Shown: positions 1 to 64,000 of the stretch, one piece after another
How the letters are laid out: each line of letters starts with the position of its first letter
Numbering within the stretch: the first letter of the stretch is position 1
Assembly: GCA_028679075.1 (NCBI GenBank)
Contig: JAJRCF010000008.1
Coordinates: forward strand, 1 to 64,000
Length of the DNA stretch: 64,000 nt
Origin: Methanoregula sp.
Lineage (GTDB): Archaea; Halobacteriota; Methanomicrobia; Methanomicrobiales; Methanospirillaceae
Direction: 5' to 3'
Notes under the pieces: generated by a model
What the model was told of the DNA's origin: nothing
Seen by the model: the letters and a program-made list of their open reading frames with translations, nothing else
The model's database searches: none
Position numbers and translations under genes: made by a program

Positions 1-62
1 ATCCGCAGTACACGATCCACGGCATCCCCCGCAGGAATCCCCTGCACGTGACATGGCAGTGA
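1..62 (+). CDS. Possible 3' end of an upstream gene (partial)
   Basis: The third forward frame is open from the window edge and stops at TGA 60-62, giving 19 residues ending in HVTWQ. The other two forward frames read either to an early stop or into the leader of the next gene. This may be the tail of a truncated gene, but 19 codons are too few to identify it or prove it is coding. Confidence 0.25.
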   Translation, partial: PQYTIHGIPRRNPLHVTWQ

Positions 63-97
63 ACCGGAATACCCGGGAATCGAAAACGGATACGATC

Positions 98-748
98 ATG
101 AAGATAATAGCCATTAACGGAAGCCCACGGAAGAAGTGGAACACAGCAACGCTCCTTGAACACGCGCTTGAAGGCGCGAAATCGCGGGGGGCGGAGACGG
201 AACTCGTCCATCTCTACGATCTGGACTATAAGGGCTGCACCTCCTGCTTTGCCTGCAAACTGAAAGACGGGAAGAGTTACGGGAAGTGCGCCATGAAGGA
301 CGATATCACACCCGTTCTCGACAGGATTGCCCGGGCGGATGCACTCATCCTCGGCTCGCCGTTCTATTTCGGCACGGTGACCGGGGAGATGCGGTCCTTC
401 ATGGAACGGCTGATGTTTCCGTACCTCATGTATACCTGGCCACCGGCATCGCTCTTTACGCGGAAGATGCCCACGGCATTCGTCTACACGATGAACGTGT
501 CCGAAGAACAGATGAAGGAACCCCCGTATTCCGTGCATATCGGCCTCAATGAGAGTGTGCTGGCCCGGATATTCGGACAGGCGGAATCGTTCTTCTCGTT
601 CGAGACGCTCCAGTTCGAGGACTACGACAAGGTAGTTTTCAGCTACTGCGACCCGGAGGAGCGGCGGAAGCGGCGTCGGGAGGTCTTCCCGGAGGACTGC
701 AGGAAGGCATTCGACCTGGGAGTGAGGCTTGCGCAGGCCAGCCGGTAA
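98..748 (+). CDS. NADPH-dependent FMN reductase / flavodoxin-fold iron-sulfur flavoprotein
   Basis: 216 residues. The N-terminus MKIIAINGSPRK is the phosphate-binding start of the NADPH-dependent FMN reductase/flavodoxin fold, and the GSPFYFGTVTGEMRSFMER segment is the second FMN loop of this family. A cysteine cluster at residues about 48-65 (CTSCFACK, then a fourth Cys) is in the place where iron-sulfur flavoproteins bind a 4Fe-4S cluster, so it may carry both cofactors. An in-frame ATG at 53 would add 15 residues before the conserved start, so 98 is preferred. It lies just upstream of a nitroreductase, suggesting a small flavin redox pair. Electron partner is unknown. Confidence 0.85.
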   Translation: MKIIAINGSPRKKWNTATLLEHALEGAKSRGAETELVHLYDLDYKGCTSCFACKLKDGKSYGKCAMKDDITPVLDRIARADALILGSPFYFGTVTGEMRSFMERLMFPYLMYTWPPASLFTRKMPTAFVYTMNVSEEQMKEPPYSVHIGLNESVLARIFGQAESFFSFETLQFEDYDKVVFSYCDPEERRKRRREVFPEDCRKAFDLGVRLAQASR

Positions 749-785
749 ACGGTCCCGTGAGGAACGGGAAAACAGGAGGAAAAAC

Positions 786-1352
786 ATGGAAGCAATTGAA
801 GCCATCATGACACGCCGCAGTGTCAGGAAATTCGGGAAGCGGCAGATACCCGATGCGGTACTGGAGAAGATCATCCGGGCGGGGACTTATGCCCCGTCGG
901 CACTCGCGCTCCAGCCCTGGGCATTCATTGTTGTTCAGGATCAGGAGTTCTTAAACCGGGTCTCGGTCTACTGCAAGCCTATCATGATCTCGCTCATGAA
1001 AGATTCTCACAACGGGATGTCGGATGTATTCCGGGCCCTGCTGGAGAGCCCCGGGTACTCGATCTATTACCATGCCCCGACCGTCATCATGGTTGTCGGG
1101 AAAACGGGGAGCCGGTTCCGGGAGATCGACTGTTCGCTTGCTGCAGAGAACATGATGCTTGCCGCCCATGCGCTTGGCATCGGCAGTTGCTGGGTCGGGT
1201 CAACGGAAGTGGCATATGATAATAAAGAAATAATGGCAGGGTTCCGGATCCCTGATGGCTACAGCCCGGTCGGGACTATTGTATTCGGATATCCTGAGGA
1301 AAAACCTGAAGCCCACGACAAGCACCCCGCGGACGTGACGTGGATACGGTAG
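786..1352 (+). CDS. Nitroreductase family protein
   Basis: 188 residues, the usual length. The start MEAIEAIMTRRSVRKF is the classic nitroreductase opening in which the Arg-Arg-Ser motif binds FMN phosphate; the C-terminal GIGSCWVGS and the final GYPEEKP segment are also typical. These are FMN-dependent NAD(P)H oxidoreductases; the substrate cannot be told from sequence. The start is fixed by AGGAGG at about 774-779 eight bases before ATG. It follows the flavodoxin-like gene by 37 bases and is probably co-transcribed with it. Confidence 0.88.
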   Translation: MEAIEAIMTRRSVRKFGKRQIPDAVLEKIIRAGTYAPSALALQPWAFIVVQDQEFLNRVSVYCKPIMISLMKDSHNGMSDVFRALLESPGYSIYYHAPTVIMVVGKTGSRFREIDCSLAAENMMLAAHALGIGSCWVGSTEVAYDNKEIMAGFRIPDGYSPVGTIVFGYPEEKPEAHDKHPADVTWIR

Positions 1353-1356
1353 CAAA

Positions 1357-1395
1357 CCAGAAGTATCTGGAATGCCATGCAATCACCTCTTGCAT
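1357..1395 (+). terminator. Tandem small hairpins after the nitroreductase gene
   Basis: Two inverted repeats follow the nitroreductase stop: CCAGA/TCTGG at 1357-1361 and 1366-1370, and ATGCAA/TTGCAT at 1377-1382 and 1390-1395. There is no strong T-run directly behind them, so a termination role is only a guess. Confidence 0.3.
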
Positions 1396-1518
1396 AACTG
1401 CCTCCCAGATCCGGCAGGCGATTATTATTGGCAAATAACTATAATAGCAACAATTTTACTGTTGTTCAGCCAGAGGGTGCCCGGAAGGGGCAAACCCCCG
1501 TGGCTGGGGTGAGGGAAT

Positions 1519-1878
1519 ATGCAGACACCAGAAAACAACAGGACCGTTGTCCAGGTCTCCCATGATGTCGAGACCTTTATCCGGTATGGCGATGAGAATA
1601 TGTTCCAAGGTCAGTTTGAACAGGCCGTGCAGAACTATGACAAGGCCATCAGATCCCAATCGGATTCCGCGAAGGCCTGGCACTCCAAGGCAAACGCCCT
1701 TGAAGCCCTCGGAATGTACGAAGACGCCCTCAAGTGCTATAACACGGCACTTGAGTGCGACGATGGCGATGCCGAATGCTGGTTCAACAAGGGAGTAATC
1801 CTGGAAAAGCTCGGCAAGGCCAAGGATGGAAAGGCCTGTATCGAAAATGCTGTGAATATAGCGACAGGTTCGGGATAA
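1519..1878 (+). CDS. Tetratricopeptide repeat protein
   Basis: 119 residues holding about two and a half TPR units (residues about 28-115): each has the W/Y-x2-K/G-x2-Y/A spacing, for example AKAWHSKANALEALGMYEDA followed by AECWFNKGVILEKLGKAKDG. TPR helices act as protein-protein docking surfaces; the partner is unknown. GGTGAGGG ends a few bases before ATG 1519. An AT-rich TATA-like stretch near 1437-1446 and a small CAACA/TGTTG inverted repeat at 1448-1464 lie upstream. A hairpin plus T-run ends the gene. Confidence 0.85.
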   Translation: MQTPENNRTVVQVSHDVETFIRYGDENMFQGQFEQAVQNYDKAIRSQSDSAKAWHSKANALEALGMYEDALKCYNTALECDDGDAECWFNKGVILEKLGKAKDGKACIENAVNIATGSG

Positions 1879-1914
1879 CCCCCGAACACTGCAGCCGGCT
1901 CTTTTTTTATTTTT
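1868..1914 (+). terminator. Hairpin and T-run terminator of the TPR gene
   Basis: A perfect 7-bp stem GTTCGGG (1868-1874) / CCCGAAC (1881-1887) overlaps the stop codon and is followed by a 13-base, almost pure T tract at 1902-1914. Confidence 0.65.
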
Positions 1915-1957
1915 CCTGAAAGGAGTAGTAATTGGAAGGAGAGATGGGATTATGACC

Positions 1958-2041
1958 GCCCCCCGAACTGGTATTCGCCCCGGGGGGCAATCATCACAAA
2001 CCTCGCACCTTTCCCCGGTTCACCATCGCCGATGATGGTGA
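1958..2041 (+). other. Two strong hairpins upstream of the sensor kinase
   Basis: GCCCCCCG at 1958-1965 pairs perfectly with CGGGGGGC at 1981-1988, and TCACCATC at 2020-2027 pairs with GATGGTGA at 2034-2041. The stretch 1915-2155 has no convincing gene. I do not recognise a known RNA family; it could be a small structured RNA or just downstream structure of the TPR transcript. Confidence 0.35.
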
Positions 2042-2155
2042 TGCCGGTAATGGATAAAAACTCTCGTGAGAGGAAGAGGTCAGGACCCCTGTGCCTCCCG
2101 TATGTCCTGGTCGGGGCCGTCGGATCTGGTGCAGGTAAAACTCAGATCGGTTGAC

Positions 2156-2170
2156 ATTTATTTATACACA
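2156..2170 (+). promoter_or_regulatory. TATA-box-like promoter of the sensor kinase
   Basis: ATTTATTTATACACA is a good archaeal box A. Transcription would begin near 2185-2190, a few bases before ATG 2201, which favours that start and a very short leader. Confidence 0.5.
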
Positions 2171-2200
2171 ACGAACCTTATGCCAAATTTCTGGAACCAT

Positions 2201-4726
2201 ATGTATTCCGTGTTATATGTTGATGATGATCCGGCCCTTCTCGATATCGGCAGGATCTATCTTGGTAAGACCGGGCACTTTTCTGTGGATACTGCGGCGT
2301 CGGCAGGGGAAGCAATCGAAAAGATCCGGCAGCAGACCTATGATGCCATCATATCCGATTACCAGATGTCGGAGATCGACGGGATACAGTTTCTCCGGCA
2401 TATCCGCCAGCACTTCAAGGACCTCCCGTTTATCCTCTTCACCGGGCGGGGACGCGAAGAGATCGTCATTGAAGCCTTAAACAGCGGCGCTGATTTCTAC
2501 CTCCAGAAAGGCGGCGAGCCAAAATCGCAGTTTGCAGAACTGGACTATAAGATCCGGACCGCCATCGAACGGCGGCGTGTCCAGGGAGAACTGAAAGACT
2601 CGAAAAAACAGCTCTCGGACCTGATCGACTTCCTCCCGGATGCGACCTTTGCCATTGACCTGAAGGGCAGGATCATTGTCTGGAACAGGATGATGGAAGA
2701 ATTGACCGGCGTCCCACCGGATGCGGTTATAGGTACCGGCGATTTCTCCCACTCACTCCCGTTATATGAGGACAGGCGCCCCGGCCTTGCGGACTGTATT
2801 GTCCGTGCGGATGAAGAACCGGAAAAGGAATTCCCGAACCTTAAGAGAAACGGTGACAAGCTCATCGCCGAGATGTACCGTCCTCCGCTCCGTGATGGTA
2901 ACGGTGCGTATTTCTGGCATACGGCTTCCCCGATTTACGATGCCACCGGAAAAGTTGTCGGTGCCATTGAGTCGGTCCGGGACATCACCCTGCGCAAGGA
3001 AACCGAGGAGAAACTGGCTCAGGCGCATGATGAGCTGAATGTGGCGTACGAACAGTTGACCGCGACTGAGGAAGAACTGCGCCAGAATTACGATGAGCTC
3101 TCGAAGAACCAGCATGAGCTGATCCTGAGCGAAGAGCGGTACCGTAGTGTCGTGGAGGACCAGACCGAGTTCATCTGCCGTTTCTCCCCGGATGGAAAAC
3201 TTTCGTTCGTGAACGATGCATACTGCCGGTATTTCAACCTGGACCGGGAAGACTGCATCGGAAAACCGCACACGGTAGTGCTCCCTCCGGAGGATATCTC
3301 CCTAATGGAAGAGCAACTGTCGCAGTTGTCTCCGTCAAACCCCGTGGCCGCGATCGACCACCGGATCATCATGCCGTCCGGAGAAGTACGGTGGCAGCAC
3401 TGGAGCGACCGTGCAATCTTCGACAGTACCGGGAAGATCATCGAGTACCAATCGGTTGGCAGGGATACGACCCGGCAGAAGAATGCGGAAGAGAAGCTGA
3501 AACTCGCGTACGAAGAACTGAATGTGGCGTATGAGCAGCTGACCGCGACTGAAGAGGAGCTCCGCCAGAACTACGACGAACTCGGAAAGAGCCAGACCGA
3601 ACTCCACTCTGCCTATGAGCAACTGACCGCGACTGAGGAAGAGCTGCGCCAGAACTACGATGAGCTCTCGAAAAGCCAGCAGGACCTGATCCGGAGCGAG
3701 GAGCGGTACCGGAATGTGGTGGAGGACCAGACCGAGTTCATCTGCCGTTTCTCCCCGGATGGAAAACTCACGTTCGTGAACGATGCATACTGCCGGTATT
3801 TCAACCTTGACCGGGAGGATTGCATCGGAAAGCCGCACACCGTGGCACTCCCTCCGGAAGATATCCCCCTGATGGAAGAACAGCTCTCGCAGTTGTCCCC
3901 GGCAAACCCGGTGGCCGCGATCGACCACCGGATCATCATGCCGTCCGGAGAAGTGCGGTGGCAGCACTGGAGCGACCGTGCGATCTTCGACCATACCGGG
4001 AAGATCATCGAGTACCAGTCGGTTGGCAGGGATATCACCGACCGCAAGCGCATGGAACAGTCCCTTGATGAATCGAACAAGAAACTCAACCTGCTCTCGA
4101 ATATCACGCGACACGACATCCTCAACAAGCTGACCGTGCTCCAGGGGTCTCTCGGGCTTCTCGAACTGGAGATAGCGAACCCGGACCACTGCCGGCTCAT
4201 CAGCAAAGCGATACAGTCAAGTGACGTGATCCGGGGCCAGATCTCGTTCACCCAGCAGTACCAGGACATCGGCGTACAGAAACCCCGGTGGCAGAACCTG
4301 CATTCGGCTGTTACGACGGTTTGTATGGATGATGGCTTTACCAATGTGTCCATTGACCACCATCTTGAAGCATGGGAAGTATATGCGGATCCGCTGTTGA
4401 GAACAGTTTTTCTGAACCTGTTTGAAAATGCGGAAATGCATGGTGGAAAAGTGACCCGGATCGCGGTGAACGGCACCGAAACACCGGAAGATCTGGTAAT
4501 TACCGTTGATGATGATGGGGATGGGATCGCTCCTGAAGACAAGGAACGGATCTTCCGGAAAGGTATCGGGAAACATACCGGTCTTGGCCTCTTCCTTGTA
4601 CAGGAAGTGCTCGGTATCACCGGTATCTCGATCCGGGAGACCGGTGAATTCGGAAAAGGTGCCCGGTTCGAGCTCCACATCCCGATGGGGATATACCGGA
4701 AGAGCGGTCACGTGCAGGACCGCTGA
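2201..4726 (+). CDS. Receiver-PAS-PAS-PAS sensor histidine kinase
   Basis: 841 residues from ATG 2201. Order: response-regulator receiver (about 3-120, acidic pocket DDD at 8-10, phospho-acceptor Asp53 in ISDYQM, Lys near 104 in LQKGG), PAS1 (about 135-270), a Glu-rich coiled coil, PAS2 (about 305-425), a second longer coiled coil, PAS3 (about 495-615), a dimerisation helix with His638 in the box TRHDILNKL, and a C-terminal HATPase_c domain with N box NLFENAEMHGG, G1 DDDGDGI and G2 GLGLF. It is probably cytosolic, as no membrane segment is seen. PAS2 and PAS3 are near copies. A receiver at the N-terminus of a kinase is common in Methanomicrobiales hybrid kinases. ATG 2180 is an alternative start; the conserved receiver begins right after 2201. 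The signal is unknown. Confidence 0.88.
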   Translation: MYSVLYVDDDPALLDIGRIYLGKTGHFSVDTAASAGEAIEKIRQQTYDAIISDYQMSEIDGIQFLRHIRQHFKDLPFILFTGRGREEIVIEALNSGADFYLQKGGEPKSQFAELDYKIRTAIERRRVQGELKDSKKQLSDLIDFLPDATFAIDLKGRIIVWNRMMEELTGVPPDAVIGTGDFSHSLPLYEDRRPGLADCIVRADEEPEKEFPNLKRNGDKLIAEMYRPPLRDGNGAYFWHTASPIYDATGKVVGAIESVRDITLRKETEEKLAQAHDELNVAYEQLTATEEELRQNYDELSKNQHELILSEERYRSVVEDQTEFICRFSPDGKLSFVNDAYCRYFNLDREDCIGKPHTVVLPPEDISLMEEQLSQLSPSNPVAAIDHRIIMPSGEVRWQHWSDRAIFDSTGKIIEYQSVGRDTTRQKNAEEKLKLAYEELNVAYEQLTATEEELRQNYDELGKSQTELHSAYEQLTATEEELRQNYDELSKSQQDLIRSEERYRNVVEDQTEFICRFSPDGKLTFVNDAYCRYFNLDREDCIGKPHTVALPPEDIPLMEEQLSQLSPANPVAAIDHRIIMPSGEVRWQHWSDRAIFDHTGKIIEYQSVGRDITDRKRMEQSLDESNKKLNLLSNITRHDILNKLTVLQGSLGLLELEIANPDHCRLISKAIQSSDVIRGQISFTQQYQDIGVQKPRWQNLHSAVTTVCMDDGFTNVSIDHHLEAWEVYADPLLRTVFLNLFENAEMHGGKVTRIAVNGTETPEDLVITVDDDGDGIAPEDKERIFRKGIGKHTGLGLFLVQEVLGITGISIRETGEFGKGARFELHIPMGIYRKSGHVQDR
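3038..4037 (+). repeat. Internal duplication in the kinase gene: PAS block and coiled-coil units
   Basis: The segment 3134-3470 recurs at 3701-4037, offset 567 bases (189 codons), with only scattered mostly silent changes. The linker unit encoding AYEQLTATEEELRQNYDEL occurs three times, at about 3038-3114, 3518-3594 and 3608-3684. This is tandem gene-internal amplification. Confidence 0.9.
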
Positions 4727-4776
4727 TACCTGTCTGTTTCATATTCAGGATATCCCGGCTGGAAAATACAGGATTT

Positions 4777-4971
4777 TTACGTGCGACCGGCAATCATCTT
4801 CCGGATCCGACCCCATAGTGACCGTTTCGGCCTCCTGCAGAATGGCAGCCCCCCCGTTTCAGCCCGGGACGCCTCGCATTCATCACAGAGCGTGTGGCGG
4901 GAGCAGGCAGTATTCGGGCAGGGGCAGTCTTCGCGAATAACGGGTGGCATGTATACATACCCCTGTATCAT
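4777..4971 (-). CDS. Small cysteine-rich putative metal-binding protein
   Basis: 64 residues on the minus strand. The core is C-x-C-x4-C-x2-H-x2-C-x2-C followed by GGLPFCRR, the pattern of the short cytosolic Cys-rich proteins of methanogens and clostridia that begin CPxxxCxxHxxCxxC and end GGxPxC. Such a Cys/His set suggests a zinc or iron-sulfur site; the function is not known. Two starts are possible, ATG 4971 and ATG 4950; the second has a GGGGT just upstream. It sits alone between the kinase and the YHS gene, both on the other strand. Confidence 0.6.
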   Translation of the reverse strand: MIQGYVYMPPVIREDCPCPNTACSRHTLCDECEASRAETGGLPFCRRPKRSLWGRIRKMIAGRT

Positions 4972-5052
4972 GGAACGGGATAATGGTTGGTGCCATCACA
5001 AGAGCAAGGGAATATCTGGAACCGGCGCTGAATCTGGTACAGGGAGTTTTTT

Positions 5053-5235
5053 ATGGCAACCGATCCCGTCTGTCTGGCAATCGTTGATGAAGAAAATGCG
5101 AAATTCACAGCAGTGCATAAGAACCAGAAATACTATTTCTGCTGCAACTGGTGCAAGAAACAGTTTGAGGAGAACCCGAAACGGTACTCCCGGATTGCCA
5201 ATGATGTCAGCGTCGACCTGGGCAGCTGCACGTAA
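5053..5235 (+). CDS. YHS domain protein
   Basis: 60 residues, essentially a single YHS domain: DPVCLAIVD near the start, then KYYFCCNWCKKQFEENPKRY. In this family the first Cys and the paired Cys residues bind a metal (copper or another soft metal), and the domain often sits in heavy-metal ATPases or as free-standing chaperone-like proteins. GGGAG lies before ATG 5053. It stands alone here and is convergent with the HTH-PAS regulator; a T-run near 5256-5262 follows. Confidence 0.75.
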   Translation: MATDPVCLAIVDEENAKFTAVHKNQKYYFCCNWCKKQFEENPKRYSRIANDVSVDLGSCT

Positions 5236-5294
5236 CCCGGCAGTCCCATACAGACTCCTTTTTTGTACGGGGGCCCCTTACAAATACAAAATAA

Positions 5295-6617
5295 TCAGTG
5301 ACCACTGTGTTGCTGGACAATATGGGATATGTCCTGGACAATCCCATTAATAAAGACCACATTCTTGTTCTCGTAGAACTCCGCGAGGGCCGTGACATTG
5401 ACAGAGAACGGAGTCCCATCGGTTTTTTTCAGGTGAAGCACCCGGTTTTTCACAAACTGGTTTCTGCGGAGATCTTCGATGAGCTCCCGCCGCCCATCCG
5501 GCTCATTGAAGATCTCGATTACCGGAACATCCCGGAGATCGGAGATGGAATGGTATCCGAGAATATTGAGGAGGGCGGTGTTTCCCCAGACGAACCTGCC
5601 GCGGGGGTCACCGGTACTCCGGTATATTCCCACATTTAAGTCTTCCACGAGCGTCCGGTACTGGTCTTCGTGCTGGCGGAGGTACTGCTCCATCTTCTCC
5701 CCGGTGATGTCCTGCACAATCGATGATGCGCCAACGATTCCCCCACTCTCCCCGACAATGGGTGAGATGGAGATAAGGACGTCAAGCACCCGGCCCCCCC
5801 GTGTAGTTATCCGCATCTCGTGGCGGCGGATTGTCTCGCCCCGTGCCACCTGTTCAAGAATGGTCAGAAGTTCCTCCTGCGATCTCCCGGTCAGGAGATC
5901 GGTGATGGGTTTCGAGAGCACCTCGCCACCAGTAAACCCGTAGAGCCGCTCTGCGGCCGGGTTCCAGCTGGTAATAGTACCCTCGGGAGTACTCCCGATG
6001 ATAGCCTCACCGATAGACTGTACGATCCCGCGGTACCGTGCCTCGCTGATCCGGAGCATCTCCTCGTATCGTTTCCTGGATGTAACATCCTCGGCAATGA
6101 ACGTGAAACCGTCGCTCCCGTCCTCGAATGCCGTAGGCACCTGCTTGATCCGGAAGTGGAACTCCTCTCCCTGGATGACACAGCTCAGGTCACTGACCTG
6201 TTCCCCGGTTATATGGGGGTCACGCGAACGTTCGCTGTTACAGATTACCTGCATAAACGGGTTGTCAATCTCGTCGGGAAAACGGTGCAGGACGTTCTCC
6301 CGGGATATGCCCATGAGAGCGGTTACCGGCTCGTTGACCTGGAGGATCTTCCGGTCACTGCCGGTCACGATAACCGGATCCTTGGAGAACTCAAGCAGGG
6401 CAGAGATGGGCACGCGCTGTGAGATGAAATAGACCTTTGCAGCTCCCACGACCTGCATCTCAACCTGACCTGAGACGAGGAGCATATCAAGGTATTTTGC
6501 AACAAGGTTCCGGTTCATCTTCATCTCGGATGCAAGGTCCGAGATGGTCATACCCCGCGGGTGCCACTTGAGTATTCTTTTGATCCTGTCAACCTTGTCA
6601 GAATCCAGTACTCCCAT
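5295..6617 (-). CDS. HTH and triple-PAS regulatory protein
   Basis: 440 residues. An N-terminal winged helix-turn-helix (about 8-65, MTISDLASEMKMNRNLVAKY is the recognition region) is followed by three PAS domains (about 75-180, 190-310, 320-435), with PAS-associated C-terminal motifs between them. There is no kinase domain, so it is probably a one-component, ligand- or redox-sensing transcription regulator, a type frequent in Methanomicrobiales. A TATA-like AGTATATCTA on the minus strand (6645-6654) lies about 28-33 bases upstream of ATG 6617, which implies a nearly leaderless mRNA. Target genes are unknown. Confidence 0.82.
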   Translation of the reverse strand: MGVLDSDKVDRIKRILKWHPRGMTISDLASEMKMNRNLVAKYLDMLLVSGQVEMQVVGAAKVYFISQRVPISALLEFSKDPVIVTGSDRKILQVNEPVTALMGISRENVLHRFPDEIDNPFMQVICNSERSRDPHITGEQVSDLSCVIQGEEFHFRIKQVPTAFEDGSDGFTFIAEDVTSRKRYEEMLRISEARYRGIVQSIGEAIIGSTPEGTITSWNPAAERLYGFTGGEVLSKPITDLLTGRSQEELLTILEQVARGETIRRHEMRITTRGGRVLDVLISISPIVGESGGIVGASSIVQDITGEKMEQYLRQHEDQYRTLVEDLNVGIYRSTGDPRGRFVWGNTALLNILGYHSISDLRDVPVIEIFNEPDGRRELIEDLRRNQFVKNRVLHLKKTDGTPFSVNVTALAEFYENKNVVFINGIVQDISHIVQQHSGH

Positions 6618-6644
6618 ATAACTACATTGTGCATATGGGGTAGT

Positions 6645-6654
6645 AGATATACTC
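6645..6654 (-). promoter_or_regulatory. TATA-box-like promoter of the HTH-PAS regulator
   Basis: On the minus strand AGTATATCTA sits about 30 bases before ATG 6617 and no Shine-Dalgarno sequence precedes that start, consistent with a leaderless or near-leaderless transcript. Confidence 0.45.
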
Positions 6655-6659
6655 TCCCC

Positions 6660-7145
6660 TCAATAATACGCGCCGGATAGAGCGGGGACCGTACCGGAAA
6701 TGGATCTCTTCTTTCTGCCATGCCCTGCCCGTTCGGCAGTATCCAGGGTAATCAGTTCTTCAGTTTTCCCCAGTGCATGGCAAACCATAGCAGCAGACCT
6801 GACAGGCGGGAACGGTAGGCAAATATTGAATATCCTCCCGGAAAAAGAGTCGGCTGCCTCAGGAACGGGCCGGGTTGGACAGAGATCTACGGATCCTTGC
6901 TGCAAAATCCCAGGCAATGATACGCTCTCCGCGATCGGCATTTGCCCTGTCGCAGGCAGACAATTGGAAACAGTGTATGATCCGCCTTGTGGCATACGAG
7001 GCGCTCGAAAACCTAAAAAATGGAAAGTAAGATTGCACGTCACCTATGAGAAGAACAGAGCGCCACAGGCAGGAAGTTGTCCGGCGGGTGCCGGGGACAG
7101 GATCCACGAGATGCAGGAAGAAAAAACAAAGGGAGGAGAGGGAAC
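6660..7145. other. Intergenic stretch without a convincing gene
   Basis: Open frames exist on both strands, but they overlap one another, have no ribosome binding site at a sensible start and have no recognisable motifs. GGGAGGAGAGG at about 7131-7141 is the ribosome binding site of the next gene. Confidence 0.5.
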
Positions 7146-7421
7146 ATGAGCACAATCGGGGTGTATGAGATCCCGCTGACAGCCCAGATACTTTACCGGA
7201 GGGGGATCATCCTGTCGAACCAGATGAAAGAGGAGGAAGCAGTGAAAAGCTTCCGGCAGGCGGTCCTCATCGCCCCGCGATTTGCCGGAGCGTACCGGGA
7301 GATGGGCATCTGCCTTACCCGGCTTGGGAGAGTTGAGGATGCGGCAGCCTGCTACCAGAAACTGGAACGGGTTGAGCCGATCAGGATAGGGTACACGAAT
7401 CCCTGTTGGAAGGAATCCTGA
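7146..7421 (+). CDS. Short TPR protein
   Basis: 91 residues with two TPR-like helix pairs (about 8-75): ILYRRGIILSNQMKEEEAVK and AYREMGICLTRLGRVEDAAA. The start ATG 7146 has a strong GGGAGGAG site just upstream; longer in-frame versions have none. It ends directly against the 20-bp inverted repeat at 7422. Partner unknown. Confidence 0.75.
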   Translation: MSTIGVYEIPLTAQILYRRGIILSNQMKEEEAVKSFRQAVLIAPRFAGAYREMGICLTRLGRVEDAAACYQKLERVEPIRIGYTNPCWKES

Positions 7422-7546
7422 GGGGGTCGGGCGGTGTACTTCCGATGCGAACAAACCGGTGTGATCCGGGTAAGTACCCTCGGAAATTTTCCCCCGGATC
7501 TGTTGGTCACGGGCAATAAAGTATCAAAGTACACCGCCCGACCCCC
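7422..7546. repeat. Fold-back element with perfect 20-bp inverted ends
   Basis: The 20 bases at 7422-7441 (beginning GGGGGTCGGGCGG) are the exact reverse complement of 7527-7546. Inside, GATCCGGG (7463-7470) pairs with CCCGGATC (7493-7500), and GGGTAAGTACCC is nearly self-complementary. A third, two-mismatch copy of the left arm lies at 7628-7646. No gene fits in the element. It may be a structured RNA, a large terminator of the TPR gene or a small non-autonomous repeat. Confidence 0.7.
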
Positions 7547-7854
7547 GCCAAAGCCCTCCCATTTCCGAGCCGGATTCGTGCAATTTCCCGTCTGAAGGAA
7601 GGGGTTGTCCTGGCTCCATGGGGGAACGGGGGTCGGATGGTGTACTAAAAGTGTGAGCGAGGAATGTCATATCAAAAAAGGTTTTCAACAGAGCAAATTT
7701 TTTTTATCCCGATCAGGATCGCGATTCGCAGAAACCGTACGGTTTCTTCTCATCCTCCCGGTCTGATGACCTGTCGGATTTGAAAAAATTCCCGATCAAT
7801 CAGGGTTTGGTTTTATAATATCAACCGGACCCTGCCTGGATTCAAATAAGGGGA
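7547..7854. other. Non-coding stretch downstream of the fold-back element
   Basis: Apart from the third arm copy (7628-7646), the stretch holds only AT-rich runs (for example near 7693-7707 and 7810-7822) and no supportable open frame. A TATA-like GGTTTTATAATATCAACC at about 7808-7825 faces no forward gene. Confidence 0.45.
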
Positions 7855-8814
7855 TCATGTTAGGCCAGGTGCACCTGCAACACCCCGCTTTTTCATGCGG
7901 ACTGAATAGACGATGAGTGCAAGCTCGCCATCCGGGGTGATGCTGTAGAGCTTTTCCTGTCCGCCTGCCGGATCTGACTCCTCCCGGATAAGGTTCCAGC
8001 CAACCAGTGCTGATACCAGGCGGGCGAATTCTTCCGGGAGAAGTTCATGCACGGCCGGGCCCTCATCTGCAGTGCGGACCGGGATCTGCCAGGCCTTTGT
8101 CTCGTTGAACAGCGTTGTTTCCGGTACCAGGGTACGGGTTTTTTTCCCTGACTCCTTTCCCCGGAAGAGGATGGTAAGGATCACGAGGTTGTGCGGGTTT
8201 GCCGGCAGGTATTTTATGGGGAGGGTCGGGACCGGCACCCGCCGTGCCGGGGAAGTCCCGAATGCATAATAACAGTCGCCCTCAACCCAGAGCGACATCG
8301 AGAGCAGTCCCAGCGAGAGCCGTTTTGGCCCGGCGGAGATATCGAACGAGTACCGTGCATCCGGGTGGTCGCTGAATATCCCGAGGACCGGGTCGCGGAT
8401 CGCGTCGAACGTTGCCGCATCGATCGTGACCAGCGCACAGGAGATCGTGCGGGAGAGGGAGATGGCATTTACTTTATCAACCGCATTGCGGATGGCGCAT
8501 TTCCACATTCTCTTCCGGGCATCGTCCCGGGTGGAATTGGTGTAGACCTCTTTTTCTGCAAAGATGATAGTGTGCGTGACGGTCCGGAGCACCTCAAGAA
8601 GAGCTGGATAGGCAGTATGGATACTGTCCCCGGCGCTGATGATGAGAATGTGCTCCTGCCGATCCATGGGTAGTATCTGTTGCCGGGCGATAAATGGCTG
8701 TCCGGTATCCACGTATCCCTGTTCCGGAGAAACCCTGCCCGGAAAGGAGGCCGTTTTTGCCCGGCGAGGGTAAACAACAATTCTTTTCCCTGATCTCCGC
8801 TCAATACTTCTCAT
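7855..8814 (-). CDS. CARF-like Rossmann sensor with C-terminal winged helix (tentative)
   Basis: 319 residues from ATG 8814. From residue about 50 there is a beta-alpha Rossmann-like half (HILIISAGDSIHTAYPALLE, then a strand near TIIFAEKEVY), and DISAGPKRLSLGLLSMSLW sits where CARF proteins carry their ligand-loop N/D-x-TGGTK-x-M motif. The C-terminal about 85 residues look like a winged helix (LLPEEFARLVSALVGWNLIREE). CARF domains bind cyclic oligoadenylates in CRISPR regulators, but stand-alone relatives exist and the resemblance here is by eye. GGGAGAG precedes ATG 8814 and 8820; an internal ATG 8667 lies closer to the conserved part but lacks a site. It is divergent from the amino-acid transporter and could regulate it. 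Confidence 0.5.
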   Translation of the reverse strand: MRSIERRSGKRIVVYPRRAKTASFPGRVSPEQGYVDTGQPFIARQQILPMDRQEHILIISAGDSIHTAYPALLEVLRTVTHTIIFAEKEVYTNSTRDDARKRMWKCAIRNAVDKVNAISLSRTISCALVTIDAATFDAIRDPVLGIFSDHPDARYSFDISAGPKRLSLGLLSMSLWVEGDCYYAFGTSPARRVPVPTLPIKYLPANPHNLVILTILFRGKESGKKTRTLVPETTLFNETKAWQIPVRTADEGPAVHELLPEEFARLVSALVGWNLIREESDPAGGQEKLYSITPDGELALIVYSVRMKKRGVAGAPGLT

Positions 8815-8872
8815 TACCATCTCTCCCTGAAAGCCCACCGGGCGGTTCGTGGATGAGTGAGGAAGCGTGAAA

Positions 8873-9553
8873 ATGGAAATCCTGTCCGTCCTTCTTGAGT
8901 GGGGCCCGTACCTGCTCGGCGGTATTGCAATAACGCTCGGGCTCACCATCTCGGCACTGGCCCTTGGTTTCTGCCTGGGACTCCCACTCGCACTCGGGCA
9001 GGTCTACGGCTCCCGGCCGGTCCGGTCCCTCATTGCTGTCTATGTCTGGTTCTTCCGCGGCCTTCCGACACTCATCCTCCTCTTCCTCTTTTACTTCGGT
9101 GTCTTCCCGGCCCTGGGTCTTGACTTCTCTGCGTTTGTCATCGGGGCAACGGTCCTCGGTCTCCGGGGTGCCGCATACCAGTCCCAGATCTTCCGGGCCG
9201 GGATCCAGTCCGTTGCTGAAGGGCAGATGACAGCAGCCCTCTCGCTTGGCATGACCCGGTGGGAGGCCGTCCAGTGCATCATCATCCCGCAGGCCCTGCG
9301 GATCTCCCTCCCCGGATGGTCCAACGAGTACCCGGAGCTCCTCACCGACTCCGCGGTCTGTTACGCCATCGGCGTAGCGGAACTCATGACCCGGACCTCC
9401 CAGATCGTAAGCGTGACGTACATGACAATGCCGATCTACATTGCCTGTGCCCTGATCTTCATTGCCCTCAATTACGGGGGCATGCGGGTTATCCGGAAGG
9501 CAGAAGAACGGTTTGCCATACCGGGCTTTGGCGGGAAGGCGGTGCAGCCATGA
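8873..9553 (+). CDS. Polar amino-acid ABC transporter permease (HisM/HisQ family)
   Basis: 226 residues, five or so membrane helices. It has the His/Glu/Gln/Arg/opine permease features: an N-terminal helix with GGIAITLGLTISALALG, WFFRGLPTLILLF, and the EAA loop AEGQMTAALSLGMTRWEAVQ contacting the ATPase. ATG 8873 has GTGAGG ten bases upstream; GTG 8867 is in frame but too near that site. The stop overlaps the ATPase start (ATGA). With the second permease at 10308 it would form the membrane heterodimer. Confidence 0.88.
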   Translation: MEILSVLLEWGPYLLGGIAITLGLTISALALGFCLGLPLALGQVYGSRPVRSLIAVYVWFFRGLPTLILLFLFYFGVFPALGLDFSAFVIGATVLGLRGAAYQSQIFRAGIQSVAEGQMTAALSLGMTRWEAVQCIIIPQALRISLPGWSNEYPELLTDSAVCYAIGVAELMTRTSQIVSVTYMTMPIYIACALIFIALNYGGMRVIRKAEERFAIPGFGGKAVQP

Positions 9554-10293
9554 CCGGAGAATATATTCTCAGGGTAGAGGATATCCATAAAAAATTCAAT
9601 GACCGCGAAATCCTCCGGGGGATCTCGTTTAACGTGAAGAAAGGCGCGACCATCGTCTTCATCGGCCCCTCGGGGACCGGGAAGAGCACGCTCCTGCGCT
9701 GCATCAACCAGCTGACAGAGCCCGACCGGGGGAAGGTCTTCCTTGACGATGAGGAGATCACCGGGTGCGGTTCCCGGATCAGCGGGTACCGCCAGCGCAT
9801 CGGCATGGTCTTCCAGAACTTCAACCTCTTCGACCACCTGACCGCAGTCGAGAATGTCGAGATCGCCCCGATCAAGGTGCGGAAGATGAAGAAGGAGGAG
9901 GCCCATGCCAAGGCCATGGAAGAGCTCCACCGGGTGGGGATGGCGGACTGGGCGCATCATTACCCGGCCGAACTCTCAGGCGGGCAGGCCCAGCGGGTCT
10001 CGATTGCCCGCTGCCTTGCCATGGACCCCGAGGTGATCCTGTTCGATGAACCTACGTCGGCACTGGACCCCGAGCTGACCCGCGAGGTGCTGGAAGTCAT
10101 GAAGGACCTTGCCCGGAGCGGGATGACCATGCTCGTCGTCTCCCATGAGATGGGTTTTGCCCGTTCGGTGGCAACTGAGATCATTTTCATGGAAGGCGGC
10201 CGGATTGTCGAGCAGGGCTCTCCCCTTGAGATCATGAACAACCCGAAACACCCGAGGACCCGGGAATTTCTCGGCCGGATAGAACACACCTGA
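9550..10293 (+). CDS. Polar amino-acid ABC transporter ATP-binding protein
   Basis: 247 residues, full length for GlnQ/HisP-type ATPases. Walker A GPSGTGKST at about 37-45, Q loop VFQNFNLFDHLT, signature LSGGQAQRVSIARCLAM, Walker B VILFDEPTSALD and the switch His in VVSHEMGFAR are all present. It hydrolyses ATP to drive uptake through the two flanking permeases. The ATG overlaps the stop of the first permease by four bases; the second permease begins 14 bases after its stop. Confidence 0.92.
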   Translation: MTGEYILRVEDIHKKFNDREILRGISFNVKKGATIVFIGPSGTGKSTLLRCINQLTEPDRGKVFLDDEEITGCGSRISGYRQRIGMVFQNFNLFDHLTAVENVEIAPIKVRKMKKEEAHAKAMEELHRVGMADWAHHYPAELSGGQAQRVSIARCLAMDPEVILFDEPTSALDPELTREVLEVMKDLARSGMTMLVVSHEMGFARSVATEIIFMEGGRIVEQGSPLEIMNNPKHPRTREFLGRIEHT

Positions 10294-10307
10294 CGGCTTT
10301 TCCCATC

Positions 10308-10979
10308 ATGGACCCTATCACCTTTCTCACCCAGATCCTGGCCCCGGCTCTCTGGAAGGGGCTCATCGTCACAGTCGCACTGGTAGTCCTTACCGCGCCG
10401 TTCGGGCTCCTGCTCGGGACCGGTCTCGCTCTCGGGAGACAGTACGGGGGAAGAGCGCTCTCGACGGCCTGCTCCGGCTATATCGTTTTTTTCAAGGGCT
10501 GCCCGCTCCTTCTCCTTCTCTTTATTCTCTACTTCGGTCTCCCCTCACTTGGCCTCACCCTCCCCGCATTCACCGCTGCCGTTATCGGGTTTATCCTCTG
10601 CAATGCGGCCTACAACTCCGAATATATCCAGGGCGCTGTTGCCTCGATAAAGGACGGGCAGATGACCGCTGCGCAGGCACTCGGTATGACACGGGCACAG
10701 GCAATAAAATCGATCATCCTCCCCCAGGCAATGCGGCGGGCAATCCCCGGGCTCTCGAACGAGTTCATCTACCTGATCAAGTATTCTTCACTTGCCTACA
10801 TGATCACGGTTGTCGAGCTCACGGGGGCAGCCAAGATCGCTGCAACCAGGTATTTCATGTTCAACGAGTCCTTCTTCGCCGTGGGGATCGTGTACCTCGC
10901 ACTGGTCACCCTCACTACGTATGCCGTGGGCCGGCTGGAGCAGCGGGTCGCCATCCCGGGGATGGGTGTGAAAACCTGA
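10308..10979 (+). CDS. Polar amino-acid ABC transporter permease, second subunit
   Basis: 223 residues with the same HisM/HisQ fold as the gene at 8873 but clearly diverged. The EAA loop is KDGQMTAAQALGMTRAQAIK, and FFKGCPLLLLLFILYFG matches the helix of the partner. Last gene of the permease-ATPase-permease operon; it ends convergently 35 bases from the binding-protein gene. Confidence 0.88.
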   Translation: MDPITFLTQILAPALWKGLIVTVALVVLTAPFGLLLGTGLALGRQYGGRALSTACSGYIVFFKGCPLLLLLFILYFGLPSLGLTLPAFTAAVIGFILCNAAYNSEYIQGAVASIKDGQMTAAQALGMTRAQAIKSIILPQAMRRAIPGLSNEFIYLIKYSSLAYMITVVELTGAAKIAATRYFMFNESFFAVGIVYLALVTLTTYAVGRLEQRVAIPGMGVKT

Positions 10980-11014
10980 GCTGAAAAAAGGAAAGGACCT
11001 CCTGAAGGACACCC

Positions 11015-11827
11015 TTACTGCATATTATATTTGATAATGAGTTCCTGCCAGTAGGGATCGGCCTTCAGCTGGGCGAGACCATCATTGAGGGTGGCAAGAA
11101 GTTCCGGATCGGATCTCCGGACTGCAATGCCGAACTGCTCCTGTGTCCCGATGCTGCCCAGCGTCCGGACTGGCCTGCCGGTTATCATTGTCTGGAGTGC
11201 ATGGTCATCGTATATGACGGCATCCACCCTTCCTGCCATGAGGTCTTCGAGGGCAAGCGGGGTGTTGGCATAATGTTTCAGCCCGTCCTCCGGCATCTTA
11301 TTCGTCATGATCAGGTTGGTGTCAACCCAGATGGCAGCAGTACAACCATCCTGTGCGCCGATGATCGTGTTTCCTGCCCGGACATCGTCAAGGGTGATCG
11401 AGGAGTCGTTTCTTACCACCACATCCTGGCGGACCTCCCAGTACGGGGTGCTGAAGTTGACCTGTTCAGCCCGCTCCGGAGTGATGGTCATACCCGAATA
11501 GACAAGGTCGATCTTGCCGGCCTGCAGAGAAGGGATGATCCCGTCCCATGCCGTTGGCTGGAACCTGATAGTAAGTCCCTTCTTCCCGGCAATCCATTTC
11601 ATGGAATCGACATCGAACCCTTTCGGGTTACCCCCGGAGTCAAGATAACTGAACGGTGTGTAATCCCCATCGATACCAACCACGAGAGTCTTCTGCGGGA
11701 ACCGGGCTGCAGGATCTCCCGGAGATGTGGCAGTTGCGTCAGAATCGCCTGAACTACATCCGGCAACGACAAGGAGCAGCCCGAGCATGATCAATGCAAT
11801 GACACCCGGGAGAAGGGAACCTCTCAT
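11015..11827 (-). CDS. Amino-acid ABC transporter substrate-binding lipoprotein
   Basis: 270 residues, SBP family 3. The N-terminus is a signal peptide ending in a lipobox LLVVAGCSS (Cys near residue 24), so it is anchored outside the membrane. Family motifs: VVGIDGDYTPFSYLDSGGNP, GFDVDSMKWIAGK, WDGIIPSLQAGKIDLVYSGM. ATG 11827 has GGAAGGT eight bases upstream, better than ATG 11854. It lies on the opposite strand to the permease operon, tail to tail, so its expression is set separately. Substrate class: polar amino acid; exact ligand not predictable. Confidence 0.88.
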   Translation of the reverse strand: MRGSLLPGVIALIMLGLLLVVAGCSSGDSDATATSPGDPAARFPQKTLVVGIDGDYTPFSYLDSGGNPKGFDVDSMKWIAGKKGLTIRFQPTAWDGIIPSLQAGKIDLVYSGMTITPERAEQVNFSTPYWEVRQDVVVRNDSSITLDDVRAGNTIIGAQDGCTAAIWVDTNLIMTNKMPEDGLKHYANTPLALEDLMAGRVDAVIYDDHALQTMITGRPVRTLGSIGTQEQFGIAVRRSDPELLATLNDGLAQLKADPYWQELIIKYNMQ

Positions 11828-11907
11828 CTGTAATACCTTCCGGCCCGGAAACAAAAGACCTTACGATTCGGGCGGATTGTATTTGACCGGTAATGATGAT
11901 CACAGGA

Positions 11908-11926
11908 AAGAATAAAAAAAAATGTT
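11908..11926 (-). terminator. T-run terminator of hppA
   Basis: Directly after the hppA stop (minus strand) comes a run of nine T residues (11914-11922 as A on the plus strand) within a T-rich stretch, a typical archaeal termination signal. Confidence 0.5.
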
Positions 11927-11928
11927 GT

Positions 11929-13989
11929 TTAAATGAAGAGCGGCGCAAGTACGAGCGTCAGGGTAGCGAGAAGCTTGATGAGCACGTGGAGTGACGGGCC
12001 GGCGGTGTCCTTGAACGGGTCGCCAACCGTGTCACCGATGACGGCTGCCTTGTGAGCTTCGCTCTTCTTGCCGCCATGGACACCGGTCTCGATGTATTTC
12101 TTGGCATTGTCCCAGGCACCACCGCTGTTGTTGAGGATGAGTGCAAGGAGGATACCGGTGATGGTTGCTACCATGAGGAAGCCGGCGAGGGCTTCGTACT
12201 TCATGGTGATACCGATGACGATCGGGAACAGGATCACCAGGGCGCCGGGAAGGATCATGTTCTTTAACGCACCCTGGGTCGTGATATCGATCACCGCTGC
12301 ATAGTCAGGCTTCTTGGTGCCTGCCATGATTGCGGGGTCCTTGAACTGGATGCGGACTGCATCAATAACCGACTGTGCGGTCTTGGAGACTGCCCGGATC
12401 GCGAGGCTCGCAAAGAGGAAGACGAGCATTGCGCCGATGAGTGCCCCGACAAAGACGTTTACGTTTGCCAGGTTGACGACATCGAATGCCTTGCCGGTGA
12501 GCTTGGCAATGTCGGCCATGTAGGCATTGAAGAGCAGGAACACCGCGAGGGATGCACTTCCAATAGCATACCCCTTGGTCAGTGCCTTGGTGGTGTTGCC
12601 GGCTGCATCGAGCTTGTCCATGCGGTGCCTGACTTCATCAGGTGCCTGGCTCATCTCAACGATACCGCCGGCATTGTCGGCAATAGGGCCGAAAGTGTCC
12701 ATAGTAAGGACGTAGGCACAGACCATCAGCATACCGATGGTTGCAACAGCAGTGCCGTAAAGGCCGCCCTGGGGGATACCGGTCATGGTCCCGCACCAGT
12801 ACGAGACGAGAAGGGAAACCCCGATAAGGACCGCTGGAACCGCGGTGGTCTCGAGACCGACCGAGAATCCCATGATGAGGTTGGTTCCCGCGCCGGTCTC
12901 AGAGGCATTGGCGATATCCTGGACCGGTCGGTAGTGGTGGTCGGTATAGTAGAGGGTGACTCTGAGGAAGGCTACGGAAAGGGCAATACCCACAAAACCT
13001 GCAAGGACGAAGTACATCCAGCCAGGTGTTGCACCGAGGAGGTAATAGACTCCGCCGGCGAGGAAGAATGCTGAGATAATGGCGGTAATATAGTAACCGC
13101 GGTTCATGGCGTCCATCGGGTCGGCACCATCGACACCCTTGACGGAAAGGATACCGATCATGCTCGCGAGGAGACCGAGCGAACACATGATGATCGGGAA
13201 GAGGATACCGTTGACGCCGAAGATCGGGAAGAGTGCGACACCGAGGATCATTGCACCGATGTTCTCGGCTGCAGTGGACTCGAAGAGGTCAGCGCCACGG
13301 CCTGCACAGTCGCCGACATTGTCGCCGACAAGGTCTGCAATGGTGGCCGGGTTCCGGACATCGTCCTCGGGGATACCGGCCTCGACCTTGCCAACAAGAT
13401 CTGCACCGACATCAGCGGCTTTCGTATAGATACCGCCACCGAGCTGGGCAAAGAGTGCCACGAACGAGGCACCGAAGGCGAATCCGATAATGACAAACGG
13501 GGTGTGGGTCGGGTCTGCACCGAGGGCGATATAGGTCAGCGAGACACCGAGGAGTGACATCGAGGTGATGATCAGTCCGGAGATGGCCCCGCCGCGGAAC
13601 GAGAAGTCAAGGGCTTTCCCGTCGCTGGTCTGCGCTGCTGCTGCCGTGCGGATGTTTGTCCTGACGGCAATCCACATCGCGACGACACCGGCGACGGCAC
13701 TGCAGGCTGAACCGACGATGAACGCGGCTGCCGTAGCGAGGGCAATATCCTTTTGTCCGGTGAGATAATAAATCGCAAAGATCACCACAGCTGACACGAT
13801 GGCAAGCACGGCGATAGTCGAATACTGGCGCTTGATGAATGCTTCTGCACCCACCCGGATCGCATCGGCGACCTCGCGCATCTTGGGCGTACCCTCGTCC
13901 TGTGAGAGAAGGTTACGCGTCAGGATTGCCGCAAGACCCAGTGCGATAACACAAATCGCAATCACGATTAGTAATACAGAGTCAATCAT
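11929..13989 (-). CDS. hppA: Membrane H+-translocating pyrophosphatase, K+-independent type
   Basis: 686 residues, about 16 membrane helices. It hydrolyses PPi and pumps ions across the membrane. The substrate loop DVGADLVGKVE and DNVGDCAGRGADLFES near residues 215-250, and the C-terminal DTVGDPFKDTAGP loop, are the PPi/Mg-binding signatures. In the segment GNTTKALTKG the residue after GNTT is Lys, the hallmark of K+-independent pumps (Ala in K+-dependent ones). GGAGGT lies six bases before ATG 13989; a longer frame to 14097 lacks such a site. A single free-standing gene with a long, gene-free upstream region (13990-14427). Confidence 0.93.
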   Translation of the reverse strand: MIDSVLLIVIAICVIALGLAAILTRNLLSQDEGTPKMREVADAIRVGAEAFIKRQYSTIAVLAIVSAVVIFAIYYLTGQKDIALATAAAFIVGSACSAVAGVVAMWIAVRTNIRTAAAAQTSDGKALDFSFRGGAISGLIITSMSLLGVSLTYIALGADPTHTPFVIIGFAFGASFVALFAQLGGGIYTKAADVGADLVGKVEAGIPEDDVRNPATIADLVGDNVGDCAGRGADLFESTAAENIGAMILGVALFPIFGVNGILFPIIMCSLGLLASMIGILSVKGVDGADPMDAMNRGYYITAIISAFFLAGGVYYLLGATPGWMYFVLAGFVGIALSVAFLRVTLYYTDHHYRPVQDIANASETGAGTNLIMGFSVGLETTAVPAVLIGVSLLVSYWCGTMTGIPQGGLYGTAVATIGMLMVCAYVLTMDTFGPIADNAGGIVEMSQAPDEVRHRMDKLDAAGNTTKALTKGYAIGSASLAVFLLFNAYMADIAKLTGKAFDVVNLANVNVFVGALIGAMLVFLFASLAIRAVSKTAQSVIDAVRIQFKDPAIMAGTKKPDYAAVIDITTQGALKNMILPGALVILFPIVIGITMKYEALAGFLMVATITGILLALILNNSGGAWDNAKKYIETGVHGGKKSEAHKAAVIGDTVGDPFKDTAGPSLHVLIKLLATLTLVLAPLFI

Positions 13990-14427
13990 TCCATGACCTC
14001 CCTGTTGTGGAGAGAAGAATCCTTTAAGCGGACCGGACCGTTGCTGTTGATTGCAGCGGTATTGTTCAGGCCACCCGGGATACCCGTACAGACACACCAG
14101 GTATGATTAATTGGCATCAGCAGAGACCTGCTCAAATGACCCAAAGGAGGGCACTCTGTGCTTCCGGGATCGCCCCGCACACGTATGCAACCCATCCTAA
14201 GAGATCATTAGTGCATTTTTGAAACATTAAACTTTTATCTTATAATCCCGCCTGCACCACATGGGAATCCGGGCCCATAACACGGGAATTATTACGATCT
14301 GGCTGTAATCCTGTCTTTTGTCCCGGACAACAATCTCTCGTTTCCCTTACCCGATCATGGGATCCGGTGCACAATTCAATATGATTAATAATGAAAAATT
14401 CCCATATTCAGAGAGGGAGGGTATCTG
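13990..14427. other. Divergent intergenic region between hppA and the ech operon
   Basis: No convincing gene. AT-rich stretches at about 14210-14245 (minus-strand promoter candidate for hppA, implying a leader near 200 bases) and at about 14377-14400 (plus-strand candidate for ech) are visible. GGGAGG at 14415-14420 is the ribosome binding site of the first ech gene. Confidence 0.5.
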
Positions 14428-16344
14428 GTGCAAATCGTTCAGTTATTGATATATCTGATCCTTTTTCCGTTAATAGCTGCAGTCTTCCTGCTTTTTGCCA
14501 AAAAAGGCTTTGAACGCGGCTGGATTGTGAAACTATCCGCACTTGGCATCGGTGCGGTATCGCTCTGGCTTCTTGTTGCCGGCTTTGACAAGGGACTGAT
14601 TACGTATTCGGTCTCGGGCAGGATCTTTGATCTCGCCATGCTCATCATCGAACTGGTGATTGCGGCCTACCTGCTCTGGCTGGGTCTCCGGCACAAAAAA
14701 TATTCAGTTGTCATTCTGGTCCTGATCCAGGCGGCCCTGCTCATCTGGTTTGAGGCATCGTTCGGCCATACCATCGTCGAACTGCCGAACAACCTCTTCT
14801 TCGACCAGTTCTCGATCATCATGGCACTGATCATCGGGATCATCGGGAGCCTGATCTGCGTCTATGCCCTGGGGTACATGGAGACCTATCACGAGCACCA
14901 CAAGGATATCGCAGACCGGCGCGGGATGTTCTTCTTCGTCCTCTTTGTCTTCCTCTCTGCCATGTTCGGGCTGGTCTTCTCCAATAACCTGATGTGGATC
15001 CTCTTCTTCTGGGAGATCACCACGTTCTGCTCGTTTATCCTGATTGGGTATTCCCAGACAGAAGAAGCCACCAATAATGCATTCCTTGCCCTCGCCATGA
15101 ACATGCTGGGCGGGGTGGCTTTTGTTGCAGCACTCATCTATATCGCGACACTGGACCCGTCAGGCAGGCTGCTGGAACTGGGAGCCCTGCTCAGCTCGGG
15201 ATACGCGATTGCCATCGTCCCTGCCGTGCTCATCTGTTTTGCCGGCCTTACGAAGGCTGCCCAGATGCCGTTCTCGTCATGGCTCGTGGGCGCAATGGTT
15301 GCCCCCACGCCGGTCTCGGCCCTGCTGCACTCCAGCACCATGGTCAAGGCCGGGGTGTACATCATCGTGCGTTTCGCCCCGGTACTGTCCGGCACCACCG
15401 AGGGCATGATGATAGCCATGGTCGGTGGCGTGACGTTCCTTCTCACCTCCTGCATGGCAATATCCCAGAGTAATGCCAAGAAAGTGCTCGCCTACTCCAC
15501 CATCGCAAACCTCGGGCTGATCGTTGCCTGTGCAGGTGTGGGGACCTATAACCTGATGTGGGTGGCGATTCTCCTGATCATATTCCACGCGATCGCAAAG
15601 TCACTCCTCTTCCTCTGTGTCGGGACCGTGGAGCACCGGATCGGCAGCAGGGACATCGAGGACATGGGCGGGCTGATCGAGCGTATGCCGAAGCTCGCCA
15701 TCATGATGTTCATCGGCATGGCCGGCATGTTCCTTGCGCCGTTTGGTATGATCATCTCCAAGTGGGCGGCGATCGAGGCGTTCATCCAGGCACCCTTCGG
15801 CCTCATCTTCATTATCATCCTTGCATTCGGGGGTTCGGCAACCCTCTTCTTCTGGAGCAAGTGGATGGGCAAGATCATTTCCGTGATGCGGCACCAGGAG
15901 AACGTGGAGCATTCGATCAGGCAGGAAAAATGGGTGGTCCTCTGGATACTCACCGGGCTCGTTGTCATTGTTGCCCTGATCTTCCCGCTCATCTCCTCGG
16001 CGCTAATCGAGCCGTTCATCATGCAGATCTATGGGCATACGACCCGTCTCTCTGAGGCGAATATCACGATCATGCTCCTGATGATGGGCCTCCTGATCAT
16101 CATGCCGTTCTCCATGTTGTTCCAGAGCAAAACACCGAAAATAGCGCCCCCGTACATGGGCGGGATGACCACGGTCGGGGATATGAAGTACATCGGGTCT
16201 GCCGGGGTCTCCCGTAACCTCGTGCTCTCGAATTATTACCTGCGGAATTACTTCGGTGAGGAGAGACTGTTCATGCCAGGTACCCTTGCCTGCTGGGGCC
16301 TCATCCTCATTGCATTCATCATGGTCGCGGGGGTGATCTTATGA
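14428..16344 (+). CDS. echA: Ech hydrogenase subunit A (NuoL/MrpA-like antiporter subunit)
   Basis: 638 residues, about 16 membrane helices. It is the large ion-translocating subunit of the Ech [NiFe] hydrogenase. The proton/Na+-conducting family motifs are present: Glu in LFFWEITTFCSF, Lys in FAGLTKAAQMPFSSWLVGAM, and HSSTMVKAGVYI. The start is GTG with GGGAGG eight bases before; no upstream ATG fits. It overlaps echB by four bases and opens the six-gene echABCDEF operon. Confidence 0.9.
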   Translation: MQIVQLLIYLILFPLIAAVFLLFAKKGFERGWIVKLSALGIGAVSLWLLVAGFDKGLITYSVSGRIFDLAMLIIELVIAAYLLWLGLRHKKYSVVILVLIQAALLIWFEASFGHTIVELPNNLFFDQFSIIMALIIGIIGSLICVYALGYMETYHEHHKDIADRRGMFFFVLFVFLSAMFGLVFSNNLMWILFFWEITTFCSFILIGYSQTEEATNNAFLALAMNMLGGVAFVAALIYIATLDPSGRLLELGALLSSGYAIAIVPAVLICFAGLTKAAQMPFSSWLVGAMVAPTPVSALLHSSTMVKAGVYIIVRFAPVLSGTTEGMMIAMVGGVTFLLTSCMAISQSNAKKVLAYSTIANLGLIVACAGVGTYNLMWVAILLIIFHAIAKSLLFLCVGTVEHRIGSRDIEDMGGLIERMPKLAIMMFIGMAGMFLAPFGMIISKWAAIEAFIQAPFGLIFIIILAFGGSATLFFWSKWMGKIISVMRHQENVEHSIRQEKWVVLWILTGLVVIVALIFPLISSALIEPFIMQIYGHTTRLSEANITIMLLMMGLLIIMPFSMLFQSKTPKIAPPYMGGMTTVGDMKYIGSAGVSRNLVLSNYYLRNYFGEERLFMPGTLACWGLILIAFIMVAGVIL

Positions 16345-17222
16345 TCCCTGAACCGTGGACCCCGTTTGTCAACGCAATCATCTACCTGCTCCTTGCACCC
16401 GTAGTGGGCGGACTTGTTGCCGGGATTGACCGCAAGGTGACGGCCCGTATGCAGGGAAGAGTCGGACCGCCCCTCCTCCAGCCGTTCTACGATGTAGGCA
16501 AGCTCTTCGAGAAAGAGAACCTCGTTGTTACGACGACCCAGAACTTCTACGTGCTGAGTTACCTCGTCTTCATGGCGGTCTCGGGGGCCTTGTTCTTCTC
16601 GGGAGGGGATATGCTGCTCGTGATCTTCGCGTTCACGCTGTCGCACATATTCCTCGTGCTCGGGGCCTATGCCTCCTACTCCCCCTACAGCCATGTCGGG
16701 GCGGAACGCGAGCTGATCCAGATCATCGCGTACGAGCCGATGATCATCATCACCGCGGTGGGAATGTACATGGTCACGAAGAGCTTCTATGTCGGCACCA
16801 TCGTGCAGTCCCCCATACCGATTGTCCTGTATCTTCCGGGTGTCTTCATCGGCTACCTGATCGTCCTGACGATCAAGCTGCGGAAGTCACCGTTCGACCT
16901 CTCCACGTCCCACCATGCGCACCAGGAGCTCGTCAAGGGGGTCACGACCGATTTCGCCGGCCCGAACCTCGGCAAGCTCGAGATCGCCCACTGGTACGAG
17001 TACGTCTTCCTGCTGGGGGTTGTCTACCTGTTCTTTGCATGGAACCCCATTCTCGCAATAGCGGCGATCATCATCGCCTACTTCCTCGAGATCCTCATCG
17101 ATAACACGACCTCGCGGGTGAAATGGCAGATGACCCTGCGGAGCGCCTGGCTGGTTGCAGGGACGCTCGGTATCATCAATCTTGGAGTATTGTATTACCT
17201 GAGGATGGTGGTGGTCCCATGA
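16341..17222 (+). CDS. echB: Ech hydrogenase subunit B (NuoH-like)
   Basis: 293 residues, about eight membrane helices, NuoH/complex I subunit 1 family. DRKVTARMQGRVGPPLLQPFYD is the conserved loop facing the hydrogenase module, and KLRKSPFDLSTSHHAHQELV corresponds to the second conserved acidic/His loop. It links the peripheral arm to EchA. Starts at ATG overlapping echA (ATGA) and overlaps echC by four bases. Confidence 0.92.
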   Translation: MIPEPWTPFVNAIIYLLLAPVVGGLVAGIDRKVTARMQGRVGPPLLQPFYDVGKLFEKENLVVTTTQNFYVLSYLVFMAVSGALFFSGGDMLLVIFAFTLSHIFLVLGAYASYSPYSHVGAERELIQIIAYEPMIIITAVGMYMVTKSFYVGTIVQSPIPIVLYLPGVFIGYLIVLTIKLRKSPFDLSTSHHAHQELVKGVTTDFAGPNLGKLEIAHWYEYVFLLGVVYLFFAWNPILAIAAIIIAYFLEILIDNTTSRVKWQMTLRSAWLVAGTLGIINLGVLYYLRMVVVP

Positions 17223-17686
17223 CATACCTTGCAAAGTCCCCCTGGATCGTGCACTACGATGGTTCGTCCTGCAATGGCTGCGACATTGAGGTGCTCGCGG
17301 CACTCACTCCCATCTACGATGTGGAACGGTTCGGTATCGTCAATACCGGCAACCCCAAGCATGCAGATATCTTCCTTGTCACGGGGAGCGTGAACGAGAA
17401 GAACCGTGAAATCGTGAAGAACACGTACGACCAGATGCCGGAGCCCAAAGTCGTGGTGGCGATTGGCATCTGCGCCGCAACGGGTGGGATCTTCCGCGAG
17501 TGTTACAACGTGATGGGTGGTATCGACAAGGTGATCCCCGTGGATGTCTACGTCCCCGGGTGCGCTGCCCGGCCCGAGTCCATTATCGACGGTGTCGTCC
17601 AGGCCCTCGGGATCCTTGAAGCAAAGAGGAAGGCAATGAACGAAAATCCGGGTGCTGCAAAAAAACCGGCAGGTGATGCCAGATGA
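17219..17686 (+). CDS. echC: Ech hydrogenase small subunit (NuoB-like)
   Basis: 155 residues. It carries the proximal 4Fe-4S cluster: ligands in SSCNGCDIEVLA (two Cys), GICAATGG and VPGCAARPE. PIYDVERFG is the family fingerprint for group 4 hydrogenases. It passes electrons between ferredoxin-type subunit EchF and the NiFe centre in EchE. The ATG overlaps the echB stop; its own stop overlaps echD. Confidence 0.94.
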   Translation: MTYLAKSPWIVHYDGSSCNGCDIEVLAALTPIYDVERFGIVNTGNPKHADIFLVTGSVNEKNREIVKNTYDQMPEPKVVVAIGICAATGGIFRECYNVMGGIDKVIPVDVYVPGCAARPESIIDGVVQALGILEAKRKAMNENPGAAKKPAGDAR

Positions 17687-18051
17687 AACAGGAACAGTCA
17701 ATCATCCCCATCGATGTCGGGCAACTGATCGGCAGCGTGGAACAGTGCAGGAACGAGGGGTACCGTCTCGCCCAGATCGGCTGCACGAAAGTGGGCGACA
17801 ACGACTTCGAGGTCAATTATTCCTTTGACAAGGACTATGTCCTAAAGAACCTGCGGATCACCGTGACTGCGGAAACGGAAGTCCCGAGTATCACCGGGAT
17901 GTACTGGGGGGCGTTCGTGTACGAGAACGAGATGCACGACCTCTTCGGCATCCAGGTGAAGGGGATCAACATAGATTTCAAGGGCACCTTCATCCAGACC
18001 GCGATCAAATACCCGTTCGGGGTCTCGATCTCGAAAGGAGAGAAACCATGA
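17683..18051 (+). CDS. echD: Ech hydrogenase subunit D (NuoC-like)
   Basis: 122 residues, NuoC/30-kDa family. The late motif YENEMHDLFGIQVKG is the conserved ExxxxDLFGI signature. It is a cofactor-free structural subunit of the peripheral arm. Four-base overlaps on both sides place it firmly in the operon. Confidence 0.9.
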   Translation: MKQEQSIIPIDVGQLIGSVEQCRNEGYRLAQIGCTKVGDNDFEVNYSFDKDYVLKNLRITVTAETEVPSITGMYWGAFVYENEMHDLFGIQVKGINIDFKGTFIQTAIKYPFGVSISKGEKP

Positions 18052-19127
18052 CAAAGCAGATCATCGTCCCCTTCGGGCCCCAGCACCCGGTGCTTCCCGA
18101 ACCGATCCATCTTGACCTTGTCCTTGAGGATGAGCGAGTGGTCGATGCGATACCCTCGATCGGGTATATCCACCGGGGGTTCGAGAAGCTCGTGGAGAAG
18201 CGGGAGTTCACCGAGTACGTCTACATTGCCGAGCGCACCTGCGGGATCTGCAGTTTCATCCACGGTGCCACCTACTGCCAGGGGATTGAGCAGATCATGA
18301 AGATCGAGGTGCCCGAACGTGCCGATTACCTCAGGACAATCTGGTCCGAGTACTCGCGTCTGCACTCACACCTGCTCTGGCTCGGTTGTTTTGCCGATTC
18401 CTTCGGTTTTGAGAACCTGTTCATGGCGGCATGGCGGATCCGCGAGCGGATCCTCGATGTGTTCGAGCAGACGACCGGTGGCCGGGTGATCCAGGGGTCC
18501 TGCAAGATCGGTGGCGTCCGGCGGGATATCGCGAACGATAAGCTTTCCGGGATGAGCCGCGACCTTGACAGTATCCGGAAGGAGATCGGGGAACTGACAA
18601 CGGTCTTCCTCAACGACGATACCGTCCGGCACCGGACCCGGAACATCGGGGTCCTCTCCCGGGACGATGCCTATCATCTCGGGGCTGTCGGACCCACAGC
18701 CCGGGGGAGCGGGGTCGCAATCGACCTGCGCAAGACCGGGTATGGCGCCTATGACCGGCTGAACGTCCCGGTCATCACGGACAGCTGCGGGGACTGCTAT
18801 TCCCGCTGCTACGTGCGGTGCAAGGAGCTCTTCACGTCCATCGACCTGATCCAGCAGGCAATAACGGAGATCCCTGACGGCCCGATCGATGTGAAGGTAA
18901 CGGGTGCCCCAAACGGCGAGTATTTCATGCGGGCCGAGCAGCCCCGGGGCGAGCTGGTCCATTACCTCAAGGGCAACGGGACCAAGTTCCTGGTCAGGTC
19001 CCGGATCCGGACGCCGACCCTGACCAACATCCCGCCGCTCGTCAAAATGCTGCAGGGATGCGAACTCGCGGATGTCCCGGTGATCGTATTGTCGATTGAC
19101 CCATGTATCAGCTGCACGGAGCGGTGA
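18048..19127 (+). CDS. echE: Ech hydrogenase large subunit (NiFe catalytic)
   Basis: 359 residues, NuoD/large-subunit family. Both NiFe ligand pairs are intact: ERTCGICSFIH near residues 62-72 and DPCISC at the end. The protein stops at CTER, exactly where other large subunits are cleaved, so it has no C-terminal extension to remove, as reported for EchE proteins. The full ligand set argues for a true hydrogenase rather than a complex I relative. Six bases separate it from echF. Confidence 0.94.
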   Translation: MTKQIIVPFGPQHPVLPEPIHLDLVLEDERVVDAIPSIGYIHRGFEKLVEKREFTEYVYIAERTCGICSFIHGATYCQGIEQIMKIEVPERADYLRTIWSEYSRLHSHLLWLGCFADSFGFENLFMAAWRIRERILDVFEQTTGGRVIQGSCKIGGVRRDIANDKLSGMSRDLDSIRKEIGELTTVFLNDDTVRHRTRNIGVLSRDDAYHLGAVGPTARGSGVAIDLRKTGYGAYDRLNVPVITDSCGDCYSRCYVRCKELFTSIDLIQQAITEIPDGPIDVKVTGAPNGEYFMRAEQPRGELVHYLKGNGTKFLVRSRIRTPTLTNIPPLVKMLQGCELADVPVIVLSIDPCISCTER

Positions 19128-19133
19128 TCTGCC

Positions 19134-19517
19134 ATGGGATTTTTTGAGATGACAAAAACAGCACTGAAGACGGTGCTCTCCCGGCCGGTAACGATCCTGT
19201 ACCCGTACCAGCCGGCGAAAAAGACCGGTCTTACCCGGGGGCACGTTGTCCAGGACGGCAGCAAGTGCATTTCCTGCAGCATCTGCGTGAAGAAATGCCC
19301 CTCTCAGGCAATCCTGCTCAACAAGGAAGCGAAGACCTGGCAGATCGACCGGTTCCGCTGCGTTGTCTGCAATTCGTGTGTCGACACCTGCCCCACCAAG
19401 TGCCTCTCCATGGACACCCAGTACACGGCACCGGCATCAAAACAGGGTGTCGAAGTCTTCACGATCACATACGTGAAGCCGCCCAAGCCGGAGAAGAAGG
19501 AAGAGCCAAAAGAATAA
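19134..19517 (+). CDS. echF: Ech hydrogenase ferredoxin-like subunit
   Basis: 127 residues with two 4Fe-4S motifs, CISCSICVKKCPSQ and CVVCNSCVDTCPTKC, of the NuoI type. It is the entry point for electrons from reduced ferredoxin. Last gene of the operon; a T-rich tract begins immediately after the stop. Confidence 0.93.
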   Translation: MGFFEMTKTALKTVLSRPVTILYPYQPAKKTGLTRGHVVQDGSKCISCSICVKKCPSQAILLNKEAKTWQIDRFRCVVCNSCVDTCPTKCLSMDTQYTAPASKQGVEVFTITYVKPPKPEKKEEPKE

Positions 19518-19533
19518 TTTTTTTACTCTTTTT
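19518..19533 (+). terminator. T-rich terminator of the ech operon
   Basis: A T tract (TTTTTTT, then CTCTTTTT) begins at the base after the echF stop codon, a typical archaeal intrinsic terminator. Confidence 0.6.
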
Positions 19534-19562
19534 GAACACTTTCGTGGTTTTGATGAATCCGA

Positions 19563-19605
19563 GACCTTCATCAGAAGGTCGAGGGGGAGAAGACCGCAGG
19601 TCTTC
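19563..19605 (+). other. Pair of small perfect hairpins between ech and mbh operons
   Basis: GACCTT (19563-19568) pairs with AAGGTC (19575-19580), then GAAGACC (19589-19595) pairs with GGTCTTC (19599-19605) around a GCA loop. The rest of 19534-19915 shows no supportable gene. Role unknown: secondary terminator, small RNA or processing site. Confidence 0.4.
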
Positions 19606-19915
19606 GAGCCGCTCTCATTACCAAACCTTTATGCTCTCTGTTGCGATAAGATGAAATCATTTAAAGAATGGAAATCGTCAGCGATGTAGTGGGATAACCC
19701 GGAAGATAGTAATGACCGGCATTCTGGAGCAGGATGCCAGAAGATTACAGGTACATCTACAGACCATCATGACAGATCCTTCCTGTTCCATAACTCCCGT
19801 GTCAGAGGGAAAAACTCTCTTCTCTATCCCGGTATTTTTATTTTCAATCCCGTGGACGGCCAGTGATCCTCCCGCAGGCCGGCGCCGGGATTCTGGCGGG
19901 GGTGGCTGATACCCT

Positions 19916-20179
19916 ATGCCGGGTGAGGACTTTTTTATTGTGCTCGTGATTGGCATGGCAACGGTTGCCATGGCACTGGTCGCGGTCGTGCAGAAGAACC
20001 TCATCCGGGCGGTTATTGCGTTTGCGGTCTCCAGTGTCTGTCTTGCAATCCTGTTTTTTCTGCTGGCCTCACCATATGCTGCGGTTCTTGAGCTGGTGGT
20101 CGGGGGCGGCCTGGTCGCTGTCCTGTTCCTTGTTGCGCTCATCCTCGCCGGCGGGGAAGAGGAGAAGGTGCGCGCATGA
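19916..20179 (+). CDS. Mbh-like hydrogenase small membrane subunit (MbhD/NuoJ-like)
   Basis: 87 residues, three membrane helices. KNLIRAVIAFAVSSVCLAIL followed by AAVLELVVGGGLVAVLFL resembles the DUF4040/MbhD fold and also NuoJ. In Mbh complexes this subunit forms part of the ion channel next to MbhE and MbhG. First gene of the operon; the upstream 400 bases are gene-free and carry its promoter. Overlaps the next gene by four bases. Confidence 0.7.
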   Translation: MPGEDFFIVLVIGMATVAMALVAVVQKNLIRAVIAFAVSSVCLAILFFLLASPYAAVLELVVGGGLVAVLFLVALILAGGEEEKVRA

Positions 20180-20418
20180 ATGCAAAAAATGCGTGTGCAG
20201 TAATCCTCGGAACCGTCTTCATGGGAATTTTTATTGCACTCCTTGCTTCCACTCCCCTTTCCTGGCCTGTAGTAACTCCGTTGTCCTCCGGAGTGGGTGA
20301 ATCGCTCTGGAACGATCGCACCTACGAGGCGCTCCTGCAGGGAATGATCATCCTTGCGGGTGTCTTGTCGATACTCCTGCTGCTGGGCCTGAAACAATCG
20401 GGGAGGATGCCCCCATGA
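20176..20418 (+). CDS. Mbh-like hydrogenase small membrane subunit (MbhE-like)
   Basis: 80 residues with an N-terminal and a C-terminal membrane helix and a polar stretch between that contains NDRTYEALLQGMII. Position between an MbhD-like and a NuoK-like gene, and this layout, match MbhE (MnhB N-terminal type); sequence similarity by eye is weak. Four-base overlaps both sides. Confidence 0.55.
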   Translation: MNAKNACAVILGTVFMGIFIALLASTPLSWPVVTPLSSGVGESLWNDRTYEALLQGMIILAGVLSILLLLGLKQSGRMPP

Positions 20419-20738
20419 TGCCGGACGAGGGTGTCGTCATACTGGTCGTGGCAGGGGCGCTCTTTGCGATTGGCCTTGGCAGCCTGATTGCACGCTGTAA
20501 CCTGATCAAGATGGTGATGGGCCTCGAACTTCTTGGCAAAGGGATCAGCCTTCTCTTTATCCTCGGGGGATACCTGTCCGGTAATACCGGGATTTCCCAG
20601 GCAGTTGTGTTTACCCTGATCGCGATCGAGGCCGTTGTTGCCGGTCTTGCCCTCGCCCTCGTCATCCTTGCCAGAAGGGTCTGGAAAACCTTTGATATCG
20701 CTGCGATCTCGCGGCTCTCTCCCGGCGGTGAGCGGTGA
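20415..20738 (+). CDS. NuoK/MrpC-like subunit (MbhG-like)
   Basis: 107 residues, three membrane helices. ARCNLIKMVMGLELLGKGISLLF contains the conserved membrane Glu of the NuoK/MnhC family, and AVVFTLIAIEAVVAGLALAL the second. It belongs to the ion-translocating membrane arm. Overlaps the start of the giant antiporter gene. Confidence 0.8.
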   Translation: MMPDEGVVILVVAGALFAIGLGSLIARCNLIKMVMGLELLGKGISLLFILGGYLSGNTGISQAVVFTLIAIEAVVAGLALALVILARRVWKTFDIAAISRLSPGGER

Positions 20739-23700
20739 TGGACGTCTTCCCGTGGATGCTTGTCCTCATCGTCCTCATCCCGTTTGTCGGAACCGGGTTC
20801 GTTCTGCTCTTCCATAACCGCCCGGATGCCCGCGAGGCGGTCTCACTTGCCGCGGCACTCCTGACCTTTCTTCTCTGCGCCCTGTCCCTGCCCTCTGCGT
20901 TTACCGCACAACCCCTGTCCACCACAGCACTCCAGATCCTCCCCGGGCTTGATATCCGGTTTACGGCAGATGCGCTCGGTCTCCTGTTTGCAACCCTCGC
21001 CTCCCTCCTCTGGATCATAACCACGGTCTACAATATCGGGTACATGCGGGGCCTCAAAGAGCATTCCCAGACGCGATATTATGCGGCGTTTGCCATCACG
21101 ATCGGGGCGGTGATGGGCGTAGCACTCTCGTCCAACATGTTCTCCCTGTTCGTCTTTTACGAGATCCTCGCCATTGCTGCCTATCCCCTTGTGGTGCACA
21201 AGGAAACAGCGGAGGCGCTTGCAGCAGGGAGAAAATACCTGATCTATACCCAGTGCGGGGGAGTTTCCATCCTGGCCGGTATCATGGCCCTCATCGGCAT
21301 GGGAAACACGCTGGACTTTATCCCGGGCGGCAACCCTGGTGTTGCCCTGATCGGCCCGGAATTTGCCCGTCTTGCGTTCATCCTCCTCTTTGCGGGTCTC
21401 GGGGTAAAAGCGGCGCTTGTGCCCCTGCACGGGTGGCTGCCAAGCGCGATGATCGCCCCGACACCGGTGAGCGGCCTGCTGCACGCCGTCGCGGTCGTGA
21501 ACACCGGGGTCTTTGGCATCCTCCGGCTGATGTGGTACCTCTTCGGGCCCGAACAGATGGCAGCCCTCGACCTCCAGTATTTTGTCATCGGTGCGGCAGT
21601 TGTCACTATAGTTGTCGGCTCCCTGTTCGCCCTTATCCAGGACGACTTCAAGCTCAGACTCGCGTATTCAACCGTGAGCCAGCTCAGCTACATGGTACTG
21701 GGAGCCGCAGTGCTCCTGCCGGCAGGGGTATCCGGTGTCACCGATGCCGGAAGGGTTGCGGCCGTGATCGGGGCAACGTATGCCTTCACTGCCCATGCTC
21801 TTGGCAAACTGACCATGTTCTTTGTCGCCGGCACTGTTGCGGTCGAGACGGGGAGAACGAAGATTTCAGAGCTGGACGGGCTCGGCAGGAAGATGCCCTG
21901 GGAGTTTGCTGCATTCACGCTCGCCACCCTGAGCATGGCAGGACTACCGCCGATGGCGGGTTTTATCTCGAAATGGTATCTTTCCGTGGGAGTCGGATCC
22001 GGGGATGCCAGCCAGTGGTGGGTCCTGCTCCTCCTTATCGGTGCCAGTGTCCTGAACCTGGCCTATTTCCTCCCCGTCATCATCCGGGCGTTTTACCGGC
22101 CTGCAAGCGGTGACGTTCCTCAGGTCCGTATGACCCTCCGGGGGCCTGTTATCGTGACCGCGGCCCTTGCCCTTCTCGCGGGTCTCTGGACGGTCTATCC
22201 CTACAGCCCGTTTGCGCTCTGTGCCATGGTCGCTGCCGGCGTGACTCATACGGCAGCCCCCGTTCTCGGGACACTTGCCTTGGGCACGGCAATCCCGCCG
22301 TTCCTGATCTTCCTCATCGGCGCCCCGCTCGTGCTGGCACTCTCAGGCCGGGCACGCCAGGCCGGTCTTATCGTCCTCGGCGGCATTGCGCTTGCCGATG
22401 TCCTCCTCCTCCCGGGAGGGTATTTCACCGGGCCGGTTGTCGGCGGTGTCCTGCAATGGAATGTCCCCTTCATGGGATATACCCTGACTCTCCTGAGAGT
22501 CGACAGTCTCTCGTACCTCACCGGGCTCATTTTCGCCCTCATCACGTTCCTTGCCATTGTATATGCAGCAGCAGTTGCAGCACCCCGCCTCCACCTTTAC
22601 GCCCTCCTCTATGCCGGGGCATCGCTCGGCGTAGTCTTTGCCGGGGACTGGATCACGCTCCTGTTCTTCTGGGAACTCATGGCCGTCACTTCCACATTCC
22701 TGATCTGGCAGGAAGGTGGGGAAGCGATCCGTGCAGGATACCGGTATCTCCTCTTCCACGGCCTCGGGGGGACGCTCCTTGGGGCTGGGATTGTCCTGCT
22801 CTTCATAGGGGGTGGCTCTCCCATTGTCGGGCCGCTTGCCGGGATCCCCGCTGCAACATACCAGTTTTGGGCATCGGTGCTGATCGTGCTCGGCATCGGC
22901 GTGAACGTCGCGTTCATCCCGCTCCATACCTGGCTCCCCGATGCGTACCCCCGGGCGAACTTTGTTGCCAGCGTATTCCTGAGTGTCTATACCACGAAGG
23001 CGGCGGTCTACCTTCTCGCACGGGCCCAGCCCGGGACGGAATTCATCGCTTTCATGGGGGCGTTCATGGCAGTGTACGGCGTGATCTTTGCCGTCTTCCA
23101 GAACGACATGCGCCGTCTCCTCTCCTACCACATCGTCTCGCAGGTAGGCTACATGGTTGCCGGGATCGGGATCCTGGGCTGGCTGGGTGCAGCGGATGCG
23201 ATCGGGCAGCTCGGTCTTGATGGCGGCATGGCCCATCTCTTCAACCACATCCTCTACAAGGCCCTCCTTTTCATGGCAGTCGGCGTCATCATCTGGAAGA
23301 CCGGCGAGAACCTGCTGAGCCGCGTCGGCGGGCTCCAGAAGAAGATGCCGGTCACGGCACTTGCGTTCTGGGTTGCCGCGTTCTCGATCGCGGGCGTCCC
23401 GCTTTTCAATGGTTTTGTGTCAAAGGGCATGGTGCTCCTTGCCGCGGAGCATACGAGCATATGGCTGTGGGTGCTGCTGGAGATCGCGTCCTTCGGCACA
23501 TTCGTCTCGTTCCTCAAGCTCGGGTATTTTGCCTTCCTCCGCCCGGGAGAGACAAAAGGGTCGGATCCCCCGCTCCTGATGCAGGCGGGCATGCTGGGAG
23601 CTGCAGCACTCTGTATCATTATCGGGATCTGGCCGGCACTCCTGTACTCACTCCTGCCATACACCACAAGCTATGCGGTGTATGACCCGGTACACGTCAT

Positions 23701-24022
23701 CACCGCATTGCTGGTCCTCGGGGCTGCAGCGCTCTTCTTCTTCACGATTGGGAAGAAGGTCCTTGAACCCCATGACGTGTCGCAGAGGGACTTCGATCTC
23801 GTGTACGAGAAGGCATGCCACGGTGTCTGCCTTGCTGCACGCGGGCTCCAGGAACTGTTCCGGATCATCTACGCGTATGCAACCGCGGGAGCCCGGCTGC
23901 TCTTCGATGCCGGCAGGCTTGCCATGGGGATGGAAAACCGTGACGCGAACTGGAACAGTGCGATGTTTGTTGGTGTTCTTGTTGCCCTGGTCACCGTCGT
24001 AATCTTGGGGGTGGGATTATGA
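20738..24022 (+). CDS. Double antiporter-like subunit (two fused NuoL/M/N modules)
   Basis: 1094 residues, about twice the length of one antiporter subunit. Module 1 (about 1-480) keeps the key residues: Glu in FVFYEILAI, Lys in GLGVKAALVPLHGWLP. A hydrophobic linker (about 480-600) leads to module 2 (about 600-1000), which has Glu in LLFFWELMAV but Asn instead of the TM7 Lys in GIGVNVAFIPLHTWLPDAY, a change also common in DhaD-like antiporter subunits. A C-terminal amphipathic tail (about 1000-1060) precedes a last helix. ATG 20738 overlaps the previous stop (GTGATG); GTG 20735 is also possible. The reading frame is continuous across the join, with no sign of a frameshift artefact. Confidence 0.85.
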   Translation: MDVFPWMLVLIVLIPFVGTGFVLLFHNRPDAREAVSLAAALLTFLLCALSLPSAFTAQPLSTTALQILPGLDIRFTADALGLLFATLASLLWIITTVYNIGYMRGLKEHSQTRYYAAFAITIGAVMGVALSSNMFSLFVFYEILAIAAYPLVVHKETAEALAAGRKYLIYTQCGGVSILAGIMALIGMGNTLDFIPGGNPGVALIGPEFARLAFILLFAGLGVKAALVPLHGWLPSAMIAPTPVSGLLHAVAVVNTGVFGILRLMWYLFGPEQMAALDLQYFVIGAAVVTIVVGSLFALIQDDFKLRLAYSTVSQLSYMVLGAAVLLPAGVSGVTDAGRVAAVIGATYAFTAHALGKLTMFFVAGTVAVETGRTKISELDGLGRKMPWEFAAFTLATLSMAGLPPMAGFISKWYLSVGVGSGDASQWWVLLLLIGASVLNLAYFLPVIIRAFYRPASGDVPQVRMTLRGPVIVTAALALLAGLWTVYPYSPFALCAMVAAGVTHTAAPVLGTLALGTAIPPFLIFLIGAPLVLALSGRARQAGLIVLGGIALADVLLLPGGYFTGPVVGGVLQWNVPFMGYTLTLLRVDSLSYLTGLIFALITFLAIVYAAAVAAPRLHLYALLYAGASLGVVFAGDWITLLFFWELMAVTSTFLIWQEGGEAIRAGYRYLLFHGLGGTLLGAGIVLLFIGGGSPIVGPLAGIPAATYQFWASVLIVLGIGVNVAFIPLHTWLPDAYPRANFVASVFLSVYTTKAAVYLLARAQPGTEFIAFMGAFMAVYGVIFAVFQNDMRRLLSYHIVSQVGYMVAGIGILGWLGAADAIGQLGLDGGMAHLFNHILYKALLFMAVGVIIWKTGENLLSRVGGLQKKMPVTALAFWVAAFSIAGVPLFNGFVSKGMVLLAAEHTSIWLWVLLEIASFGTFVSFLKLGYFAFLRPGETKGSDPPLLMQAGMLGAAALCIIIGIWPALLYSLLPYTTSYAVYDPVHVITALLVLGAAALFFFTIGKKVLEPHDVSQRDFDLVYEKACHGVCLAARGLQELFRIIYAYATAGARLLFDAGRLAMGMENRDANWNSAMFVGVLVALVTVVILGVGL

Positions 24023-25482
24023 ACCCGGTCGATATTGCCGGGTTCATGCCCTTCTTCATCGCGCTCTGTGGTATCGGGATGTATTTCTTAACAAAAGTAT
24101 TCCCGCCAAACCTCCGCCACTGGTGCGGGACCCTGACCGGCTTCGTCCTCTTTGCCGTTTTCTGCCTGCTCCTGTCCGTCCTGTTCCAGCATGAGGCCTA
24201 CCCGACAATATCCTATATCGGGCTGACCGGCGGTCTCCTGGTGACGGGTATCGGGGCCGTGGCAGCATGGGCATCGGCGGGGACCCTTGATCCCCGGGGC
24301 CCGGTCCAGTTCTATTACCCGCTCTTCCTCTTTGCCCTTGCCGGAGCCATGGCTGTCGGGTTTGCGACAGACCTCTTCACCATCTTCGTCCTTGTTGAAC
24401 TGTCCGCGATCCCCATCTATGCCCTCTGTGCGTACCATTACCAGACCGATCCTGCGGCCCTGTCGGCAGCCATGAAATACATCCTCCAGGGGGTCATGGG
24501 CACCCTGACCGCACTCCTTGGTGTTGCGCTCCTCTTTGTCGAAGGCCATACCCTGAGCATATCCCTGCTCCCGGCCGCCCTTGCCGGTGCAGACCCCCGC
24601 ATCGTCCTGTTCGCGGCCCTCCTGATCCTGCTCGGGTACAGCGTAAAACTCGGGGTTGTCCCCCTCCATACCTGGCTGCCGGATGTATATGCCCGGGCAC
24701 CGGTCGGCGTCACCGCCATCATGGTAGGGCCCACGAAGATCGGTGTCCTGATCGCAATGATCCTGTCGCTCTCCGCCCTGCCGGCCGAAGGAACGCTGCC
24801 ATGGACCCTTGGCATTGTTGTCACGTTCTTTGCGGTTGTCACGATGACTGCCGGCAACCTTCTTGCCCTGAACCAGAAAGACCTCCGGTATATCCTCTCC
24901 TACTCCAGCATCGCCCAGATGGGATATATCCTGCTGGGATTCGGGATCGGCCTGATCTACGACCTGCCCCTCGGCTTTGTGGCCGGTCTCTATTATGCCA
25001 TCGCGTATGCCATGATGAAATCCGGGGCGTTCTTCGCAACGGATGCTTTTGCACGCGATGCAGGGTCCTACCGGGTTTCAGCGATGGCGGGCCTGGGTGC
25101 ACGCCACCCCGTCCTGGGCCTGTCCATGGTGGTCTTCATCTTCGGACTCATTGGTGTTCCCTTCACTTCCGGTTTCCTCGGCAAACTGCTCCTTGAACAG
25201 GCGGGTATGGTAACCTCCATGACGGGAGGTGTCGTCCTTGCCCTGATCCTTGCCCTGAACAGCGCCCTCTCGCTCGGGTATTATATCCCGGTCATATCGA
25301 CCCTCCTCTTCTGTGGCACGGACAGGGAGACGTGCCCTGCAAACCCGAAACCATTGCCGCTCACGGTCGTTTCCGCCGTGGTATTCCTCGCGGTTGTGAC
25401 GTTCTATTTCGGCCTGTTCCCGGAATCGTTTGACTGGATCTCCAGTGCCGCCCGGCAGATATTCCCCGGGGGGGTGCCGTGA
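24019..25482 (+). CDS. mbhH: MrpD/NuoN-like antiporter subunit (MbhH-like)
   Basis: 487 residues, about 14 membrane helices. Glu in FTIFVLVELSAIPIYAL and Lys in GYSVKLGVVPLHTWLPDVY are conserved, followed by GPTKIGVLI. It is a complete ion-conducting module and, with the double gene upstream, gives three antiporter modules in the complex. Starts ATGA over the previous stop and ends one base before the next ATG. Confidence 0.88.
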   Translation: MNPVDIAGFMPFFIALCGIGMYFLTKVFPPNLRHWCGTLTGFVLFAVFCLLLSVLFQHEAYPTISYIGLTGGLLVTGIGAVAAWASAGTLDPRGPVQFYYPLFLFALAGAMAVGFATDLFTIFVLVELSAIPIYALCAYHYQTDPAALSAAMKYILQGVMGTLTALLGVALLFVEGHTLSISLLPAALAGADPRIVLFAALLILLGYSVKLGVVPLHTWLPDVYARAPVGVTAIMVGPTKIGVLIAMILSLSALPAEGTLPWTLGIVVTFFAVVTMTAGNLLALNQKDLRYILSYSSIAQMGYILLGFGIGLIYDLPLGFVAGLYYAIAYAMMKSGAFFATDAFARDAGSYRVSAMAGLGARHPVLGLSMVVFIFGLIGVPFTSGFLGKLLLEQAGMVTSMTGGVVLALILALNSALSLGYYIPVISTLLFCGTDRETCPANPKPLPLTVVSAVVFLAVVTFYFGLFPESFDWISSAARQIFPGGVP

Positions 25483-25812
25483 ATGCTGTCATGGGATCTC
25501 CTGACCTCCCCGGTCATCATCATGGCATATGCCCTCGGCATCGGCTACCTGGTCTATGCCTGGTCCCGCACCATTGCGCCGGCTTTTACCCATTCCGTCA
25601 ACAAGACCATGCCCTATGTTGGCGGCGAAGTTGCAGAGGCGCAGACCTGGCAGCCCGGGTACCAGTTCTTCTACGTGGCCCTCTTCTTCACGGTGGTCCA
25701 CGTGGCTGCACTGGTGCTGGCAACCGCCCCGTTCGATGCCCCGCTCTGGGGGCCCCTTGGTTATCTTGCCATCATGGCCATTGCGATTATGATCCTGAGG
25801 TGGGAGCAATGA
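25483..25812 (+). CDS. MbhI/NuoA-like membrane subunit
   Basis: 109 residues, three membrane helices. KTMPYVGGEVAEAQTWQPGYQFFYVAL resembles the Y-x-x-GE loop of MbhI and the NuoA-type loop that connects the antiporter arm with the hydrogenase arm. It separates the antiporter genes from the hydrogenase genes, exactly where MbhI sits. A 79-base gap with no gene follows. Confidence 0.7.
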   Translation: MLSWDLLTSPVIIMAYALGIGYLVYAWSRTIAPAFTHSVNKTMPYVGGEVAEAQTWQPGYQFFYVALFFTVVHVAALVLATAPFDAPLWGPLGYLAIMAIAIMILRWEQ

Positions 25813-25891
25813 GAGACGATAAGCCTGGACCCGTCAATGGCAGTGCCCTGATCTGTAATTTATTACTCCAGAATGGAGGTGGTGATTAACC

Positions 25892-26425
25892 ATGGCAGTC
25901 CCGGACACCGGCATGAGCCGGCGCCTTGTGAACTGGGCGCGGGCCAAATCCCCGTGGATCACTGTGTACAACAGCGGGGCCTGCAATGCCTGTGACATCG
26001 AGATCATCGCCTGCCTTATGCCCCGCTTCGATGTCGAGCGTTTCGGGATCCTGGTCAAGGGCTCTCCCCGTCACGCGGATATCCTGATTGTCACCGGGCA
26101 TGTGACCCTGAAACAGGCCTCCCGCCTCCGCCGGGTATGGGAGCAGATGCCGGAACCAAAGTATGTGATTGCCATGGGTGCCTGCGGTGCGGCAGGGGGA
26201 GTATTCCACGGCCTGTACCATATGATGGCGTGCGTGGACTGCGTAGTCCCGGTCGATGTCTACGTGGCCGGGTGCCCGCCCCGCCCGGACGAGATCATCA
26301 ATGCGGTGGTCACCTGCCTGAACCTGATGGCAGAGGATGCAGCCCATGGCGGGAAGGAATGGCGGCGGAAGAAGCCCGCAACGGGCGCGGATACAGAGGG
26401 AAAAAGCTGCACGGTGATACCATGA
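25892..26425 (+). CDS. mbhJ: Mbh-like hydrogenase small subunit (NuoB-like)
   Basis: 177 residues. Cluster ligands lie in GACNACDIEIIA, GACGAAGG and VAGCPPRPDE, with the group 4 fingerprint PRFDVERFG. It transfers electrons to the NiFe subunit. A very strong GGAGGTGGTGA (25875-25885) precedes the ATG and restarts translation after the only gap in the operon. Paralogue of echC in this window, about half identical by eye. C-terminal 25 residues are a basic, probably flexible tail. Confidence 0.92.
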   Translation: MAVPDTGMSRRLVNWARAKSPWITVYNSGACNACDIEIIACLMPRFDVERFGILVKGSPRHADILIVTGHVTLKQASRLRRVWEQMPEPKYVIAMGACGAAGGVFHGLYHMMACVDCVVPVDVYVAGCPPRPDEIINAVVTCLNLMAEDAAHGGKEWRRKKPATGADTEGKSCTVIP

Positions 26426-26910
26426 CCCGTCCGGTAACGGTTGAGACGATAACGGAAAGGATGAAGGAATTCGGAGTGGTTGAGCAGGTCCGGAAAAACC
26501 GTATCAGGGTGAAAACCGTACCTGACAGGATCCATGACGCGATAACGACATCGCAGGCGATGCTGGGATTTGACCGCCTGATCACCATCAGTACCGTGGA
26601 CAATGGCGAAACACTGGAACTGTTGTACCACCTGATCGGATCGCACCGCATCATCATCTCCCTCTCCATCGAACTCCCCCGCGACAAGCCGGTGACACCA
26701 ACCGTCTCTGACCTGCTTCTCCCTGCAGGTATCTACGAGCGGCAGATCCACGACCTCTTCGGCATCACCTTCGAAGGAAATCCCAACATGAAAAAGATCA
26801 TCCTGAACGAGGACTGGCCCGGGGATGAATTTCCCCTGCGCAAGGACTGGACACCCGGTCCCGATGTCTTCTACGGCGGGATACGCGTTGAGAAGAGGGA
26901 GGGGAGCTAG
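26422..26910 (+). CDS. mbhK: Mbh-like hydrogenase NuoC-like subunit
   Basis: 162 residues, NuoC family with YERQIHDLFGITFEG and the C-terminal WPGDEFPLRKDW that is typical of the family. The extra N-terminal about 30 residues (EFGVVEQVRKNRIRVK) are absent from EchD in the window. ATG overlaps the mbhJ stop by four bases. Structural subunit of the peripheral arm. Confidence 0.9.
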   Translation: MTRPVTVETITERMKEFGVVEQVRKNRIRVKTVPDRIHDAITTSQAMLGFDRLITISTVDNGETLELLYHLIGSHRIIISLSIELPRDKPVTPTVSDLLLPAGIYERQIHDLFGITFEGNPNMKKIILNEDWPGDEFPLRKDWTPGPDVFYGGIRVEKREGS

Positions 26911-28029
26911 ATGCCCGAAGTCGTTGTCTCCATCGGCCCGCAGCACCCGGCGCTCAAGGAACCGGTCAACTTCAAGGTCATCGCCGACGGGGAAAAGATC
27001 GTGCGCCTCGAGCTCGACCTCTCCTACAACCACCGGGGGATCGAGAAGGCGGCCGAGCAGCGGAACTTCATCCGTGTCCTCCCGCTCTTAGAGCGGGTCT
27101 GCGGCATCTGTTCGCACTCCCATGCCACGGTCTTTTCCAAGGGCATCGAGGAGATCATGGGCCTTTCGATCCCCCCGCGTGCCCAGTACATCCGCACCAT
27201 CATTGCCGAGCTCGAGCGGATGCACAGCCACCTCCTCTGGCTGGGTGTTGCAGCGCACGTGATCGGGTTCAATACCCTCTTCATGTGGACCTGGCGTGAC
27301 CGCGAGGCCGTGCAGGACACACTCGAGGAGATGAGCGGGAACCGGGTCCACTATGGCATGAACGAGATCGGGGGCGTCCGGCGGGATCTGACCCCGGCTC
27401 AGGTCGAAGCGGCCCTCGCGAGGCTGCCGGTTCTGGAGGAACGGATCAAAAAGTACGTGGAGATGGTGAACAGCGAGGAGACCATGCTGATCCGTTTCCG
27501 GGATGTCGGGAAGATGAGCCGGGAGGAGGCGCTGAAGTACGGGGCGGTCGGGCCTACGGCACGGGCAAGCGGGGTGGATTACGATGTCCGCAGGGACGAC
27601 CCGTATCTTGCCTATGCAGAGGTGCCCTGGAATGTCATCACGGACACGCACGGGGACGTATACGGCCGGACGCGTGTGCGTGTCGGGGAGTTATGGGAGA
27701 GCACACAGATTGTCCGGTACTGCCTTGAGAATTTACCGGCAGGACCGATCCGGGTCGATGCACCGAAAACTGCGCCCAAAGGCGAGATCCTGTCGCGATA
27801 CGAAGCCCCGCGGGGGGAGCTTGCCCACTTCATCCGGACAAACGGTACTGACAAAGTGGAACGGGTCGATATCCGCACGCCGACACTGGCAAACTGGACC
27901 TCAGTGGCAGTCTGTCTTGTCAACCAGAACATTGCGGATATCCCGGTGATCGTTGCGGCGATCGACCCCTGCCTCTCGTGCACTTCAAGGCTGACCGTGG
28001 TAAACCGGGTGGATAAGGTGGGACGATGA
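26911..28029 (+). CDS. mbhL: Mbh-like hydrogenase large subunit (NiFe catalytic)
   Basis: 372 residues. NiFe ligands LERVCGICSHSH (about 62-73) and DPCLSC are intact, so it should be a working hydrogenase. After CTSR there is a 12-residue tail (LTVVNRVDKVGR), a likely maturation peptide; the HycI-type protease gene at the end of the operon could remove it. AGGGAGGGGAG precedes the ATG. Paralogue of echE. Confidence 0.94.
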   Translation: MPEVVVSIGPQHPALKEPVNFKVIADGEKIVRLELDLSYNHRGIEKAAEQRNFIRVLPLLERVCGICSHSHATVFSKGIEEIMGLSIPPRAQYIRTIIAELERMHSHLLWLGVAAHVIGFNTLFMWTWRDREAVQDTLEEMSGNRVHYGMNEIGGVRRDLTPAQVEAALARLPVLEERIKKYVEMVNSEETMLIRFRDVGKMSREEALKYGAVGPTARASGVDYDVRRDDPYLAYAEVPWNVITDTHGDVYGRTRVRVGELWESTQIVRYCLENLPAGPIRVDAPKTAPKGEILSRYEAPRGELAHFIRTNGTDKVERVDIRTPTLANWTSVAVCLVNQNIADIPVIVAAIDPCLSCTSRLTVVNRVDKVGR

Positions 28030-29000
28030 CCGATCCCGTGTTTATCCTCCTCTACATCTTCATCTTCCCGGGGTTCTTCTTCCTTATTTCCTATGGCCTG
28101 TTCCTCGCGTACCTGGACCGGAAGATTGCAGCCCGGATGCAGCAGCGGGTAGGGCCGCCGATCTGCCAGCCGCTCGCTGACCTGATCAAGATGCTGGGCA
28201 AGGAAGTGATCAACCCGAATGGCGTGGACTGGCGGGTATTTGACGCGATCCCCCTCATTGCCCTTGCTGCTGTCATGACCGCGTTCCTCTATGTACCGGT
28301 TCTCGGGTACAGCCCGCTTGCGTTCCAGGGGGACCTTGTTGTCGTCCTTTACCTCATGGCCCTTCCGACGATAGCGCTCTTCGTGCTCGGATGGCTCTCC
28401 CGTAACATCTTCTCCGCCATCGGCGGGATCCGGGCAGTCACGCAGCTCTTCATCTACGAGGTGCCGTTCTTCCTTGCCCTCCTCACTCCCGCCATCATGG
28501 CAGGCAGCTGGTCGATCTCGGAGATTGTTGTATGGCAGCAGCACAACCTCTGGATCATATTCTTCCAGCCTATCGGTTTCATCGTGGCCCTGATCGGGCT
28601 CCAGGCAAAGCTGGAGAGGACGCCCTTCGACATTCCCGAGGCGGAGACCGAGATCGTTGCCGGGCCCTGGACGGAGCTGACCGGGCGCAGGCTCGCCCTC
28701 ATGGACCTTGCAACCGATGTCTCCCTCGTTGTCGGCAGCGCCCTGATTGCAGCCCTGTTCCTTGGCGGCCCCATGCTCCCGTGGGTCCTTGCCCCGTTCT
28801 GGCTGAACAGTATCGCCGGCTTTGCCCTCTTCCTGGTAAAGACCCTTGCCGTGCTCCTGATCCTGTCATCGATCAAAGTAGCGACCGGCCGTATCCGGAT
28901 CGACCAGCTCAATGATATCGGCTGGAAATACATTGCAAGTGCAGCCGTCGTGCAGGTAGGGATCGTGCTTGTCATCAATTATCTCTGGGTGGTCCCATGA
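28026..29000 (+). CDS. mbhM: Mbh-like hydrogenase NuoH-like membrane subunit
   Basis: 324 residues, about eight membrane helices. The conserved loop is DRKIAARMQQRVGPPICQPLADL, and KLERTPFDIPEAETEIVAGP is the second hallmark (E/D rich loop) of NuoH proteins; this copy is closer to NuoH at that loop than EchB is. Anchors the peripheral arm. Four-base overlaps with both neighbours. Confidence 0.93.
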   Translation: MTDPVFILLYIFIFPGFFFLISYGLFLAYLDRKIAARMQQRVGPPICQPLADLIKMLGKEVINPNGVDWRVFDAIPLIALAAVMTAFLYVPVLGYSPLAFQGDLVVVLYLMALPTIALFVLGWLSRNIFSAIGGIRAVTQLFIYEVPFFLALLTPAIMAGSWSISEIVVWQQHNLWIIFFQPIGFIVALIGLQAKLERTPFDIPEAETEIVAGPWTELTGRRLALMDLATDVSLVVGSALIAALFLGGPMLPWVLAPFWLNSIAGFALFLVKTLAVLLILSSIKVATGRIRIDQLNDIGWKYIASAAVVQVGIVLVINYLWVVP

Positions 29001-29356
29001 GCGTCCTCCGTGAGATGCTGGAGAATTTCCTTTCCCGTCCCATCACGATCCTGTACCCGAAAGAGAAGATCCCGATCCCGGATGCATTCCGGGGCCGGGT
29101 TGCCATCACCGATGACAAGTGTATCGGGTGCTCCAAATGTTCGCTGGTCTGCCCGGCACAGGTGATCACCATGATCGACGGCCCCCGCGAGGTTGAATTC
29201 AAGGGGAAGACCCTTGCCCGGAAGAAACGGCCTCAGGTGAAACTGTACAAGTGCATCCGCTGTGCACTCTGCGAGCGGCACTGCCCGACCGGGGCGATCT
29301 ACCTGAAGAATGAGTTGTCAAGCTCGGGTACCGACGGGGAAGTCGTGATCACGTAA
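28997..29356 (+). CDS. mbhN: Mbh-like hydrogenase ferredoxin-like subunit
   Basis: 119 residues with two 4Fe-4S motifs, CIGCSKCSLVCPAQ and CIRCALCERHCPTG. Takes electrons from reduced ferredoxin. The N-terminus LSRPITILYP matches the same part of EchF (LSRPVTILYP), showing common origin. Its stop shares one base with the ATG of the protease gene (TAATG). Confidence 0.92.
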   Translation: MSVLREMLENFLSRPITILYPKEKIPIPDAFRGRVAITDDKCIGCSKCSLVCPAQVITMIDGPREVEFKGKTLARKKRPQVKLYKCIRCALCERHCPTGAIYLKNELSSSGTDGEVVIT

Positions 29357-29850
29357 TGGAGAAGGCAGCCCCGTTCTCTGACACCCTGCAACACAGGATA
29401 AAAAATGCCCGCAGGCTGGCAGTAGTTGGTATCGGCGATGAACTCATCCCTGCCGATCTGCTGGGGATCTCCGCTGCCCGGATGATCGAACAGCAACACC
29501 TCCCGGGTATACAGGTCTTTTTTGCCGGGACCGTGCCTGAGAGTATCACCGGTCCTATCCGCAGGTACCGGCCGGAACATGTCCTTTTTCTCGATGCAGC
29601 GGAGATGGGAGAACCGCCCGGGACAATAGCGGTCATCGCGCCGGGGCAGGTCCAGGCAAGTCTTCTCTCAACGCATGCCCTCCCGCTGACGGTGGTCATG
29701 GAGTATGTCGAGCGGGAGACCGGGGCCGGCGTTACGCTGCTGGGCATCCAGCCCGGTCACAGGAATCCTGAGAACGACCTGTCGGATGAAGACCAGGCAT
29801 ATCTGGACCGGAACCTCCGGCAGCTGTTCACAATTCTTGAAAAACGGTAG
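29356..29850 (+). CDS. hycI: Hydrogenase maturation protease (HycI/HyaD family)
   Basis: 164 residues. VVGIGDELIPADLLG is the family opening (GxGNxLxxDD in classic members) and DAAEMGEPPGTIAVI the middle motif with the nickel-binding acidic residue; LGIQPGH is the third. These proteases trim the large-subunit C-terminus after nickel insertion. Placement right after mbhN and the tail on MbhL suggest MbhL as its substrate. GIGDELIPAD keeps Asp but has Ile/Pro in place of common residues. Confidence 0.88.
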   Translation: MEKAAPFSDTLQHRIKNARRLAVVGIGDELIPADLLGISAARMIEQQHLPGIQVFFAGTVPESITGPIRRYRPEHVLFLDAAEMGEPPGTIAVIAPGQVQASLLSTHALPLTVVMEYVERETGAGVTLLGIQPGHRNPENDLSDEDQAYLDRNLRQLFTILEKR

Positions 29851-29853
29851 TAT

Positions 29854-31263
29854 TCAGCTTGCAGGTTCTGCAAAACTGAACGTCTCGGGAACCAGCGTCT
29901 GCAGGTCCACGACAACCGCGAGCGCCGGCGTCGGGTTCACGTTCATCTGCTTCTGGAACGCGGTCTGGGACTGCCATGTACCTGCGTTGACACCGAGTAC
30001 GCCACGGTAGGTCGTGATCCCCTTGATGTGGACATGGCCGGTGTGGAGGATCTCGGGGAGCGGGTCGATGATCAGCCGGTCGGACTTGCCTGCGGCAATC
30101 GGTGTCCTGCGGCCATACGAGGGGGCGAGGTGGCGCCGGACCAGCATCTCCTCCATCATCAGCCCGCTCTGGTCATAGGAGGCCCCGGGGATCAGGCCGA
30201 TCATGTCATCGATCGACCTGCCATGGTACATCATTACCCGGACCCCCTGGAGGTTGACAACCGCCGGGTTCTCGACAAGTGTGCAGTTGGACGGGAATTT
30301 CTTCGTGAACGCTGCCGGGATCACGGGCTGGGGCTCTGCACCCCGCACCACATCGTGGTTGCCCGGAGAAACGATGATCTTAATCCGTGACGGGAGGTCG
30401 GAGAGCATGGCGCCGAACGCATCGTACTGCTCGTAGATGTTCTTGATCGTCAGTTCCTGCTCCTGCCCGGGGTAAATACCGATCCCGTCCACGAGGTCCC
30501 CGGCGATCAGGAGATACCCGTAGTCGGAGTCCGAGAGCCAGTCCGCAAACCGGTTCCAGGCCCCTTCAAGGAACGTGTTGCTGCCCACGTGGACATCCGA
30601 GATCAGGACCGCCTTTCCCGGCTGCTCGCTCTTAAAGGGCGTGTTGTCGATGCGGATGTCCGGCCGGTAGAGGTGTTCTGCGAAGAAGAGGCGCCCGTCG
30701 GTTGAGAGTTTCCCCTTGACACCAATGACTTCGTCATGGATGATCCGCTCGGCATCATGGAATACGGGACGGTCTTTCCGGAAGAGCACGGACATGCTTG
30801 CTGACGTATCCTCGATCTCGGCGATGCGGTGGCCGTTCTTCGTGGTGCTCACATCAACGACCATCCCGATGATGGTGCACTCCTCCTGCCGGTAGCGGGT
30901 GTTCTTGGTCAGCCCCTCGATGGGCATCGCACCCATCCGGCTCCGGATCATCCCGCCAAGGCGGCTGTACCGGTCCCGGAAGTAGTGGAGGTAATCCCCG
31001 GTCCCGTTCACCGGGCCCGATGTGCCTGAACTGCCGCTCACGACCTCGACACTGGGGTCGAGGAGGAAGCGGGTCCCGTCCCGGGTGGCGTGCATACCGG
31101 GGATGTGCTTTGTGGATACGACAACGGTATCTTCTGGCACCTGCGCAAGGATCCGGTCGATGAGGCCCGGTTCGTCCTGCTCCTGGATGTAGCGCACCAC
31201 GTCGGGGTGCACCTGGAGCCGGGTATCGAGGAACCGGAGCGCGATCTCCTGCGCAGAAAGCAT
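29854..31263 (-). CDS. polB: DNA polymerase II (family D) small subunit, DP1
   Basis: 469 residues. N-terminal helical region, OB-fold (about 115-200, with EECTIIGMVVDVSTTKNGH), then a calcineurin-like phosphoesterase domain (about 225-445) whose metal ligands are seen in ISDVHVGS, IAGDLVDGIG, SPGNHDVVR, MYHGRS and ILHTGHVH. All are intact, so it should have the 3'-5' exonuclease activity known for archaeal DP1. It works with DP2, not in this window, in replication. Convergent with hycI three bases away. Confidence 0.94.
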   Translation of the reverse strand: MLSAQEIALRFLDTRLQVHPDVVRYIQEQDEPGLIDRILAQVPEDTVVVSTKHIPGMHATRDGTRFLLDPSVEVVSGSSGTSGPVNGTGDYLHYFRDRYSRLGGMIRSRMGAMPIEGLTKNTRYRQEECTIIGMVVDVSTTKNGHRIAEIEDTSASMSVLFRKDRPVFHDAERIIHDEVIGVKGKLSTDGRLFFAEHLYRPDIRIDNTPFKSEQPGKAVLISDVHVGSNTFLEGAWNRFADWLSDSDYGYLLIAGDLVDGIGIYPGQEQELTIKNIYEQYDAFGAMLSDLPSRIKIIVSPGNHDVVRGAEPQPVIPAAFTKKFPSNCTLVENPAVVNLQGVRVMMYHGRSIDDMIGLIPGASYDQSGLMMEEMLVRRHLAPSYGRRTPIAAGKSDRLIIDPLPEILHTGHVHIKGITTYRGVLGVNAGTWQSQTAFQKQMNVNPTPALAVVVDLQTLVPETFSFAEPAS

Positions 31264-31400
31264 ACCAGATCATTGGTTGCCGGGAAAATATAGCCTGTTA
31301 TCCTGCACCTACCCGGCACAGGCAGGCAATACCTGCGGAAGTGCCTGACATTGTTGATAACCTTGCCCGGTATACCTTGTACAGAACTACCGGAACAGAA

Positions 31401-32021
31401 ATGTACGAAATCATCTCAACGCTGGTACTGGGTTTTGTCATCGGGCTCACCGGGGCGCTTGCCCCCGGGCCGACGCTGGTTGCCACCATCAACGCCTCCC
31501 TTGCGGGGAACTGGACCGCGGGCCTGAAAGTCTCGCTCGGCCACATCGTGATCGAGACCGCGATCTTCTTTTTGATCATCCTCGGGCTGGCCAGCGTGGC
31601 AAGCCCCTATACGGCCGCCATTGCCCTCATCGGCGGCACCGCACTCGTGGCATTCGGGATCATGACGATTTCCGGGAGCCGGAGCGCCACGCTTGCGGCC
31701 GGTCCCGTGCAGGAGGGAGCCAGCCCCTACATGGCCGGGCTCCTGACAAGTGCCGCAAACCCCTACTTCTGGATCTGGTGGCTCTCGGTCGGGAGTGCCC
31801 TCCTGATCCAGTCGCTTGAAGGAGGGCTGCTGCTTGCCGCCGTCTTCATGATCGGCCACTGGGCTGCCGATACCGGGTGGTACACGTTCGTCTCCACCAG
31901 TGTTGCGAAGGGAAAGACCCTCTTATCGGACAGGACCTATCACGGGATCATGGCAGTATGCGGGGCATTCCTGATCCTTTTTGGGCTGTATTACCTGTCA
32001 GGAGCGCTTCTGCCCCGCTGA
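31401..32021 (+). CDS. LysE family amino-acid exporter
   Basis: 206 residues, six membrane helices. GLTGALAPGPTLVATINASLAG is the conserved LysE/RhtB N-terminal helix, and GLLTSAANPYFWIWWL the central NP motif. It exports amino acids or related small molecules. ATG 31401 begins just before the first helix; an upstream in-frame start at 31341 would add 20 polar residues, which is less likely. Substrate unknown; no operon partner. Confidence 0.85.
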   Translation: MYEIISTLVLGFVIGLTGALAPGPTLVATINASLAGNWTAGLKVSLGHIVIETAIFFLIILGLASVASPYTAAIALIGGTALVAFGIMTISGSRSATLAAGPVQEGASPYMAGLLTSAANPYFWIWWLSVGSALLIQSLEGGLLLAAVFMIGHWAADTGWYTFVSTSVAKGKTLLSDRTYHGIMAVCGAFLILFGLYYLSGALLPR

Positions 32022-32098
32022 CCGGATGCGATCCCCCTCCCTCGAAGAACGCTGATGGAAATACACAATCAACTGTGAATAAAAGCAAAAATGGTGGT

Positions 32099-32935
32099 TC
32101 AAGGATTTTTTATTTTACTATTAACTACTGCTTGAAGTGCCCTTTTCTTGGTCCGAGGCGAAAGGTCTACTTCGCGCTCTGAAAGAAAAGTAATAACTTG
32201 GCCTTCAGTAACCTTCGTTAAACCACGTTCTTTAGCCCATTCAATACAAGGGGTCACCAATGATAACATTTTTTCATTTCTTTTTATCTCTCGCTGTTGC
32301 TCTAGTTGCTTCTGGACTAATCGTTCGGCTTTTTTAATCCTAAATTTTAAGTCAGCAGGGAGATTCCACAGATTAACACTTTTACTTCTCCAAAAATAGC
32401 CTATGATTACATGAAAAGGAATTGGCCTTTCGTCATCTTGGTCTGGAAATTTTTTTTTGGAAAATGATAATATTTCTACTGCAAGTTCTTCCGGTGTTGA
32501 AAATTTAAATTCGTTAGACAATTTTTCTTCGGTCGTTAATTTTTCAATTTCTCTTTCTGAATCATCAGTGGTTTTCTTCGTTTCTGAGATCTGGTCTATA
32601 AGGTTATTCAATTCTGGAACAGATTCCCAAACAGAGATTATGTCACCCTGTCTAGTTCTTTCTACAAAAAAACCTAAAAGATCTTTGAATTTTTGAACCG
32701 TAATTAGTATGTTAAGACCACATTTTGACAGATCCGTAGTTTCCAATATTATTTTTGTTCCATCTTCGTTAAAATTTATTGAAGAAAAGACATCGGGGGG
32801 AGTATCATTTCGCATTTCGAACAAGATTGGAGCCCACGCTTGAATATCTGTTGAACTTTCCACCTGTACTGTAAAGGAGGGTATAATTTTTTCAAGTATG
32901 GATTCAGGTAAATCATTTGTTAGATTTTGCCTCAT
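32099..32935 (-). CDS. Unknown AT-rich protein
   Basis: 278 residues, not recognised. It is mostly helical and charged, with Glu/Lys-rich central (about 118-145) and C-terminal (about 200-245) segments that may form coiled coils; the C-terminal 40 residues (VTEGQVITFLSEREVDLSPR) could be a small DNA- or RNA-binding domain, but this is a guess. No signal peptide or membrane helix. Codon use is strikingly A/T-rich compared with neighbours, pointing to recent acquisition. Its ATG lies inside the end of the small gene upstream (overlap 23 bases), so the two are likely translated together. Confidence 0.7.
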   Translation of the reverse strand: MRQNLTNDLPESILEKIIPSFTVQVESSTDIQAWAPILFEMRNDTPPDVFSSINFNEDGTKIILETTDLSKCGLNILITVQKFKDLLGFFVERTRQGDIISVWESVPELNNLIDQISETKKTTDDSEREIEKLTTEEKLSNEFKFSTPEELAVEILSFSKKKFPDQDDERPIPFHVIIGYFWRSKSVNLWNLPADLKFRIKKAERLVQKQLEQQREIKRNEKMLSLVTPCIEWAKERGLTKVTEGQVITFLSEREVDLSPRTKKRALQAVVNSKIKNP

Positions 32936-33089
32936 AATATCCCCGACACGTATTTTTTTCTAATGTGCGAGCCCGGTATTCACGCCGCATTAGTCTGGTA
33001 TATTCTTTTAGGGCTTCTTCAGGTTTTTGATGATTCTTGACGCGTTCTTCTCTAGTCTCGACCCTTGCGGGTCTCGACACATCCCACAT
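32913..33089 (-). CDS. Small basic protein upstream of the unknown AT-rich gene
   Basis: 58 residues, very rich in Arg, Lys and Glu (RPARVETREERVKNHQKPEE, then LMRREYRARTLEKN), no known family. The frame is open from ATG 33089 to TGA 32913-32915 and overlaps the start of the following gene, as in translationally coupled pairs. A TATA-like CTATACA lies 28 bases before ATG 33089 on its strand, fitting a leaderless mRNA. GTG 33080 is an alternative start. Could be a nucleic-acid-binding or antitoxin-like partner; this is speculation. Confidence 0.45.
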   Translation of the reverse strand: MWDVSRPARVETREERVKNHQKPEEALKEYTRLMRREYRARTLEKNTCRGYYEAKSNK

Positions 33090-33113
33090 GGTTAATGTGC
33101 ACAGGGTTCAACA

Positions 33114-33120
33114 CTATACA
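33114..33120. promoter_or_regulatory. Shared TATA-like element between two divergent genes
   Basis: CTATACA, centred at 33117, is 27 bases from ATG 33144 on the plus strand and 28 bases from ATG 33089 on the minus strand. At both starts no ribosome binding site is seen, so both could be leaderless mRNAs from one bidirectional element. Confidence 0.4.
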
Positions 33121-33143
33121 AAAACCCGTACCAGGTATTCCCA

Positions 33144-33866
33144 ATGGCAGCCAAAGACACCCCCCGTGACCTCCGCACGCTCTTCGCACAATTCCGTACC
33201 AGCGACCACTGGGCGGTCTCGCTTGCCCGGGACCTGCTCTGGGTTGCCTGCGTTGTCGGGGGCATCGCGCTCGCCCTCTTCCTCATCTGCGGCACGTGGC
33301 CGGCGGTCGTGACCATCGAGTCGGGGAGCATGATCCCCAACATGAACATCGGCGACCTTGTTGTCGTAGTCCAGAAAGACCGGTACGGGGAGTTCATGAC
33401 CTGGGAGGAAGGAAAGCGTGCGAACGTCTCGAAGTTCAACAGCTACGGCGACGTGATCATCTACAAACCCAACGGGCTCGATTCGGTCCACCCGATCATC
33501 CACCGGACCATGGTGTATGCCACGAATACCACGCCGCTGACGGAGATCCGTGGCAACCAGCTCCTGACCAGCTATGCTCCCGCCCATGACGGGTACATCA
33601 CGTGGGGAGACAACAACCCGTATCCCGACCAGTTCGCTTCCTATAAGGGGATCGGCACACCGGAACCCGTCAGGGAAGAATGGATCGTCGGCAAAGCACT
33701 CTTCACCGTGCCCCTTGTCGGGTATCTCCCCCTCCATATCTGGGAAGTGGTGATCGTGGTCGTCATCATCATGGCCCTGCACGAGCTCTGGCTCCGCTCG
33801 CGGGAAGGCAAGGAGCAGAAGGGCGGCAATAGCGGCAGGCAGAAGAAGAAAGCCGGAAAGAAGTAA
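33144..33866 (+). CDS. Type I signal peptidase (S26B, archaeal/ER type)
   Basis: 240 residues. An N-terminal membrane helix (about 28-52) is followed by the active-site box VVTIESGSMIPNMNIGDLVVV containing the nucleophile Ser, and then VHPIIHRTMVY, where His takes the place of the bacterial Lys as in archaeal and ER SEC11-type enzymes. A second membrane helix (about 193-215) and a Lys-rich tail end the protein. It cleaves signal peptides outside the membrane. Stands 18 bases before cofH; co-transcription is possible. Confidence 0.9.
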   Translation: MAAKDTPRDLRTLFAQFRTSDHWAVSLARDLLWVACVVGGIALALFLICGTWPAVVTIESGSMIPNMNIGDLVVVVQKDRYGEFMTWEEGKRANVSKFNSYGDVIIYKPNGLDSVHPIIHRTMVYATNTTPLTEIRGNQLLTSYAPAHDGYITWGDNNPYPDQFASYKGIGTPEPVREEWIVGKALFTVPLVGYLPLHIWEVVIVVVIIMALHELWLRSREGKEQKGGNSGRQKKKAGKK

Positions 33867-33884
33867 GGGCAGGAACACGGGACC

Positions 33885-34973
33885 ATGACCACATTACCCA
33901 CGCTGTTGTCCGATGTAATGAGTGGCCACCGGCTCACGGAACAGGAAGCAGAACGGCTCCTTAAAGCTACCGGCAGGGATGTCTGGAAGATCACCGCGGC
34001 GGCCGACGAGATGCGGGAGCGGAGGGCAGGTGACATTGTCACCTATGTGAGGAACCAGAACCTCCACGTGACCAATATCTGCAAGAACCTCTGCGGGTTC
34101 TGCGGGTTCGGGAGAAAGGCGACGGACGAGGGGGCATACTGCCATGACAGGGACGCCATCCAGATGCAGGCCCGGCTCGCCTACGAGCGGAAAGTGACCG
34201 AGATCTGCCTCCTCTCGGGTGTCCATCCCGGGTTCACCCTCGACACTTTCGTGGACATGATGCACTGGATCCACGAAGCGGCTCCCGGTGTCCATATCCA
34301 TGCCTTCAGTCCCGACGAGGTCGCCCATGCGGCAAAGAGGGGAAAAATTTCCACGCCGGAAGTGCTGGCCCGGCTCAAGGCAGAGGGGCTCGGGACCATC
34401 CAGGGCACGGCAGCAGAGATCCTTGTCGACTCAGTTCGTGAGGTGATCTGCCCGCGGAAAGTCCCCACGGCAGACTGGATCCGGATCATCAGGGAGGCTC
34501 ACGGTATTGGCATGCGGTCAACGGCGACCATCATGTACGGCTCGTACGAGACCGCACGGGACCAGGCCGAGCACCTCGGGCTCCTGCGGGATGTCCAGGA
34601 CGAGACGCACGGGTTCACCGAGCTCGTCACCCTCCCGTTCGTCCATACCAACACCCCGCTCTACCAGCAGGGGATTGCCCGGGCCGGGCCCACGGGAAGG
34701 GAGGACCTGCTGATGCTTGCGGTCTCCCGTCTCTTCCTTGACAATTTCAACAACATCCAGGTCGCATGGGGCAAGGTGGGCCTGAAAATGACCCAGCTCG
34801 CGCTCCTCTCGGGTGCCAACGACCTTGCCGGCACGATGTTCACGGACGACGTGAGCGGGGATGCCGGTGCTTCCGGATCGGATTATCTCGATCCGAAAGA
34901 TATGGAGCGGATCGTCTCGGATCTCGGCAGGACCCTGAGACAGAGGACGACGCTGTACGATCTGGTAAAATAA
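33885..34973 (+). CDS. cofH: CofH-type FO synthase subunit 2, copy 1
   Basis: 362 residues, radical SAM. The cluster motif is CKNLCGFC (CxxxCxxC) near residues 66-73, in the context VTNICKNLCGFCGFGRK. CofH joins 5-amino-6-ribitylamino-uracil and tyrosine during F420 (FO) synthesis; the MqnC-like C-terminal half with DLAGTMFTDD and DYLDPKD is present. A second cofH-type gene lies 440 bases downstream. CofG is not in the window. Which copy makes FO cannot be told; the two differ by about half their residues. Confidence 0.82.
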   Translation: MTTLPTLLSDVMSGHRLTEQEAERLLKATGRDVWKITAAADEMRERRAGDIVTYVRNQNLHVTNICKNLCGFCGFGRKATDEGAYCHDRDAIQMQARLAYERKVTEICLLSGVHPGFTLDTFVDMMHWIHEAAPGVHIHAFSPDEVAHAAKRGKISTPEVLARLKAEGLGTIQGTAAEILVDSVREVICPRKVPTADWIRIIREAHGIGMRSTATIMYGSYETARDQAEHLGLLRDVQDETHGFTELVTLPFVHTNTPLYQQGIARAGPTGREDLLMLAVSRLFLDNFNNIQVAWGKVGLKMTQLALLSGANDLAGTMFTDDVSGDAGASGSDYLDPKDMERIVSDLGRTLRQRTTLYDLVK

Positions 34974-35003
34974 AATAATAAAAAAAGGTTTTAATCGTAG
35001 TTT

Positions 35004-35303
35004 TTAGAGAAGTTCCAGCGCCTGGCGCCCGGTCATGCCGGTCTTGATCCCGCGTCCCAGTGCCGAGCGGTTCACCTCTTTGACAATCCCCTTGAGGATG
35101 TCATCGGTGTCCACAATGGACGGGCCAAGGGAAGGTCGGACCTTGACAGCGGGATAACTGAAGGAATCGAGTGCTGCCACATCGAAGGCGCCGCACCCGA
35201 CCAGGCCCACATCGGTCTTGATCGCAACAAGGTTCGCCGGGCCCAGCGGTACAATGAACCCGTCTGCCACTTTTCTTGAAAGTCGTACTTCAATGAATTC
35301 CAT
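35004..35303 (-). CDS. DUF1805 domain protein
   Basis: 99 residues, a single DUF1805 (YunC-like) domain: GPANLVAIKTDVGLVGCGAFDV is its core. The family is widespread in methanogens and Bacillus and has no settled function. It is opposite to, and sandwiched by, the two cofH genes; tail to tail with the first and head to head (108 bases) with the second. Neighbour genes suggest a cofactor link only by association. Confidence 0.8.
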   Translation of the reverse strand: MEFIEVRLSRKVADGFIVPLGPANLVAIKTDVGLVGCGAFDVAALDSFSYPAVKVRPSLGPSIVDTDDILKGIVKEVNRSALGRGIKTGMTGRQALELL

Positions 35304-35411
35304 AGCGCTCGTGCAGGAATGGTTGGCGTACAGGTTGATAATCCTGCGGCATGAGATTCGATACCTTTACTTTTGGGGAGATGATACTCTCCGTACTACA
35401 CCCGAGGCGTT

Positions 35412-36500
35412 ATGGGACCGGATCTGAAGACGTTACTGGATGATGTGAAAGGCGGATGTCGGCTGAGCGGGGACGAGGCACTCCGGCTCTTCCGGACCCG
35501 TGACCGTCAGGTCTGGGAGATTGCTGCGGCCGCAGACGAGGTACGCGAGCAGCGGGCAGGAGACGCGGTGACGTATGTCCGGAACCAGAACATCAACGTG
35601 ACCAACCTCTGCGTGAACGCCTGCGGGTTCTGCGGGTACTCGAAGAAACCCGGGGATGAGGGGATCTACTTCCACGACAAGGCGGCGATCCAGGAGAAAG
35701 TGGCACTGGCAAAGGAGCGCAAGTGCACCGAGATCTGCACCGTGAGCGGCCTCCACCCGGACTTCACCGCACAGTCTTATACCGATGTGTACCGCTGGAT
35801 CCACGAGGCGGCACCGGGCATCCACCTCCACGCGAGCAACCCGATGGAAGTGGCCTATGCCGCAAAGCGAAGCAAAATGAGTACGGTCGAAGTGATGGAG
35901 GCGATGAAGGAGGCGGGGCTCAACTCGATGTGCGGGACGGCAGCGGAGATCCTCGTGGACGATATCCGGCAGAAGATCTGCAAGGAAAAGATCCCGACAA
36001 AAGAATGGGTCCGGATCATCACCGAGGCGCACGGGCTTGGCATCCCGTCGACTGCCACCATCATGTACGGGCACTGCGAGAGCGATGCGGACCGGGTGGC
36101 ACACCTTGCGATCCTCCGGGACATCCAGGACGAGACGCAGGGGTTCACCGAGTTCGTCCCCCTCTCGTTCATCCACATGAACACGCCGATCTTCCGGCAG
36201 GGGCATGCCCGGGCAGGGGCAACGGGCAGGGAGGACCAGCTGATGGTTGCGGTGGCCCGGCTCTTCCTTGACAATTTCAAGAACATCCAGGTCTCGTGGG
36301 TGAAGGAAGGGATCAAGATGGCCCAGCTCGGGCTGATCGCAGGAGCAAACGACCTCGGGGGCACGGTATTCGAGGAGAGCATCTCCAAGGGTGCAGGGGC
36401 GACCAACACCGATTACCTGGACCCAAAGGAGATGCAGCGGGTGGCAGAGGATATCGGGAGACCCCTGCGCCGGCGTAACACGTTATACGAATTGCTTTAA
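35412..36500 (+). CDS. cofH: CofH-type FO synthase subunit 2, copy 2
   Basis: 362 residues, the same length and architecture as the copy at 33885. Cluster motif CVNACGFC in VTNLCVNACGFCGYSKK; later TEICTVSGLHPDF, HMNTPIF and DYLDPKEM. Radical-SAM enzyme of FO synthesis or a close paralogue. The same length and the conserved gene pair suggest gene duplication with later specialisation. Upstream intergenic 35304-35411 holds the divergent promoters. Ends 90 bases before the convergent flavoprotein gene. Confidence 0.82.
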   Translation: MGPDLKTLLDDVKGGCRLSGDEALRLFRTRDRQVWEIAAAADEVREQRAGDAVTYVRNQNINVTNLCVNACGFCGYSKKPGDEGIYFHDKAAIQEKVALAKERKCTEICTVSGLHPDFTAQSYTDVYRWIHEAAPGIHLHASNPMEVAYAAKRSKMSTVEVMEAMKEAGLNSMCGTAAEILVDDIRQKICKEKIPTKEWVRIITEAHGLGIPSTATIMYGHCESDADRVAHLAILRDIQDETQGFTEFVPLSFIHMNTPIFRQGHARAGATGREDQLMVAVARLFLDNFKNIQVSWVKEGIKMAQLGLIAGANDLGGTVFEESISKGAGATNTDYLDPKEMQRVAEDIGRPLRRRNTLYELL

Positions 36501-36590
36501 AACCGCAGCGATCCCGGAAAAATACCGGTGGCTGAACCTTTCCGGGCAGGGAGTCCGGCACGGGAAGAAGAAAAGAGGGAGCAATCCGGT

Positions 36591-37145
36591 TCAGTCGTGG
36601 CTGGGCTTTAAGAGGCGGACGATCTTGTCCCCGATCTTCTGCGCCTTCTTCATTGCCTTCTCGTCCCTGAGCACATCGCCCGCATGGTATCCCGTGCCCT
36701 TCACGCACCCGAGGGAGGCGAACTCGTGCGTGGAGAGGAACCCTTCGATGGTCTGGATGGCACGGCCCGCCCCCTTGTTGGCGTGGACGACAACCGCGAC
36801 CCCTTTCTTCCCCGAGAGCTTACGGTCGTGGTACAGGGAGTAGGTGCGGTCAATAAAATTCTTGAGGTGCCCGCAGACATCGAAGTAGTACGTCGGTGAA
36901 CCGATCACAAGGACATCGCACTTCATCACCTTCTGCATCATGTCGTTCCAGTCATCGTTCTCGATCACGGACCACTTCTTCTCCTTGCACTTCTCGCAGC
37001 CGAGGCAGGGAGAGATCTTCCTTCCCGCAAGCGATATGAACTCGGTCTTTACTCCCGACTCCTCGCACCGGCCGAGGATCTCCTTGACAAGGATCGCCGT
37101 GTTCCCGTTCTTGCGCATACTTCCCGATATTCCCAGGACCTTCAT
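36591..37145 (-). CDS. Iron-sulfur flavoprotein (NADPH-dependent FMN reductase family)
   Basis: 184 residues. MKVLGISGSMRKNGNT is the flavodoxin-fold FMN loop and PCLGCEKCKE is the compact Cys cluster that in Methanosarcina Isf binds a 4Fe-4S cluster; GSPTYYFDVCGHLKNFIDR is the second FMN loop. These proteins pass single electrons and can reduce O2 or peroxide. Related to the gene at 98-748. Convergent with cofH. Confidence 0.88.
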   Translation of the reverse strand: MKVLGISGSMRKNGNTAILVKEILGRCEESGVKTEFISLAGRKISPCLGCEKCKEKKWSVIENDDWNDMMQKVMKCDVLVIGSPTYYFDVCGHLKNFIDRTYSLYHDRKLSGKKGVAVVVHANKGAGRAIQTIEGFLSTHEFASLGCVKGTGYHAGDVLRDEKAMKKAQKIGDKIVRLLKPSHD

Positions 37146-37159
37146 GCGTTACTCCACCT

Positions 37160-37618
37160 TCATAAGATACCCTTACTGCCGTCCCGGCTCATGATAGTTG
37201 TGGTGACCGGGACGAGCCCGAGGCTGCGGAACGCAGCGGCAATCTCATCGTGCGGGTCCGTTTTCCGGCTGAGGAGGTGGGACGGGCACCGGCAGTCGCT
37301 GCACCCGAAGGTGGGTATGCCCGGGTCCCCGAGGGCTTCCGCAAGCCGGCATTCGGACCGCTCTTCCGTCACCGCATGGACGGTATACCGGAGCTCAAAC
37401 TGCCTGCCGGTGGAGAGGTAATCGACATGCCACTTCGGCTTCCGGTCCTTTGCCCGGGAGAGGGCGATGTGGCGGAGGAGCCGGGCAAGCCCCCCGCTCC
37501 CGAGCGCTGAACCAACGTACACGTGCCAGCCGGCAGGGAACGCAACCGGGCCGAGCGCCCCGATCCCGACCGTGCATGACGGGTTCTCAAAAACGAGACA
37601 GTAACATCCCTTATCCAT
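37160..37618 (-). CDS. DUF123 (GIY-YIG-like) domain protein
   Basis: 152 residues. GWHVYVGSALGSGGLARLLRHI and KPKWHVDYL match DUF123, a stand-alone GIY-YIG-like fold found in archaea, sometimes fused to endonuclease III. Cys/Asp residues at GCSDCRCPSHL near the C-terminus may bind metal. DNA-repair role is inferred from domain fusions elsewhere, not from this sequence. It overlaps the stop of the MBL gene by eight bases, implying a two-gene transcript. Confidence 0.82.
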   Translation of the reverse strand: MDKGCYCLVFENPSCTVGIGALGPVAFPAGWHVYVGSALGSGGLARLLRHIALSRAKDRKPKWHVDYLSTGRQFELRYTVHAVTEERSECRLAEALGDPGIPTFGCSDCRCPSHLLSRKTDPHDEIAAAFRSLGLVPVTTTIMSRDGSKGIL

Positions 37619-38213
37619 ACCCGCTCTTCATCAGGCCCAGCGCCGCTGCAATGCACCGGCTGCCATTCTCGTCCGTGGGCTCGCCATGGCCCGCATACAG
37701 CCCTTCGACATCGAGCACGGAGAGCCGTTCGAGCGACCGGGCAAGTTCAGTCCTGCTCCCGCCGGGGAAGTCGTACCGCCCGAAGTACCCGTCGGCAAAG
37801 ACCGTGTCCCCGGAGATGAGCACCTTGTCCTTCTCTGAGAAGAGGCAGATGCAGCCCGGCGTGTGGCCCGGCGTGTGGATGACGGTAAAATCCCCGATGG
37901 TGTCCCCGTCCTTGAGCTTGATGTCGGGAAGGATGCCCGGGGAACGGGCACCAAAGTTCATGGAAAGGGACTTTGTATCCTCCAGGAGGCCAGGGGCGTC
38001 CATCGTGTGGATGGCGACCTTTGCCCTGCACATGTGCGCGATCTCCTTCACGTGGGCAATATGGTCGTAATGGCAGTGGGTCAGGACGATCGTATCAATG
38101 GTCTCCTTATACGGCGCCACGGCCATCGGCATGACCCCTGCGTCCACGAGAATGTTCCCGATAATATACGCGTTTGCCAAGAACGATTCGCCGGGTATCC
38201 ACCTGACCTGCAT
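37611..38213 (-). CDS. MBL-fold metallo-hydrolase
   Basis: 200 residues. The zinc motif THCHYDH (HxHxDH) near 45-51, HTPGHTPG near 113-120, SGDTVF and the final AGHGEPT show a complete glyoxalase II-like metallo-beta-lactamase fold. Substrate is unknown; glyoxalase II-type thioester hydrolase is the nearest guess. ATG 38213 (MQVRW) is chosen because a longer frame upstream would run antisense through thiC. Head to head with thiC, 25 bases apart. Confidence 0.85.
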   Translation of the reverse strand: MQVRWIPGESFLANAYIIGNILVDAGVMPMAVAPYKETIDTIVLTHCHYDHIAHVKEIAHMCRAKVAIHTMDAPGLLEDTKSLSMNFGARSPGILPDIKLKDGDTIGDFTVIHTPGHTPGCICLFSEKDKVLISGDTVFADGYFGRYDFPGGSRTELARSLERLSVLDVEGLYAGHGEPTDENGSRCIAAALGLMKSGYG

Positions 38214-38238
38214 GCACAATAATAAGGACTCAAAACAG

Positions 38239-39543
38239 ATGTTTCTTATGGATACGCTCATCCGCAGGTGCAAAAAGGGACTCCCTAAGGAACTGGAGAC
38301 CGTGGCACGGGCGGAAGGAATGGAACCGGCACGGCTTGCCCGGGGTATCGCGGAGGGACGGATCGTTGTCCCGAAGAACCCGGGCCGGAAGCACCACCCC
38401 TGCGCCATTGGCGAGGGCTGCACGGTCAAGATCAATATCAACATCGGGACGTCGGGCTCCCGCTGCGACCCGGCACTCGAAGAGAAGAAAGCAAAGGCGG
38501 CACTGGCAAACGGCGCCGATGCCCTCATGGACCTCTCCACAGGAGGCGACCTGGTCGCGATCCGGAAGAAGATCCTCAGATTCGACACAACGGTTGGTAC
38601 GGTCCCGGTATACGAGGCGGTGCGCCGTGCCGGTAATGCCGGGGACGTCACGGCCGACCTCCTCTTCAAAGTGATCCGGGAGCACTGCAAGCAGGGAGTG
38701 GATTTCCTCACCCTCCACTGCGGAGTAAACCGGCAGGCGCTTGATGCGCTTAAAGCCGACCCGCGTCTCATGGGGGTCGTGAGCCGGGGCGGGTCGTTCC
38801 ACTGCGCCATGATGATGCAGCGGGAAGAAGAGAACCCGCTCTATGCAGAATACGACTACCTGCTGGAGATCCTGAAGGAATACGATGTCACGGTCAGCCT
38901 CGGCGACGGAATGCGGCCCGGCTGCCTGCAGGACGCGGAGAAACTGGCGAAATCGGTGGAATACAATACCCTCGGCGCCCTCGCAAAGCGGGCGCAGGCC
39001 GCCGGCGTCCAGCGGATGATCGAGGGCCCCGGTCACATGCCCCTCGACCAGGTGGGCTACAACGTGAAGATGATCAAAGAGATCACCGACCACGCCCCCC
39101 TATACCTGCTCGGCCCGCTCGTCACCGATATTGCGCCGGGCTATGACCACGTGGTCGCGGCGATCGGTGGGGCTGCGGCGTGCCTGAACGGCGCGGACTT
39201 CCTCTGCATGGTCTCGCCCAGCGAGCACCTGGCCCTGCCGGATGTTGCAGACATCATCGAAGGCACCCGGGTTGCGAAGATTGCAGCACACGTTGGGGAT
39301 ACTGTCCGCAAGCCGGAGGGCTGGCGGATGGAGCGCGAGGTGCAGATGGCGGAGGCCCGGCACGAGCTCGACTGGGACGAGCAGTTCCGGCTTTCGCTCT
39401 ATGGCGACCATGCCCGGAAGATCCACGAGCGGGACGGCGAGACGGATACCTGCTCGATGTGCGGGGATTTGTGTGCGGTCAAGATGGTGAACGAGCTGTT
39501 TGGGACCGGGAAGAAGAAGGGGAAAGGGAAGAAGAGAACGTAA
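38239..39543 (+). CDS. thiC: Phosphomethylpyrimidine synthase ThiC family
   Basis: 434 residues, ThiC fold throughout (IGTSGSRCD, DLSTGGD, GTVPVYEA, HCGVNRQA, SRGGSFHCAMMM, SLGDGMRPGC, EGPGHMPL, YLLGPLVTDIAPGYDH). It is a radical-SAM enzyme that makes HMP phosphate for thiamine. The C-terminal Cys motif is CSMCGDLC, that is C-x2-C-x3-C, one residue shorter than the classic C-x2-C-x4-C. ThiC paralogues such as BzaF (5-hydroxybenzimidazole synthase) exist in anaerobes, so thiamine is likely but not certain. Start at ATG 38239 or 38248; AATAATAAG at 38219-38227 is a possible TATA box for a leaderless start at 38248. No TPP-type leader RNA can fit in the short gap. Confidence 0.85.
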   Translation: MFLMDTLIRRCKKGLPKELETVARAEGMEPARLARGIAEGRIVVPKNPGRKHHPCAIGEGCTVKININIGTSGSRCDPALEEKKAKAALANGADALMDLSTGGDLVAIRKKILRFDTTVGTVPVYEAVRRAGNAGDVTADLLFKVIREHCKQGVDFLTLHCGVNRQALDALKADPRLMGVVSRGGSFHCAMMMQREEENPLYAEYDYLLEILKEYDVTVSLGDGMRPGCLQDAEKLAKSVEYNTLGALAKRAQAAGVQRMIEGPGHMPLDQVGYNVKMIKEITDHAPLYLLGPLVTDIAPGYDHVVAAIGGAAACLNGADFLCMVSPSEHLALPDVADIIEGTRVAKIAAHVGDTVRKPEGWRMEREVQMAEARHELDWDEQFRLSLYGDHARKIHERDGETDTCSMCGDLCAVKMVNELFGTGKKKGKGKKRT

Positions 39544-39670
39544 TTTTCCGATAACATTTTTACTGGAAAACCCGGATTCCCATCTCCCTCAAAAAATATA
39601 ACATCGGCCGATCCTATCATCATAGTAAGAGAGATGCATCACCTTGCCCAGGATCAGCCAGCCCAGGAAA

Positions 39671-39964
39671 ATGCGGTCGATTGAGGAGATCCGGCAGGAT
39701 CTCCAGATGAACCTGCCTGAACTCCGCGATCGTTATGGGGTTACCTATCTTGGGATCTTCGGCTCCTATGTGAGGGGCGAACAGAAAACGACAAGCGATG
39801 TGGATATCCTTGTGGAATTCGACCGTTCGGGAACTCTGCTGGATTTTATCCATCTCCAGCATGACCTTGAGGATCTCCTTGGCATACGGGTGGATCTTGT
39901 GGAGAAAAGCGGACTCAAACCCACGATCAAATCCTACGTGCTTGCAGAAGTTGTGCCGGTATGA
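39671..39964 (+). CDS. mntA: MntA-type nucleotidyltransferase (antitoxin of HepT/MntA pair)
   Basis: 97 residues from ATG 39671. GIFGSYVRGEQKTTSDVDIL contains the GSX10DXD motif of minimal nucleotidyltransferases. In the HepT/MntA system the MntA enzyme AMPylates and silences the HepT toxin. TTG 39644 is an alternative start. It overlaps the hepT-like gene by four bases. Part of an accessory stretch next to other unusual genes. Confidence 0.85.
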   Translation: MRSIEEIRQDLQMNLPELRDRYGVTYLGIFGSYVRGEQKTTSDVDILVEFDRSGTLLDFIHLQHDLEDLLGIRVDLVEKSGLKPTIKSYVLAEVVPV

Positions 39965-40302
39965 CCAGCCCGAAAGAAAAACGGAGTGCGGAAGAATACC
40001 TCTCCGATATGCGGGATGCAATCCGTGCAGGCCGGGAATTCTCACGGGGCGTAACATTCGAAGAGTTCCTGACCAACCGGGAGAAACAGTTTGCCATTAT
40101 CCATGCCCTTGAGGTCATCGGGGAAGCGGCAAAGCAGGTGCCTGCATCCGTGAGAAAAGAGTACCCGGATATCCCGTGGCGTGATATTGCGGGGATGCGG
40201 GACCGGCTCATCCATGGTTATTTTTCCGTGAATCTTGAACGCCTGTGGAACACGGTCAGGGATGATCTGCCTCATCTTGAGGCGGCCCTTAAAAGAAAGT
40301 GA
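39961..40302 (+). CDS. hepT: HepT-like (DUF86) toxin
   Basis: 113 residues, HEPN fold with the RNase motif R-x4-H-x-Y in RDRLIHGYF (about 80-88). In the characterised Shewanella pair the Tyr of this motif is AMPylated by MntA. ATG overlaps the mntA stop. All catalytic residues are present, so the pair looks functional. Ends 18 bases before a convergent gene. Confidence 0.86.
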   Translation: MTSPKEKRSAEEYLSDMRDAIRAGREFSRGVTFEEFLTNREKQFAIIHALEVIGEAAKQVPASVRKEYPDIPWRDIAGMRDRLIHGYFSVNLERLWNTVRDDLPHLEAALKRK

Positions 40303-40320
40303 AACAGAAATCTTATCAGA

Positions 40321-40713
40321 TTATTTCAAACTCTCACAAGCACTCCCATTTTGATCTGCATCTAAACGATGAATATCCCCTTTCCCTTGTGCAACGCAAT
40401 AATCGTAACACGCTTGGGCCTCGACATGTGTTGAGAAATCTTTACAATTATACTTATCACTGGAACAATCGCAAATCCCACTTGAAAATGTACTAGTTAC
40501 CTTCGAGACAACTGAGGTAATTTTCGGACTTGGAATTACTGTGACAACGGACGTTGTTGTATGCACAGGTGTACTGAATGATGTTCTCACTACTACTGTT
40601 GGAACTGTAGTAGTGGTTGTGACACTTGATGATGATGATGGGGTGCTACACCCAGATAACATAAGCATGAAGATTATGGTCACTGAAAAAACGAAAATTA
40701 AATGAAATTTCAT
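40321..40713 (-). CDS. Excalibur-domain lipoprotein
   Basis: 130 residues, AT-rich codon use. Lipoprotein signal peptide with lipobox LMLSGCS (Cys near 22), a Ser/Thr-rich extracellular linker (about 23-80), and a C-terminal excalibur calcium-binding domain: CSSDKYNCKDFSTHVEAQA then DADQNGSACESL. The domain is common in bacteria, so transfer is possible. Function: surface, perhaps with a nuclease-like or wall-associated partner; unknown here. Confidence 0.72.
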   Translation of the reverse strand: MKFHLIFVFSVTIIFMLMLSGCSTPSSSSSVTTTTTVPTVVVRTSFSTPVHTTTSVVTVIPSPKITSVVSKVTSTFSSGICDCSSDKYNCKDFSTHVEAQACYDYCVAQGKGDIHRLDADQNGSACESLK

Positions 40714-40881
40714 AAATGGATAGGAATATTTTGATACGATTAATTTTTTGATTTACTTATCGCATCACTTACATTAATGGAATAATCTTAGAGTGTACTT
40801 CTCTTCATGATAATGCTTGAATAAGTAATTCCCACAGCATCGCAATGCGCCCCGTCCTCCCATGGGGGACTGGTGGCGCAA

Positions 40882-41340
40882 GAGGGGGGTGGGGGTACCA
40901 CCCCTCCGGAAAAAGAGGGAGGGGGTACCCCCCACCCCCACGACTCCTTTTACATGCACGACCCCTCTGTTTCCCGTGGAATTCACGTCTGTAAATATCA
41001 TTTCCACCACGATGTCTGACAGGGGGGGTAGTCCCCCCTCCCTCAGCAGGAGGCACCCCCCATCACCCCGCTTGAAAAAAGAGAGGGGGGGTCCCCCTAC
41101 CCACCCCTCCATGGTCCGAAGGGGTACCCACCCCCCCGATTTTGCAGGGGCTAGTGCGCTGCTTCTTCTGGAACCCCCGACGGAGAGCCGGATTATTGGC
41201 AGATTATCCTCAAGAAAAAGGGAGGGGTACCCACCCCTCCTGTGCCAAGGGGGGTAGCTACCCCTCCCCTGAGTTGAGGGGGGGTCCCTGGCGCCGGATC
41301 CGGGCTGGCTGGATGGGAGGGGTAGGTACCCCCCACACAA
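40882..41340. repeat. Cluster of G/C-run palindromes with GGTACC cores
   Basis: About nine copies of a G-run/C-run palindrome occur in 460 bases, for example GGGGGTACCCCC (40921-40932), GGGGTAGCTACCCC (41251-41264) and similar forms near 40888, 41022, 41085, 41120, 41222, 41277 and 41318. Three copies are preceded by GAAAAAG-like runs (about 40909, 41073, 41212), giving a repeated unit of about 30 bases. No gene with a ribosome binding site or a recognised motif fits; the open frame there is low-complexity. Confidence 0.75.
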
Positions 41341-41353
41341 GGCGACCCCTTGT

Positions 41354-41788
41354 TTACTTCTTCCTCTCCCCACCCGCTGCCTTCACGATCTGTTCCATCG
41401 TCACCGGCAGGGTCTTCTCGAACGGCACGGACCAGTGGAACAGGACAGCATCCACAACCGCCGTCCCCTTGATGGTGACCTGCACGGTGCCCTGTGCCGC
41501 CAGGGCCGCGAGCGCCGCAAGGAGGACGGCGTTGTCCGACCTGACCGGGACCGTGATGAGCGTACTGTCGTTTGCCGGGATTGTCACCCGGCCGGTATTT
41601 CCTGTCGCGATCTGACGGACGGTAGCGCAGTCCCGGCACAGCACTTTGAAGGGAACTTCCTGTATCGTTACGCCAAGCGGGTTTTTGTTCCTCACCCGGA
41701 TCGCCACGTCGAGTTCAAGGGACGAGATCGACAGGGAGCGGAGCCGCACGTCTTCAAGGCTGACTTCCGGTTCGTGCAGGAGGGGCAT
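41354..41788 (-). CDS. LEA14-type (WHy domain) protein
   Basis: 144 residues. The pattern SLSISSLELDVAIRVRNKNPLGVTIQEVPFKV is the core of the WHy/LEA type 2 fold, found in archaeal proteins of unknown function linked to stress. There is no signal peptide at the N-terminus; it may be cytosolic. Downstream lies the palindrome cluster. A single gene with no operon partner. Confidence 0.78.
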   Translation of the reverse strand: MPLLHEPEVSLEDVRLRSLSISSLELDVAIRVRNKNPLGVTIQEVPFKVLCRDCATVRQIATGNTGRVTIPANDSTLITVPVRSDNAVLLAALAALAAQGTVQVTIKGTAVVDAVLFHWSVPFEKTLPVTMEQIVKAAGGERKK

Positions 41789-41925
41789 CGTAAGAACGTT
41801 TCACGAACCGGTTGAAAATCCTGCTTATCCGGCCTGACACCTGCCTTGTGAACGTTCCTGATCCAGCTATTCGGATCGACCGGGCCCTGCCAGAAAAATG
41901 AACGGCCATCGGTTATCCAATCGTA

Positions 41926-41938
41926 ATAAATATATATC
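41926..41938 (+). promoter_or_regulatory. TATA box of the methyltransferase-like membrane gene
   Basis: ATAAATATATATC is a strong box A, about 41 bases before ATG 41973, with AGGAG at 41959-41963. A second AT run, CATATAAAATTC (41945-41956), is an alternative. Confidence 0.5.
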
Positions 41939-41972
41939 CAACGGCATATAAAATTCTCAGGAGTATACGGAT

Positions 41973-42458
41973 ATGAAAAAATTATTTTCTGACTTCCGGA
42001 AAACCTTTGGCAGCGGGCCTGTCGGGGTGATGGCCAGTCTCATCCTGCTGTTCATCGCTTTCCTGGTTAACGGGCAGTTTCGCGTTCCTCCAATCTCGGA
42101 TAACCAGACCCTGCTGGACACCATATTCATCGCCTCGATCGTACTGACACTGGTCCTCATCGCCTGGAGTCTGCGGTCCCTGCCTGCAGCGGACAGGGGC
42201 AACAGGCTCTGTACGTCCGGTGCGTTCCGGTATGTCCGTCACCCGCTCTATGCTGCATTCTTATCGGTCTTCAACTTCGGGCTTGCCATCTGGCTCAACA
42301 GTTACATTTACCTCGGATGGGCACTGCTCCTGCACCCGGTATGGCACTTCCTTGTCCGGGACGAGGAAAGGATGATGATCGCCACGTTCGGCGATACCTA
42401 CCGCGAGTACCAGAAGAGAACGGGACGCTTTTTCCCCCGGCTCATAAAAAAAGAGTGA
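41973..42458 (+). CDS. Isoprenylcysteine/phospholipid methyltransferase-like membrane protein
   Basis: 161 residues, four or five membrane helices. The C-terminal motif FRYVRHPLYAAFL followed by RDEERMMIATFGDTYREYQKRTGRF is the ICMT/PEMT-type SAM-binding signature. It would methylate a lipid or protein-linked substrate at the membrane; the target is unknown. AGGAG precedes ATG 41973. Confidence 0.8.
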   Translation: MKKLFSDFRKTFGSGPVGVMASLILLFIAFLVNGQFRVPPISDNQTLLDTIFIASIVLTLVLIAWSLRSLPAADRGNRLCTSGAFRYVRHPLYAAFLSVFNFGLAIWLNSYIYLGWALLLHPVWHFLVRDEERMMIATFGDTYREYQKRTGRFFPRLIKKE

Positions 42459-42544
42459 ACAGCATTTCCGCTCCCGGCGTTTCTGCATCGGGGCATGGAA
42501 TCTTCCCGTCCGGTGGTTATTCCTCCTGCTATTCTCCCTGCGGC

Positions 42545-42844
42545 TTATATTCTTGCCCGGAGTTCTTTTTCCGCCGTTGCAAGCGCCGCTGCAGCCTGCT
42601 CGTCCGTCATCTCAGGGTTCTTGAACCGGGTGAACCGTTCGCAGATAAGCTCGGGACATTTCCCGCAGTGGGGGAGTTTCTTTATCGTCGTGCAGCACTC
42701 GTAAATCGGGCACTGGTCGATATTCACCAATGCTGTCCAGAATGGTTTCCCCGTTACCTTTTCACAGCCGGGGCAGTCCTTCTTATGGTGGTCGCAGTCG
42801 CTGCACGAGAACCCGCATACGGTCTCAATCTTTTTCTTTGCCAT
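42545..42844 (-). CDS. DUF3795 cysteine-rich protein
   Basis: 99 residues with eleven Cys; the pattern CGFSCSDCDHHKKDCPGCEK, then CPIYECC and HCGKCPELICERF, is the DUF3795 zinc/iron-sulfur-binding fold found in methanogens and clostridia. Function is not established. ATG 42844 starts just before the first motif; the longer frame to 42985 has no ribosome binding site and would overlap the divergent methyltransferase. Confidence 0.82.
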   Translation of the reverse strand: MAKKKIETVCGFSCSDCDHHKKDCPGCEKVTGKPFWTALVNIDQCPIYECCTTIKKLPHCGKCPELICERFTRFKNPEMTDEQAAAALATAEKELRARI

Positions 42845-42979
42845 ACACACCTGTCCCTGCCAGACCCGCATAAAGGTGCGGGATACGGGGCGTGAAAGTA
42901 AGGGGCGGAGTATACCGGGGAAGGAAGACTCCTCCGACCACAAAGCACTCAATACAATCCTGCCAACCTGAGGGGTATC

Positions 42980-43726
42980 ATGCAACTACCTCCGTTTTTT
43001 TACCAGGTGTTCGAATCCCTCCCCCGGCAGGGCCCGGGCTGTGCAGGTGCGACAAAGAAAGTGTTCTCACTTCTTCCCCCTCTTCCGGATGACACGAAGA
43101 TCCTCGATGTCGGGTGCGGCAGCGGAACCCAGACCCGGGACCTTGCCGCCCTCACCACCGGAACGATCACCGCGGTGGACAACCACCAGCCGTTCCTGGA
43201 CATGCTCAACGCCCGGGCCGGGGAAGCCGGCCTGCAGGGAAGGATCCGGACCGTGAATGCCTCGATGGATGCCCTCCCCTTTGAGCCGGGTCAGTTCGAC
43301 CTCATCTGGTCCGAGGGGGCGATCTTCATTGTCGGGTTCGAGAAGGGCCTCAACCTCTGGAAGCCGCTCCTGAAAAAGGGCGGGTACATGGTGGTGTCCG
43401 ATGCCGACTGGTTCGAGCCGAATCCGCCGGAAGAGCTCATGAAATGGTGGGAGAGCGAGGGATACATCCCCGTGCCCGAAGAGGAGATGAAGGAACGGGT
43501 AAAGCGGACCGGGCTCAGGCTTGTCGCAACCTACCGGCTGCCGGATGCCGGGTGGTGGGATAACTACCATGTCCCGATGCTGGCCCGGATCGCGGAGCTC
43601 CGGAAGACGCATGGATCGGATCCCGGCGATGCCGCTATCCTCGATGCACTGGAGCACGAAGCGGATATGTTCCGGAAATACAAGCAGTATTACGGGTACA
43701 CGTTCTTCGTGATGCAGAAGGTCTGA
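42980..43726 (+). CDS. Class I SAM-dependent methyltransferase
   Basis: 248 residues. Motif I is ILDVGCGSGTQTRDLA (about 34-50), acidic motif II TAVDNHQPFLDML, motif III near FDLIWSEGAIFIV. The C-terminal half is large and specific to the family; substrate unknown. GAGGGG lies before ATG 42980. It is divergent from the DUF3795 gene and convergent with the HxlR gene. Confidence 0.85.
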   Translation: MQLPPFFYQVFESLPRQGPGCAGATKKVFSLLPPLPDDTKILDVGCGSGTQTRDLAALTTGTITAVDNHQPFLDMLNARAGEAGLQGRIRTVNASMDALPFEPGQFDLIWSEGAIFIVGFEKGLNLWKPLLKKGGYMVVSDADWFEPNPPEELMKWWESEGYIPVPEEEMKERVKRTGLRLVATYRLPDAGWWDNYHVPMLARIAELRKTHGSDPGDAAILDALEHEADMFRKYKQYYGYTFFVMQKV

Positions 43727-43743
43727 AAAAGGAGGATGTTCCG

Positions 43744-44118
43744 TCAGTGGTGGCGGGACTTCTTCATGCAGTGGGCTGAGCACTCGGTATGCTCAATCCC
43801 CTCGCGTTTCATGGTCCACTCAAGGAGCGGGAGGATTGCATCCCAGAGATCTTTCCCATCTTCGGTAAGGTAATACTCCACCCGGGGCGGGATCTCGGAG
43901 AATGCCTCGCGGCCGACAAATCCCTCTTTCTGTAACGACACCAGCGTATCGGTCAGCGTCTTTGGGCTGATCCCTTCGAGTTCCTTCATCAGTTCATTGA
44001 ACCGGAGGCGGGGCGTGTTCCCGAGGACGTGGATGATAAAAAGCGCCCACTTTTTGGAGATGGTATCGATGACGCCTTCGAGCGGGCACGGGCAGAGCCC
44101 TTTACTATCATGCGACAT
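43744..44118 (-). CDS. HxlR family transcriptional regulator
   Basis: 124 residues, one winged-helix domain: CPLEGVIDTISKKWALFIIH is the family opening and LKELEGISPKTLTDTL-type recognition helix (here ELEGISPKTLTDTLVSLQ) follows. Cys residues at about 9 and 118 could sense redox or thiol-reactive compounds, as in several HxlR proteins. It is divergent from a small Cys/His-rich gene across an 87-base gap holding palindromes, so it likely controls that gene and itself. Confidence 0.9.
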   Translation of the reverse strand: MSHDSKGLCPCPLEGVIDTISKKWALFIIHVLGNTPRLRFNELMKELEGISPKTLTDTLVSLQKEGFVGREAFSEIPPRVEYYLTEDGKDLWDAILPLLEWTMKREGIEHTECSAHCMKKSRHH

Positions 44119-44122
44119 AGTG

Positions 44123-44157
44123 ACTACATTACTATAAACTTTGTAGTATTAATACTA
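44123..44157. promoter_or_regulatory. Candidate HxlR operator
   Basis: ACTACA (44123-44128) and TGTAGT (44142-44147) form an inverted repeat 13 bases apart, and TAGTATTAATACTA (44144-44157) is a perfect 14-base palindrome overlapping it. Both lie between the divergent HxlR gene and the small Cys/His gene, in the promoter region. Confidence 0.5.
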
Positions 44158-44205
44158 TCCAGAAGAGTGTAATGTTGGATAACCGGAAAGGAGGTGAAAC
44201 AAGAG

Positions 44206-44376
44206 ATGTTTGGACATGAACAGTCATGCCATGGAGGCAGCTGCACCTGCGGGTGCGGGGGAATGATGTCGGTAGAAGACGAGATCAAGGCGCTGGAAGT
44301 GCACCGGGCGCACCTGAAACTCCAGCTCGATATGATCGAGAAGCGGATCAGCGGACTCAAGCACGTGGGGAAGTAA
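44206..44376 (+). CDS. Small Cys/His-rich protein with C-terminal helix
   Basis: 56 residues. N-terminal metal-site-like CHGGSCTCGCGG (about 8-19), then an amphipathic helix EDEIKALEVHRAHLKLQLDM that may form a coiled coil. Similar small Cys/His-glycine plus helix proteins occur in methanogens, without known function. The start is fixed by AAAGGAGGTGA (about 44187-44197) eight bases before ATG 44206; GTG 44194 lies inside that site. Next to an HxlR regulator, so possibly induced by metal or redox stress. A long T-run ends it. Confidence 0.7.
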   Translation: MFGHEQSCHGGSCTCGCGGMMSVEDEIKALEVHRAHLKLQLDMIEKRISGLKHVGK

Positions 44377-44421
44377 TCCTCCCCGCCGTCCACTGCACAG
44401 GACAATGCATGAGCCCCCCAC

Positions 44422-44437
44422 TTTTTTCTTTTTTTTT
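44422..44437 (+). terminator. T-run terminator after the small Cys/His gene
   Basis: Sixteen bases, nearly all T, follow a C-rich stretch after the small gene. Typical archaeal termination signal. Confidence 0.6.
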
Positions 44438-44483
44438 CTGACCACTATCGTAAAATGCCTGTACAGCCCTCTGGTACATAACG

Positions 44484-45224
44484 ATGTCACAGGATATTGT
44501 GAACCAGGTCCGGTCGCTCGCCCTCTCTCTCGGTGCTGATTATTTCGGTGTGGCAGACCTCATCCCTGCCCGTGACTTCATCCATGCGCAGGGAGGGGAG
44601 CGGGCCGGCAGGTACCCGCGGGGAGTTGTGATGGGGATCAGGCTGCAGGACAGCGTTGTCGACCTCCTGCCGGAGAAAGACAAAGAGGGCGCAATCCTGT
44701 ACCGTCACACAACCTATGACGTTGTCAACACCGCCCTCGACCAGATCGCGCTCCGGGTTGCAAACACACTCCAGCGGGAGGGCTATGGGGCATTTCCCGT
44801 CCCTGCATCGAAGCGGACGAGTGACGAGCACATCTGCGGGATCTTCTCGCAGAAGCTTGCGGCGCACATGGCCGGGTTTGGCTGGATCGGAAAGAGCTGC
44901 CTGCTCGTGACCCCGGACCACGGCCCGCGGGTCCGGTGGGTGACGATCCTGACCGATGCGCCGCTGGAACCGACCGGCTCACCGATGGAGCCGCGGTGCG
45001 GGAAGTGTACGGAGTGTGTCGATATCTGCCCGGTGCAGGCATTTACCGGCAGGGTGTTCTCACCCGATGAGCCCCGCGAGGCCCGGTTCGATGCTGCGGC
45101 ATGCGACCGGTACTATAAGGAGCTTGAGAAGAACGGGAGTGTCGCCGCGGTCTGCGGGCTGTGCGTATGGGTATGCCCGCACGGGAGAAAAGCGGGACGA
45201 AAAGCCCGGAAACAGGCAAAATAA
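44484..45224 (+). CDS. QueG-like 4Fe-4S double-cluster protein
   Basis: 246 residues. The C-terminal half carries two 4Fe-4S motifs: CGKCTECVDICPVQAF and CGLCVWVCPHG with a lone Cys nearby. The N-terminal half, GADYFGVADLIPA and AHMAGFGWIGKSCLLVTP, resembles the corrinoid-binding side of epoxyqueuosine reductase (QueG) but is shorter and lacks the C-terminal HEAT repeats, so it is more likely a member of the COG1600 relatives found in archaea and anaerobes. Substrate unknown. Confidence 0.8.
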   Translation: MSQDIVNQVRSLALSLGADYFGVADLIPARDFIHAQGGERAGRYPRGVVMGIRLQDSVVDLLPEKDKEGAILYRHTTYDVVNTALDQIALRVANTLQREGYGAFPVPASKRTSDEHICGIFSQKLAAHMAGFGWIGKSCLLVTPDHGPRVRWVTILTDAPLEPTGSPMEPRCGKCTECVDICPVQAFTGRVFSPDEPREARFDAAACDRYYKELEKNGSVAAVCGLCVWVCPHGRKAGRKARKQAK

Positions 45225-45248
45225 TTCCGGTGAAATTTTTTTATCCGG

Positions 45249-45650
45249 TCATTTCTTTGACAGGTTGAGGATCCGGATAGCCAGCCACGCCGCATTGTCC
45301 CCGTTGTCCACACCAACGCAGGCAACCGGCACGCCTTTTGGCATCTGCGCAATCGAGAGCAGGGAGTCCATGCCGTTCAGCGTCCCGCTGACAGGCACGC
45401 CAATGACCGGCTTGTCGGTCTTTGAGGCGATCACACCCGGGAGCGCTGCGGAGAGCCCGGCAATCGCGATATAGACCTTGCACGTGCTTGTCTTGAGATA
45501 GGCATCGAGCTTGTCGGGATCGCGGTGGGCAGAGAGGATCTGGGCATCGTACGAGATGTTGTTCGCGTCAAGGACTTTCTTGACCTTGTCAGTGATTGCC
45601 GCATCTGATGCGGATCCGGAAATAATAGCTACGTCTGCCATATCTGCCAT
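45249..45650 (-). CDS. purE: PurE-type AIR carboxylase / N5-CAIR mutase
   Basis: 133 residues. [11 protein letters not shown] and [11 protein letters not shown] are the PurE active-site loops (Ser and His), and [23 protein letters not shown] complete the CO2/nucleotide pocket. It converts AIR-derived nucleotide to CAIR in purine synthesis. It stands alone, without purK, which suggests direct use of CO2 or an archaeal variant. ATG 45650 and ATG 45641 are equally placed. Divergent from an aminotransferase gene across 46 bases. Confidence 0.88.
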
Positions 45651-45667
45651 CCAAACTTATATTGCGT

Positions 45668-45680
45668 CTATATTAAAATA
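45668..45680 (+). promoter_or_regulatory. TATA box of the aminotransferase-ribCH operon
   Basis: CTATATTAAAATA lies about 23-25 bases before ATG 45697, and no ribosome binding site precedes it, fitting a leaderless transcript. Confidence 0.5.
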
Positions 45681-45696
45681 CTATGAGCAGATTCAC

Positions 45697-47285
<1,589 letters not shown>

Positions 47286-47335
47286 GGCAAAAGCCAACGG
47301 ATTTATGAAGTTCAATAAAAAAGAGATGATCTGCT

Positions 47336-47755
47336 ATGTGTGATACCAACCCGATAAAACTTGGATTCGTTGTCGCGGAGTTCAACCGCGACATCACGTA
47401 CATGATGGAGATTGAAGGCCGCGAACATGCAGCATTCCTCGGTGCAGAAGTGACCGAGTGCATGTATGTCCCCGGGGCATATGACATGCCGCTCGCAATC
47501 AAGAAGATGCTGACCGCCGGCAAGGTGGACGCAGTCGTCACGATCGGCTGTGTTATCGAGGGCGCCACCCAGCACGACGAGATCGTGGTGCAGCATGCAG
47601 CCCGGAAGATCATCGACCTCTCCCTCGAGTTCGGCAAGCCGGTAGCCCTCGGCATCTCCGGGCCCGGCATGACCCGGCTTGAGGCGACCGAGCGGATGGA
47701 CTACGCAAAGCGTGCCGTTGAATCAGCCATCAAGATGGTCAAACGGTTGAGATGA
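47336..47755 (+). CDS. ribH: 6,7-dimethyl-8-ribityllumazine synthase
   Basis: 139 residues. [13 protein letters not shown] binds the pyrimidine substrate; [12 protein letters not shown] and [14 protein letters not shown] (catalytic His) are the active-site loops. It makes the lumazine that RibC uses. It precedes a class I aminotransferase by a four-base overlap; 50 bases separate it from ribC. Confidence 0.93.
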
Positions 47756-48885
47756 AGCCCCTGTCGGAGAAGATTGCCGGCGTCACCGAGTCGGCAACGA
47801 TCGCGATCTCCAACAAGGCCAAGAGTATGCAGCGGCAGGGGATCGATGTCATCAGCCTCTCGATCGGCGAACCGGACTTCGATACCCCGAAGCATATCAC
47901 CGATGCCTGCATCGATGCCCTGAAGCGCGGCGAGACACACTACGCCCCGAGCAACGGCATCCCCGAGCTGACGAGTGCCATCAGCGAGAAGATCACAAAG
48001 GAAAACGAGTTTCCCTGCACTCCCCAGCAGGTGATCGTTGCCTGCGGGGCAAAGGATGCGATCTACGAGGCATGCGAAGCCGTCCTGAACCCGGGCGACG
48101 AGACGATCATCCTCACCCCGGCCTGGGTCTCCTACGAGCCGTGCGTCCAGATCGCAGGCGGGAAGCCGGTCTTCCACGAAATAAACCCGAAAACCTTCCA
48201 GCTCGACGACACCCTTCTTGAGCGCGTCAACAAAAAGACGAAGATGATCATCGTCAACTCCCCGTCGAATCCCACGGGGGCTGTTTTCAACAAAACGTCC
48301 ATGCACCTTATCGCTGACCTCTGCACGGACAACGACCTCTACGCGATGTCTGACGAGATCTACGAGAAGATGATCTACGGGAAGGAGCACCTCTCGCTCG
48401 CAGCAATTGGCGACATGCACCAGCGTACCATCACCATCAACGGCTTCTCGAAAGCCTACGCGATGACCGGCTGGCGGCTCGGGTACGCGGTTGGACCAAA
48501 GCAGATCATCACCGAGATGTCCAAGGTGCAGCAGCACTCCATCAGCCAGGTGACGACCTTTGCCATGTGGGGCGGGGTCGCGGCGCTGAAAGGCGACCAG
48601 CAGTGCGTCGAGGACATGCGGAAGGAATTCGATAAGCGGCGAAAATACATTATTGCCGAACTGAACCGCATGGGTTACGAGACCGCCCCGGCCGAGGGTG
48701 CGTTCTATGCTTTCGTGAAGGTTGCCGGTGATGATATGGAAGTTGCATCACGGTGGCTGGACAAGGGACATGTAGCAGCAACGCCGGGCAGTGCGTTCTA
48801 TGCGCCGGGATGGATCCGGTTATCGTACGCTGCGTCCATGGAGAAGCTCAGGGAAGCAATGAGCCGGATCCAGAGGGTTGGATAA
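47752..48885 (+). CDS. Class I pyridoxal-phosphate aminotransferase (AspC family)
   Basis: 377 residues. [16 protein letters not shown] is the family opening, [11 protein letters not shown] the Asn/Pro loop and [16 protein letters not shown] holds the PLP Lys. Likely aspartate or aromatic/other amino-acid aminotransferase; substrate not clear from sequence. The operon with ribC/ribH is conserved-looking but does not prove a role in flavin synthesis. Followed by T-runs. Confidence 0.9.
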
Positions 48886-48891
48886 CACACA

Positions 48892-48936
48892 TTTTTTCTG
48901 AAGGGAAAAGAGGAAATTTTTCTATTTTTTCTTTTT
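48892..48936 (+). terminator. Double T-run terminator after the ribCH operon
   Basis: TTTTTT at about 48892-48898 and a longer T-rich tract at 48916-48936 follow the aminotransferase stop. Confidence 0.5.
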
Positions 48937-48954
48937 AATCAGCAGTTCCGCATC

Positions 48955-49203
48955 TCATTTTTCCCGGATAACGAGATACATGCCGATGAGAGCAGCAAGG
49001 ATTGCTATCAGGTTCAGGACAGCGAGCGTATCTGCCGGGACATCCACGGAGTTCAGGTAATCGAAGAGTGCAAACAGGAGAAATGTCGCCGCGAAGAGGT
49101 ACCCGTAGGTCTTTTTTAAGGAGTACCCTGCATACAGTCCCAAGACACAGATGACCAGCTCAAGGAGCATGGCAACCGGAGTGATAACCGTGGAAAGTGC
49201 CAT
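48955..49203 (-). CDS. Small membrane protein of unknown function
   Basis: 82 residues from ATG 49203, three predicted membrane helices (about 5-25, 33-52, 60-78), with no conserved motif that I recognise. AAGGTGGAG lies about ten bases before ATG 49203 and would be used by it; GTG 49221 also fits the frame but lies inside that site. Alone between divergent and convergent neighbours. Confidence 0.7.
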   Translation of the reverse strand: MALSTVITPVAMLLELVICVLGLYAGYSLKKTYGYLFAATFLLFALFDYLNSVDVPADTLAVLNLIAILAALIGMYLVIREK

Positions 49204-49266
49204 GATAAACCATAACTCCACCTTTCGTATAAAAGAGATGCAATGGAACTATCGCCGGAAGTGTAG

Positions 49267-50106
49267 TCAGGCAGCATCTGCTTTTTTCCACCAGATCTTT
49301 GCAAAGGTGGAGTCGCCGGAGACAATTACGTCCTCTCCCTCTGTCCGGATGCGTGAGGCGATGTACCTGTCAATGATCTGTTCCTGCTCCGGTGTCTTTG
49401 CACTGAACCGTTTCCGGAAGAACGTCTCCATCTCTCCCCGGGAAGCAAACCGGTACTCCTTTGAGAGCGGCAGCATCTCCACGTTCGCGTAGATCCCCAT
49501 CTGGTACAGCACATTGAAGAGGCAGTCGGCCTTTGGGCCGGAATAATACGGGCTCCCGTGCAGGGGTTCCCAGAGATCGGCATACATCCGCTCCCAGAAC
49601 GGCAGGTCCACGAACCAGTACAGGCAGACGTATTGCCGGGAAGCTGCATTCATTTTCGCAAGAGCTGCCCGGATATCCTCCATGGTCAGGGAGAGCGATG
49701 CAATCACGACATCGTACGGGCCGGAGAGGTCCCGTGCAATATCCACGTCCTCCCACCGTTTCTGCACGCAGGAGATGTTTGTAATGCCCTCCCGTGCTGC
49801 CCGGTCCATGAGGGTGGAGACCATGCCCGCACCGGGCTCAACTGCCGTGACCTCCCTGACCCGTGAGGCGAGCGGTACTGCAAGCGTCCCCGGCCCCGCA
49901 CCGATGTCCAGCACCCTGGAATCCCTGCTGATATCGAGCCCGTCAATAGTCAGCCTGATACGGTCATCGTACTCTCTTCGGGAATTGGCATCGTACCGCT
50001 CCGCGTTCTCCTTACGGTTCCAGTCATGGGATGGATCGTCGGATGCTTTCGAGAGCTCGTGCTGTTTCTGCCTGAATTTCCAGACCTCATTCCAGTCAGG
50101 GGCCAT
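49267..50106 (-). CDS. Class I SAM-dependent methyltransferase
   Basis: 279 residues. N-terminal helical cap (DWNEVWKFRQKQHELSKAS), then VLDIGAGPGTLAVPLASRV (motif I), VTAVEPGAGM (motif II), PYDVVIASLSLTM (motif IV). Similar cap-plus-methyltransferase proteins are frequent in methanogens. ATG 50106 has GGAG about ten bases upstream, while ATG 50130 has none. Substrate unknown. Confidence 0.85.
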   Translation of the reverse strand: MAPDWNEVWKFRQKQHELSKASDDPSHDWNRKENAERYDANSRREYDDRIRLTIDGLDISRDSRVLDIGAGPGTLAVPLASRVREVTAVEPGAGMVSTLMDRAAREGITNISCVQKRWEDVDIARDLSGPYDVVIASLSLTMEDIRAALAKMNAASRQYVCLYWFVDLPFWERMYADLWEPLHGSPYYSGPKADCLFNVLYQMGIYANVEMLPLSKEYRFASRGEMETFFRKRFSAKTPEQEQIIDRYIASRIRTEGEDVIVSGDSTFAKIWWKKADAA

Positions 50107-50175
50107 ACCTGCCGGCTCCGAAGACCTCATAGATGTAGAGTATGCACGCGGCCGGTAATAAAGTTCACATGATGC

Positions 50176-50188
50176 CAAAAAAAGAAAG
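50176..50188 (-). terminator. T-run terminator of the MacB-type operon
   Basis: On the minus strand CTTTCTTTTTTT follows within ten bases of the permease stop codon at 50197. Confidence 0.5.
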
Positions 50189-50196
50189 GAATCCGG

Positions 50197-51384
50197 TCAT
50201 TCGTGCCGGAGCGCATCGATGGGGTTCAGGTTTGCCGCCTGCCAGGCCGGGTACAGCCCGCAGGCAAGACAGACCACGATCCCGAACCCGACGCCCTCAA
50301 AAACCGAGAACGCCGTTGCGAAGGTGAACAGGTACTTCGTCGACTGGAGCATCAGGGCACTGATGGCATACCCGGCAACAAGGCTCAGGATGCCCCCGAC
50401 TGCGCTTCCGATCACGCCGATGATTGCGGCTTCATACACGAACATGCTCATCACCTCCTTCTTCTGGGTGCCGATACTCCTCATGATGCCGATCTCCTTG
50501 ACCCGCTCATTAACCGACATCATCATGATATTGAAGATCGAGACCCCGGCGACGACCATCGAGATCCCGCCGATTGCCGTGACGAACGTCGTTACCGCGC
50601 CAAACGTCTCGTAGATAGAGGCAAGTGTCGCCTTGCTGTCCATCACCGAGACGACCTTGTCGCGCTTGTTCAGCTGTTTCTCGATGACAACCTTGACATC
50701 CGCGGTATCCTGCCCGCTCTTTACCTTGACCACGACTTCATCGTAGTTCTCTGTCTTGTACGTGTTCTCGTACCAGTCCTGGGTCGCGATAACCGCGTTG
50801 TCCGTGCTGATATCAAAGCTCATCCCCCGCTCCTTGATGATGCCGGTGACGCGGAGGGTCCCCTTGGAACCGTCGGTGCCCATGGAGATCCGGGACCCGA
50901 CCTTGATATTATTGTCCTTGGCGAATTCCGATCCGACAAGACACCCGGAATTGGCATTGTTTAAACTGCCTGCGTCCAGTTCGAAGTTGAGGTCAGGAAG
51001 ATACTTCGGGTCAACACCATAGACCGAGGCAACGATGTCATCGCCCCCCACCCCGACTTTCATCCGTTCCGATGTCGAGAGCACGGGTATCGCAACGCTG
51101 GGAGCAACGGCACGTTTGATCTGCTGGAACTGCTGATCGGTAATTTTCAGGTTCTCGGAACTCCCGCCACCTCCGCCGAACCCTCCACCGCCTCCCGCGT
51201 ACGGGAAGACGATGACGCTGTCTCCCACCGATGAGAGACTGTCAGAAACGGTTGCCACCAGGCTGTTGCCGAGGATGCCCATCGATGCGATGGCAACAAC
51301 ACCGATCACGATGCCAAGCATCGCAAGGGTTGACCGGAGGAAGTGCAGCCGGATATTGCGCTTTGCTATCTCCCAGAAGATCAT
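50197..51384 (-). CDS. MacB/FtsX-type ABC transporter permease
   Basis: 395 residues: N-terminal helix (about 18-40), a large extracytoplasmic domain (about 45-265, with GGGGGFGGGGGSSENLKI as a Gly-rich linker), then three C-terminal helices (about 275-385) of the FtsX fold. MSVNERVKEIGIMRSIGTQK is the conserved cytoplasmic coupling loop. It moves molecules between membrane and outside (export or lipoprotein release). Overlaps the ATPase gene by four bases. Confidence 0.88.
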   Translation of the reverse strand: MIFWEIAKRNIRLHFLRSTLAMLGIVIGVVAIASMGILGNSLVATVSDSLSSVGDSVIVFPYAGGGGGFGGGGGSSENLKITDQQFQQIKRAVAPSVAIPVLSTSERMKVGVGGDDIVASVYGVDPKYLPDLNFELDAGSLNNANSGCLVGSEFAKDNNIKVGSRISMGTDGSKGTLRVTGIIKERGMSFDISTDNAVIATQDWYENTYKTENYDEVVVKVKSGQDTADVKVVIEKQLNKRDKVVSVMDSKATLASIYETFGAVTTFVTAIGGISMVVAGVSIFNIMMMSVNERVKEIGIMRSIGTQKKEVMSMFVYEAAIIGVIGSAVGGILSLVAGYAISALMLQSTKYLFTFATAFSVFEGVGFGIVVCLACGLYPAWQAANLNPIDALRHE

Positions 51385-52103
51385 GAGACGATCCTCCCGT
51401 CAGCGATACGGATCGTGCGCCGCGAGTATTCTGCGATGTGGGGGTCGTGCGTGACCATGATAATCGTCGTGCCCTTCCGGTTGAGTTCGGTCATCAGGTC
51501 CATGATCCCGGCCCCGGTCTTGGAGTCAAGGTTACCGGTCGGTTCATCGCAGAGGAGGATGTCCGGGTTATTGATGAGCGCCCGGGCAACGGCGACCCGC
51601 TGCTGCTGGCCTCCTGAGAGTTCCGTTGGCGTATGGGTGAAGAGCGAGTCATCAAGCTGGACGGCACGGAGCACTTCCCTTCCCCTCTCAGGATCCACTC
51701 CCTTGCCTGTCTTGAGCATTAACGGGAAGGTAACGTTCTCGATGATATTCAGGAGGGGAAAGAGGTTAAAGTACTGGAAGATGAACCCGATCCGGTCCCG
51801 CCGGAGGGTGGTCAGATCCGCATCCGACATGTCCCCGATACGGGTGCCGCTGATGTAGATATCGCCTTCAGTCGGTGTATCGAGGCATCCCATGAGGTTC
51901 AAAAGGGTGGACTTCCCGGAACCCGAGGGACCCATGACGGAGATGAACTCCCCGCGGTCCACCTGGAACGAGATACCGTCCAGTGCCCTGACATCCCCCG
52001 CAGGGAGCGGGTATACCTTGGCCACGTCACGGAAGAGCATGACCGGCTGGTCGTCGTCTTCTGGCGGCGTCACTGCTTCTTCTTCCTGAGGTAGAAGTAC
52101 CAT
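51381..52103 (-). CDS. MacB-type ABC transporter ATP-binding protein
   Basis: 240 residues. Walker A MGPSGSGKSTLL, Q-loop FIFQYFNLFP, signature LSGGQQQRVAVARAL, Walker B ILLCDEPTGNLDS and H-loop VTHDPHIAEY are complete, LolD/MacB type. It powers the permease downstream. The ATG 52103 start overlaps the COG1361 gene by 34 bases; ATG 52040 is a shorter alternative that would still keep all motifs. Neither has a clear ribosome binding site. Confidence 0.9.
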   Translation of the reverse strand: MVLLPQEEEAVTPPEDDDQPVMLFRDVAKVYPLPAGDVRALDGISFQVDRGEFISVMGPSGSGKSTLLNLMGCLDTPTEGDIYISGTRIGDMSDADLTTLRRDRIGFIFQYFNLFPLLNIIENVTFPLMLKTGKGVDPERGREVLRAVQLDDSLFTHTPTELSGGQQQRVAVARALINNPDILLCDEPTGNLDSKTGAGIMDLMTELNRKGTTIIMVTHDPHIAEYSRRTIRIADGRIVS

Positions 52104-53248
52104 CCGCCGACAAATATCGCGACAATGACCAGAGCGGCAATGATCGGGACAAGCGGCGGGCCGTCATCTTTCGATGCGGAGATCCTGCCATCGGGAACGG
52201 TCACGTTCTGGACGGTATTGTAGAGGTTTCCGTCACTGTCCTTAAAGGAGACCTGGACCGGCACACTTGTTGCCTTTCCGTCAGTTGTGAACGTGATCTC
52301 GAAGCTTCCGAAATCATCCGGTTTGAGCGCCTGGACCACATAGGTCTTGTACGGGTCTTCAGGGACAGCCGGTGGAAGGGCAGTCACCATTACGGCATTT
52401 GCCGTCTCGAGTCCGGCATTGGTCACGTCACCCGTTACGCGGTACGTGGTCCCCGTGGCAGTAACCTGGATATTACTCATGACAGGTTCCGCCTGCTTCT
52501 TGTCAACCCCAAAATTAATCGGTATATTCAGGGAGACTTCATGGGGGTTGTTCCCATTGTCGTAGGTGAGGTGAAGGTTGAGGGTCGTCTCCTGGTCCGG
52601 TGTCACGGAAACGTTCACCGGCACCTTTGCCCCGGCGGCGAGGTCACCGACAAATGTCCTTGACGGTGTGGCGGTTATCCCGGCTCCGGAGACCTCAAGG
52701 ATCACATTCCGCACATTGTTTTTCCGGGGGTTTGCGACCTGCATGTTGATGGTCTTCTTCTTTCCCTGTATGTATGCGTCAGGCTGATCGACAACGGTCA
52801 ATTCGAGAGGCGTATTGTCGATCTGGACCAGGGATTTATAATTGAGGTTGGAATCATACAGGCTCATGGTGAAGGTCGGGTAATAATCACCCTCGGGCCC
52901 GTCTGCGAGTATGGTAAAGGAGAACGGCCGTGTCTGGAGAGGACCGAGTGTAGTTGACGTATCATAATTATCGCTTATTCTTTGGAAATCGTCATCATAA
53001 AAGATGCCATGGGTTAGTTTAATACTGGTGTTGGCATTACCGTTCGTTACCACATAGGTAACCGTGCCCTTGTCCCCGGGAAAAAAGACCACGGGATCGA
53101 ATGTAGTGTTGGATACGAATACTCTGCCCGTATAATATGTTCCAGAAACGGGATCCTCATTAAGGAGTGAGTAAGCACTTACCACACCAACAGTCATGCT
53201 GATGAGCAGCAGAAGGGCGATGCCTGTAAAAATACGTTTTATTTTCAT
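52070..53248 (-). CDS. COG1361-type secreted/membrane protein
   Basis: 392 residues. N-terminal signal peptide (about 1-25, IALLLLISMTVGVVSAYS), a long beta-rich extracellular part made of Ig-like repeats (about 40-350, for example ANAVMVTALPPAVPE and NVRNVILEV), and one C-terminal membrane helix followed by RKKKQ. COG1361 proteins are often encoded with MacB-type transporters and are thought to act as outer adaptors or substrate-binding parts, but function is not proven. Follows the Yip1 gene without a gap. Confidence 0.82.
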   Translation of the reverse strand: MKIKRIFTGIALLLLISMTVGVVSAYSLLNEDPVSGTYYTGRVFVSNTTFDPVVFFPGDKGTVTYVVTNGNANTSIKLTHGIFYDDDFQRISDNYDTSTTLGPLQTRPFSFTILADGPEGDYYPTFTMSLYDSNLNYKSLVQIDNTPLELTVVDQPDAYIQGKKKTINMQVANPRKNNVRNVILEVSGAGITATPSRTFVGDLAAGAKVPVNVSVTPDQETTLNLHLTYDNGNNPHEVSLNIPINFGVDKKQAEPVMSNIQVTATGTTYRVTGDVTNAGLETANAVMVTALPPAVPEDPYKTYVVQALKPDDFGSFEITFTTDGKATSVPVQVSFKDSDGNLYNTVQNVTVPDGRISASKDDGPPLVPIIAALVIVAIFVGGWYFYLRKKKQ

Positions 53249-53920
53249 TCAGGAGACTCCAAGGGAATAGATCATATAGAGGATATAGGCAATAACCGGG
53301 ATGCCGACACAAAGGGCAGCGTCCCGGGGCGAGAGCTTCCGTGCATGCTGGAGACCGAAGATCCAGATATTTGCGCTCCAGAGCAGGAAGACGATCGTGA
53401 TGAGGGTCGTGATCTGGGTCAGTTCCATCATGGCCGGGTCCCGCATGAGACTCATCGTTACCTGCTGCATTGCTGCAGGATCTTGCATCATGGCGGAAGT
53501 TATCGTTGGCACAACAATTTTTGGCACGTATTCAATTGCCACGATCAGGGCGATGACCGATCCGATCACCTGGGGGAGGTACCCGTACCCGATTACCTGC
53601 AGGGTCCGCTTGAAGCTGCCGTCACCTTTGAAGGCCATCGAAAGGACAAAGACCACGGCGGTCCAGACAAGCCAGAAGATGAATACCCCGATGAATGCCC
53701 CGATGACTGAAAAGAGGGTAACAATCATCCCGATGCCGGGGACGGCACCGGACATCATCTGTCCCGTTGCTCCTCCGAGCAGGTATCCATAGCCCGCAGC
53801 CACAATGCCGCCGGCCAGCAGGATGACCAGCGGCCACTTGAAACTCTCTTCTTTCTCTCCCATCATGCCTGAAAAGAACGCACCGGGGCGGATCAGGATA
53901 TCAATAAAAGTACGAAACAT
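53249..53920 (-). CDS. Yip1 family membrane protein
   Basis: 223 residues, five membrane helices. MFRTFIDILIRPGAFF and the late RKLSPRDAALCVGIPV region fit the Yip1/PF04893 family of archaea. First gene of the operon Yip1, COG1361, ATPase, permease. AAGGTG lies a few bases before ATG 53920. Its role in transport or envelope is unknown. Confidence 0.82.
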   Translation of the reverse strand: MFRTFIDILIRPGAFFSGMMGEKEESFKWPLVILLAGGIVAAGYGYLLGGATGQMMSGAVPGIGMIVTLFSVIGAFIGVFIFWLVWTAVVFVLSMAFKGDGSFKRTLQVIGYGYLPQVIGSVIALIVAIEYVPKIVVPTITSAMMQDPAAMQQVTMSLMRDPAMMELTQITTLITIVFLLWSANIWIFGLQHARKLSPRDAALCVGIPVIAYILYMIYSLGVS

Positions 53921-53977
53921 AGTTCACCTTTTTCATGTTCTATTCTGGAACGAATATTTGCCTGTGGAATAGTTCCC

Positions 53978-54012
53978 GTCAACATTAAGATGTTGACAAA
54001 AATATACTTTTT
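53978..54012 (-). promoter_or_regulatory. Promoter and 8-4-8 inverted repeat of the Yip1-MacB operon
   Basis: GTCAACAT (53978-53985) pairs perfectly with ATGTTGAC (53990-53997), and directly next to it lies the minus-strand TATA-like AAAGTATATTTTTG (about 53998-54011). Transcription would start inside the inverted repeat, about 58 bases before ATG 53920, which is where an operator would block it. Confidence 0.5.
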
Positions 54013-54225
54013 GTTAAGCCATTTCTGATTACTCTACAGTAACAGGTGAGACCTGCCATCAACAGCGTACCTGAAAACGGATGTCCACCCTGGTTCAAAC
54101 CGTGATAGGAGTGTGCGTTTTCCCCCAATAATGGTTTTCTGGTGCGATCCACGTGATGATCCACGTTATGGATTAATAATAAAATGTTTTAATAAATACA
54201 ATACTAAACAAACGTGTTCCACAAT

Positions 54226-54238
54226 GTATATATTTATA
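54226..54238 (+). promoter_or_regulatory. TATA box of trpB2
   Basis: GTATATATTTATA is a strong box A centred about 24 bases before ATG 54256; no ribosome binding site is seen, so the mRNA is probably leaderless. The gap 53921-54255 has no gene. Confidence 0.65.
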
Positions 54239-54255
54239 CAAAGTGATTGTTGTAT

Positions 54256-55614
54256 ATGCAGACAAAAATCCTCCTCGATGAGGAGCAGATGCCAAAAAAA
54301 TGGTATAATGTCCAGGCGGACCTGCCCTCACCGCTCGACCCGCCGCTCCACCCGGCCACCCATAAGCCGGTGGGGCCCGACGACCTGAAAGCGATCTTCC
54401 CGATGGAACTGATCCGGCAGGAAATGAGCAGAGACCTGTATATCGACATACCGGGAGAAGTGCAGGACGTCCTGCGGCTCTGGAGGCCAAGCCCCCTGTA
54501 CCGTGCCTTCCGTCTGGAGAAGTTCCTCAAGACCCCGGCAAAGATCTACTACAAGTGGGAGGGCGTCAGCCCCGCAGGGAGCCACAAGACCAATACCTCC
54601 GTCCCGCAGGCCTACTACAATATGAAGGCCGGCATTGAGCGGATCGCGACAGAGACAGGTGCCGGGCAATGGGGGTCCGCACTGGCGTTTGCCACCATGC
54701 TCTATGACCTCGAATGTACCGTCTACATGGTCAGGTCGAGTTACACCCAGAAACCCTACCGCAAGTCGATGATGCAGGTCTGGGGAGCCGAGTGTATCCC
54801 GAGCCCCAGCACCAAGACAAAGTCGGGTGCGGCCGTTCTTGAGAAGGACCCGGAGACTCCCGGCGCACTGGGCATTGCGATCTCCGAGGCCGTCGAGGAT
54901 GCAGCGACCCATGCGAACACCAACTACGCGCTCGGCTCCGTGCTGAACCATGTCTGTCTCCACCAGACCATCATCGGGCAGGAATGCCGCGAGCAGCTGG
55001 CGATGGTGGATGATTATCCTGATATCGTTATCGGGTGCGTTGGCGGCGGATCGAACTTCGCCGGTATCGGGTTCCCGTTCGCGGGCGACAAGATGACCGG
55101 GAAGCACAAGGATACGGACATCATCGGTGTCGAACCGGCGTCGTGCCCGACCCTGACAAAAGGCGCTTATATGTATGACTTCGGCGACGTGGCGGGTTTA
55201 ACGCCGCTCCTGAAGATGTTCACCCTCGGCCACGACTTCGTCCCGCCGTCCATCCACGCGGGGGGCCTCCGGTACCACGGGGATTCCCCCATTGTATCCC
55301 GCCTTGTCCACGATGGTGTGATGCGGGCGGTCTCGTATCACCAGAGCGAGGCCTTCGAGGCAGGGCAGACCTTCTCGAGAACGGAAGGGATCATCGTCGC
55401 CCCGGAGGCATCGCACGCGGTAAAAGGTGCCATTGACGAGGCACTGAAGTGCAAAAAGACCGGTGAGGAGAAGACGATCCTGTTCAACTGCACCGGGCAT
55501 GGCAATTTCGATATGTCGGCGTACGATGCGTACTATGCCGGTAAGCTGGTGGATTACGAATACCCGGACGAGCTGATCAGGGAAGCGATCGGACGGATAC
55601 CCAAGATACAATAA
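54256..55614 (+). CDS. trpB: Tryptophan synthase beta subunit, TrpB2 type
   Basis: 452 residues, longer than TrpB1 proteins, with the N-terminal extension and [13 protein letters not shown] (PLP Lys in GSHKTNT) of TrpB2. It joins indole (or a related substrate) and serine to tryptophan. TrpA is not adjacent, as is usual for TrpB2, which can work without channelling from TrpA. TATA-to-ATG spacing favours ATG 54256 over TTG 54247. The next gene is 22 bases downstream. Confidence 0.9.
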
Positions 55615-55636
55615 CCCTTCACATCCATCCTTTTTT

Positions 55637-56779
55637 ATGAAACGGATCGGCCTTATCGTCAACCCGGTTGCTGGGATGGGCGGGTCGGTGGGGCTGAAAG
55701 GCACTGACGGAAAGGTTGAGGAGGCACGGGCCCGGGGTGCTGTGCCCCGGGCCGGTGACCGGGCCCGGATGGCGCTTGTTCCGATAAAGAAGGCCCGCGA
55801 TCTCTGCTTTCTGACCTGTTCCGGGGATATGGGCGAATCAGTTCTTGCAGGTTCCGGTATCCCTCATTACCAGGTCGTCTACACCGCCCAGGGCAAAAGT
55901 TCCGCCACGGACACAAAAGAAGCTGCCCGGGTATTGCTCAGGGAAGGGGTTGACCTGATCCTCTTCTGCGGGGGAGATGGGACGGCCCGGGACATCTTCT
56001 CGGTTGTTGGAAGGGATGTGCCCCTGCTCGGGATCCCCGCCGGGGTGAAGATGTACTCCGGCGTCTTTGCCATCAGCCCCGCTGCTGCAGCCGAGCTCGT
56101 CACAGGGCTGGAAAAAGCAGTACTGCGGGATTCGGAGATCATGGACGTGGACGAGGAGGCATACCGTGCCGGCACCCTCGAGACCCGGCTCTATGGTATT
56201 GCCCGCACACCGGCTATCCGGGGAATGGTCCAGCTCTCAAAACAGGTGTACGAGCAGCCGGACGAGGAGCGGGCGAAACTGGAGATTGCGCAGTTCATGC
56301 AGGAAGTGATGCTGCCGGGCACGCTTTACATCCTCGGAGCCGGGACCACTACGGAAGCGATCGCACGCTACCTGGGTATCAGGAAGACCCTCCTTGGGGT
56401 GGATGTGGTCAGGAACAGTAAGCTCGTTGCCCGGGACGTGGATGAGAAGGCGCTTCTCCGGTTAACCGAGGGTGAAAAAGATACACGGGTCATTATCAGC
56501 CCCATCGGTGCCCAGGGCTTCATCCTTGGCCGGGGCAACCAGCAGATCAGTGCAGCAGTCGTGCGCCGGGCGGGCGTGGCGCATGTCATCGTGGTCGCAA
56601 CACCGCACAAGTTGCAGGAGACTCCTGAACTGCTGGTAGATACCGGTGATCCTTCCCTTGACCGGGAATTCGGGGAATCGATCCAGGTCATCTGCGGGTA
56701 CCGGCTTGCCCAGCGGAAGAAGATCCATCAGCCCGCACTATCCGAATCCGGCTCAAAAAAGGGTAAAGCCGAAAAATAG
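55637..56779 (+). CDS. ATP-NAD kinase family protein (COG3199)
   Basis: 380 residues. Opening IGLIVNPVAGMGGSVG and the catalytic GGDGTARD loop (about 115-122) belong to the NAD kinase/diacylglycerol kinase superfamily; the C-terminal half with GAQGFILGRGNQQIS is typical of COG3199 proteins. It probably phosphorylates NAD or a related polyol. Lies directly after trpB2, perhaps co-transcribed. Not identical to the standard archaeal NAD kinase, so substrate is uncertain. Confidence 0.82.
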   Translation: MKRIGLIVNPVAGMGGSVGLKGTDGKVEEARARGAVPRAGDRARMALVPIKKARDLCFLTCSGDMGESVLAGSGIPHYQVVYTAQGKSSATDTKEAARVLLREGVDLILFCGGDGTARDIFSVVGRDVPLLGIPAGVKMYSGVFAISPAAAAELVTGLEKAVLRDSEIMDVDEEAYRAGTLETRLYGIARTPAIRGMVQLSKQVYEQPDEERAKLEIAQFMQEVMLPGTLYILGAGTTTEAIARYLGIRKTLLGVDVVRNSKLVARDVDEKALLRLTEGEKDTRVIISPIGAQGFILGRGNQQISAAVVRRAGVAHVIVVATPHKLQETPELLVDTGDPSLDREFGESIQVICGYRLAQRKKIHQPALSESGSKKGKAEK

Positions 56780-56803
56780 TGCACCGAACGAAAAAGGAAG
56801 GTG

Positions 56804-57391
56804 TTATCCAAGCGGTGCCACCGTTCGTTTATACATCTCGTTGAGCACCTGTGCCAGGGCTGCATAGATCGCCGAGAGTCCGCAGATGATTCCTTCATAT
56901 CCGGCGATCATCGTGATCGTCCCGTTCCCTGTAAGATCACCCAGTGCGAGGAGGAAGAACAGGATCGCGAGCGAGCCGAAGACGAACTGCAGTGCCCTGT
57001 TTGCCCTGAGTGTCCCGATGAACATGACTGCGGTGAACAGCCCCCACATGAAGAGGTACGCTGCCATTGCCTCTTTCGAGGTCGCGTCTGCCAGTCCCAT
57101 CTTTGGCAGGATGAGCAGGGCGACCAGCGTCAGCCAGAACACGCCATAGGAGGTGAAGGCCGTTGCGCCGAAGGTGTTGTTCTTCTTCCATTCCTGGATA
57201 CCGGCAATGATCTGTGCCAGCCCGCCGTAGAAGATCCCCATGGCGAGGATCATCGATCCCAGTGCAAAGAACCCGGCATTATGCAGGTTCAGGAGCACGG
57301 TTGTCATACCAAATCCCATCAGCCCGAGGGGGGCGGGATTTCCTGTCAGGTCGAGGTTTTTAACGGTTGTTGCCATTTCATGTGTGTCCAT
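56804..57391 (-). CDS. satP: Acetate/succinate-type transporter (GPR1/FUN34/SatP family)
   Basis: 195 residues, six membrane helices. The signature [21 protein letters not shown] is at residues about 17-37. It imports acetate with protons. It lies 82 bases downstream of acetyl-CoA synthetase on the same strand, so uptake and activation of acetate are probably one transcript. Confidence 0.9.
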
Positions 57392-57473
57392 TCTCTCTCA
57401 TCTCCTTGGTTGTACAAAGTTCTCACTATCAGGATCCGCTAAATTGATCCCTGATCCTTGTTCTTCCTGCGCC

Positions 57474-59372
57474 TCACTCTTCCAGGGTCGAGATATCCCC
57501 GGGATCGATGCCCATCTCTTTTGCCTTGAGGACGCGGCGCATGATCTTGCCGCTCCGGGTCTTGGGCAGTTTGTCCACGAACTCGATCTCGTGCGGTACG
57601 GCGATGGGCCCGAGCGTCATCCGCACGTGGTAGACCAGTTCCTTCAGGAGCTTTTCGCCCGACGTGTTCCCGACCCGGAGGATGACGAACGCCTTGATGG
57701 AGTTTCCTTTCATGGGGTCAGGCTTGCCGATCACCGCTGCCTCGGCCACAGCGTGGTGGGAGACGAGCGCACTCTCCACCTCAGCGGTGCCGATATTGTG
57801 CCCGGAGACGATGATGATGTCATCTGCCCGGCCCAGCACCATGATGTAGCCATCCTTACCCTTGACTGCAAGGTCGCCCGCTGAATAGCAGTCCTTGATG
57901 GTATACCAGTACTGCCGGTACCGCTCATCGTTCTTGTATACCGTGCGGAACATGGATGGCCAGGGTGCCTTTATCGCGAGGAACCCCCCGGTCCCGGGCG
58001 GTACGGGTTTCCCGTCCTTGTCCACCACATCAGCGATCACGCCGGGAATTGCCTTTCCGGCGAAACCGGGCCGCATCGGCTCTCCCACCATGGTCGTGAT
58101 CATCTGCATCCCGGTCTCGGTCTGCCACCAGGTATCGATGATGGGGCACCTGTCCCCGCCGATCGCATGGTGATACCAGACAAAGGCCTCGGGGTTGAGA
58201 GGCTCTCCGACAGACCCGATCACCCGCAGGGAACTCAGGTCGTATTTTTTCGGCCAGCTCTCCCCCATCTTCATGAACATCCTGATTGCTGTCGGGGCCG
58301 TGTAGAGGACATTGATCTTCTGCTCCTCCACCAGCTTCCACCAGATACCCGCATCCGGGTAATCGGGAGTCATCTCCGTGATGAAGACCGTGCCACCGAC
58401 CGCGAGCGGCCCGTAGACGATGTAGCTGTGGCCGGTGATCCAGCCCGGGTCGGCCGTGCACCAGTAGATGTCGTTCTCCTTGAGATCGAAGACATATTTT
58501 GTCGTGTAGTAGGTCCCGACCATGTAGCCGGCGCAGGTGTGCACGATCCCCTTGGGAGTTCCCGTAGACCCGCTCGTGTAGAGCATGAACAGCGGATCTT
58601 CCGCATCCATGACCTCCGGCTCGCAGGTTGCAGGAACGTCTTCCATCAGGCTGTAGAAATCGATCTCGAAGTCCGGCCGGATCTCTACCGGAGGCTCTTT
58701 TCTCCTCCTGTAGAGAATAAGATGTTCTACGCTCGGTGCGTTGAGGATCGACTCCTGGACTGTCGTAATGAGCGGGATCGCCTTACCCCTGCGGATGGAG
58801 ATATCCGCAGAGATAACTACCTTTGCTTCCGCCTCCCTGATCCGCATATTCAGTGCGGTCACGCCGAACCCGGCAAAGACGACACTGTGGATGGCACCGA
58901 TCCGTGCACACGCCAGCATGGCGATGACCTGTTCCGGCACCATGGGCATATAGATGCAGACCCGGTCGCCTTTCTGCACACCGATCTTTTTAAGGCCGTT
59001 GGCAAAACGCATCACTTCCGAAAGAAGTTTCTGGTATGTGTAGATCCTCTCAGCACCCTCTTCCCCCCTCCAGATGAGCGCGACTTTGTTGCGCCGGTGA
59101 TTCTTCACATGGCGGTCGAGACAGTTCGCGGTAATGTTGAGCTTCGCATTGACGAACCATTTTGCATAGGGATAGTTCCACTCCTTGACGGTGTCCCACG
59201 GGCGTATCCAGTCCAGGTCCTTTGCAATCCGTTCCCAGAACCCATCGGGATCCGCAAGGAACTCACGGTAGGCAGTCTCATAATCCCCCAGCCAGGAATT
59301 CTGTTTGTATTCCGGTCCCGGGGTATATCGGACGGTACTATCAACCAGCTTAACATCGAAGTCTTCAGTCAT
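57474..59372 (-). CDS. acs: Acetyl-CoA synthetase (AMP-forming)
   Basis: 632 residues, full length. Motifs: [12 protein letters not shown] (P-loop, about 262-273), [29 protein letters not shown], and the C-terminal [13 protein letters not shown] with the acetylation-site Lys. It makes acetyl-CoA from acetate, ATP and CoA, with PPi that HppA could use. AGGAG at 59378-59382 precedes ATG 59372. Upstream AT-rich sequence (59388-59425) holds its promoter. Confidence 0.93.
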
Positions 59373-59588
59373 GGGGACTCCTATTCTACATTATTAATCA
59401 TTTTAAACGACCTCTTTAAAAATATTTTCGGTTTTATGTTGGATGACGATAGTGGCGATAATATATGTGCCCTTGGCAACCCCCTCACTAACCCGGCAAG
59501 AGTGTAAAACACAGGAAAAAGGGTAAAACGCCCGGAAGAAGGAGGATATACGAAGGGTTATCTATCCGGGTTTTTCAATATAAGATCG

Positions 59589-60497
59589 ATGCTGAAAAAA
59601 TTCAAGGGGTGCCTGTTGGGTGCGGCGATCGGCGATGCGCTCGGTATGCCCAATGAGAGTGCATCTCCCAATCTGAATAAGATGAAATACGGGTACCGCC
59701 GCCCGTACAAGGGACACCCGAATGAGGACCTGAAAGCCGGGCAATATACCGATGACACTCAGCTGATGATCCTTGTGGGGACCCTTCTTGCAGATCGTAA
59801 ATACAATGAAGACCGGTACGCAACGGCACTCCGGGAACTCTATCTGCGGGGAGCTCTCCGTTTTCCCGACGGCTCCGTCTCTGCTGCATGTGAACATATG
59901 GCAAAAGAGAACATCCCGCAGAAAGGTGTCAAGTCCACCACTTCCGGCTGCCTGCCGATTGCGGTCCCCTTTGCGTTGACATACCCTGACATGAACGAAG
60001 CGTGTGAGCGGGCTGTGAGGGCCTGTAATATCACCCACTCTCACCCGGCGGCCCATGCGGCAGTATCAACCGTTGTCACCCTCATCTACCATGCGCTTCA
60101 TGAGTCGCCGGACCCGGTTGACAGGGCTGTACAGAAAGCGCTTTCAGAAGATGATCTCCTTGGCAGCAAGATACGGAATGCGATCCACCTGGAAAAAGAC
60201 GGGATGGAAACAGAGACGGCCCTCCTGAAGATCGGCAACGATGTCTCAGTATACCAGACCCTCCCCATCGCATTCTTCCTCATCAGCCGGTACACCCACC
60301 CACCCGACCTACTCACGGTTTCCGCCAATACCGGGGGAAATACCGATACCATCGCCCTGATCTGCGGAGCCTACCTTGGAGCGTCAAAAGGCATGGATGC
60401 GCTTCCGGAAGATCTCCTCAAGGGTCTTGAGGACCGGGACCGTATCGAGCTCCTCGGGCAGCGGCTCTTCGGTGTCTATTCACACAAAAATCCGTGA
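59589..60497 (+). CDS. ADP-ribosylglycohydrolase family protein
   Basis: 302 residues. GAAIGDALGMPNE at about 10-22, QYTDDTQLMI (metal-binding Asp pair) and ANTGGNTDTIALICGAYLGA near 245 are complete DraG-type dimetal sites. It removes ADP-ribose from proteins or small molecules; the target in this organism is unknown, and no matching transferase lies nearby. Ribosome binding site is poor; the start is chosen as the first ATG before the conserved motif. Confidence 0.88.
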   Translation: MLKKFKGCLLGAAIGDALGMPNESASPNLNKMKYGYRRPYKGHPNEDLKAGQYTDDTQLMILVGTLLADRKYNEDRYATALRELYLRGALRFPDGSVSAACEHMAKENIPQKGVKSTTSGCLPIAVPFALTYPDMNEACERAVRACNITHSHPAAHAAVSTVVTLIYHALHESPDPVDRAVQKALSEDDLLGSKIRNAIHLEKDGMETETALLKIGNDVSVYQTLPIAFFLISRYTHPPDLLTVSANTGGNTDTIALICGAYLGASKGMDALPEDLLKGLEDRDRIELLGQRLFGVYSHKNP

Positions 60498-60562
60498 ATC
60501 AGGGCCCGGTTCAATAAAGCAAATAATTTTCCGTCGCCTTTTTTAAAAGCCGGTTCAAAAAG

Positions 60563-60575
60563 CATTAAATTTTTA
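60563..60575 (+). promoter_or_regulatory. TATA box of the arginine operon
   Basis: CATTAAATTTTTA is centred about 24 bases before ATG 60593 with no ribosome binding site, consistent with a leaderless argC mRNA. A T-run at 60538-60543 just before it may end the upstream gene. Confidence 0.5.
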
Positions 60576-60592
60576 CACCCGGATATTAGTGT

Positions 60593-61579
60593 ATGAAAGT
60601 TGCGATTGTCGGGGCTTCCGGCTATGCCGGTGGTGAACTGGTCCGTCTCCTCCTCCACCATTCTGCGGCAAAAGTCACATGTGTCACATCACGCAAACTC
60701 GCAGGTACTCCCCTGGATCAGGTCCATCCCCACCTGAAAGGGTTTACCGATCTCAAATTCACCAATCCCGAGACCGATGCCATCGACGCCGACGTGGCAT
60801 TCCTTGCCGTCCCCCACACTGCGGCAATGCAGTACGCGGGAAAACTGCTCTCCCGCGGTATCAAAGTCGTGGACCTGAGCGCGGACTACCGCCTTGCAAA
60901 GGATGTTTTTGAGAAGGTGTACGGCGTTCCCCACACCGACTACTTCAAGGCACCGTACGGTATCCCTGAACTCCACCGCAAGGACTGCATCAACGCAAAG
61001 TTTGTCTCCAACCCCGGCTGCTTCCCGACCGGTGCCACACTCGCAGCTGCTCCCCTTGCAAAATACGCCCACACGATCATATACGATTCCAAGACCGGCG
61101 TCAGCGGGGCGGGGGACAACCCCTCGGCAACCACCCATTACCCGAACGTGGGGGACAATGTCGGCCCGTACAAGCTGACGACCCACCGGCACGTGGCCGA
61201 GATGAAACAGGAGATGGCCTTCCTTGGGTCGAAGGCAAAGGTATACTTCACGCCCCACCTCGTCCCTGTCAACCGGGGCATCCTGACAACGGCACATATC
61301 CTGACGAGCGAACCCATGGAGCAGAAAGAGGTTGAGAAGCTCTACCACGACTACTATAAGGACGAGTATTTCGTCCGGTACCAGAAGCCCTCGCTCGCGG
61401 CAGTCCGCGGGAGCAACTTCTGTGACGTGATGGTGGAGAGCGAAGGATCCCGCATCGTTGCCGTCTCCGCGATCGACAATCTCGTGAAAGGTGCCAGCGG
61501 CCAGGCCATCCAGAATATGAACCTGATGTGCGGCTACCCTGAAAAAGATGGCCTGACCGGTGCAGGCATGCTGCCGTAA
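60593..61579 (+). CDS. argC: N-acetyl-gamma-glutamyl-phosphate reductase
   Basis: 328 residues. [14 protein letters not shown] binds NADP and [13 protein letters not shown] contains the catalytic Cys. Step 3 of arginine synthesis: reduces N-acetylglutamyl phosphate to the semialdehyde. First gene of argC, CBS protein, argJ, argB. Confidence 0.94.
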
Positions 61580-61594
61580 AGGCTGGTGAGTCTC

Positions 61595-62086
61595 ATGCTC
61601 GTTAAGGAAGCAATGACAAAAGATCCGATTGTCTGCACTGCGGACACCCCCCTCAGGGACGTGGTAGCACTCTTCCGGAAGCACCATATCGGGGGGCTCC
61701 CGGTAATGGCGGGAAAGGAGCTTGTCGGGATCATCACGGAATCCGATCTCATCTCCCTCCTCGAGACCGAACGGATCTCCGATGACCTCTGGCTCCCGTC
61801 CCCGTTCGAGGTCATCGAGGTCCCGATACGGGAGTACATCAACTGGGAGAAGACCAAGCACGCGCTGACCAATATCGGCGACATGCCGGCAAAAAAGATC
61901 ATGACCCACCGGGTGGTCACGGCAACCGGGGAGATGGATGTAGAAGAGGCGGCGGCTCTCATGCTGAAGGAGGGCATTGCCCGCCTGCCGGTCATGGAGG
62001 GGAAGAAGGTCGTTGGGATCATCACACGGGCGGATATCATCAACGCGATTGGATCAGCCTATTCCGGAAGAGAGGGTGGTGAATAA
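61595..62086 (+). CDS. CBS-domain-pair protein inside the arginine operon
   Basis: 163 residues, made of two CBS domains (about 3-60 and 102-160): MTKDPIVCTADTPLRDVVAL and KKIMTHRVVTATGEMDVEEA, each with the GGLPV/ARLPV-x-GKxxVGIIT ending. CBS pairs bind adenine nucleotides or SAM. It has no other domain, so it is probably a regulatory partner; sitting between argC and argJ suggests it senses energy or SAM for arginine synthesis, but that is inference. ATG 61595 follows GGTGAG; GTG 61586 is also in frame. Confidence 0.88.
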   Translation: MLVKEAMTKDPIVCTADTPLRDVVALFRKHHIGGLPVMAGKELVGIITESDLISLLETERISDDLWLPSPFEVIEVPIREYINWEKTKHALTNIGDMPAKKIMTHRVVTATGEMDVEEAAALMLKEGIARLPVMEGKKVVGIITRADIINAIGSAYSGREGGE

Positions 62087-63244
62087 ATGGCATTTGTGAG
62101 TATCTGCGCAGTCCCCGGTGTCAAAGCCTGGGGAATGAAAGAAGGAAAATATGGTCTGGCACTCATCGAAGCGCATGGCACGGCAGCCGGTGTGTTCACG
62201 GAGAACCTTGTGAGGGCCGCTCCTATCGAGCTGATGAGAAAGCAGATCAAGGCCGGAAAACTGGAAGCGGTCGTTGTCAACAGCGGGTGTGCGAATGCCT
62301 ACACGGGAAAGCGCGGGGTCGCCGACGCAGTTACCATGACAGAGTACGCCGGTTCAGTGCTGGACGTAAAACCCTCGCGGGTGGGCGTTGCCAGTACCGG
62401 TGTCATCGGGCGGTACCTTGACCTGCCCCTGATCCAGCGGCAGTGCAAGGCTGTTGCGCCGAAGCTTGCCCGTAATGCCGAGGCCGAGGTCGTTACTGCG
62501 CAGGCAATCATGACCACGGATACCGTCCAGAAGCACGCCCTTGTAAAGAAGGAAGGGTTCAGTATCGGCGGGATCTGCAAGGGAAGCGGCATGATCGCAC
62601 CGAACATGGGGACCATGCTCGCGTTCATCTACACCGACGCAGAAATAGGCGCAAAGCCGCTTGCCAATGCCCTGAAACTGGCAACCCGCCGCTCCTTCAA
62701 CAGGGTGGTTGTTGACGGCGACACGAGCACGAACGACATCGCGCTTTGCACTGCCACCGGAGAGGCCGGCAAGGTCAACGCTGCAGAGTTCAAAGCAGGG
62801 CTGGAAGAGTGCTGCCGCTCCCTTGCTGAGCAGATCGCAAAGGACGGCGAGGGCGCAACAAAGCTCCTTGAGATCATTGTTAAAGGGGCAAAGAAAGAGG
62901 ACGATGCGGAGAAAGTTGCCCGCACGGTTATCGAATCGCCGCTTGTGAAGACTGCCGTGTACGGGGAAGACCCGAACTGGGGCCGTGTCGTGGCCGCGGC
63001 GGGAAGGGCCGGCGTGAAGTTCGACCCGAATGCAGTCTCACTCTGGATCAGCGATGGCAGCAAAAAATACCCGCTCGTGAAATCCGGCGAGATCATCGCC
63101 GACCTCGTTGCAGCCAAGAAGGCGATGCACGGGAAGAAAGTGACCTTCATCCTCGACCTTGCAGCAGGAAAGGCAGAAGCAACCGCATGGGGCTGCGACC
63201 TTACCGAGAAATACGTGGAGATCAACGGGAGGTACACCACATAA
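62087..63244 (+). CDS. argJ: Glutamate N-acetyltransferase / ornithine acetyltransferase
   Basis: 385 residues. The self-cleavage region is [15 protein letters not shown]; cleavage occurs before the Thr and a Gly stands in the position where Ala is usual. DGDTSTND is the second active-site loop. It recycles the acetyl group, making the arginine route cyclic (no argA needed). Its start follows the CBS stop directly; its stop shares a base with the argB ATG. Confidence 0.93.
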
Positions 63245-64000
63245 TGAAGCGTGAAGACGTCCTGATGGAGGCACTGCCGTACATCCAGCAGTTCCATGGC
63301 AAGACGATCGTGATCAAGCTCGGCGGACATGCGATGGTCGACCCCGTTGTGCTGGAGAACGCAATCCGTGATGCGGTCCTCCTCCACTATGTCGGTATCC
63401 GCGTTGTCCTCGTCCACGGTGGCGGCCCCGAGATCAGCGAAAAGATGAAACAGATGGGCAAGGAGTCGGTCTTTGTCGGGGGCCTCAGGGTGACGGACAC
63501 AGAGACTCTCGAGATTGCCCAGATGGTGCTGGTCGGCAAGATCAATGCCAACATCGTCTCCCTGATCGCCAAGTGCGGGGCCCGTGGTGTCGGGCTCTCG
63601 GGCAGTGACGGGAACATTATCCTGGCAAAGAAGATGGAGCTCCAGAAAGTCGAGGTCGGCGGCGTCCAGAAAGATGTGGACCTCGGGCATGTTGGTGAGA
63701 TCGAATATATCGACCCGGCGCTCCTCAACACCCTGCTCGACACCCAGTATATCCCGGTTGTTGCCCCTATCGCCATCGACCGGCATGGCGGAAGCCTGAA
63801 CATCAATGCCGACACGGCCGCCGGTGACATCGCGATCGCGCTGAGGGCGTACAAACTCGTGAACATGACCGATGTCGACGGGGTCATGGACAAGGACAGG
63901 ACTAAAGTCTTCCGGAAACTGACGGTCCGCGAAGCAAACGATCTCCAGAGGTCCGGGGCAATTGGTGAAGGGATGATCCCGAAGGTCATGTCGGTTATAA
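63244..64000 (+). CDS. argB: Acetylglutamate kinase (cut by window end)
   Basis: 252 residues are visible; the 3' end lies beyond the window. Opening [21 protein letters not shown] and later [24 protein letters not shown] are the amino-acid-kinase motifs of ArgB. Phosphorylates N-acetylglutamate, and is usually the arginine-controlled step. Begins at ATG 63244 over the argJ stop (TAATG). Confidence 0.93.

Follow-up and report, generated by a model that had tools for sequence, protein, structure and literature searches.

What is the three-fold repeat that follows a TPR gene in the Methanoregula stretch of 64,000 nucleotides analysed here (the window), an RNA hairpin, the product of duplication or mobility, or a site on the double-stranded DNA? 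A small TPR open reading frame (7077-7421, TGA at 7419-7421) is directly followed, from 7422, by an arm (7422-7441) that is the exact complement of a second arm at 7527-7546, with 85 bases between, and a third copy changed at 2 positions is located at 7628-7646. These arms, the start of the first one directly behind the stop codon and the two changes had been described in an earlier note and were reproduced in every detail.

Three-arm modules in Methanoregula genomes

The window element is divided into arm 1 on the forward strand (7422-7439, core GGGGGTCGGGCGGTGTAC, shorter than the arm of the earlier note by the extra TT), interior A of 89 bp (7440-7528), the inverted arm 2 on the reverse strand (7529-7546), which is the perfect complement of arm 1, interior B of 81 bp (7547-7627) and the forward arm 3 (7628-7645, with the two changes in GGATGG). 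Both interiors belong to the short length classes. On the right side the module is adjoined by the end of a carrier MITE (7646-7696, forward, with the terminal inverted repeat ..GGTTTTCAACAGAGCA). Further to the right, at 7725-7796, lies a short repeat of a separate intergenic family, which contains the palindrome AAACCGTACGGTTT and matches loci L122, L071, L160 and L128 over about 35-72 bp at 79-94% identity.

Other copies of the arm and of the element, for which the earlier note had proposed a search, were present both in the same genome and in relatives. In the window genome (G000; 2.50 Mb in 40 contigs, 90% complete), the 19-base arm gave 41 matches with three or fewer mismatches against 0 for the reversed control, and the 246-bp element gave eight near-full matches at 82-100% identity, its own copy included; the fold-back is therefore not a product of chance. 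The arms of this type (type I) form 13 three-arm clusters in G000 (12 fetched loci plus the window), every one in the order + - + and in one direction; a further three arms stand alone. A second arm type, GGGGGTCGCRTGGGTAC / GGGGGTCGCRTGGGTACA (type II), was first met in a relative and shows the same architecture; its 16 matches in G000 include five three-arm clusters, bringing the total for this genome to 18 three-arm modules. Among all fetched loci we found 92 clusters with at least two arms. Of these, 66 carry three arms, all 66 in alternating orientation, 21 of the 25 two-arm clusters are inverted pairs, and a single four-arm cluster reads +-++. The borders of the arm are sharp, and variation is almost restricted to the central bases, GGGGGTC and GGTGTAC being nearly invariant; by inspection the consensus has no self-complementarity, the arm being not palindromic. 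Mixed types are possible, as indicated by a MITE-borne module in G018 and G021 that combines a type I arm 1 with type II-like arms 2 and 3.

Type I arms are present in 22 of 39 genomes of the genus and not in the other 17, and type II arms in 27 of 39 (in some of these as one or two weak matches) and not in the other 12, many of the compared genomes being incomplete assemblies. Outside the genus, type II arms were detected in 5 of 69 other genomes of the family, with a three-arm cluster in G064. Within 84,980 species genomes, the exact 20-base arm was found in 42 stretches, all labelled Methanoregula, Methanomicrobiales or Methanoregulaceae. No match to the 246-bp element was found in 24 genomes drawn from the order's other families, and a loose-pattern search over the order gave background only outside the genus. 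The arm family is rare outside Methanoregula, and its relatives are almost confined to this genus. An origin from phages or plasmids was rejected, as phages and plasmids gave no match and viral contigs carried no exact arm. Clustering on the chromosome was also considered after four one-contig genomes had seemed module-free near coordinate 0; it was dropped after type I matches narrowed the gap in G062.

Two unusual arrangements were noted among the fetched loci. At L087 1445-1520 (G035 C1 near 469200), a normal + - + type II module is followed 28 bp on by a direct arm copy, and the array continues with an arm-like third unit, forming a short tandem arm array. At L095 5586 and 6886 and at L042 2425, single arms precede a common stretch (GGCAGRCCGGGAACGCTCTGTAATTTTGRCGAGTTGG with variants) that does not resemble the standard module and may belong to a third architecture.

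Spacing, dyad motif and helical phase of the interiors

For the analyses of motif, half-complementarity, spacing and A/T content, MITE copies except one representative were left out together with L095, and 54 of the 66 three-arm modules were kept for the spacing, A/T-phase and non-redundant analyses, in which the four-arm cluster was never counted. The distances between arms are discrete. For arm 1 to arm 2 they fall into classes of 103-108, 131, 141-144, 151-155 and 164-165 bp, and for arm 2 to arm 3 into classes of 74-76, 96-100, 109 and 117-123 bp (n=54). By themselves these classes weakly favour a period of 11-12 bp (0.017 and 0.02), and the half intervals differ in increments of roughly one or two helical turns.

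The middle of each interval carries a motif. Gibbs sampling with 25 modules (25 starts for the real sets, 12 for the controls) gave TTTTACGACGGAAA in the middle of interval B with a score of 309.6, against 211-216 in four shuffled sets, and a score of 273.2 in the middle of interval A, against 220-233 after shuffling. When the search was confined to within 12 bp of the interval middle, omitting interiors shorter than 76 bp, the motif, herein referred to as M, appeared as an approximate dyad, ATTTTACG-n-CGnnAAAT (about TTTTACGnCGnAAAA). Almost every copy has M in one orientation and at one offset within A, and likewise within B; of the 27 type II B interiors, for instance, 26 have M starting at offset 33-34 and the sole long one has it at 45. 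In the window copy, M is placed approximately, from its position in each length class, at 7472-7488 in interior A (centre near 7480) and at 7584-7598 in interior B (centre near 7591). An invertible, phase-variable element was rejected, since the asymmetric offset of M is constant in nearly all interiors and related interiors align in one orientation.

Around M the interiors show a helical alternation of A/T content. In the arm-aligned profile, again with interiors below 76 bp omitted, the peak period is 10.5-11.0 bp in all six type-by-length classes, including the short A class of the window copy, and only 0 to 0.5% of rotated controls were as strong. The phase maxima are close between the two arm types (6.5 and 5.8 for B, 2.0 and 0.9 for short A, 0.9 and 0.6 for long A). 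After masking of M, the phasing persisted in four of the six class tests (0.002, 0.009, 0.000 and 0.004) and fell below significance in two (0.168 and 0.134). The periodicity is absent from the left flanks of both types (0.42 and 0.45) and from the right flank of type II (0.21). The analysis was repeated with a non-redundant set of 26 modules, from which related copies were removed in part by taking one module per neighbour group, the groups being typed from the neighbour-protein comparison, at less than 60% identity; a stricter cut-off of 0.52 leaves 9 modules. In this set, the periodicity was equalled by 0 of 2000 rotated controls for short B (n=22), by 0.4% for short A (n=9) and by 0.25% for long A (n=10), and it is absent from the four A interiors of the 125-bp class (52% of controls). 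Centred on M, as positioned by length class, the profile of 49 non-redundant interiors (those below 76 bp and two type I A interiors of 113 and 123 bp omitted) repeats every 11.1 bp (bootstrap 10.9-11.3) and peaks in A/T near -41, -28, -16, -6, +7, +16, +27 and +40. The mirror correlation of this profile is 0.84; outside the central 21 bp it is r = 0.71, a value equalled by 12% of the ±8-bp shift controls.

Conservation at shared loci, mobility and RNA

Modules of different genomes were compared where a same-side neighbour gene is common to both. In the seven such pairs, which are not fully independent because genomes and one locus recur among them, the arms are identical at 357 of 372 bases (96%) as against 871 of 1287 aligned bases (68%) for the interiors. 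From nine initial pairs (456/477 arm and 1211/1715 interior bases), L183/L188 had been removed as lying in one genome and L113/L130 as having the neighbour on opposite sides. As judged from these alignments, the module behaves as a DNA site under selection. The neighbour proteins include a MoaA-like radical SAM protein, a SpoU methylase, GAPDH and a SIS protein, and by inspection others resemble SerA and PheS. Similar neighbours recur in 23 groups, of which 22 link loci of different genomes and one consists of two paralogues at one locus; some of the recurring groups may be paralogues. The orientations of the flanking genes are even (13, 12, 12 and 11, counted for 48 of the 66 three-arm modules, those whose two neighbours lie at most 800 bp away, genes being called by a small purpose-made gene finder), which argues against a role as promoter or terminator, and such an element was rejected as every flanking orientation occurs. 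A consensus scan designed around bacterial signals detected no terminator-like site in the module.

The earlier note had taken the three arms as a sign of duplication or mobility rather than of a simple terminator. A repeated element, other than a terminator and with a mobile past, is indeed what we found, the mobility being indicated by the right MITE end of the window copy and by the 8-bp target duplications of related copies; local duplication did not hold, as three arms are the fixed + - + plan of the family (66/66 clusters). A MITE-borne copy at C18 matches the window copy at 96% identity. The window copy keeps the right MITE end and lacks the left one, the apparent left end being a chance match. 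Among the type I modules of G000, seven have the TGCTCTG..CAGAGCA flanks on both sides, the window copy and L073 on the right only, and four on neither side. Ten measured copies with both ends, from two genomes, are 332-336 bp long, and six of them are flanked by an exact 8-bp repeat, the putative target duplication; in three others this repeat is shorter, and L077 has none. L070 is devoid of a clear right MITE end. In total, 14 MITE-end-like matches were found in G000, and of three arm-free places inspected over 300-360 bases two resemble other short MITEs. Two elements, L132 (G000 C9:54463-54688) and L133 (G000 C4 near 111283), have TGCTCTG..CAGAGC ends around unrelated, arm-free interiors, and apparently represent one MITE family with several cargoes.

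In the relatives L213, L214 and L215, the TPR gene is located about 0.1 kb from a membrane pyrophosphatase gene, whereas in the window the two are separated by about 4.5 kb (7422-11928), which hold, besides the module, a gene that matches no Pfam entry and an ABC transporter whose binding protein belongs to family 3. The module and the transporter block of the window thus lie between otherwise adjacent genes, and no clean empty site for the window locus could be defined in L213, L214 or L215. We suppose that the window copy owes its spread to a MITE carrying the module, and that the left MITE end was then lost in a rearrangement with its junction at arm 1.

The module might itself be the substrate of a site-specific recombinase or transposase, such that a single arm is the empty site, insertion leaves direct arms at both ends and the phasing serves a synaptic complex. 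Consistent with such a mobile cassette, every three-arm module is bounded by direct arms, the single-arm MITE copies L074 and L081 resemble fusions of arm 1 and arm 3, mosaic junctions coincide with arms in the window copy and in L073, and in at least three neighbourhoods a type I module in one genome corresponds to a type II module in another, once in flipped orientation (L139/L190). Against it, the gene neighbours are common between genomes despite the strong divergence of interiors, and the offset and orientation of M hardly vary; altogether we consider a cassette of this kind unlikely. Still less credit is given to a purely selfish MITE family, in which arms and phasing would be by-products of descent: several copies do have MITE flanks with 8-bp target duplications, but 4 of the 13 type I modules of G000 lack a MITE flank and 2 of the 13 have the right flank only, and arms, M and phase persist while the interiors diverge.

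The proposal that the structure may be an RNA failed. The supposed RNA would be a structured gene or a regulatory hairpin pair, in which arm 2 pairs alternately with arm 1 and arm 3. The perfect pairing of arms 1 and 2 and the whole window hairpin (z = -7.05 against dinucleotide shuffles) speak in its favour, but this z value is due to the arms because the interiors alone fold like shuffles. The earlier note had also seen the interior fold on itself; the complementary segments GATCCGGG/CCCGGATC do exist, and the fold is unremarkable in the window copy (z = -0.55 for interior A and 0.01 for B), the other module copies having been folded without shuffle comparison. Conserved pairing, whose absence the earlier note had listed among its refuting conditions, was not detected beyond the level of shuffles or swapped halves. 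The complementarity of interior halves, with motif positions set by length class and some by hand, is not above that of halves swapped between copies (p = 0.44 for 25 A and p = 0.89 for 24 B interiors). The same change in both arms was found in 3 of 1296 cells (shuffle mean 1.9) against 62 one-sided changes for 36 type I modules, and in 15 of 986 cells (shuffle mean 17) against 84 one-sided for 29 type II modules. In Rfam, the window region is empty and nine module loci give tRNAs only. With pairing neither conserved nor compensated and no described family matched, a structured RNA was rejected as very improbable. The family would rather illustrate that what looks like a perfect genomic hairpin may consist of two protein sites.

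Proposed nucleoprotein wrapping and comparison with known systems

The architecture of the module, its discrete spacings, the position of M, the in-register 11.1-bp phasing, the conservation of arms over interiors and the lack of conserved RNA pairing were computed here. Because the arms are specific and alternate in orientation, and because a central dyad and a fixed helical phase go together with otherwise free letters, we read the module as a wrapped nucleoprotein: it is probably a site on double-stranded DNA, an intergenic platform for wrapping, rather than an RNA. Three arms of 17/18 bp in alternating direction would be recognised by a sequence-specific protein, and the DNA of either interval would be wound, in phase with the helix, about a protein core of two-fold symmetry with M at its centre. 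The role may be in chromosome organisation or in the control of supercoiling. For the wrapping core, DNA gyrase is the best candidate, and an archaeal histone less likely. Against this wrapping model we count the occurrence of single-arm sites, the absence of arms from some genomes of the genus, and a 12.5-bp A/T signal in the right flank of type I (0.003). The weak spacing period, the two masked class tests without significant phasing, the unphased 125-bp A class and the share of shift controls that reach the outer mirror correlation also weigh against it. A more detailed version, which we offer tentatively and hold to be rather doubtful, is that each chromosome carries about 20 dedicated double wrapping stations, in which pairs of strong gyrase sites lie between directional arms recognised by a dedicated DNA-binding protein, with two arm specificities for one core, and that these stations were captured and spread by a transposon.

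If this more detailed version is correct, supercoiling or condensation would be set at fixed intergenic points, and archaea would have a dedicated, sequence-defined site of chromosome topology. Sequence-defined sites for chromosome organisation or supercoiling are well studied in bacteria. Among the titles and abstract openings found by searching an open-access library, none describes a comparable family in archaea or methanogens. The family provides exact coordinates, two arm specificities and natural spacing variants in steps of about one turn, and the arms could be used as bait for isolation of the putative binding protein.

The modules resemble MITEs in the terminal TGCTCTG..CAGAGCA flanks of seven G000 copies and in the right flank of the window copy and L073, but differ in that other modules are without such ends, while the same ends also carry unrelated interiors. 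With nucleosome or archaeal histone positioning they share the phased A/T around a dyad; the positioning period is about 10.2 bp, compared with 11.1 bp in the Methanoregula modules, and sequence-specific arms and an alternating plan are not known for histones.

Bacterial interspersed mosaic elements (BIMEs) are composed of regularly spaced REPs in alternating orientation (PMC2817692). BIME-1 is bound by IHF between two REPs and BIME-2 by gyrase (PMC2817692, PMC6379681), and the latter source gives gyrase cuts as over-represented in BIME-2 (PMC6379681). Both families consist of short units that are extragenic, dispersed, regularly spaced and alternating in orientation. The REP unit is a palindrome, whereas the Methanoregula arms are not; the modules have a central dyad, 11-bp phasing between arms and a fixed three-arm plan; and there are 18 archaeal three-arm modules as against more than 100 copies of BIME. 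The Y1 transposase (PF01797, RAYT) was not found in G000, a genome 90% complete, and was found in 5 of 39 genomes of the genus. A REP/RAYT system was rejected, as this transposase was not found in G000.

Gyrase is listed, at the level of orders, as common to Methanomicrobiales and Methanosarcinales (PMC2686161). The E. coli gyrase motif is described as a degenerate pattern of 130 bp, symmetric about the cleavage site, with G/C changes of 10.75-bp period in two flanking regions that were likened to nucleosomes; conserved flanking arms or pairing do not appear in the passages considered (PMC6379681). The motif is that of E. coli and not of an archaeon. The two agree in their extent of about 130 bp around a centre and in the alternation of A/T and G/C with the helical turn, at 10.75 bp for E. 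coli and 11.1 bp for the module, and the Methanoregula modules do show helical-period variation in G/C over about 130 bp around their centre.

Follow-up and report, generated by a model that had tools for sequence, protein, structure and literature searches.

A fused Mrp D2-D3-type antiporter gene in a group-4 [NiFe] hydrogenase operon of Methanoregula and related archaea

The number of pump modules in a relative of complex I is thought to set the ions moved per reaction, with one module in MBH, two in MBS and three in complex I, and the authors who discuss this relation speculate on adding or inactivating a module (PMC7684303). Several described systems are close to the locus presented here. 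Mbh, known from Pyrococcus furiosus (PDB 6CFW) and from other Methanomicrobiales, combines a single antiporter module with a Na+ module. In MBS/MBX from P. furiosus (PDB 6U8Y; PMC7684303) two modules, H and H', are adjacent, the latter with a lateral helix and TM16, and these paired modules carry different residues at TM7 (E219/K217). Hydrogenase-4/FHL-2 is a group-4 hydrogenase with three antiporter-like subunits (HyfB, HyfD and HyfF), and Hfo is a proposed Fpo-like hydrogenase of 11 subunits from Bathyarchaeia (HydDB subgroup 4g; PMC7886697), which means that three-module hydrogenases are already known or predicted. For the Methanomicrobiales, the available part of Anderson et al. (PMC2686161) describes Eha, Ech and Mbh and does not mention a fused antiporter subunit.

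The window, which is the whole stretch of 64,000 nucleotides of a Methanoregula sp. contig analysed here (GenBank assembly GCA_028679075.1, contig JAJRCF010000008.1), carries an operon in which two antiporter-like modules are encoded by a single gene. This gene, at 20738-24022 on the forward strand, as are all the features of the operon given below, is an open frame of 1094 codons from an ATG at 20738 to a stop codon ending at 24022, with zero internal stops (an alternative GTG start at 20735 would give one residue more), and Pfam matches Proton_antipo_M (PF00361) twice along the 1094-aa chain (E 1.2e-87), which bears out an earlier sequence-only reading of one frame with two full modules. Module 1, or FusN (residues 1-497; 20738-22228), is of the Mrp D2 type (D2 clade 100/100) and conserves the key residues E142, K224 in TM7 and K357 in TM12. 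Module 2, or FusC (residues 518-1094; 22289-24019), is of the Mrp D3 type (D3 clade 100/100), has E646, N723 (TM7), K754 (TM8) and K841 (TM12), and scores 598 bits against the NCBIfam Na+/H+ antiporter D model NF009310, whose cut-off is 564. Each half combines a PF00361 match with the TM5 Glu and the TM12 Lys, the features by which a Proton_antipo_M module was recognised; in both halves of the 20 aligned fused rows, which represent 19 distinct gene copies, the TM12 Lys is found in all rows and the TM5 Glu in nearly all. A short join (residues 498-517; 22229-22288) lies between TM14 of module 1 and TM1 of module 2.

Relatives come from a protein search and from genome searches at the level of the order (199 genomes), the class (232) and the phylum (393). 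The full-length fused gene is present in 16 copies in 15 species-level genomes of the Methanoregulaceae and one neighbouring family, namely the genome of the window, 13 genomes with a single copy and one (G002) with two; three additional fused copies are interrupted by contig ends only. We found no split homologue within this clade, whose fused homologues are 67-86% identical, and the one genome in which the halves sit at the ends of two contigs (G184) is uninformative in this regard. Outside the clade no fusion was found, since every non-clade locus opened among the Halobacteriota hits consists of split genes. This includes apparent fusions suggested by long open-frame values in G508, G391 and others, in which the genes are separated by true stops and often by 220-450 bases. 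In the comparison of fused and split homologues proposed in the sequence-only reading, the homologues are thus not always split, and the rarity that this reading supposed is supported, the fusion being found, in the genomes searched, in this clade only. The operon that carries it is patchy, being absent from many genomes of the same genus.

Many of these genomes are draft MAGs, a circumstance in which an assembly or sequencing error could lose a stop codon and join two genes. The same fusion occurs, however, in 15 separate genomes, one of which (G064) is a single contig, and the codons of the join are themselves constrained, with pN/pS values of 0.48 for residues 500-520 and 0.41 for residues 480-530, compared with 0.17-0.22 for the module cores. 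A missed stop codon, which the earlier reading had named as the result that would overturn it, is therefore discarded, and we give such a slip practically no chance of explaining the gene. The fusion is real, inherited and conserved. In a literature search of partial coverage we found no published description of it, and the covalent D2-D3 fusion, its clade-wide conservation and the recruitment of Mrp genes appear to be undescribed in the papers found.

The sequence-only reading had also placed a hydrophobic linker between the modules, for which structure prediction was proposed. In our AlphaFold2 model of the fused chain, which rests on a shallow, 16-row alignment and is of moderate confidence (mean pLDDT 69.5, pTM 0.64), both modules are helical, but residues 498-517 form a coil with pLDDT below 50, so that the join is short and modelled with low confidence, and not an added hydrophobic segment. 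The model says nothing firm about the relative placement of the two modules. It predicts a C-terminal TM15, a lateral amphipathic helix of 46 residues (1019-1064; hydrophobic moment up to 0.59) and TM16 (1070-1093), together encoded at 23687-24016; the same element is described in MbsH' (PMC7684303). Among the best 50 matches of a PDB fold search, all are to antiporter chains of complex I, Mrp, MBH and MBS of single-module size, covering at most 725 alignment columns for the 1094 residues.

The join is the part of the chain with the lowest confidence and one of the least conserved between the modules, and 16 of the 20 rows retain a GTG at residue 502. These observations could fit a gene that is fused in the DNA while the mature subunits are separate, either by internal initiation or by proteolysis at the flexible join. 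Against this, the window has no Shine-Dalgarno-like sequence before the GTG at residue 502, conservation of a Val codon would account for it just as well, and the split relatives start closer to TM1 of the module; none of the possible internal start codons at the join combines conservation with a recognisable ribosome-binding site ahead of it. We consider separate mature subunits improbable.

At TM7, as the sequence-only reading had described, module 1 carries GLGVKAALVPLH (K224) and module 2 carries GIGVNVAFIPLH (N723); neither residue varies among the 20 aligned fused rows. That reading took the Lys and the Asn as a sign that two pumps of unlike chemistry are locked together by the fusion. 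The difference itself stands, but it is not special to the fusion: all 34 FusC-type control sequences carry Asn at TM7, 33 of them being split proteins and the remaining one (L123) belonging to the fused clade and cut by its contig end, and the Lys/Asn contrast therefore predates the fusion. The Asn is a trait that the Mrp D3 family already had. Moreover, the Glu and Lys found at this position in MBS make unlike TM7 residues in neighbouring modules an already known arrangement.

The same Asn, found without exception in both the fused clade and the controls, raises the question of whether module 2 pumps at all. It might be a structural spacer, in which case the complex would have two active pumps and a tethered passive module bearing the lateral helix. 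This alternative is to be taken seriously, yet we consider it the less probable one, given that E646, K754 and K841 of module 2 are unchanged across all aligned fused rows and that its core is under the strongest constraint of the whole protein (pN/pS 0.17). Three ion paths are the preferred reading.

The origin of the two halves can be traced in the split loci. In the opened non-clade loci of the Halobacteriota, the halves match the separate D2 and D3 genes of stand-alone Mrp antiporters, which lie side by side in the order of the halves, with identities of about 41-51% between Mrp D2 and the first half and about 39-48% between Mrp D3 and the second. The loci opened in Methanomicrobiales and other Halobacteriota are Mrp operons with MrpC, D1, D2 and D3 genes, and one of them (L061), checked with Pfam, has MnhE, MrpF, MnhG and MnhB and no detected hydrogenase gene. 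These operons thus share with the fusion the source family of both halves and the D2-D3 order, and differ from it in that their genes are split and hydrogenase subunits were not detected. In a maximum-likelihood tree of 86 modules, the first halves all fall inside the D2 clade and the second halves all inside the D3 clade (100/100 in each case), and the sister of the fused halves comes from the same genome, G475, on both sides. This nesting of each half in its own Mrp clade, with a shared sister genome, indicates that an adjacent Mrp D2-D3 pair was most likely recruited together into a group-4 [NiFe] hydrogenase operon and then fused. As separate observations, some Mrp operons of Halobacteriota (L145, L146, L147, L149, L153 and L154) have four tandem antiporter-type genes and not three, and a complex I/Fqo-like operon in G314 (L174:1-5206) has a FusN-like gene of the Mrp D2 type after a NuoK-like gene, truncated by the contig end, which may be a second recruitment of such a module.

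The fused gene overlaps its neighbours in the TGATG/ATGA style and follows three subunit genes: a MbhD/NuoJ-N-like subunit (19916-20179; PF00499 E 8e-8 and PF13244 MbhD E 5e-6, both just under cut-off), a subunit at the MbhE/NuoJ-C position (20176-20418), assigned by position and conservation in relatives with no confident family match, and a MbhG/NuoK-like subunit (20415-20738; PF00420 E 8e-15). Tightly downstream, in an arrangement conserved in relatives, are the third antiporter-like gene (24019-25482, 487 aa) and the hydrogenase genes. These are a MbhI-position subunit (25483-25812), weakly NuoA/Nqo7-like (profile against Nqo7, 4he8_A, E 0.0024; PF00507 E 0.0057, under cut-off) and without a match to 6cfw_I at E<=1; the small subunit, MbhJ/NuoB-like (25892-26425; PF01058 E 8e-30); a MbhK/NuoC-like subunit with an approximate start (26422-26910), assigned by position and conservation in relatives; the [NiFe] hydrogenase large subunit (26911-28029), whose best PDB match is MBH 6cfw_L (E 1.3e-87); a MbhM/NuoH-like membrane subunit (28026-29000; NCBIfam NuoH models, best 223 bits, under cut-off); and a MbhN/NuoI-like ferredoxin-type subunit (28997-29356), in which two CxxCxxC-type clusters are read and which is conserved in relatives. 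A probable hydrogenase maturation protease (29356-29850), named from its sequence, follows the operon in complete relatives. The order of the genes is thus that of Mbh, i.e. D, E position, G, fusion, third module, I position, J, K, L, M and N.

The large subunit has both the L1 and L2 Cys motifs of group-4 [NiFe] hydrogenases (RVCGIC and DPCLSC), and NuoB-like, NuoH-like and antiporter-like membrane subunits are found together in one operon. In the large-subunit tree, this subunit and its relatives form, together with a divergent sister type, a clade of their own (97/96) near Mbh, which is distinct from Pyrococcus-type Mbh, from Ech and Hyf/Hyc, and from the D subunits of complex I/Fpo; it lies outside the Mbh clade (P. 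furiosus type, 4d), in which Pf_MbhL and the canonical Mbh of Methanomicrobiales group together (98/96). Long branches are flagged in this tree, so its deep order is unsure. The sequence-only reading had counted MbhH as a third module. A third module is indeed encoded by the next gene, but its class is that of NuoN and not of Pyrococcus MbhH: its best PDB match is a NuoN (8e9g_N, E 5e-44), and it groups with NuoN/FpoN (100/99), whereas the single module of the Mbh in other Methanomicrobiales falls with Pyrococcus MbhH (98/97). This separate NuoN-class gene after the fusion brings the predicted complex to three modules.

The Na+ module of Mbh and Mrp (MbhA, B, C and F; MrpEFGB-type) is absent from the operon, whose Mrp-type partners are only a C-type (MbhG/NuoK) subunit and the MbhD/E pair, and not the MrpB/C/E/F/G set. 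The genome, which is 90% complete, has no MnhB and no MnhE above cut-off, so the module appears to be missing. This bears on whether the fused chain retains an Mrp-like Na+ (or K+)/H+ exchange that would make the hydrogenase sodium-linked. The derivation of both halves from Mrp operons and the match of module 2 to the Na+/H+ antiporter D model above cut-off agree with this proposal; the lack of a Na+ module in operon and genome speaks against it, and we regard a sodium-linked enzyme as rather unlikely.

In its three modules and lack of a Mrp/Mbh Na+ module the operon resembles complex I. It shares with Mbh the gene order and the closest solved large subunit, and differs by its three modules, two of them fused, by the lack of the Na+ module and by a separate large-subunit clade. 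Unlike the fusion, MBS/MBX has its modules on separate chains, includes a Na+ module and has no NiFe site, its catalytic site being an iron-sulfur cluster, and Hydrogenase-4/FHL-2 has three separate genes whose modules are only distantly related. Hfo, compared by description only (PMC7886697), shares the NiFe head, the complex I-like membrane set, the three antiporter modules and the lack of a Na+ module; it has, however, the 11 subunits and gene order of Fpo/Nuo, whereas here the composition corresponds but the NuoA and NuoJ-C parts are only weakly assigned, the L/M positions are taken by a Mrp D2-D3 pair, two modules are fused and the order is that of Mbh. The chances are about even, in our judgement, that the operon represents a previously undescribed group-4 lineage, which would have reached the three-pump, Na+-module-free layout of complex I by its own route, through a NuoN-class module and an imported, then fused, Mrp D2-D3 pair, so that two neighbouring pumps are one polypeptide.

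From the gene content, the fused Mrp D2-D3 chain probably belongs to the membrane arm of a group-4 [NiFe] hydrogenase that is energy-converting and has three ion paths; we infer the assembly into one complex, the pumping by each module, the identity of the ion, the electron partner and the direction. The hydrogenase head (MbhJ-K-L-N type) would transfer electrons between H2/H+ and probably ferredoxin, and conformational and charge changes would travel via MbhM, MbhI, MbhD/E and MbhG into the NuoN-class module and both fused modules, so that the enzyme, like complex I, would have three ion paths. At its C-terminal end, the fused chain would brace the arm through the lateral helix, and the join would mainly set the stoichiometry and neighbourhood of the two modules, adding no new chemistry. 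The most likely role would be the reduction of ferredoxin by H2 at low H2, driven by the ion-motive force, and the reverse may also run. With textbook potentials, ferredoxin at -500 mV and 1-10 Pa H2, we estimate that 2.3-3.1 ions per H2 are needed at 150-180 mV, conditions under which a one-module enzyme would be marginal. On the other side, module 2 could fail to pump, given its TM7 Asn, the MbhI/NuoA assignment is weak, and other hydrogenase-type complexes in the genome, such as Ech, could serve the same role. The fused clade seems to be a natural case of added modules, other Methanomicrobiales keeping a one-module Mbh, and, by tying two particular modules together, the covalent join provides a built-in restraint on how the modules are ordered in such hydrogenases, a disputed point for which two models exist (PMC7384014).

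Directly upstream of the fusion operon, and head to tail with it, is a complete Ech-like hydrogenase operon (EchA-F; 14428-19517); this succession is found in many relatives, with Ech inverted in one (L124). A probable membrane pyrophosphatase gene, named from its sequence (11929-14097, reverse strand), adjoins the two hydrogenase operons. A Hyf/Ehf-like operon (L175:10018-17170, G000 C6) encodes a HyfG-like subunit in which both NiFe Cys motifs are missing, a lack that PMC2686161 notes for a similar operon. The two fused genes of G002 (L070:8618-11896 and L071:11274-14561) lie on C6 at about 519.6-537.6 kb, one in the orthologous operon and the other in a convergent, diverged hydrogenase operon; in the latter the large subunit is about 51% identical and the fused gene 72-76%, so the fused gene is better conserved than its partners.
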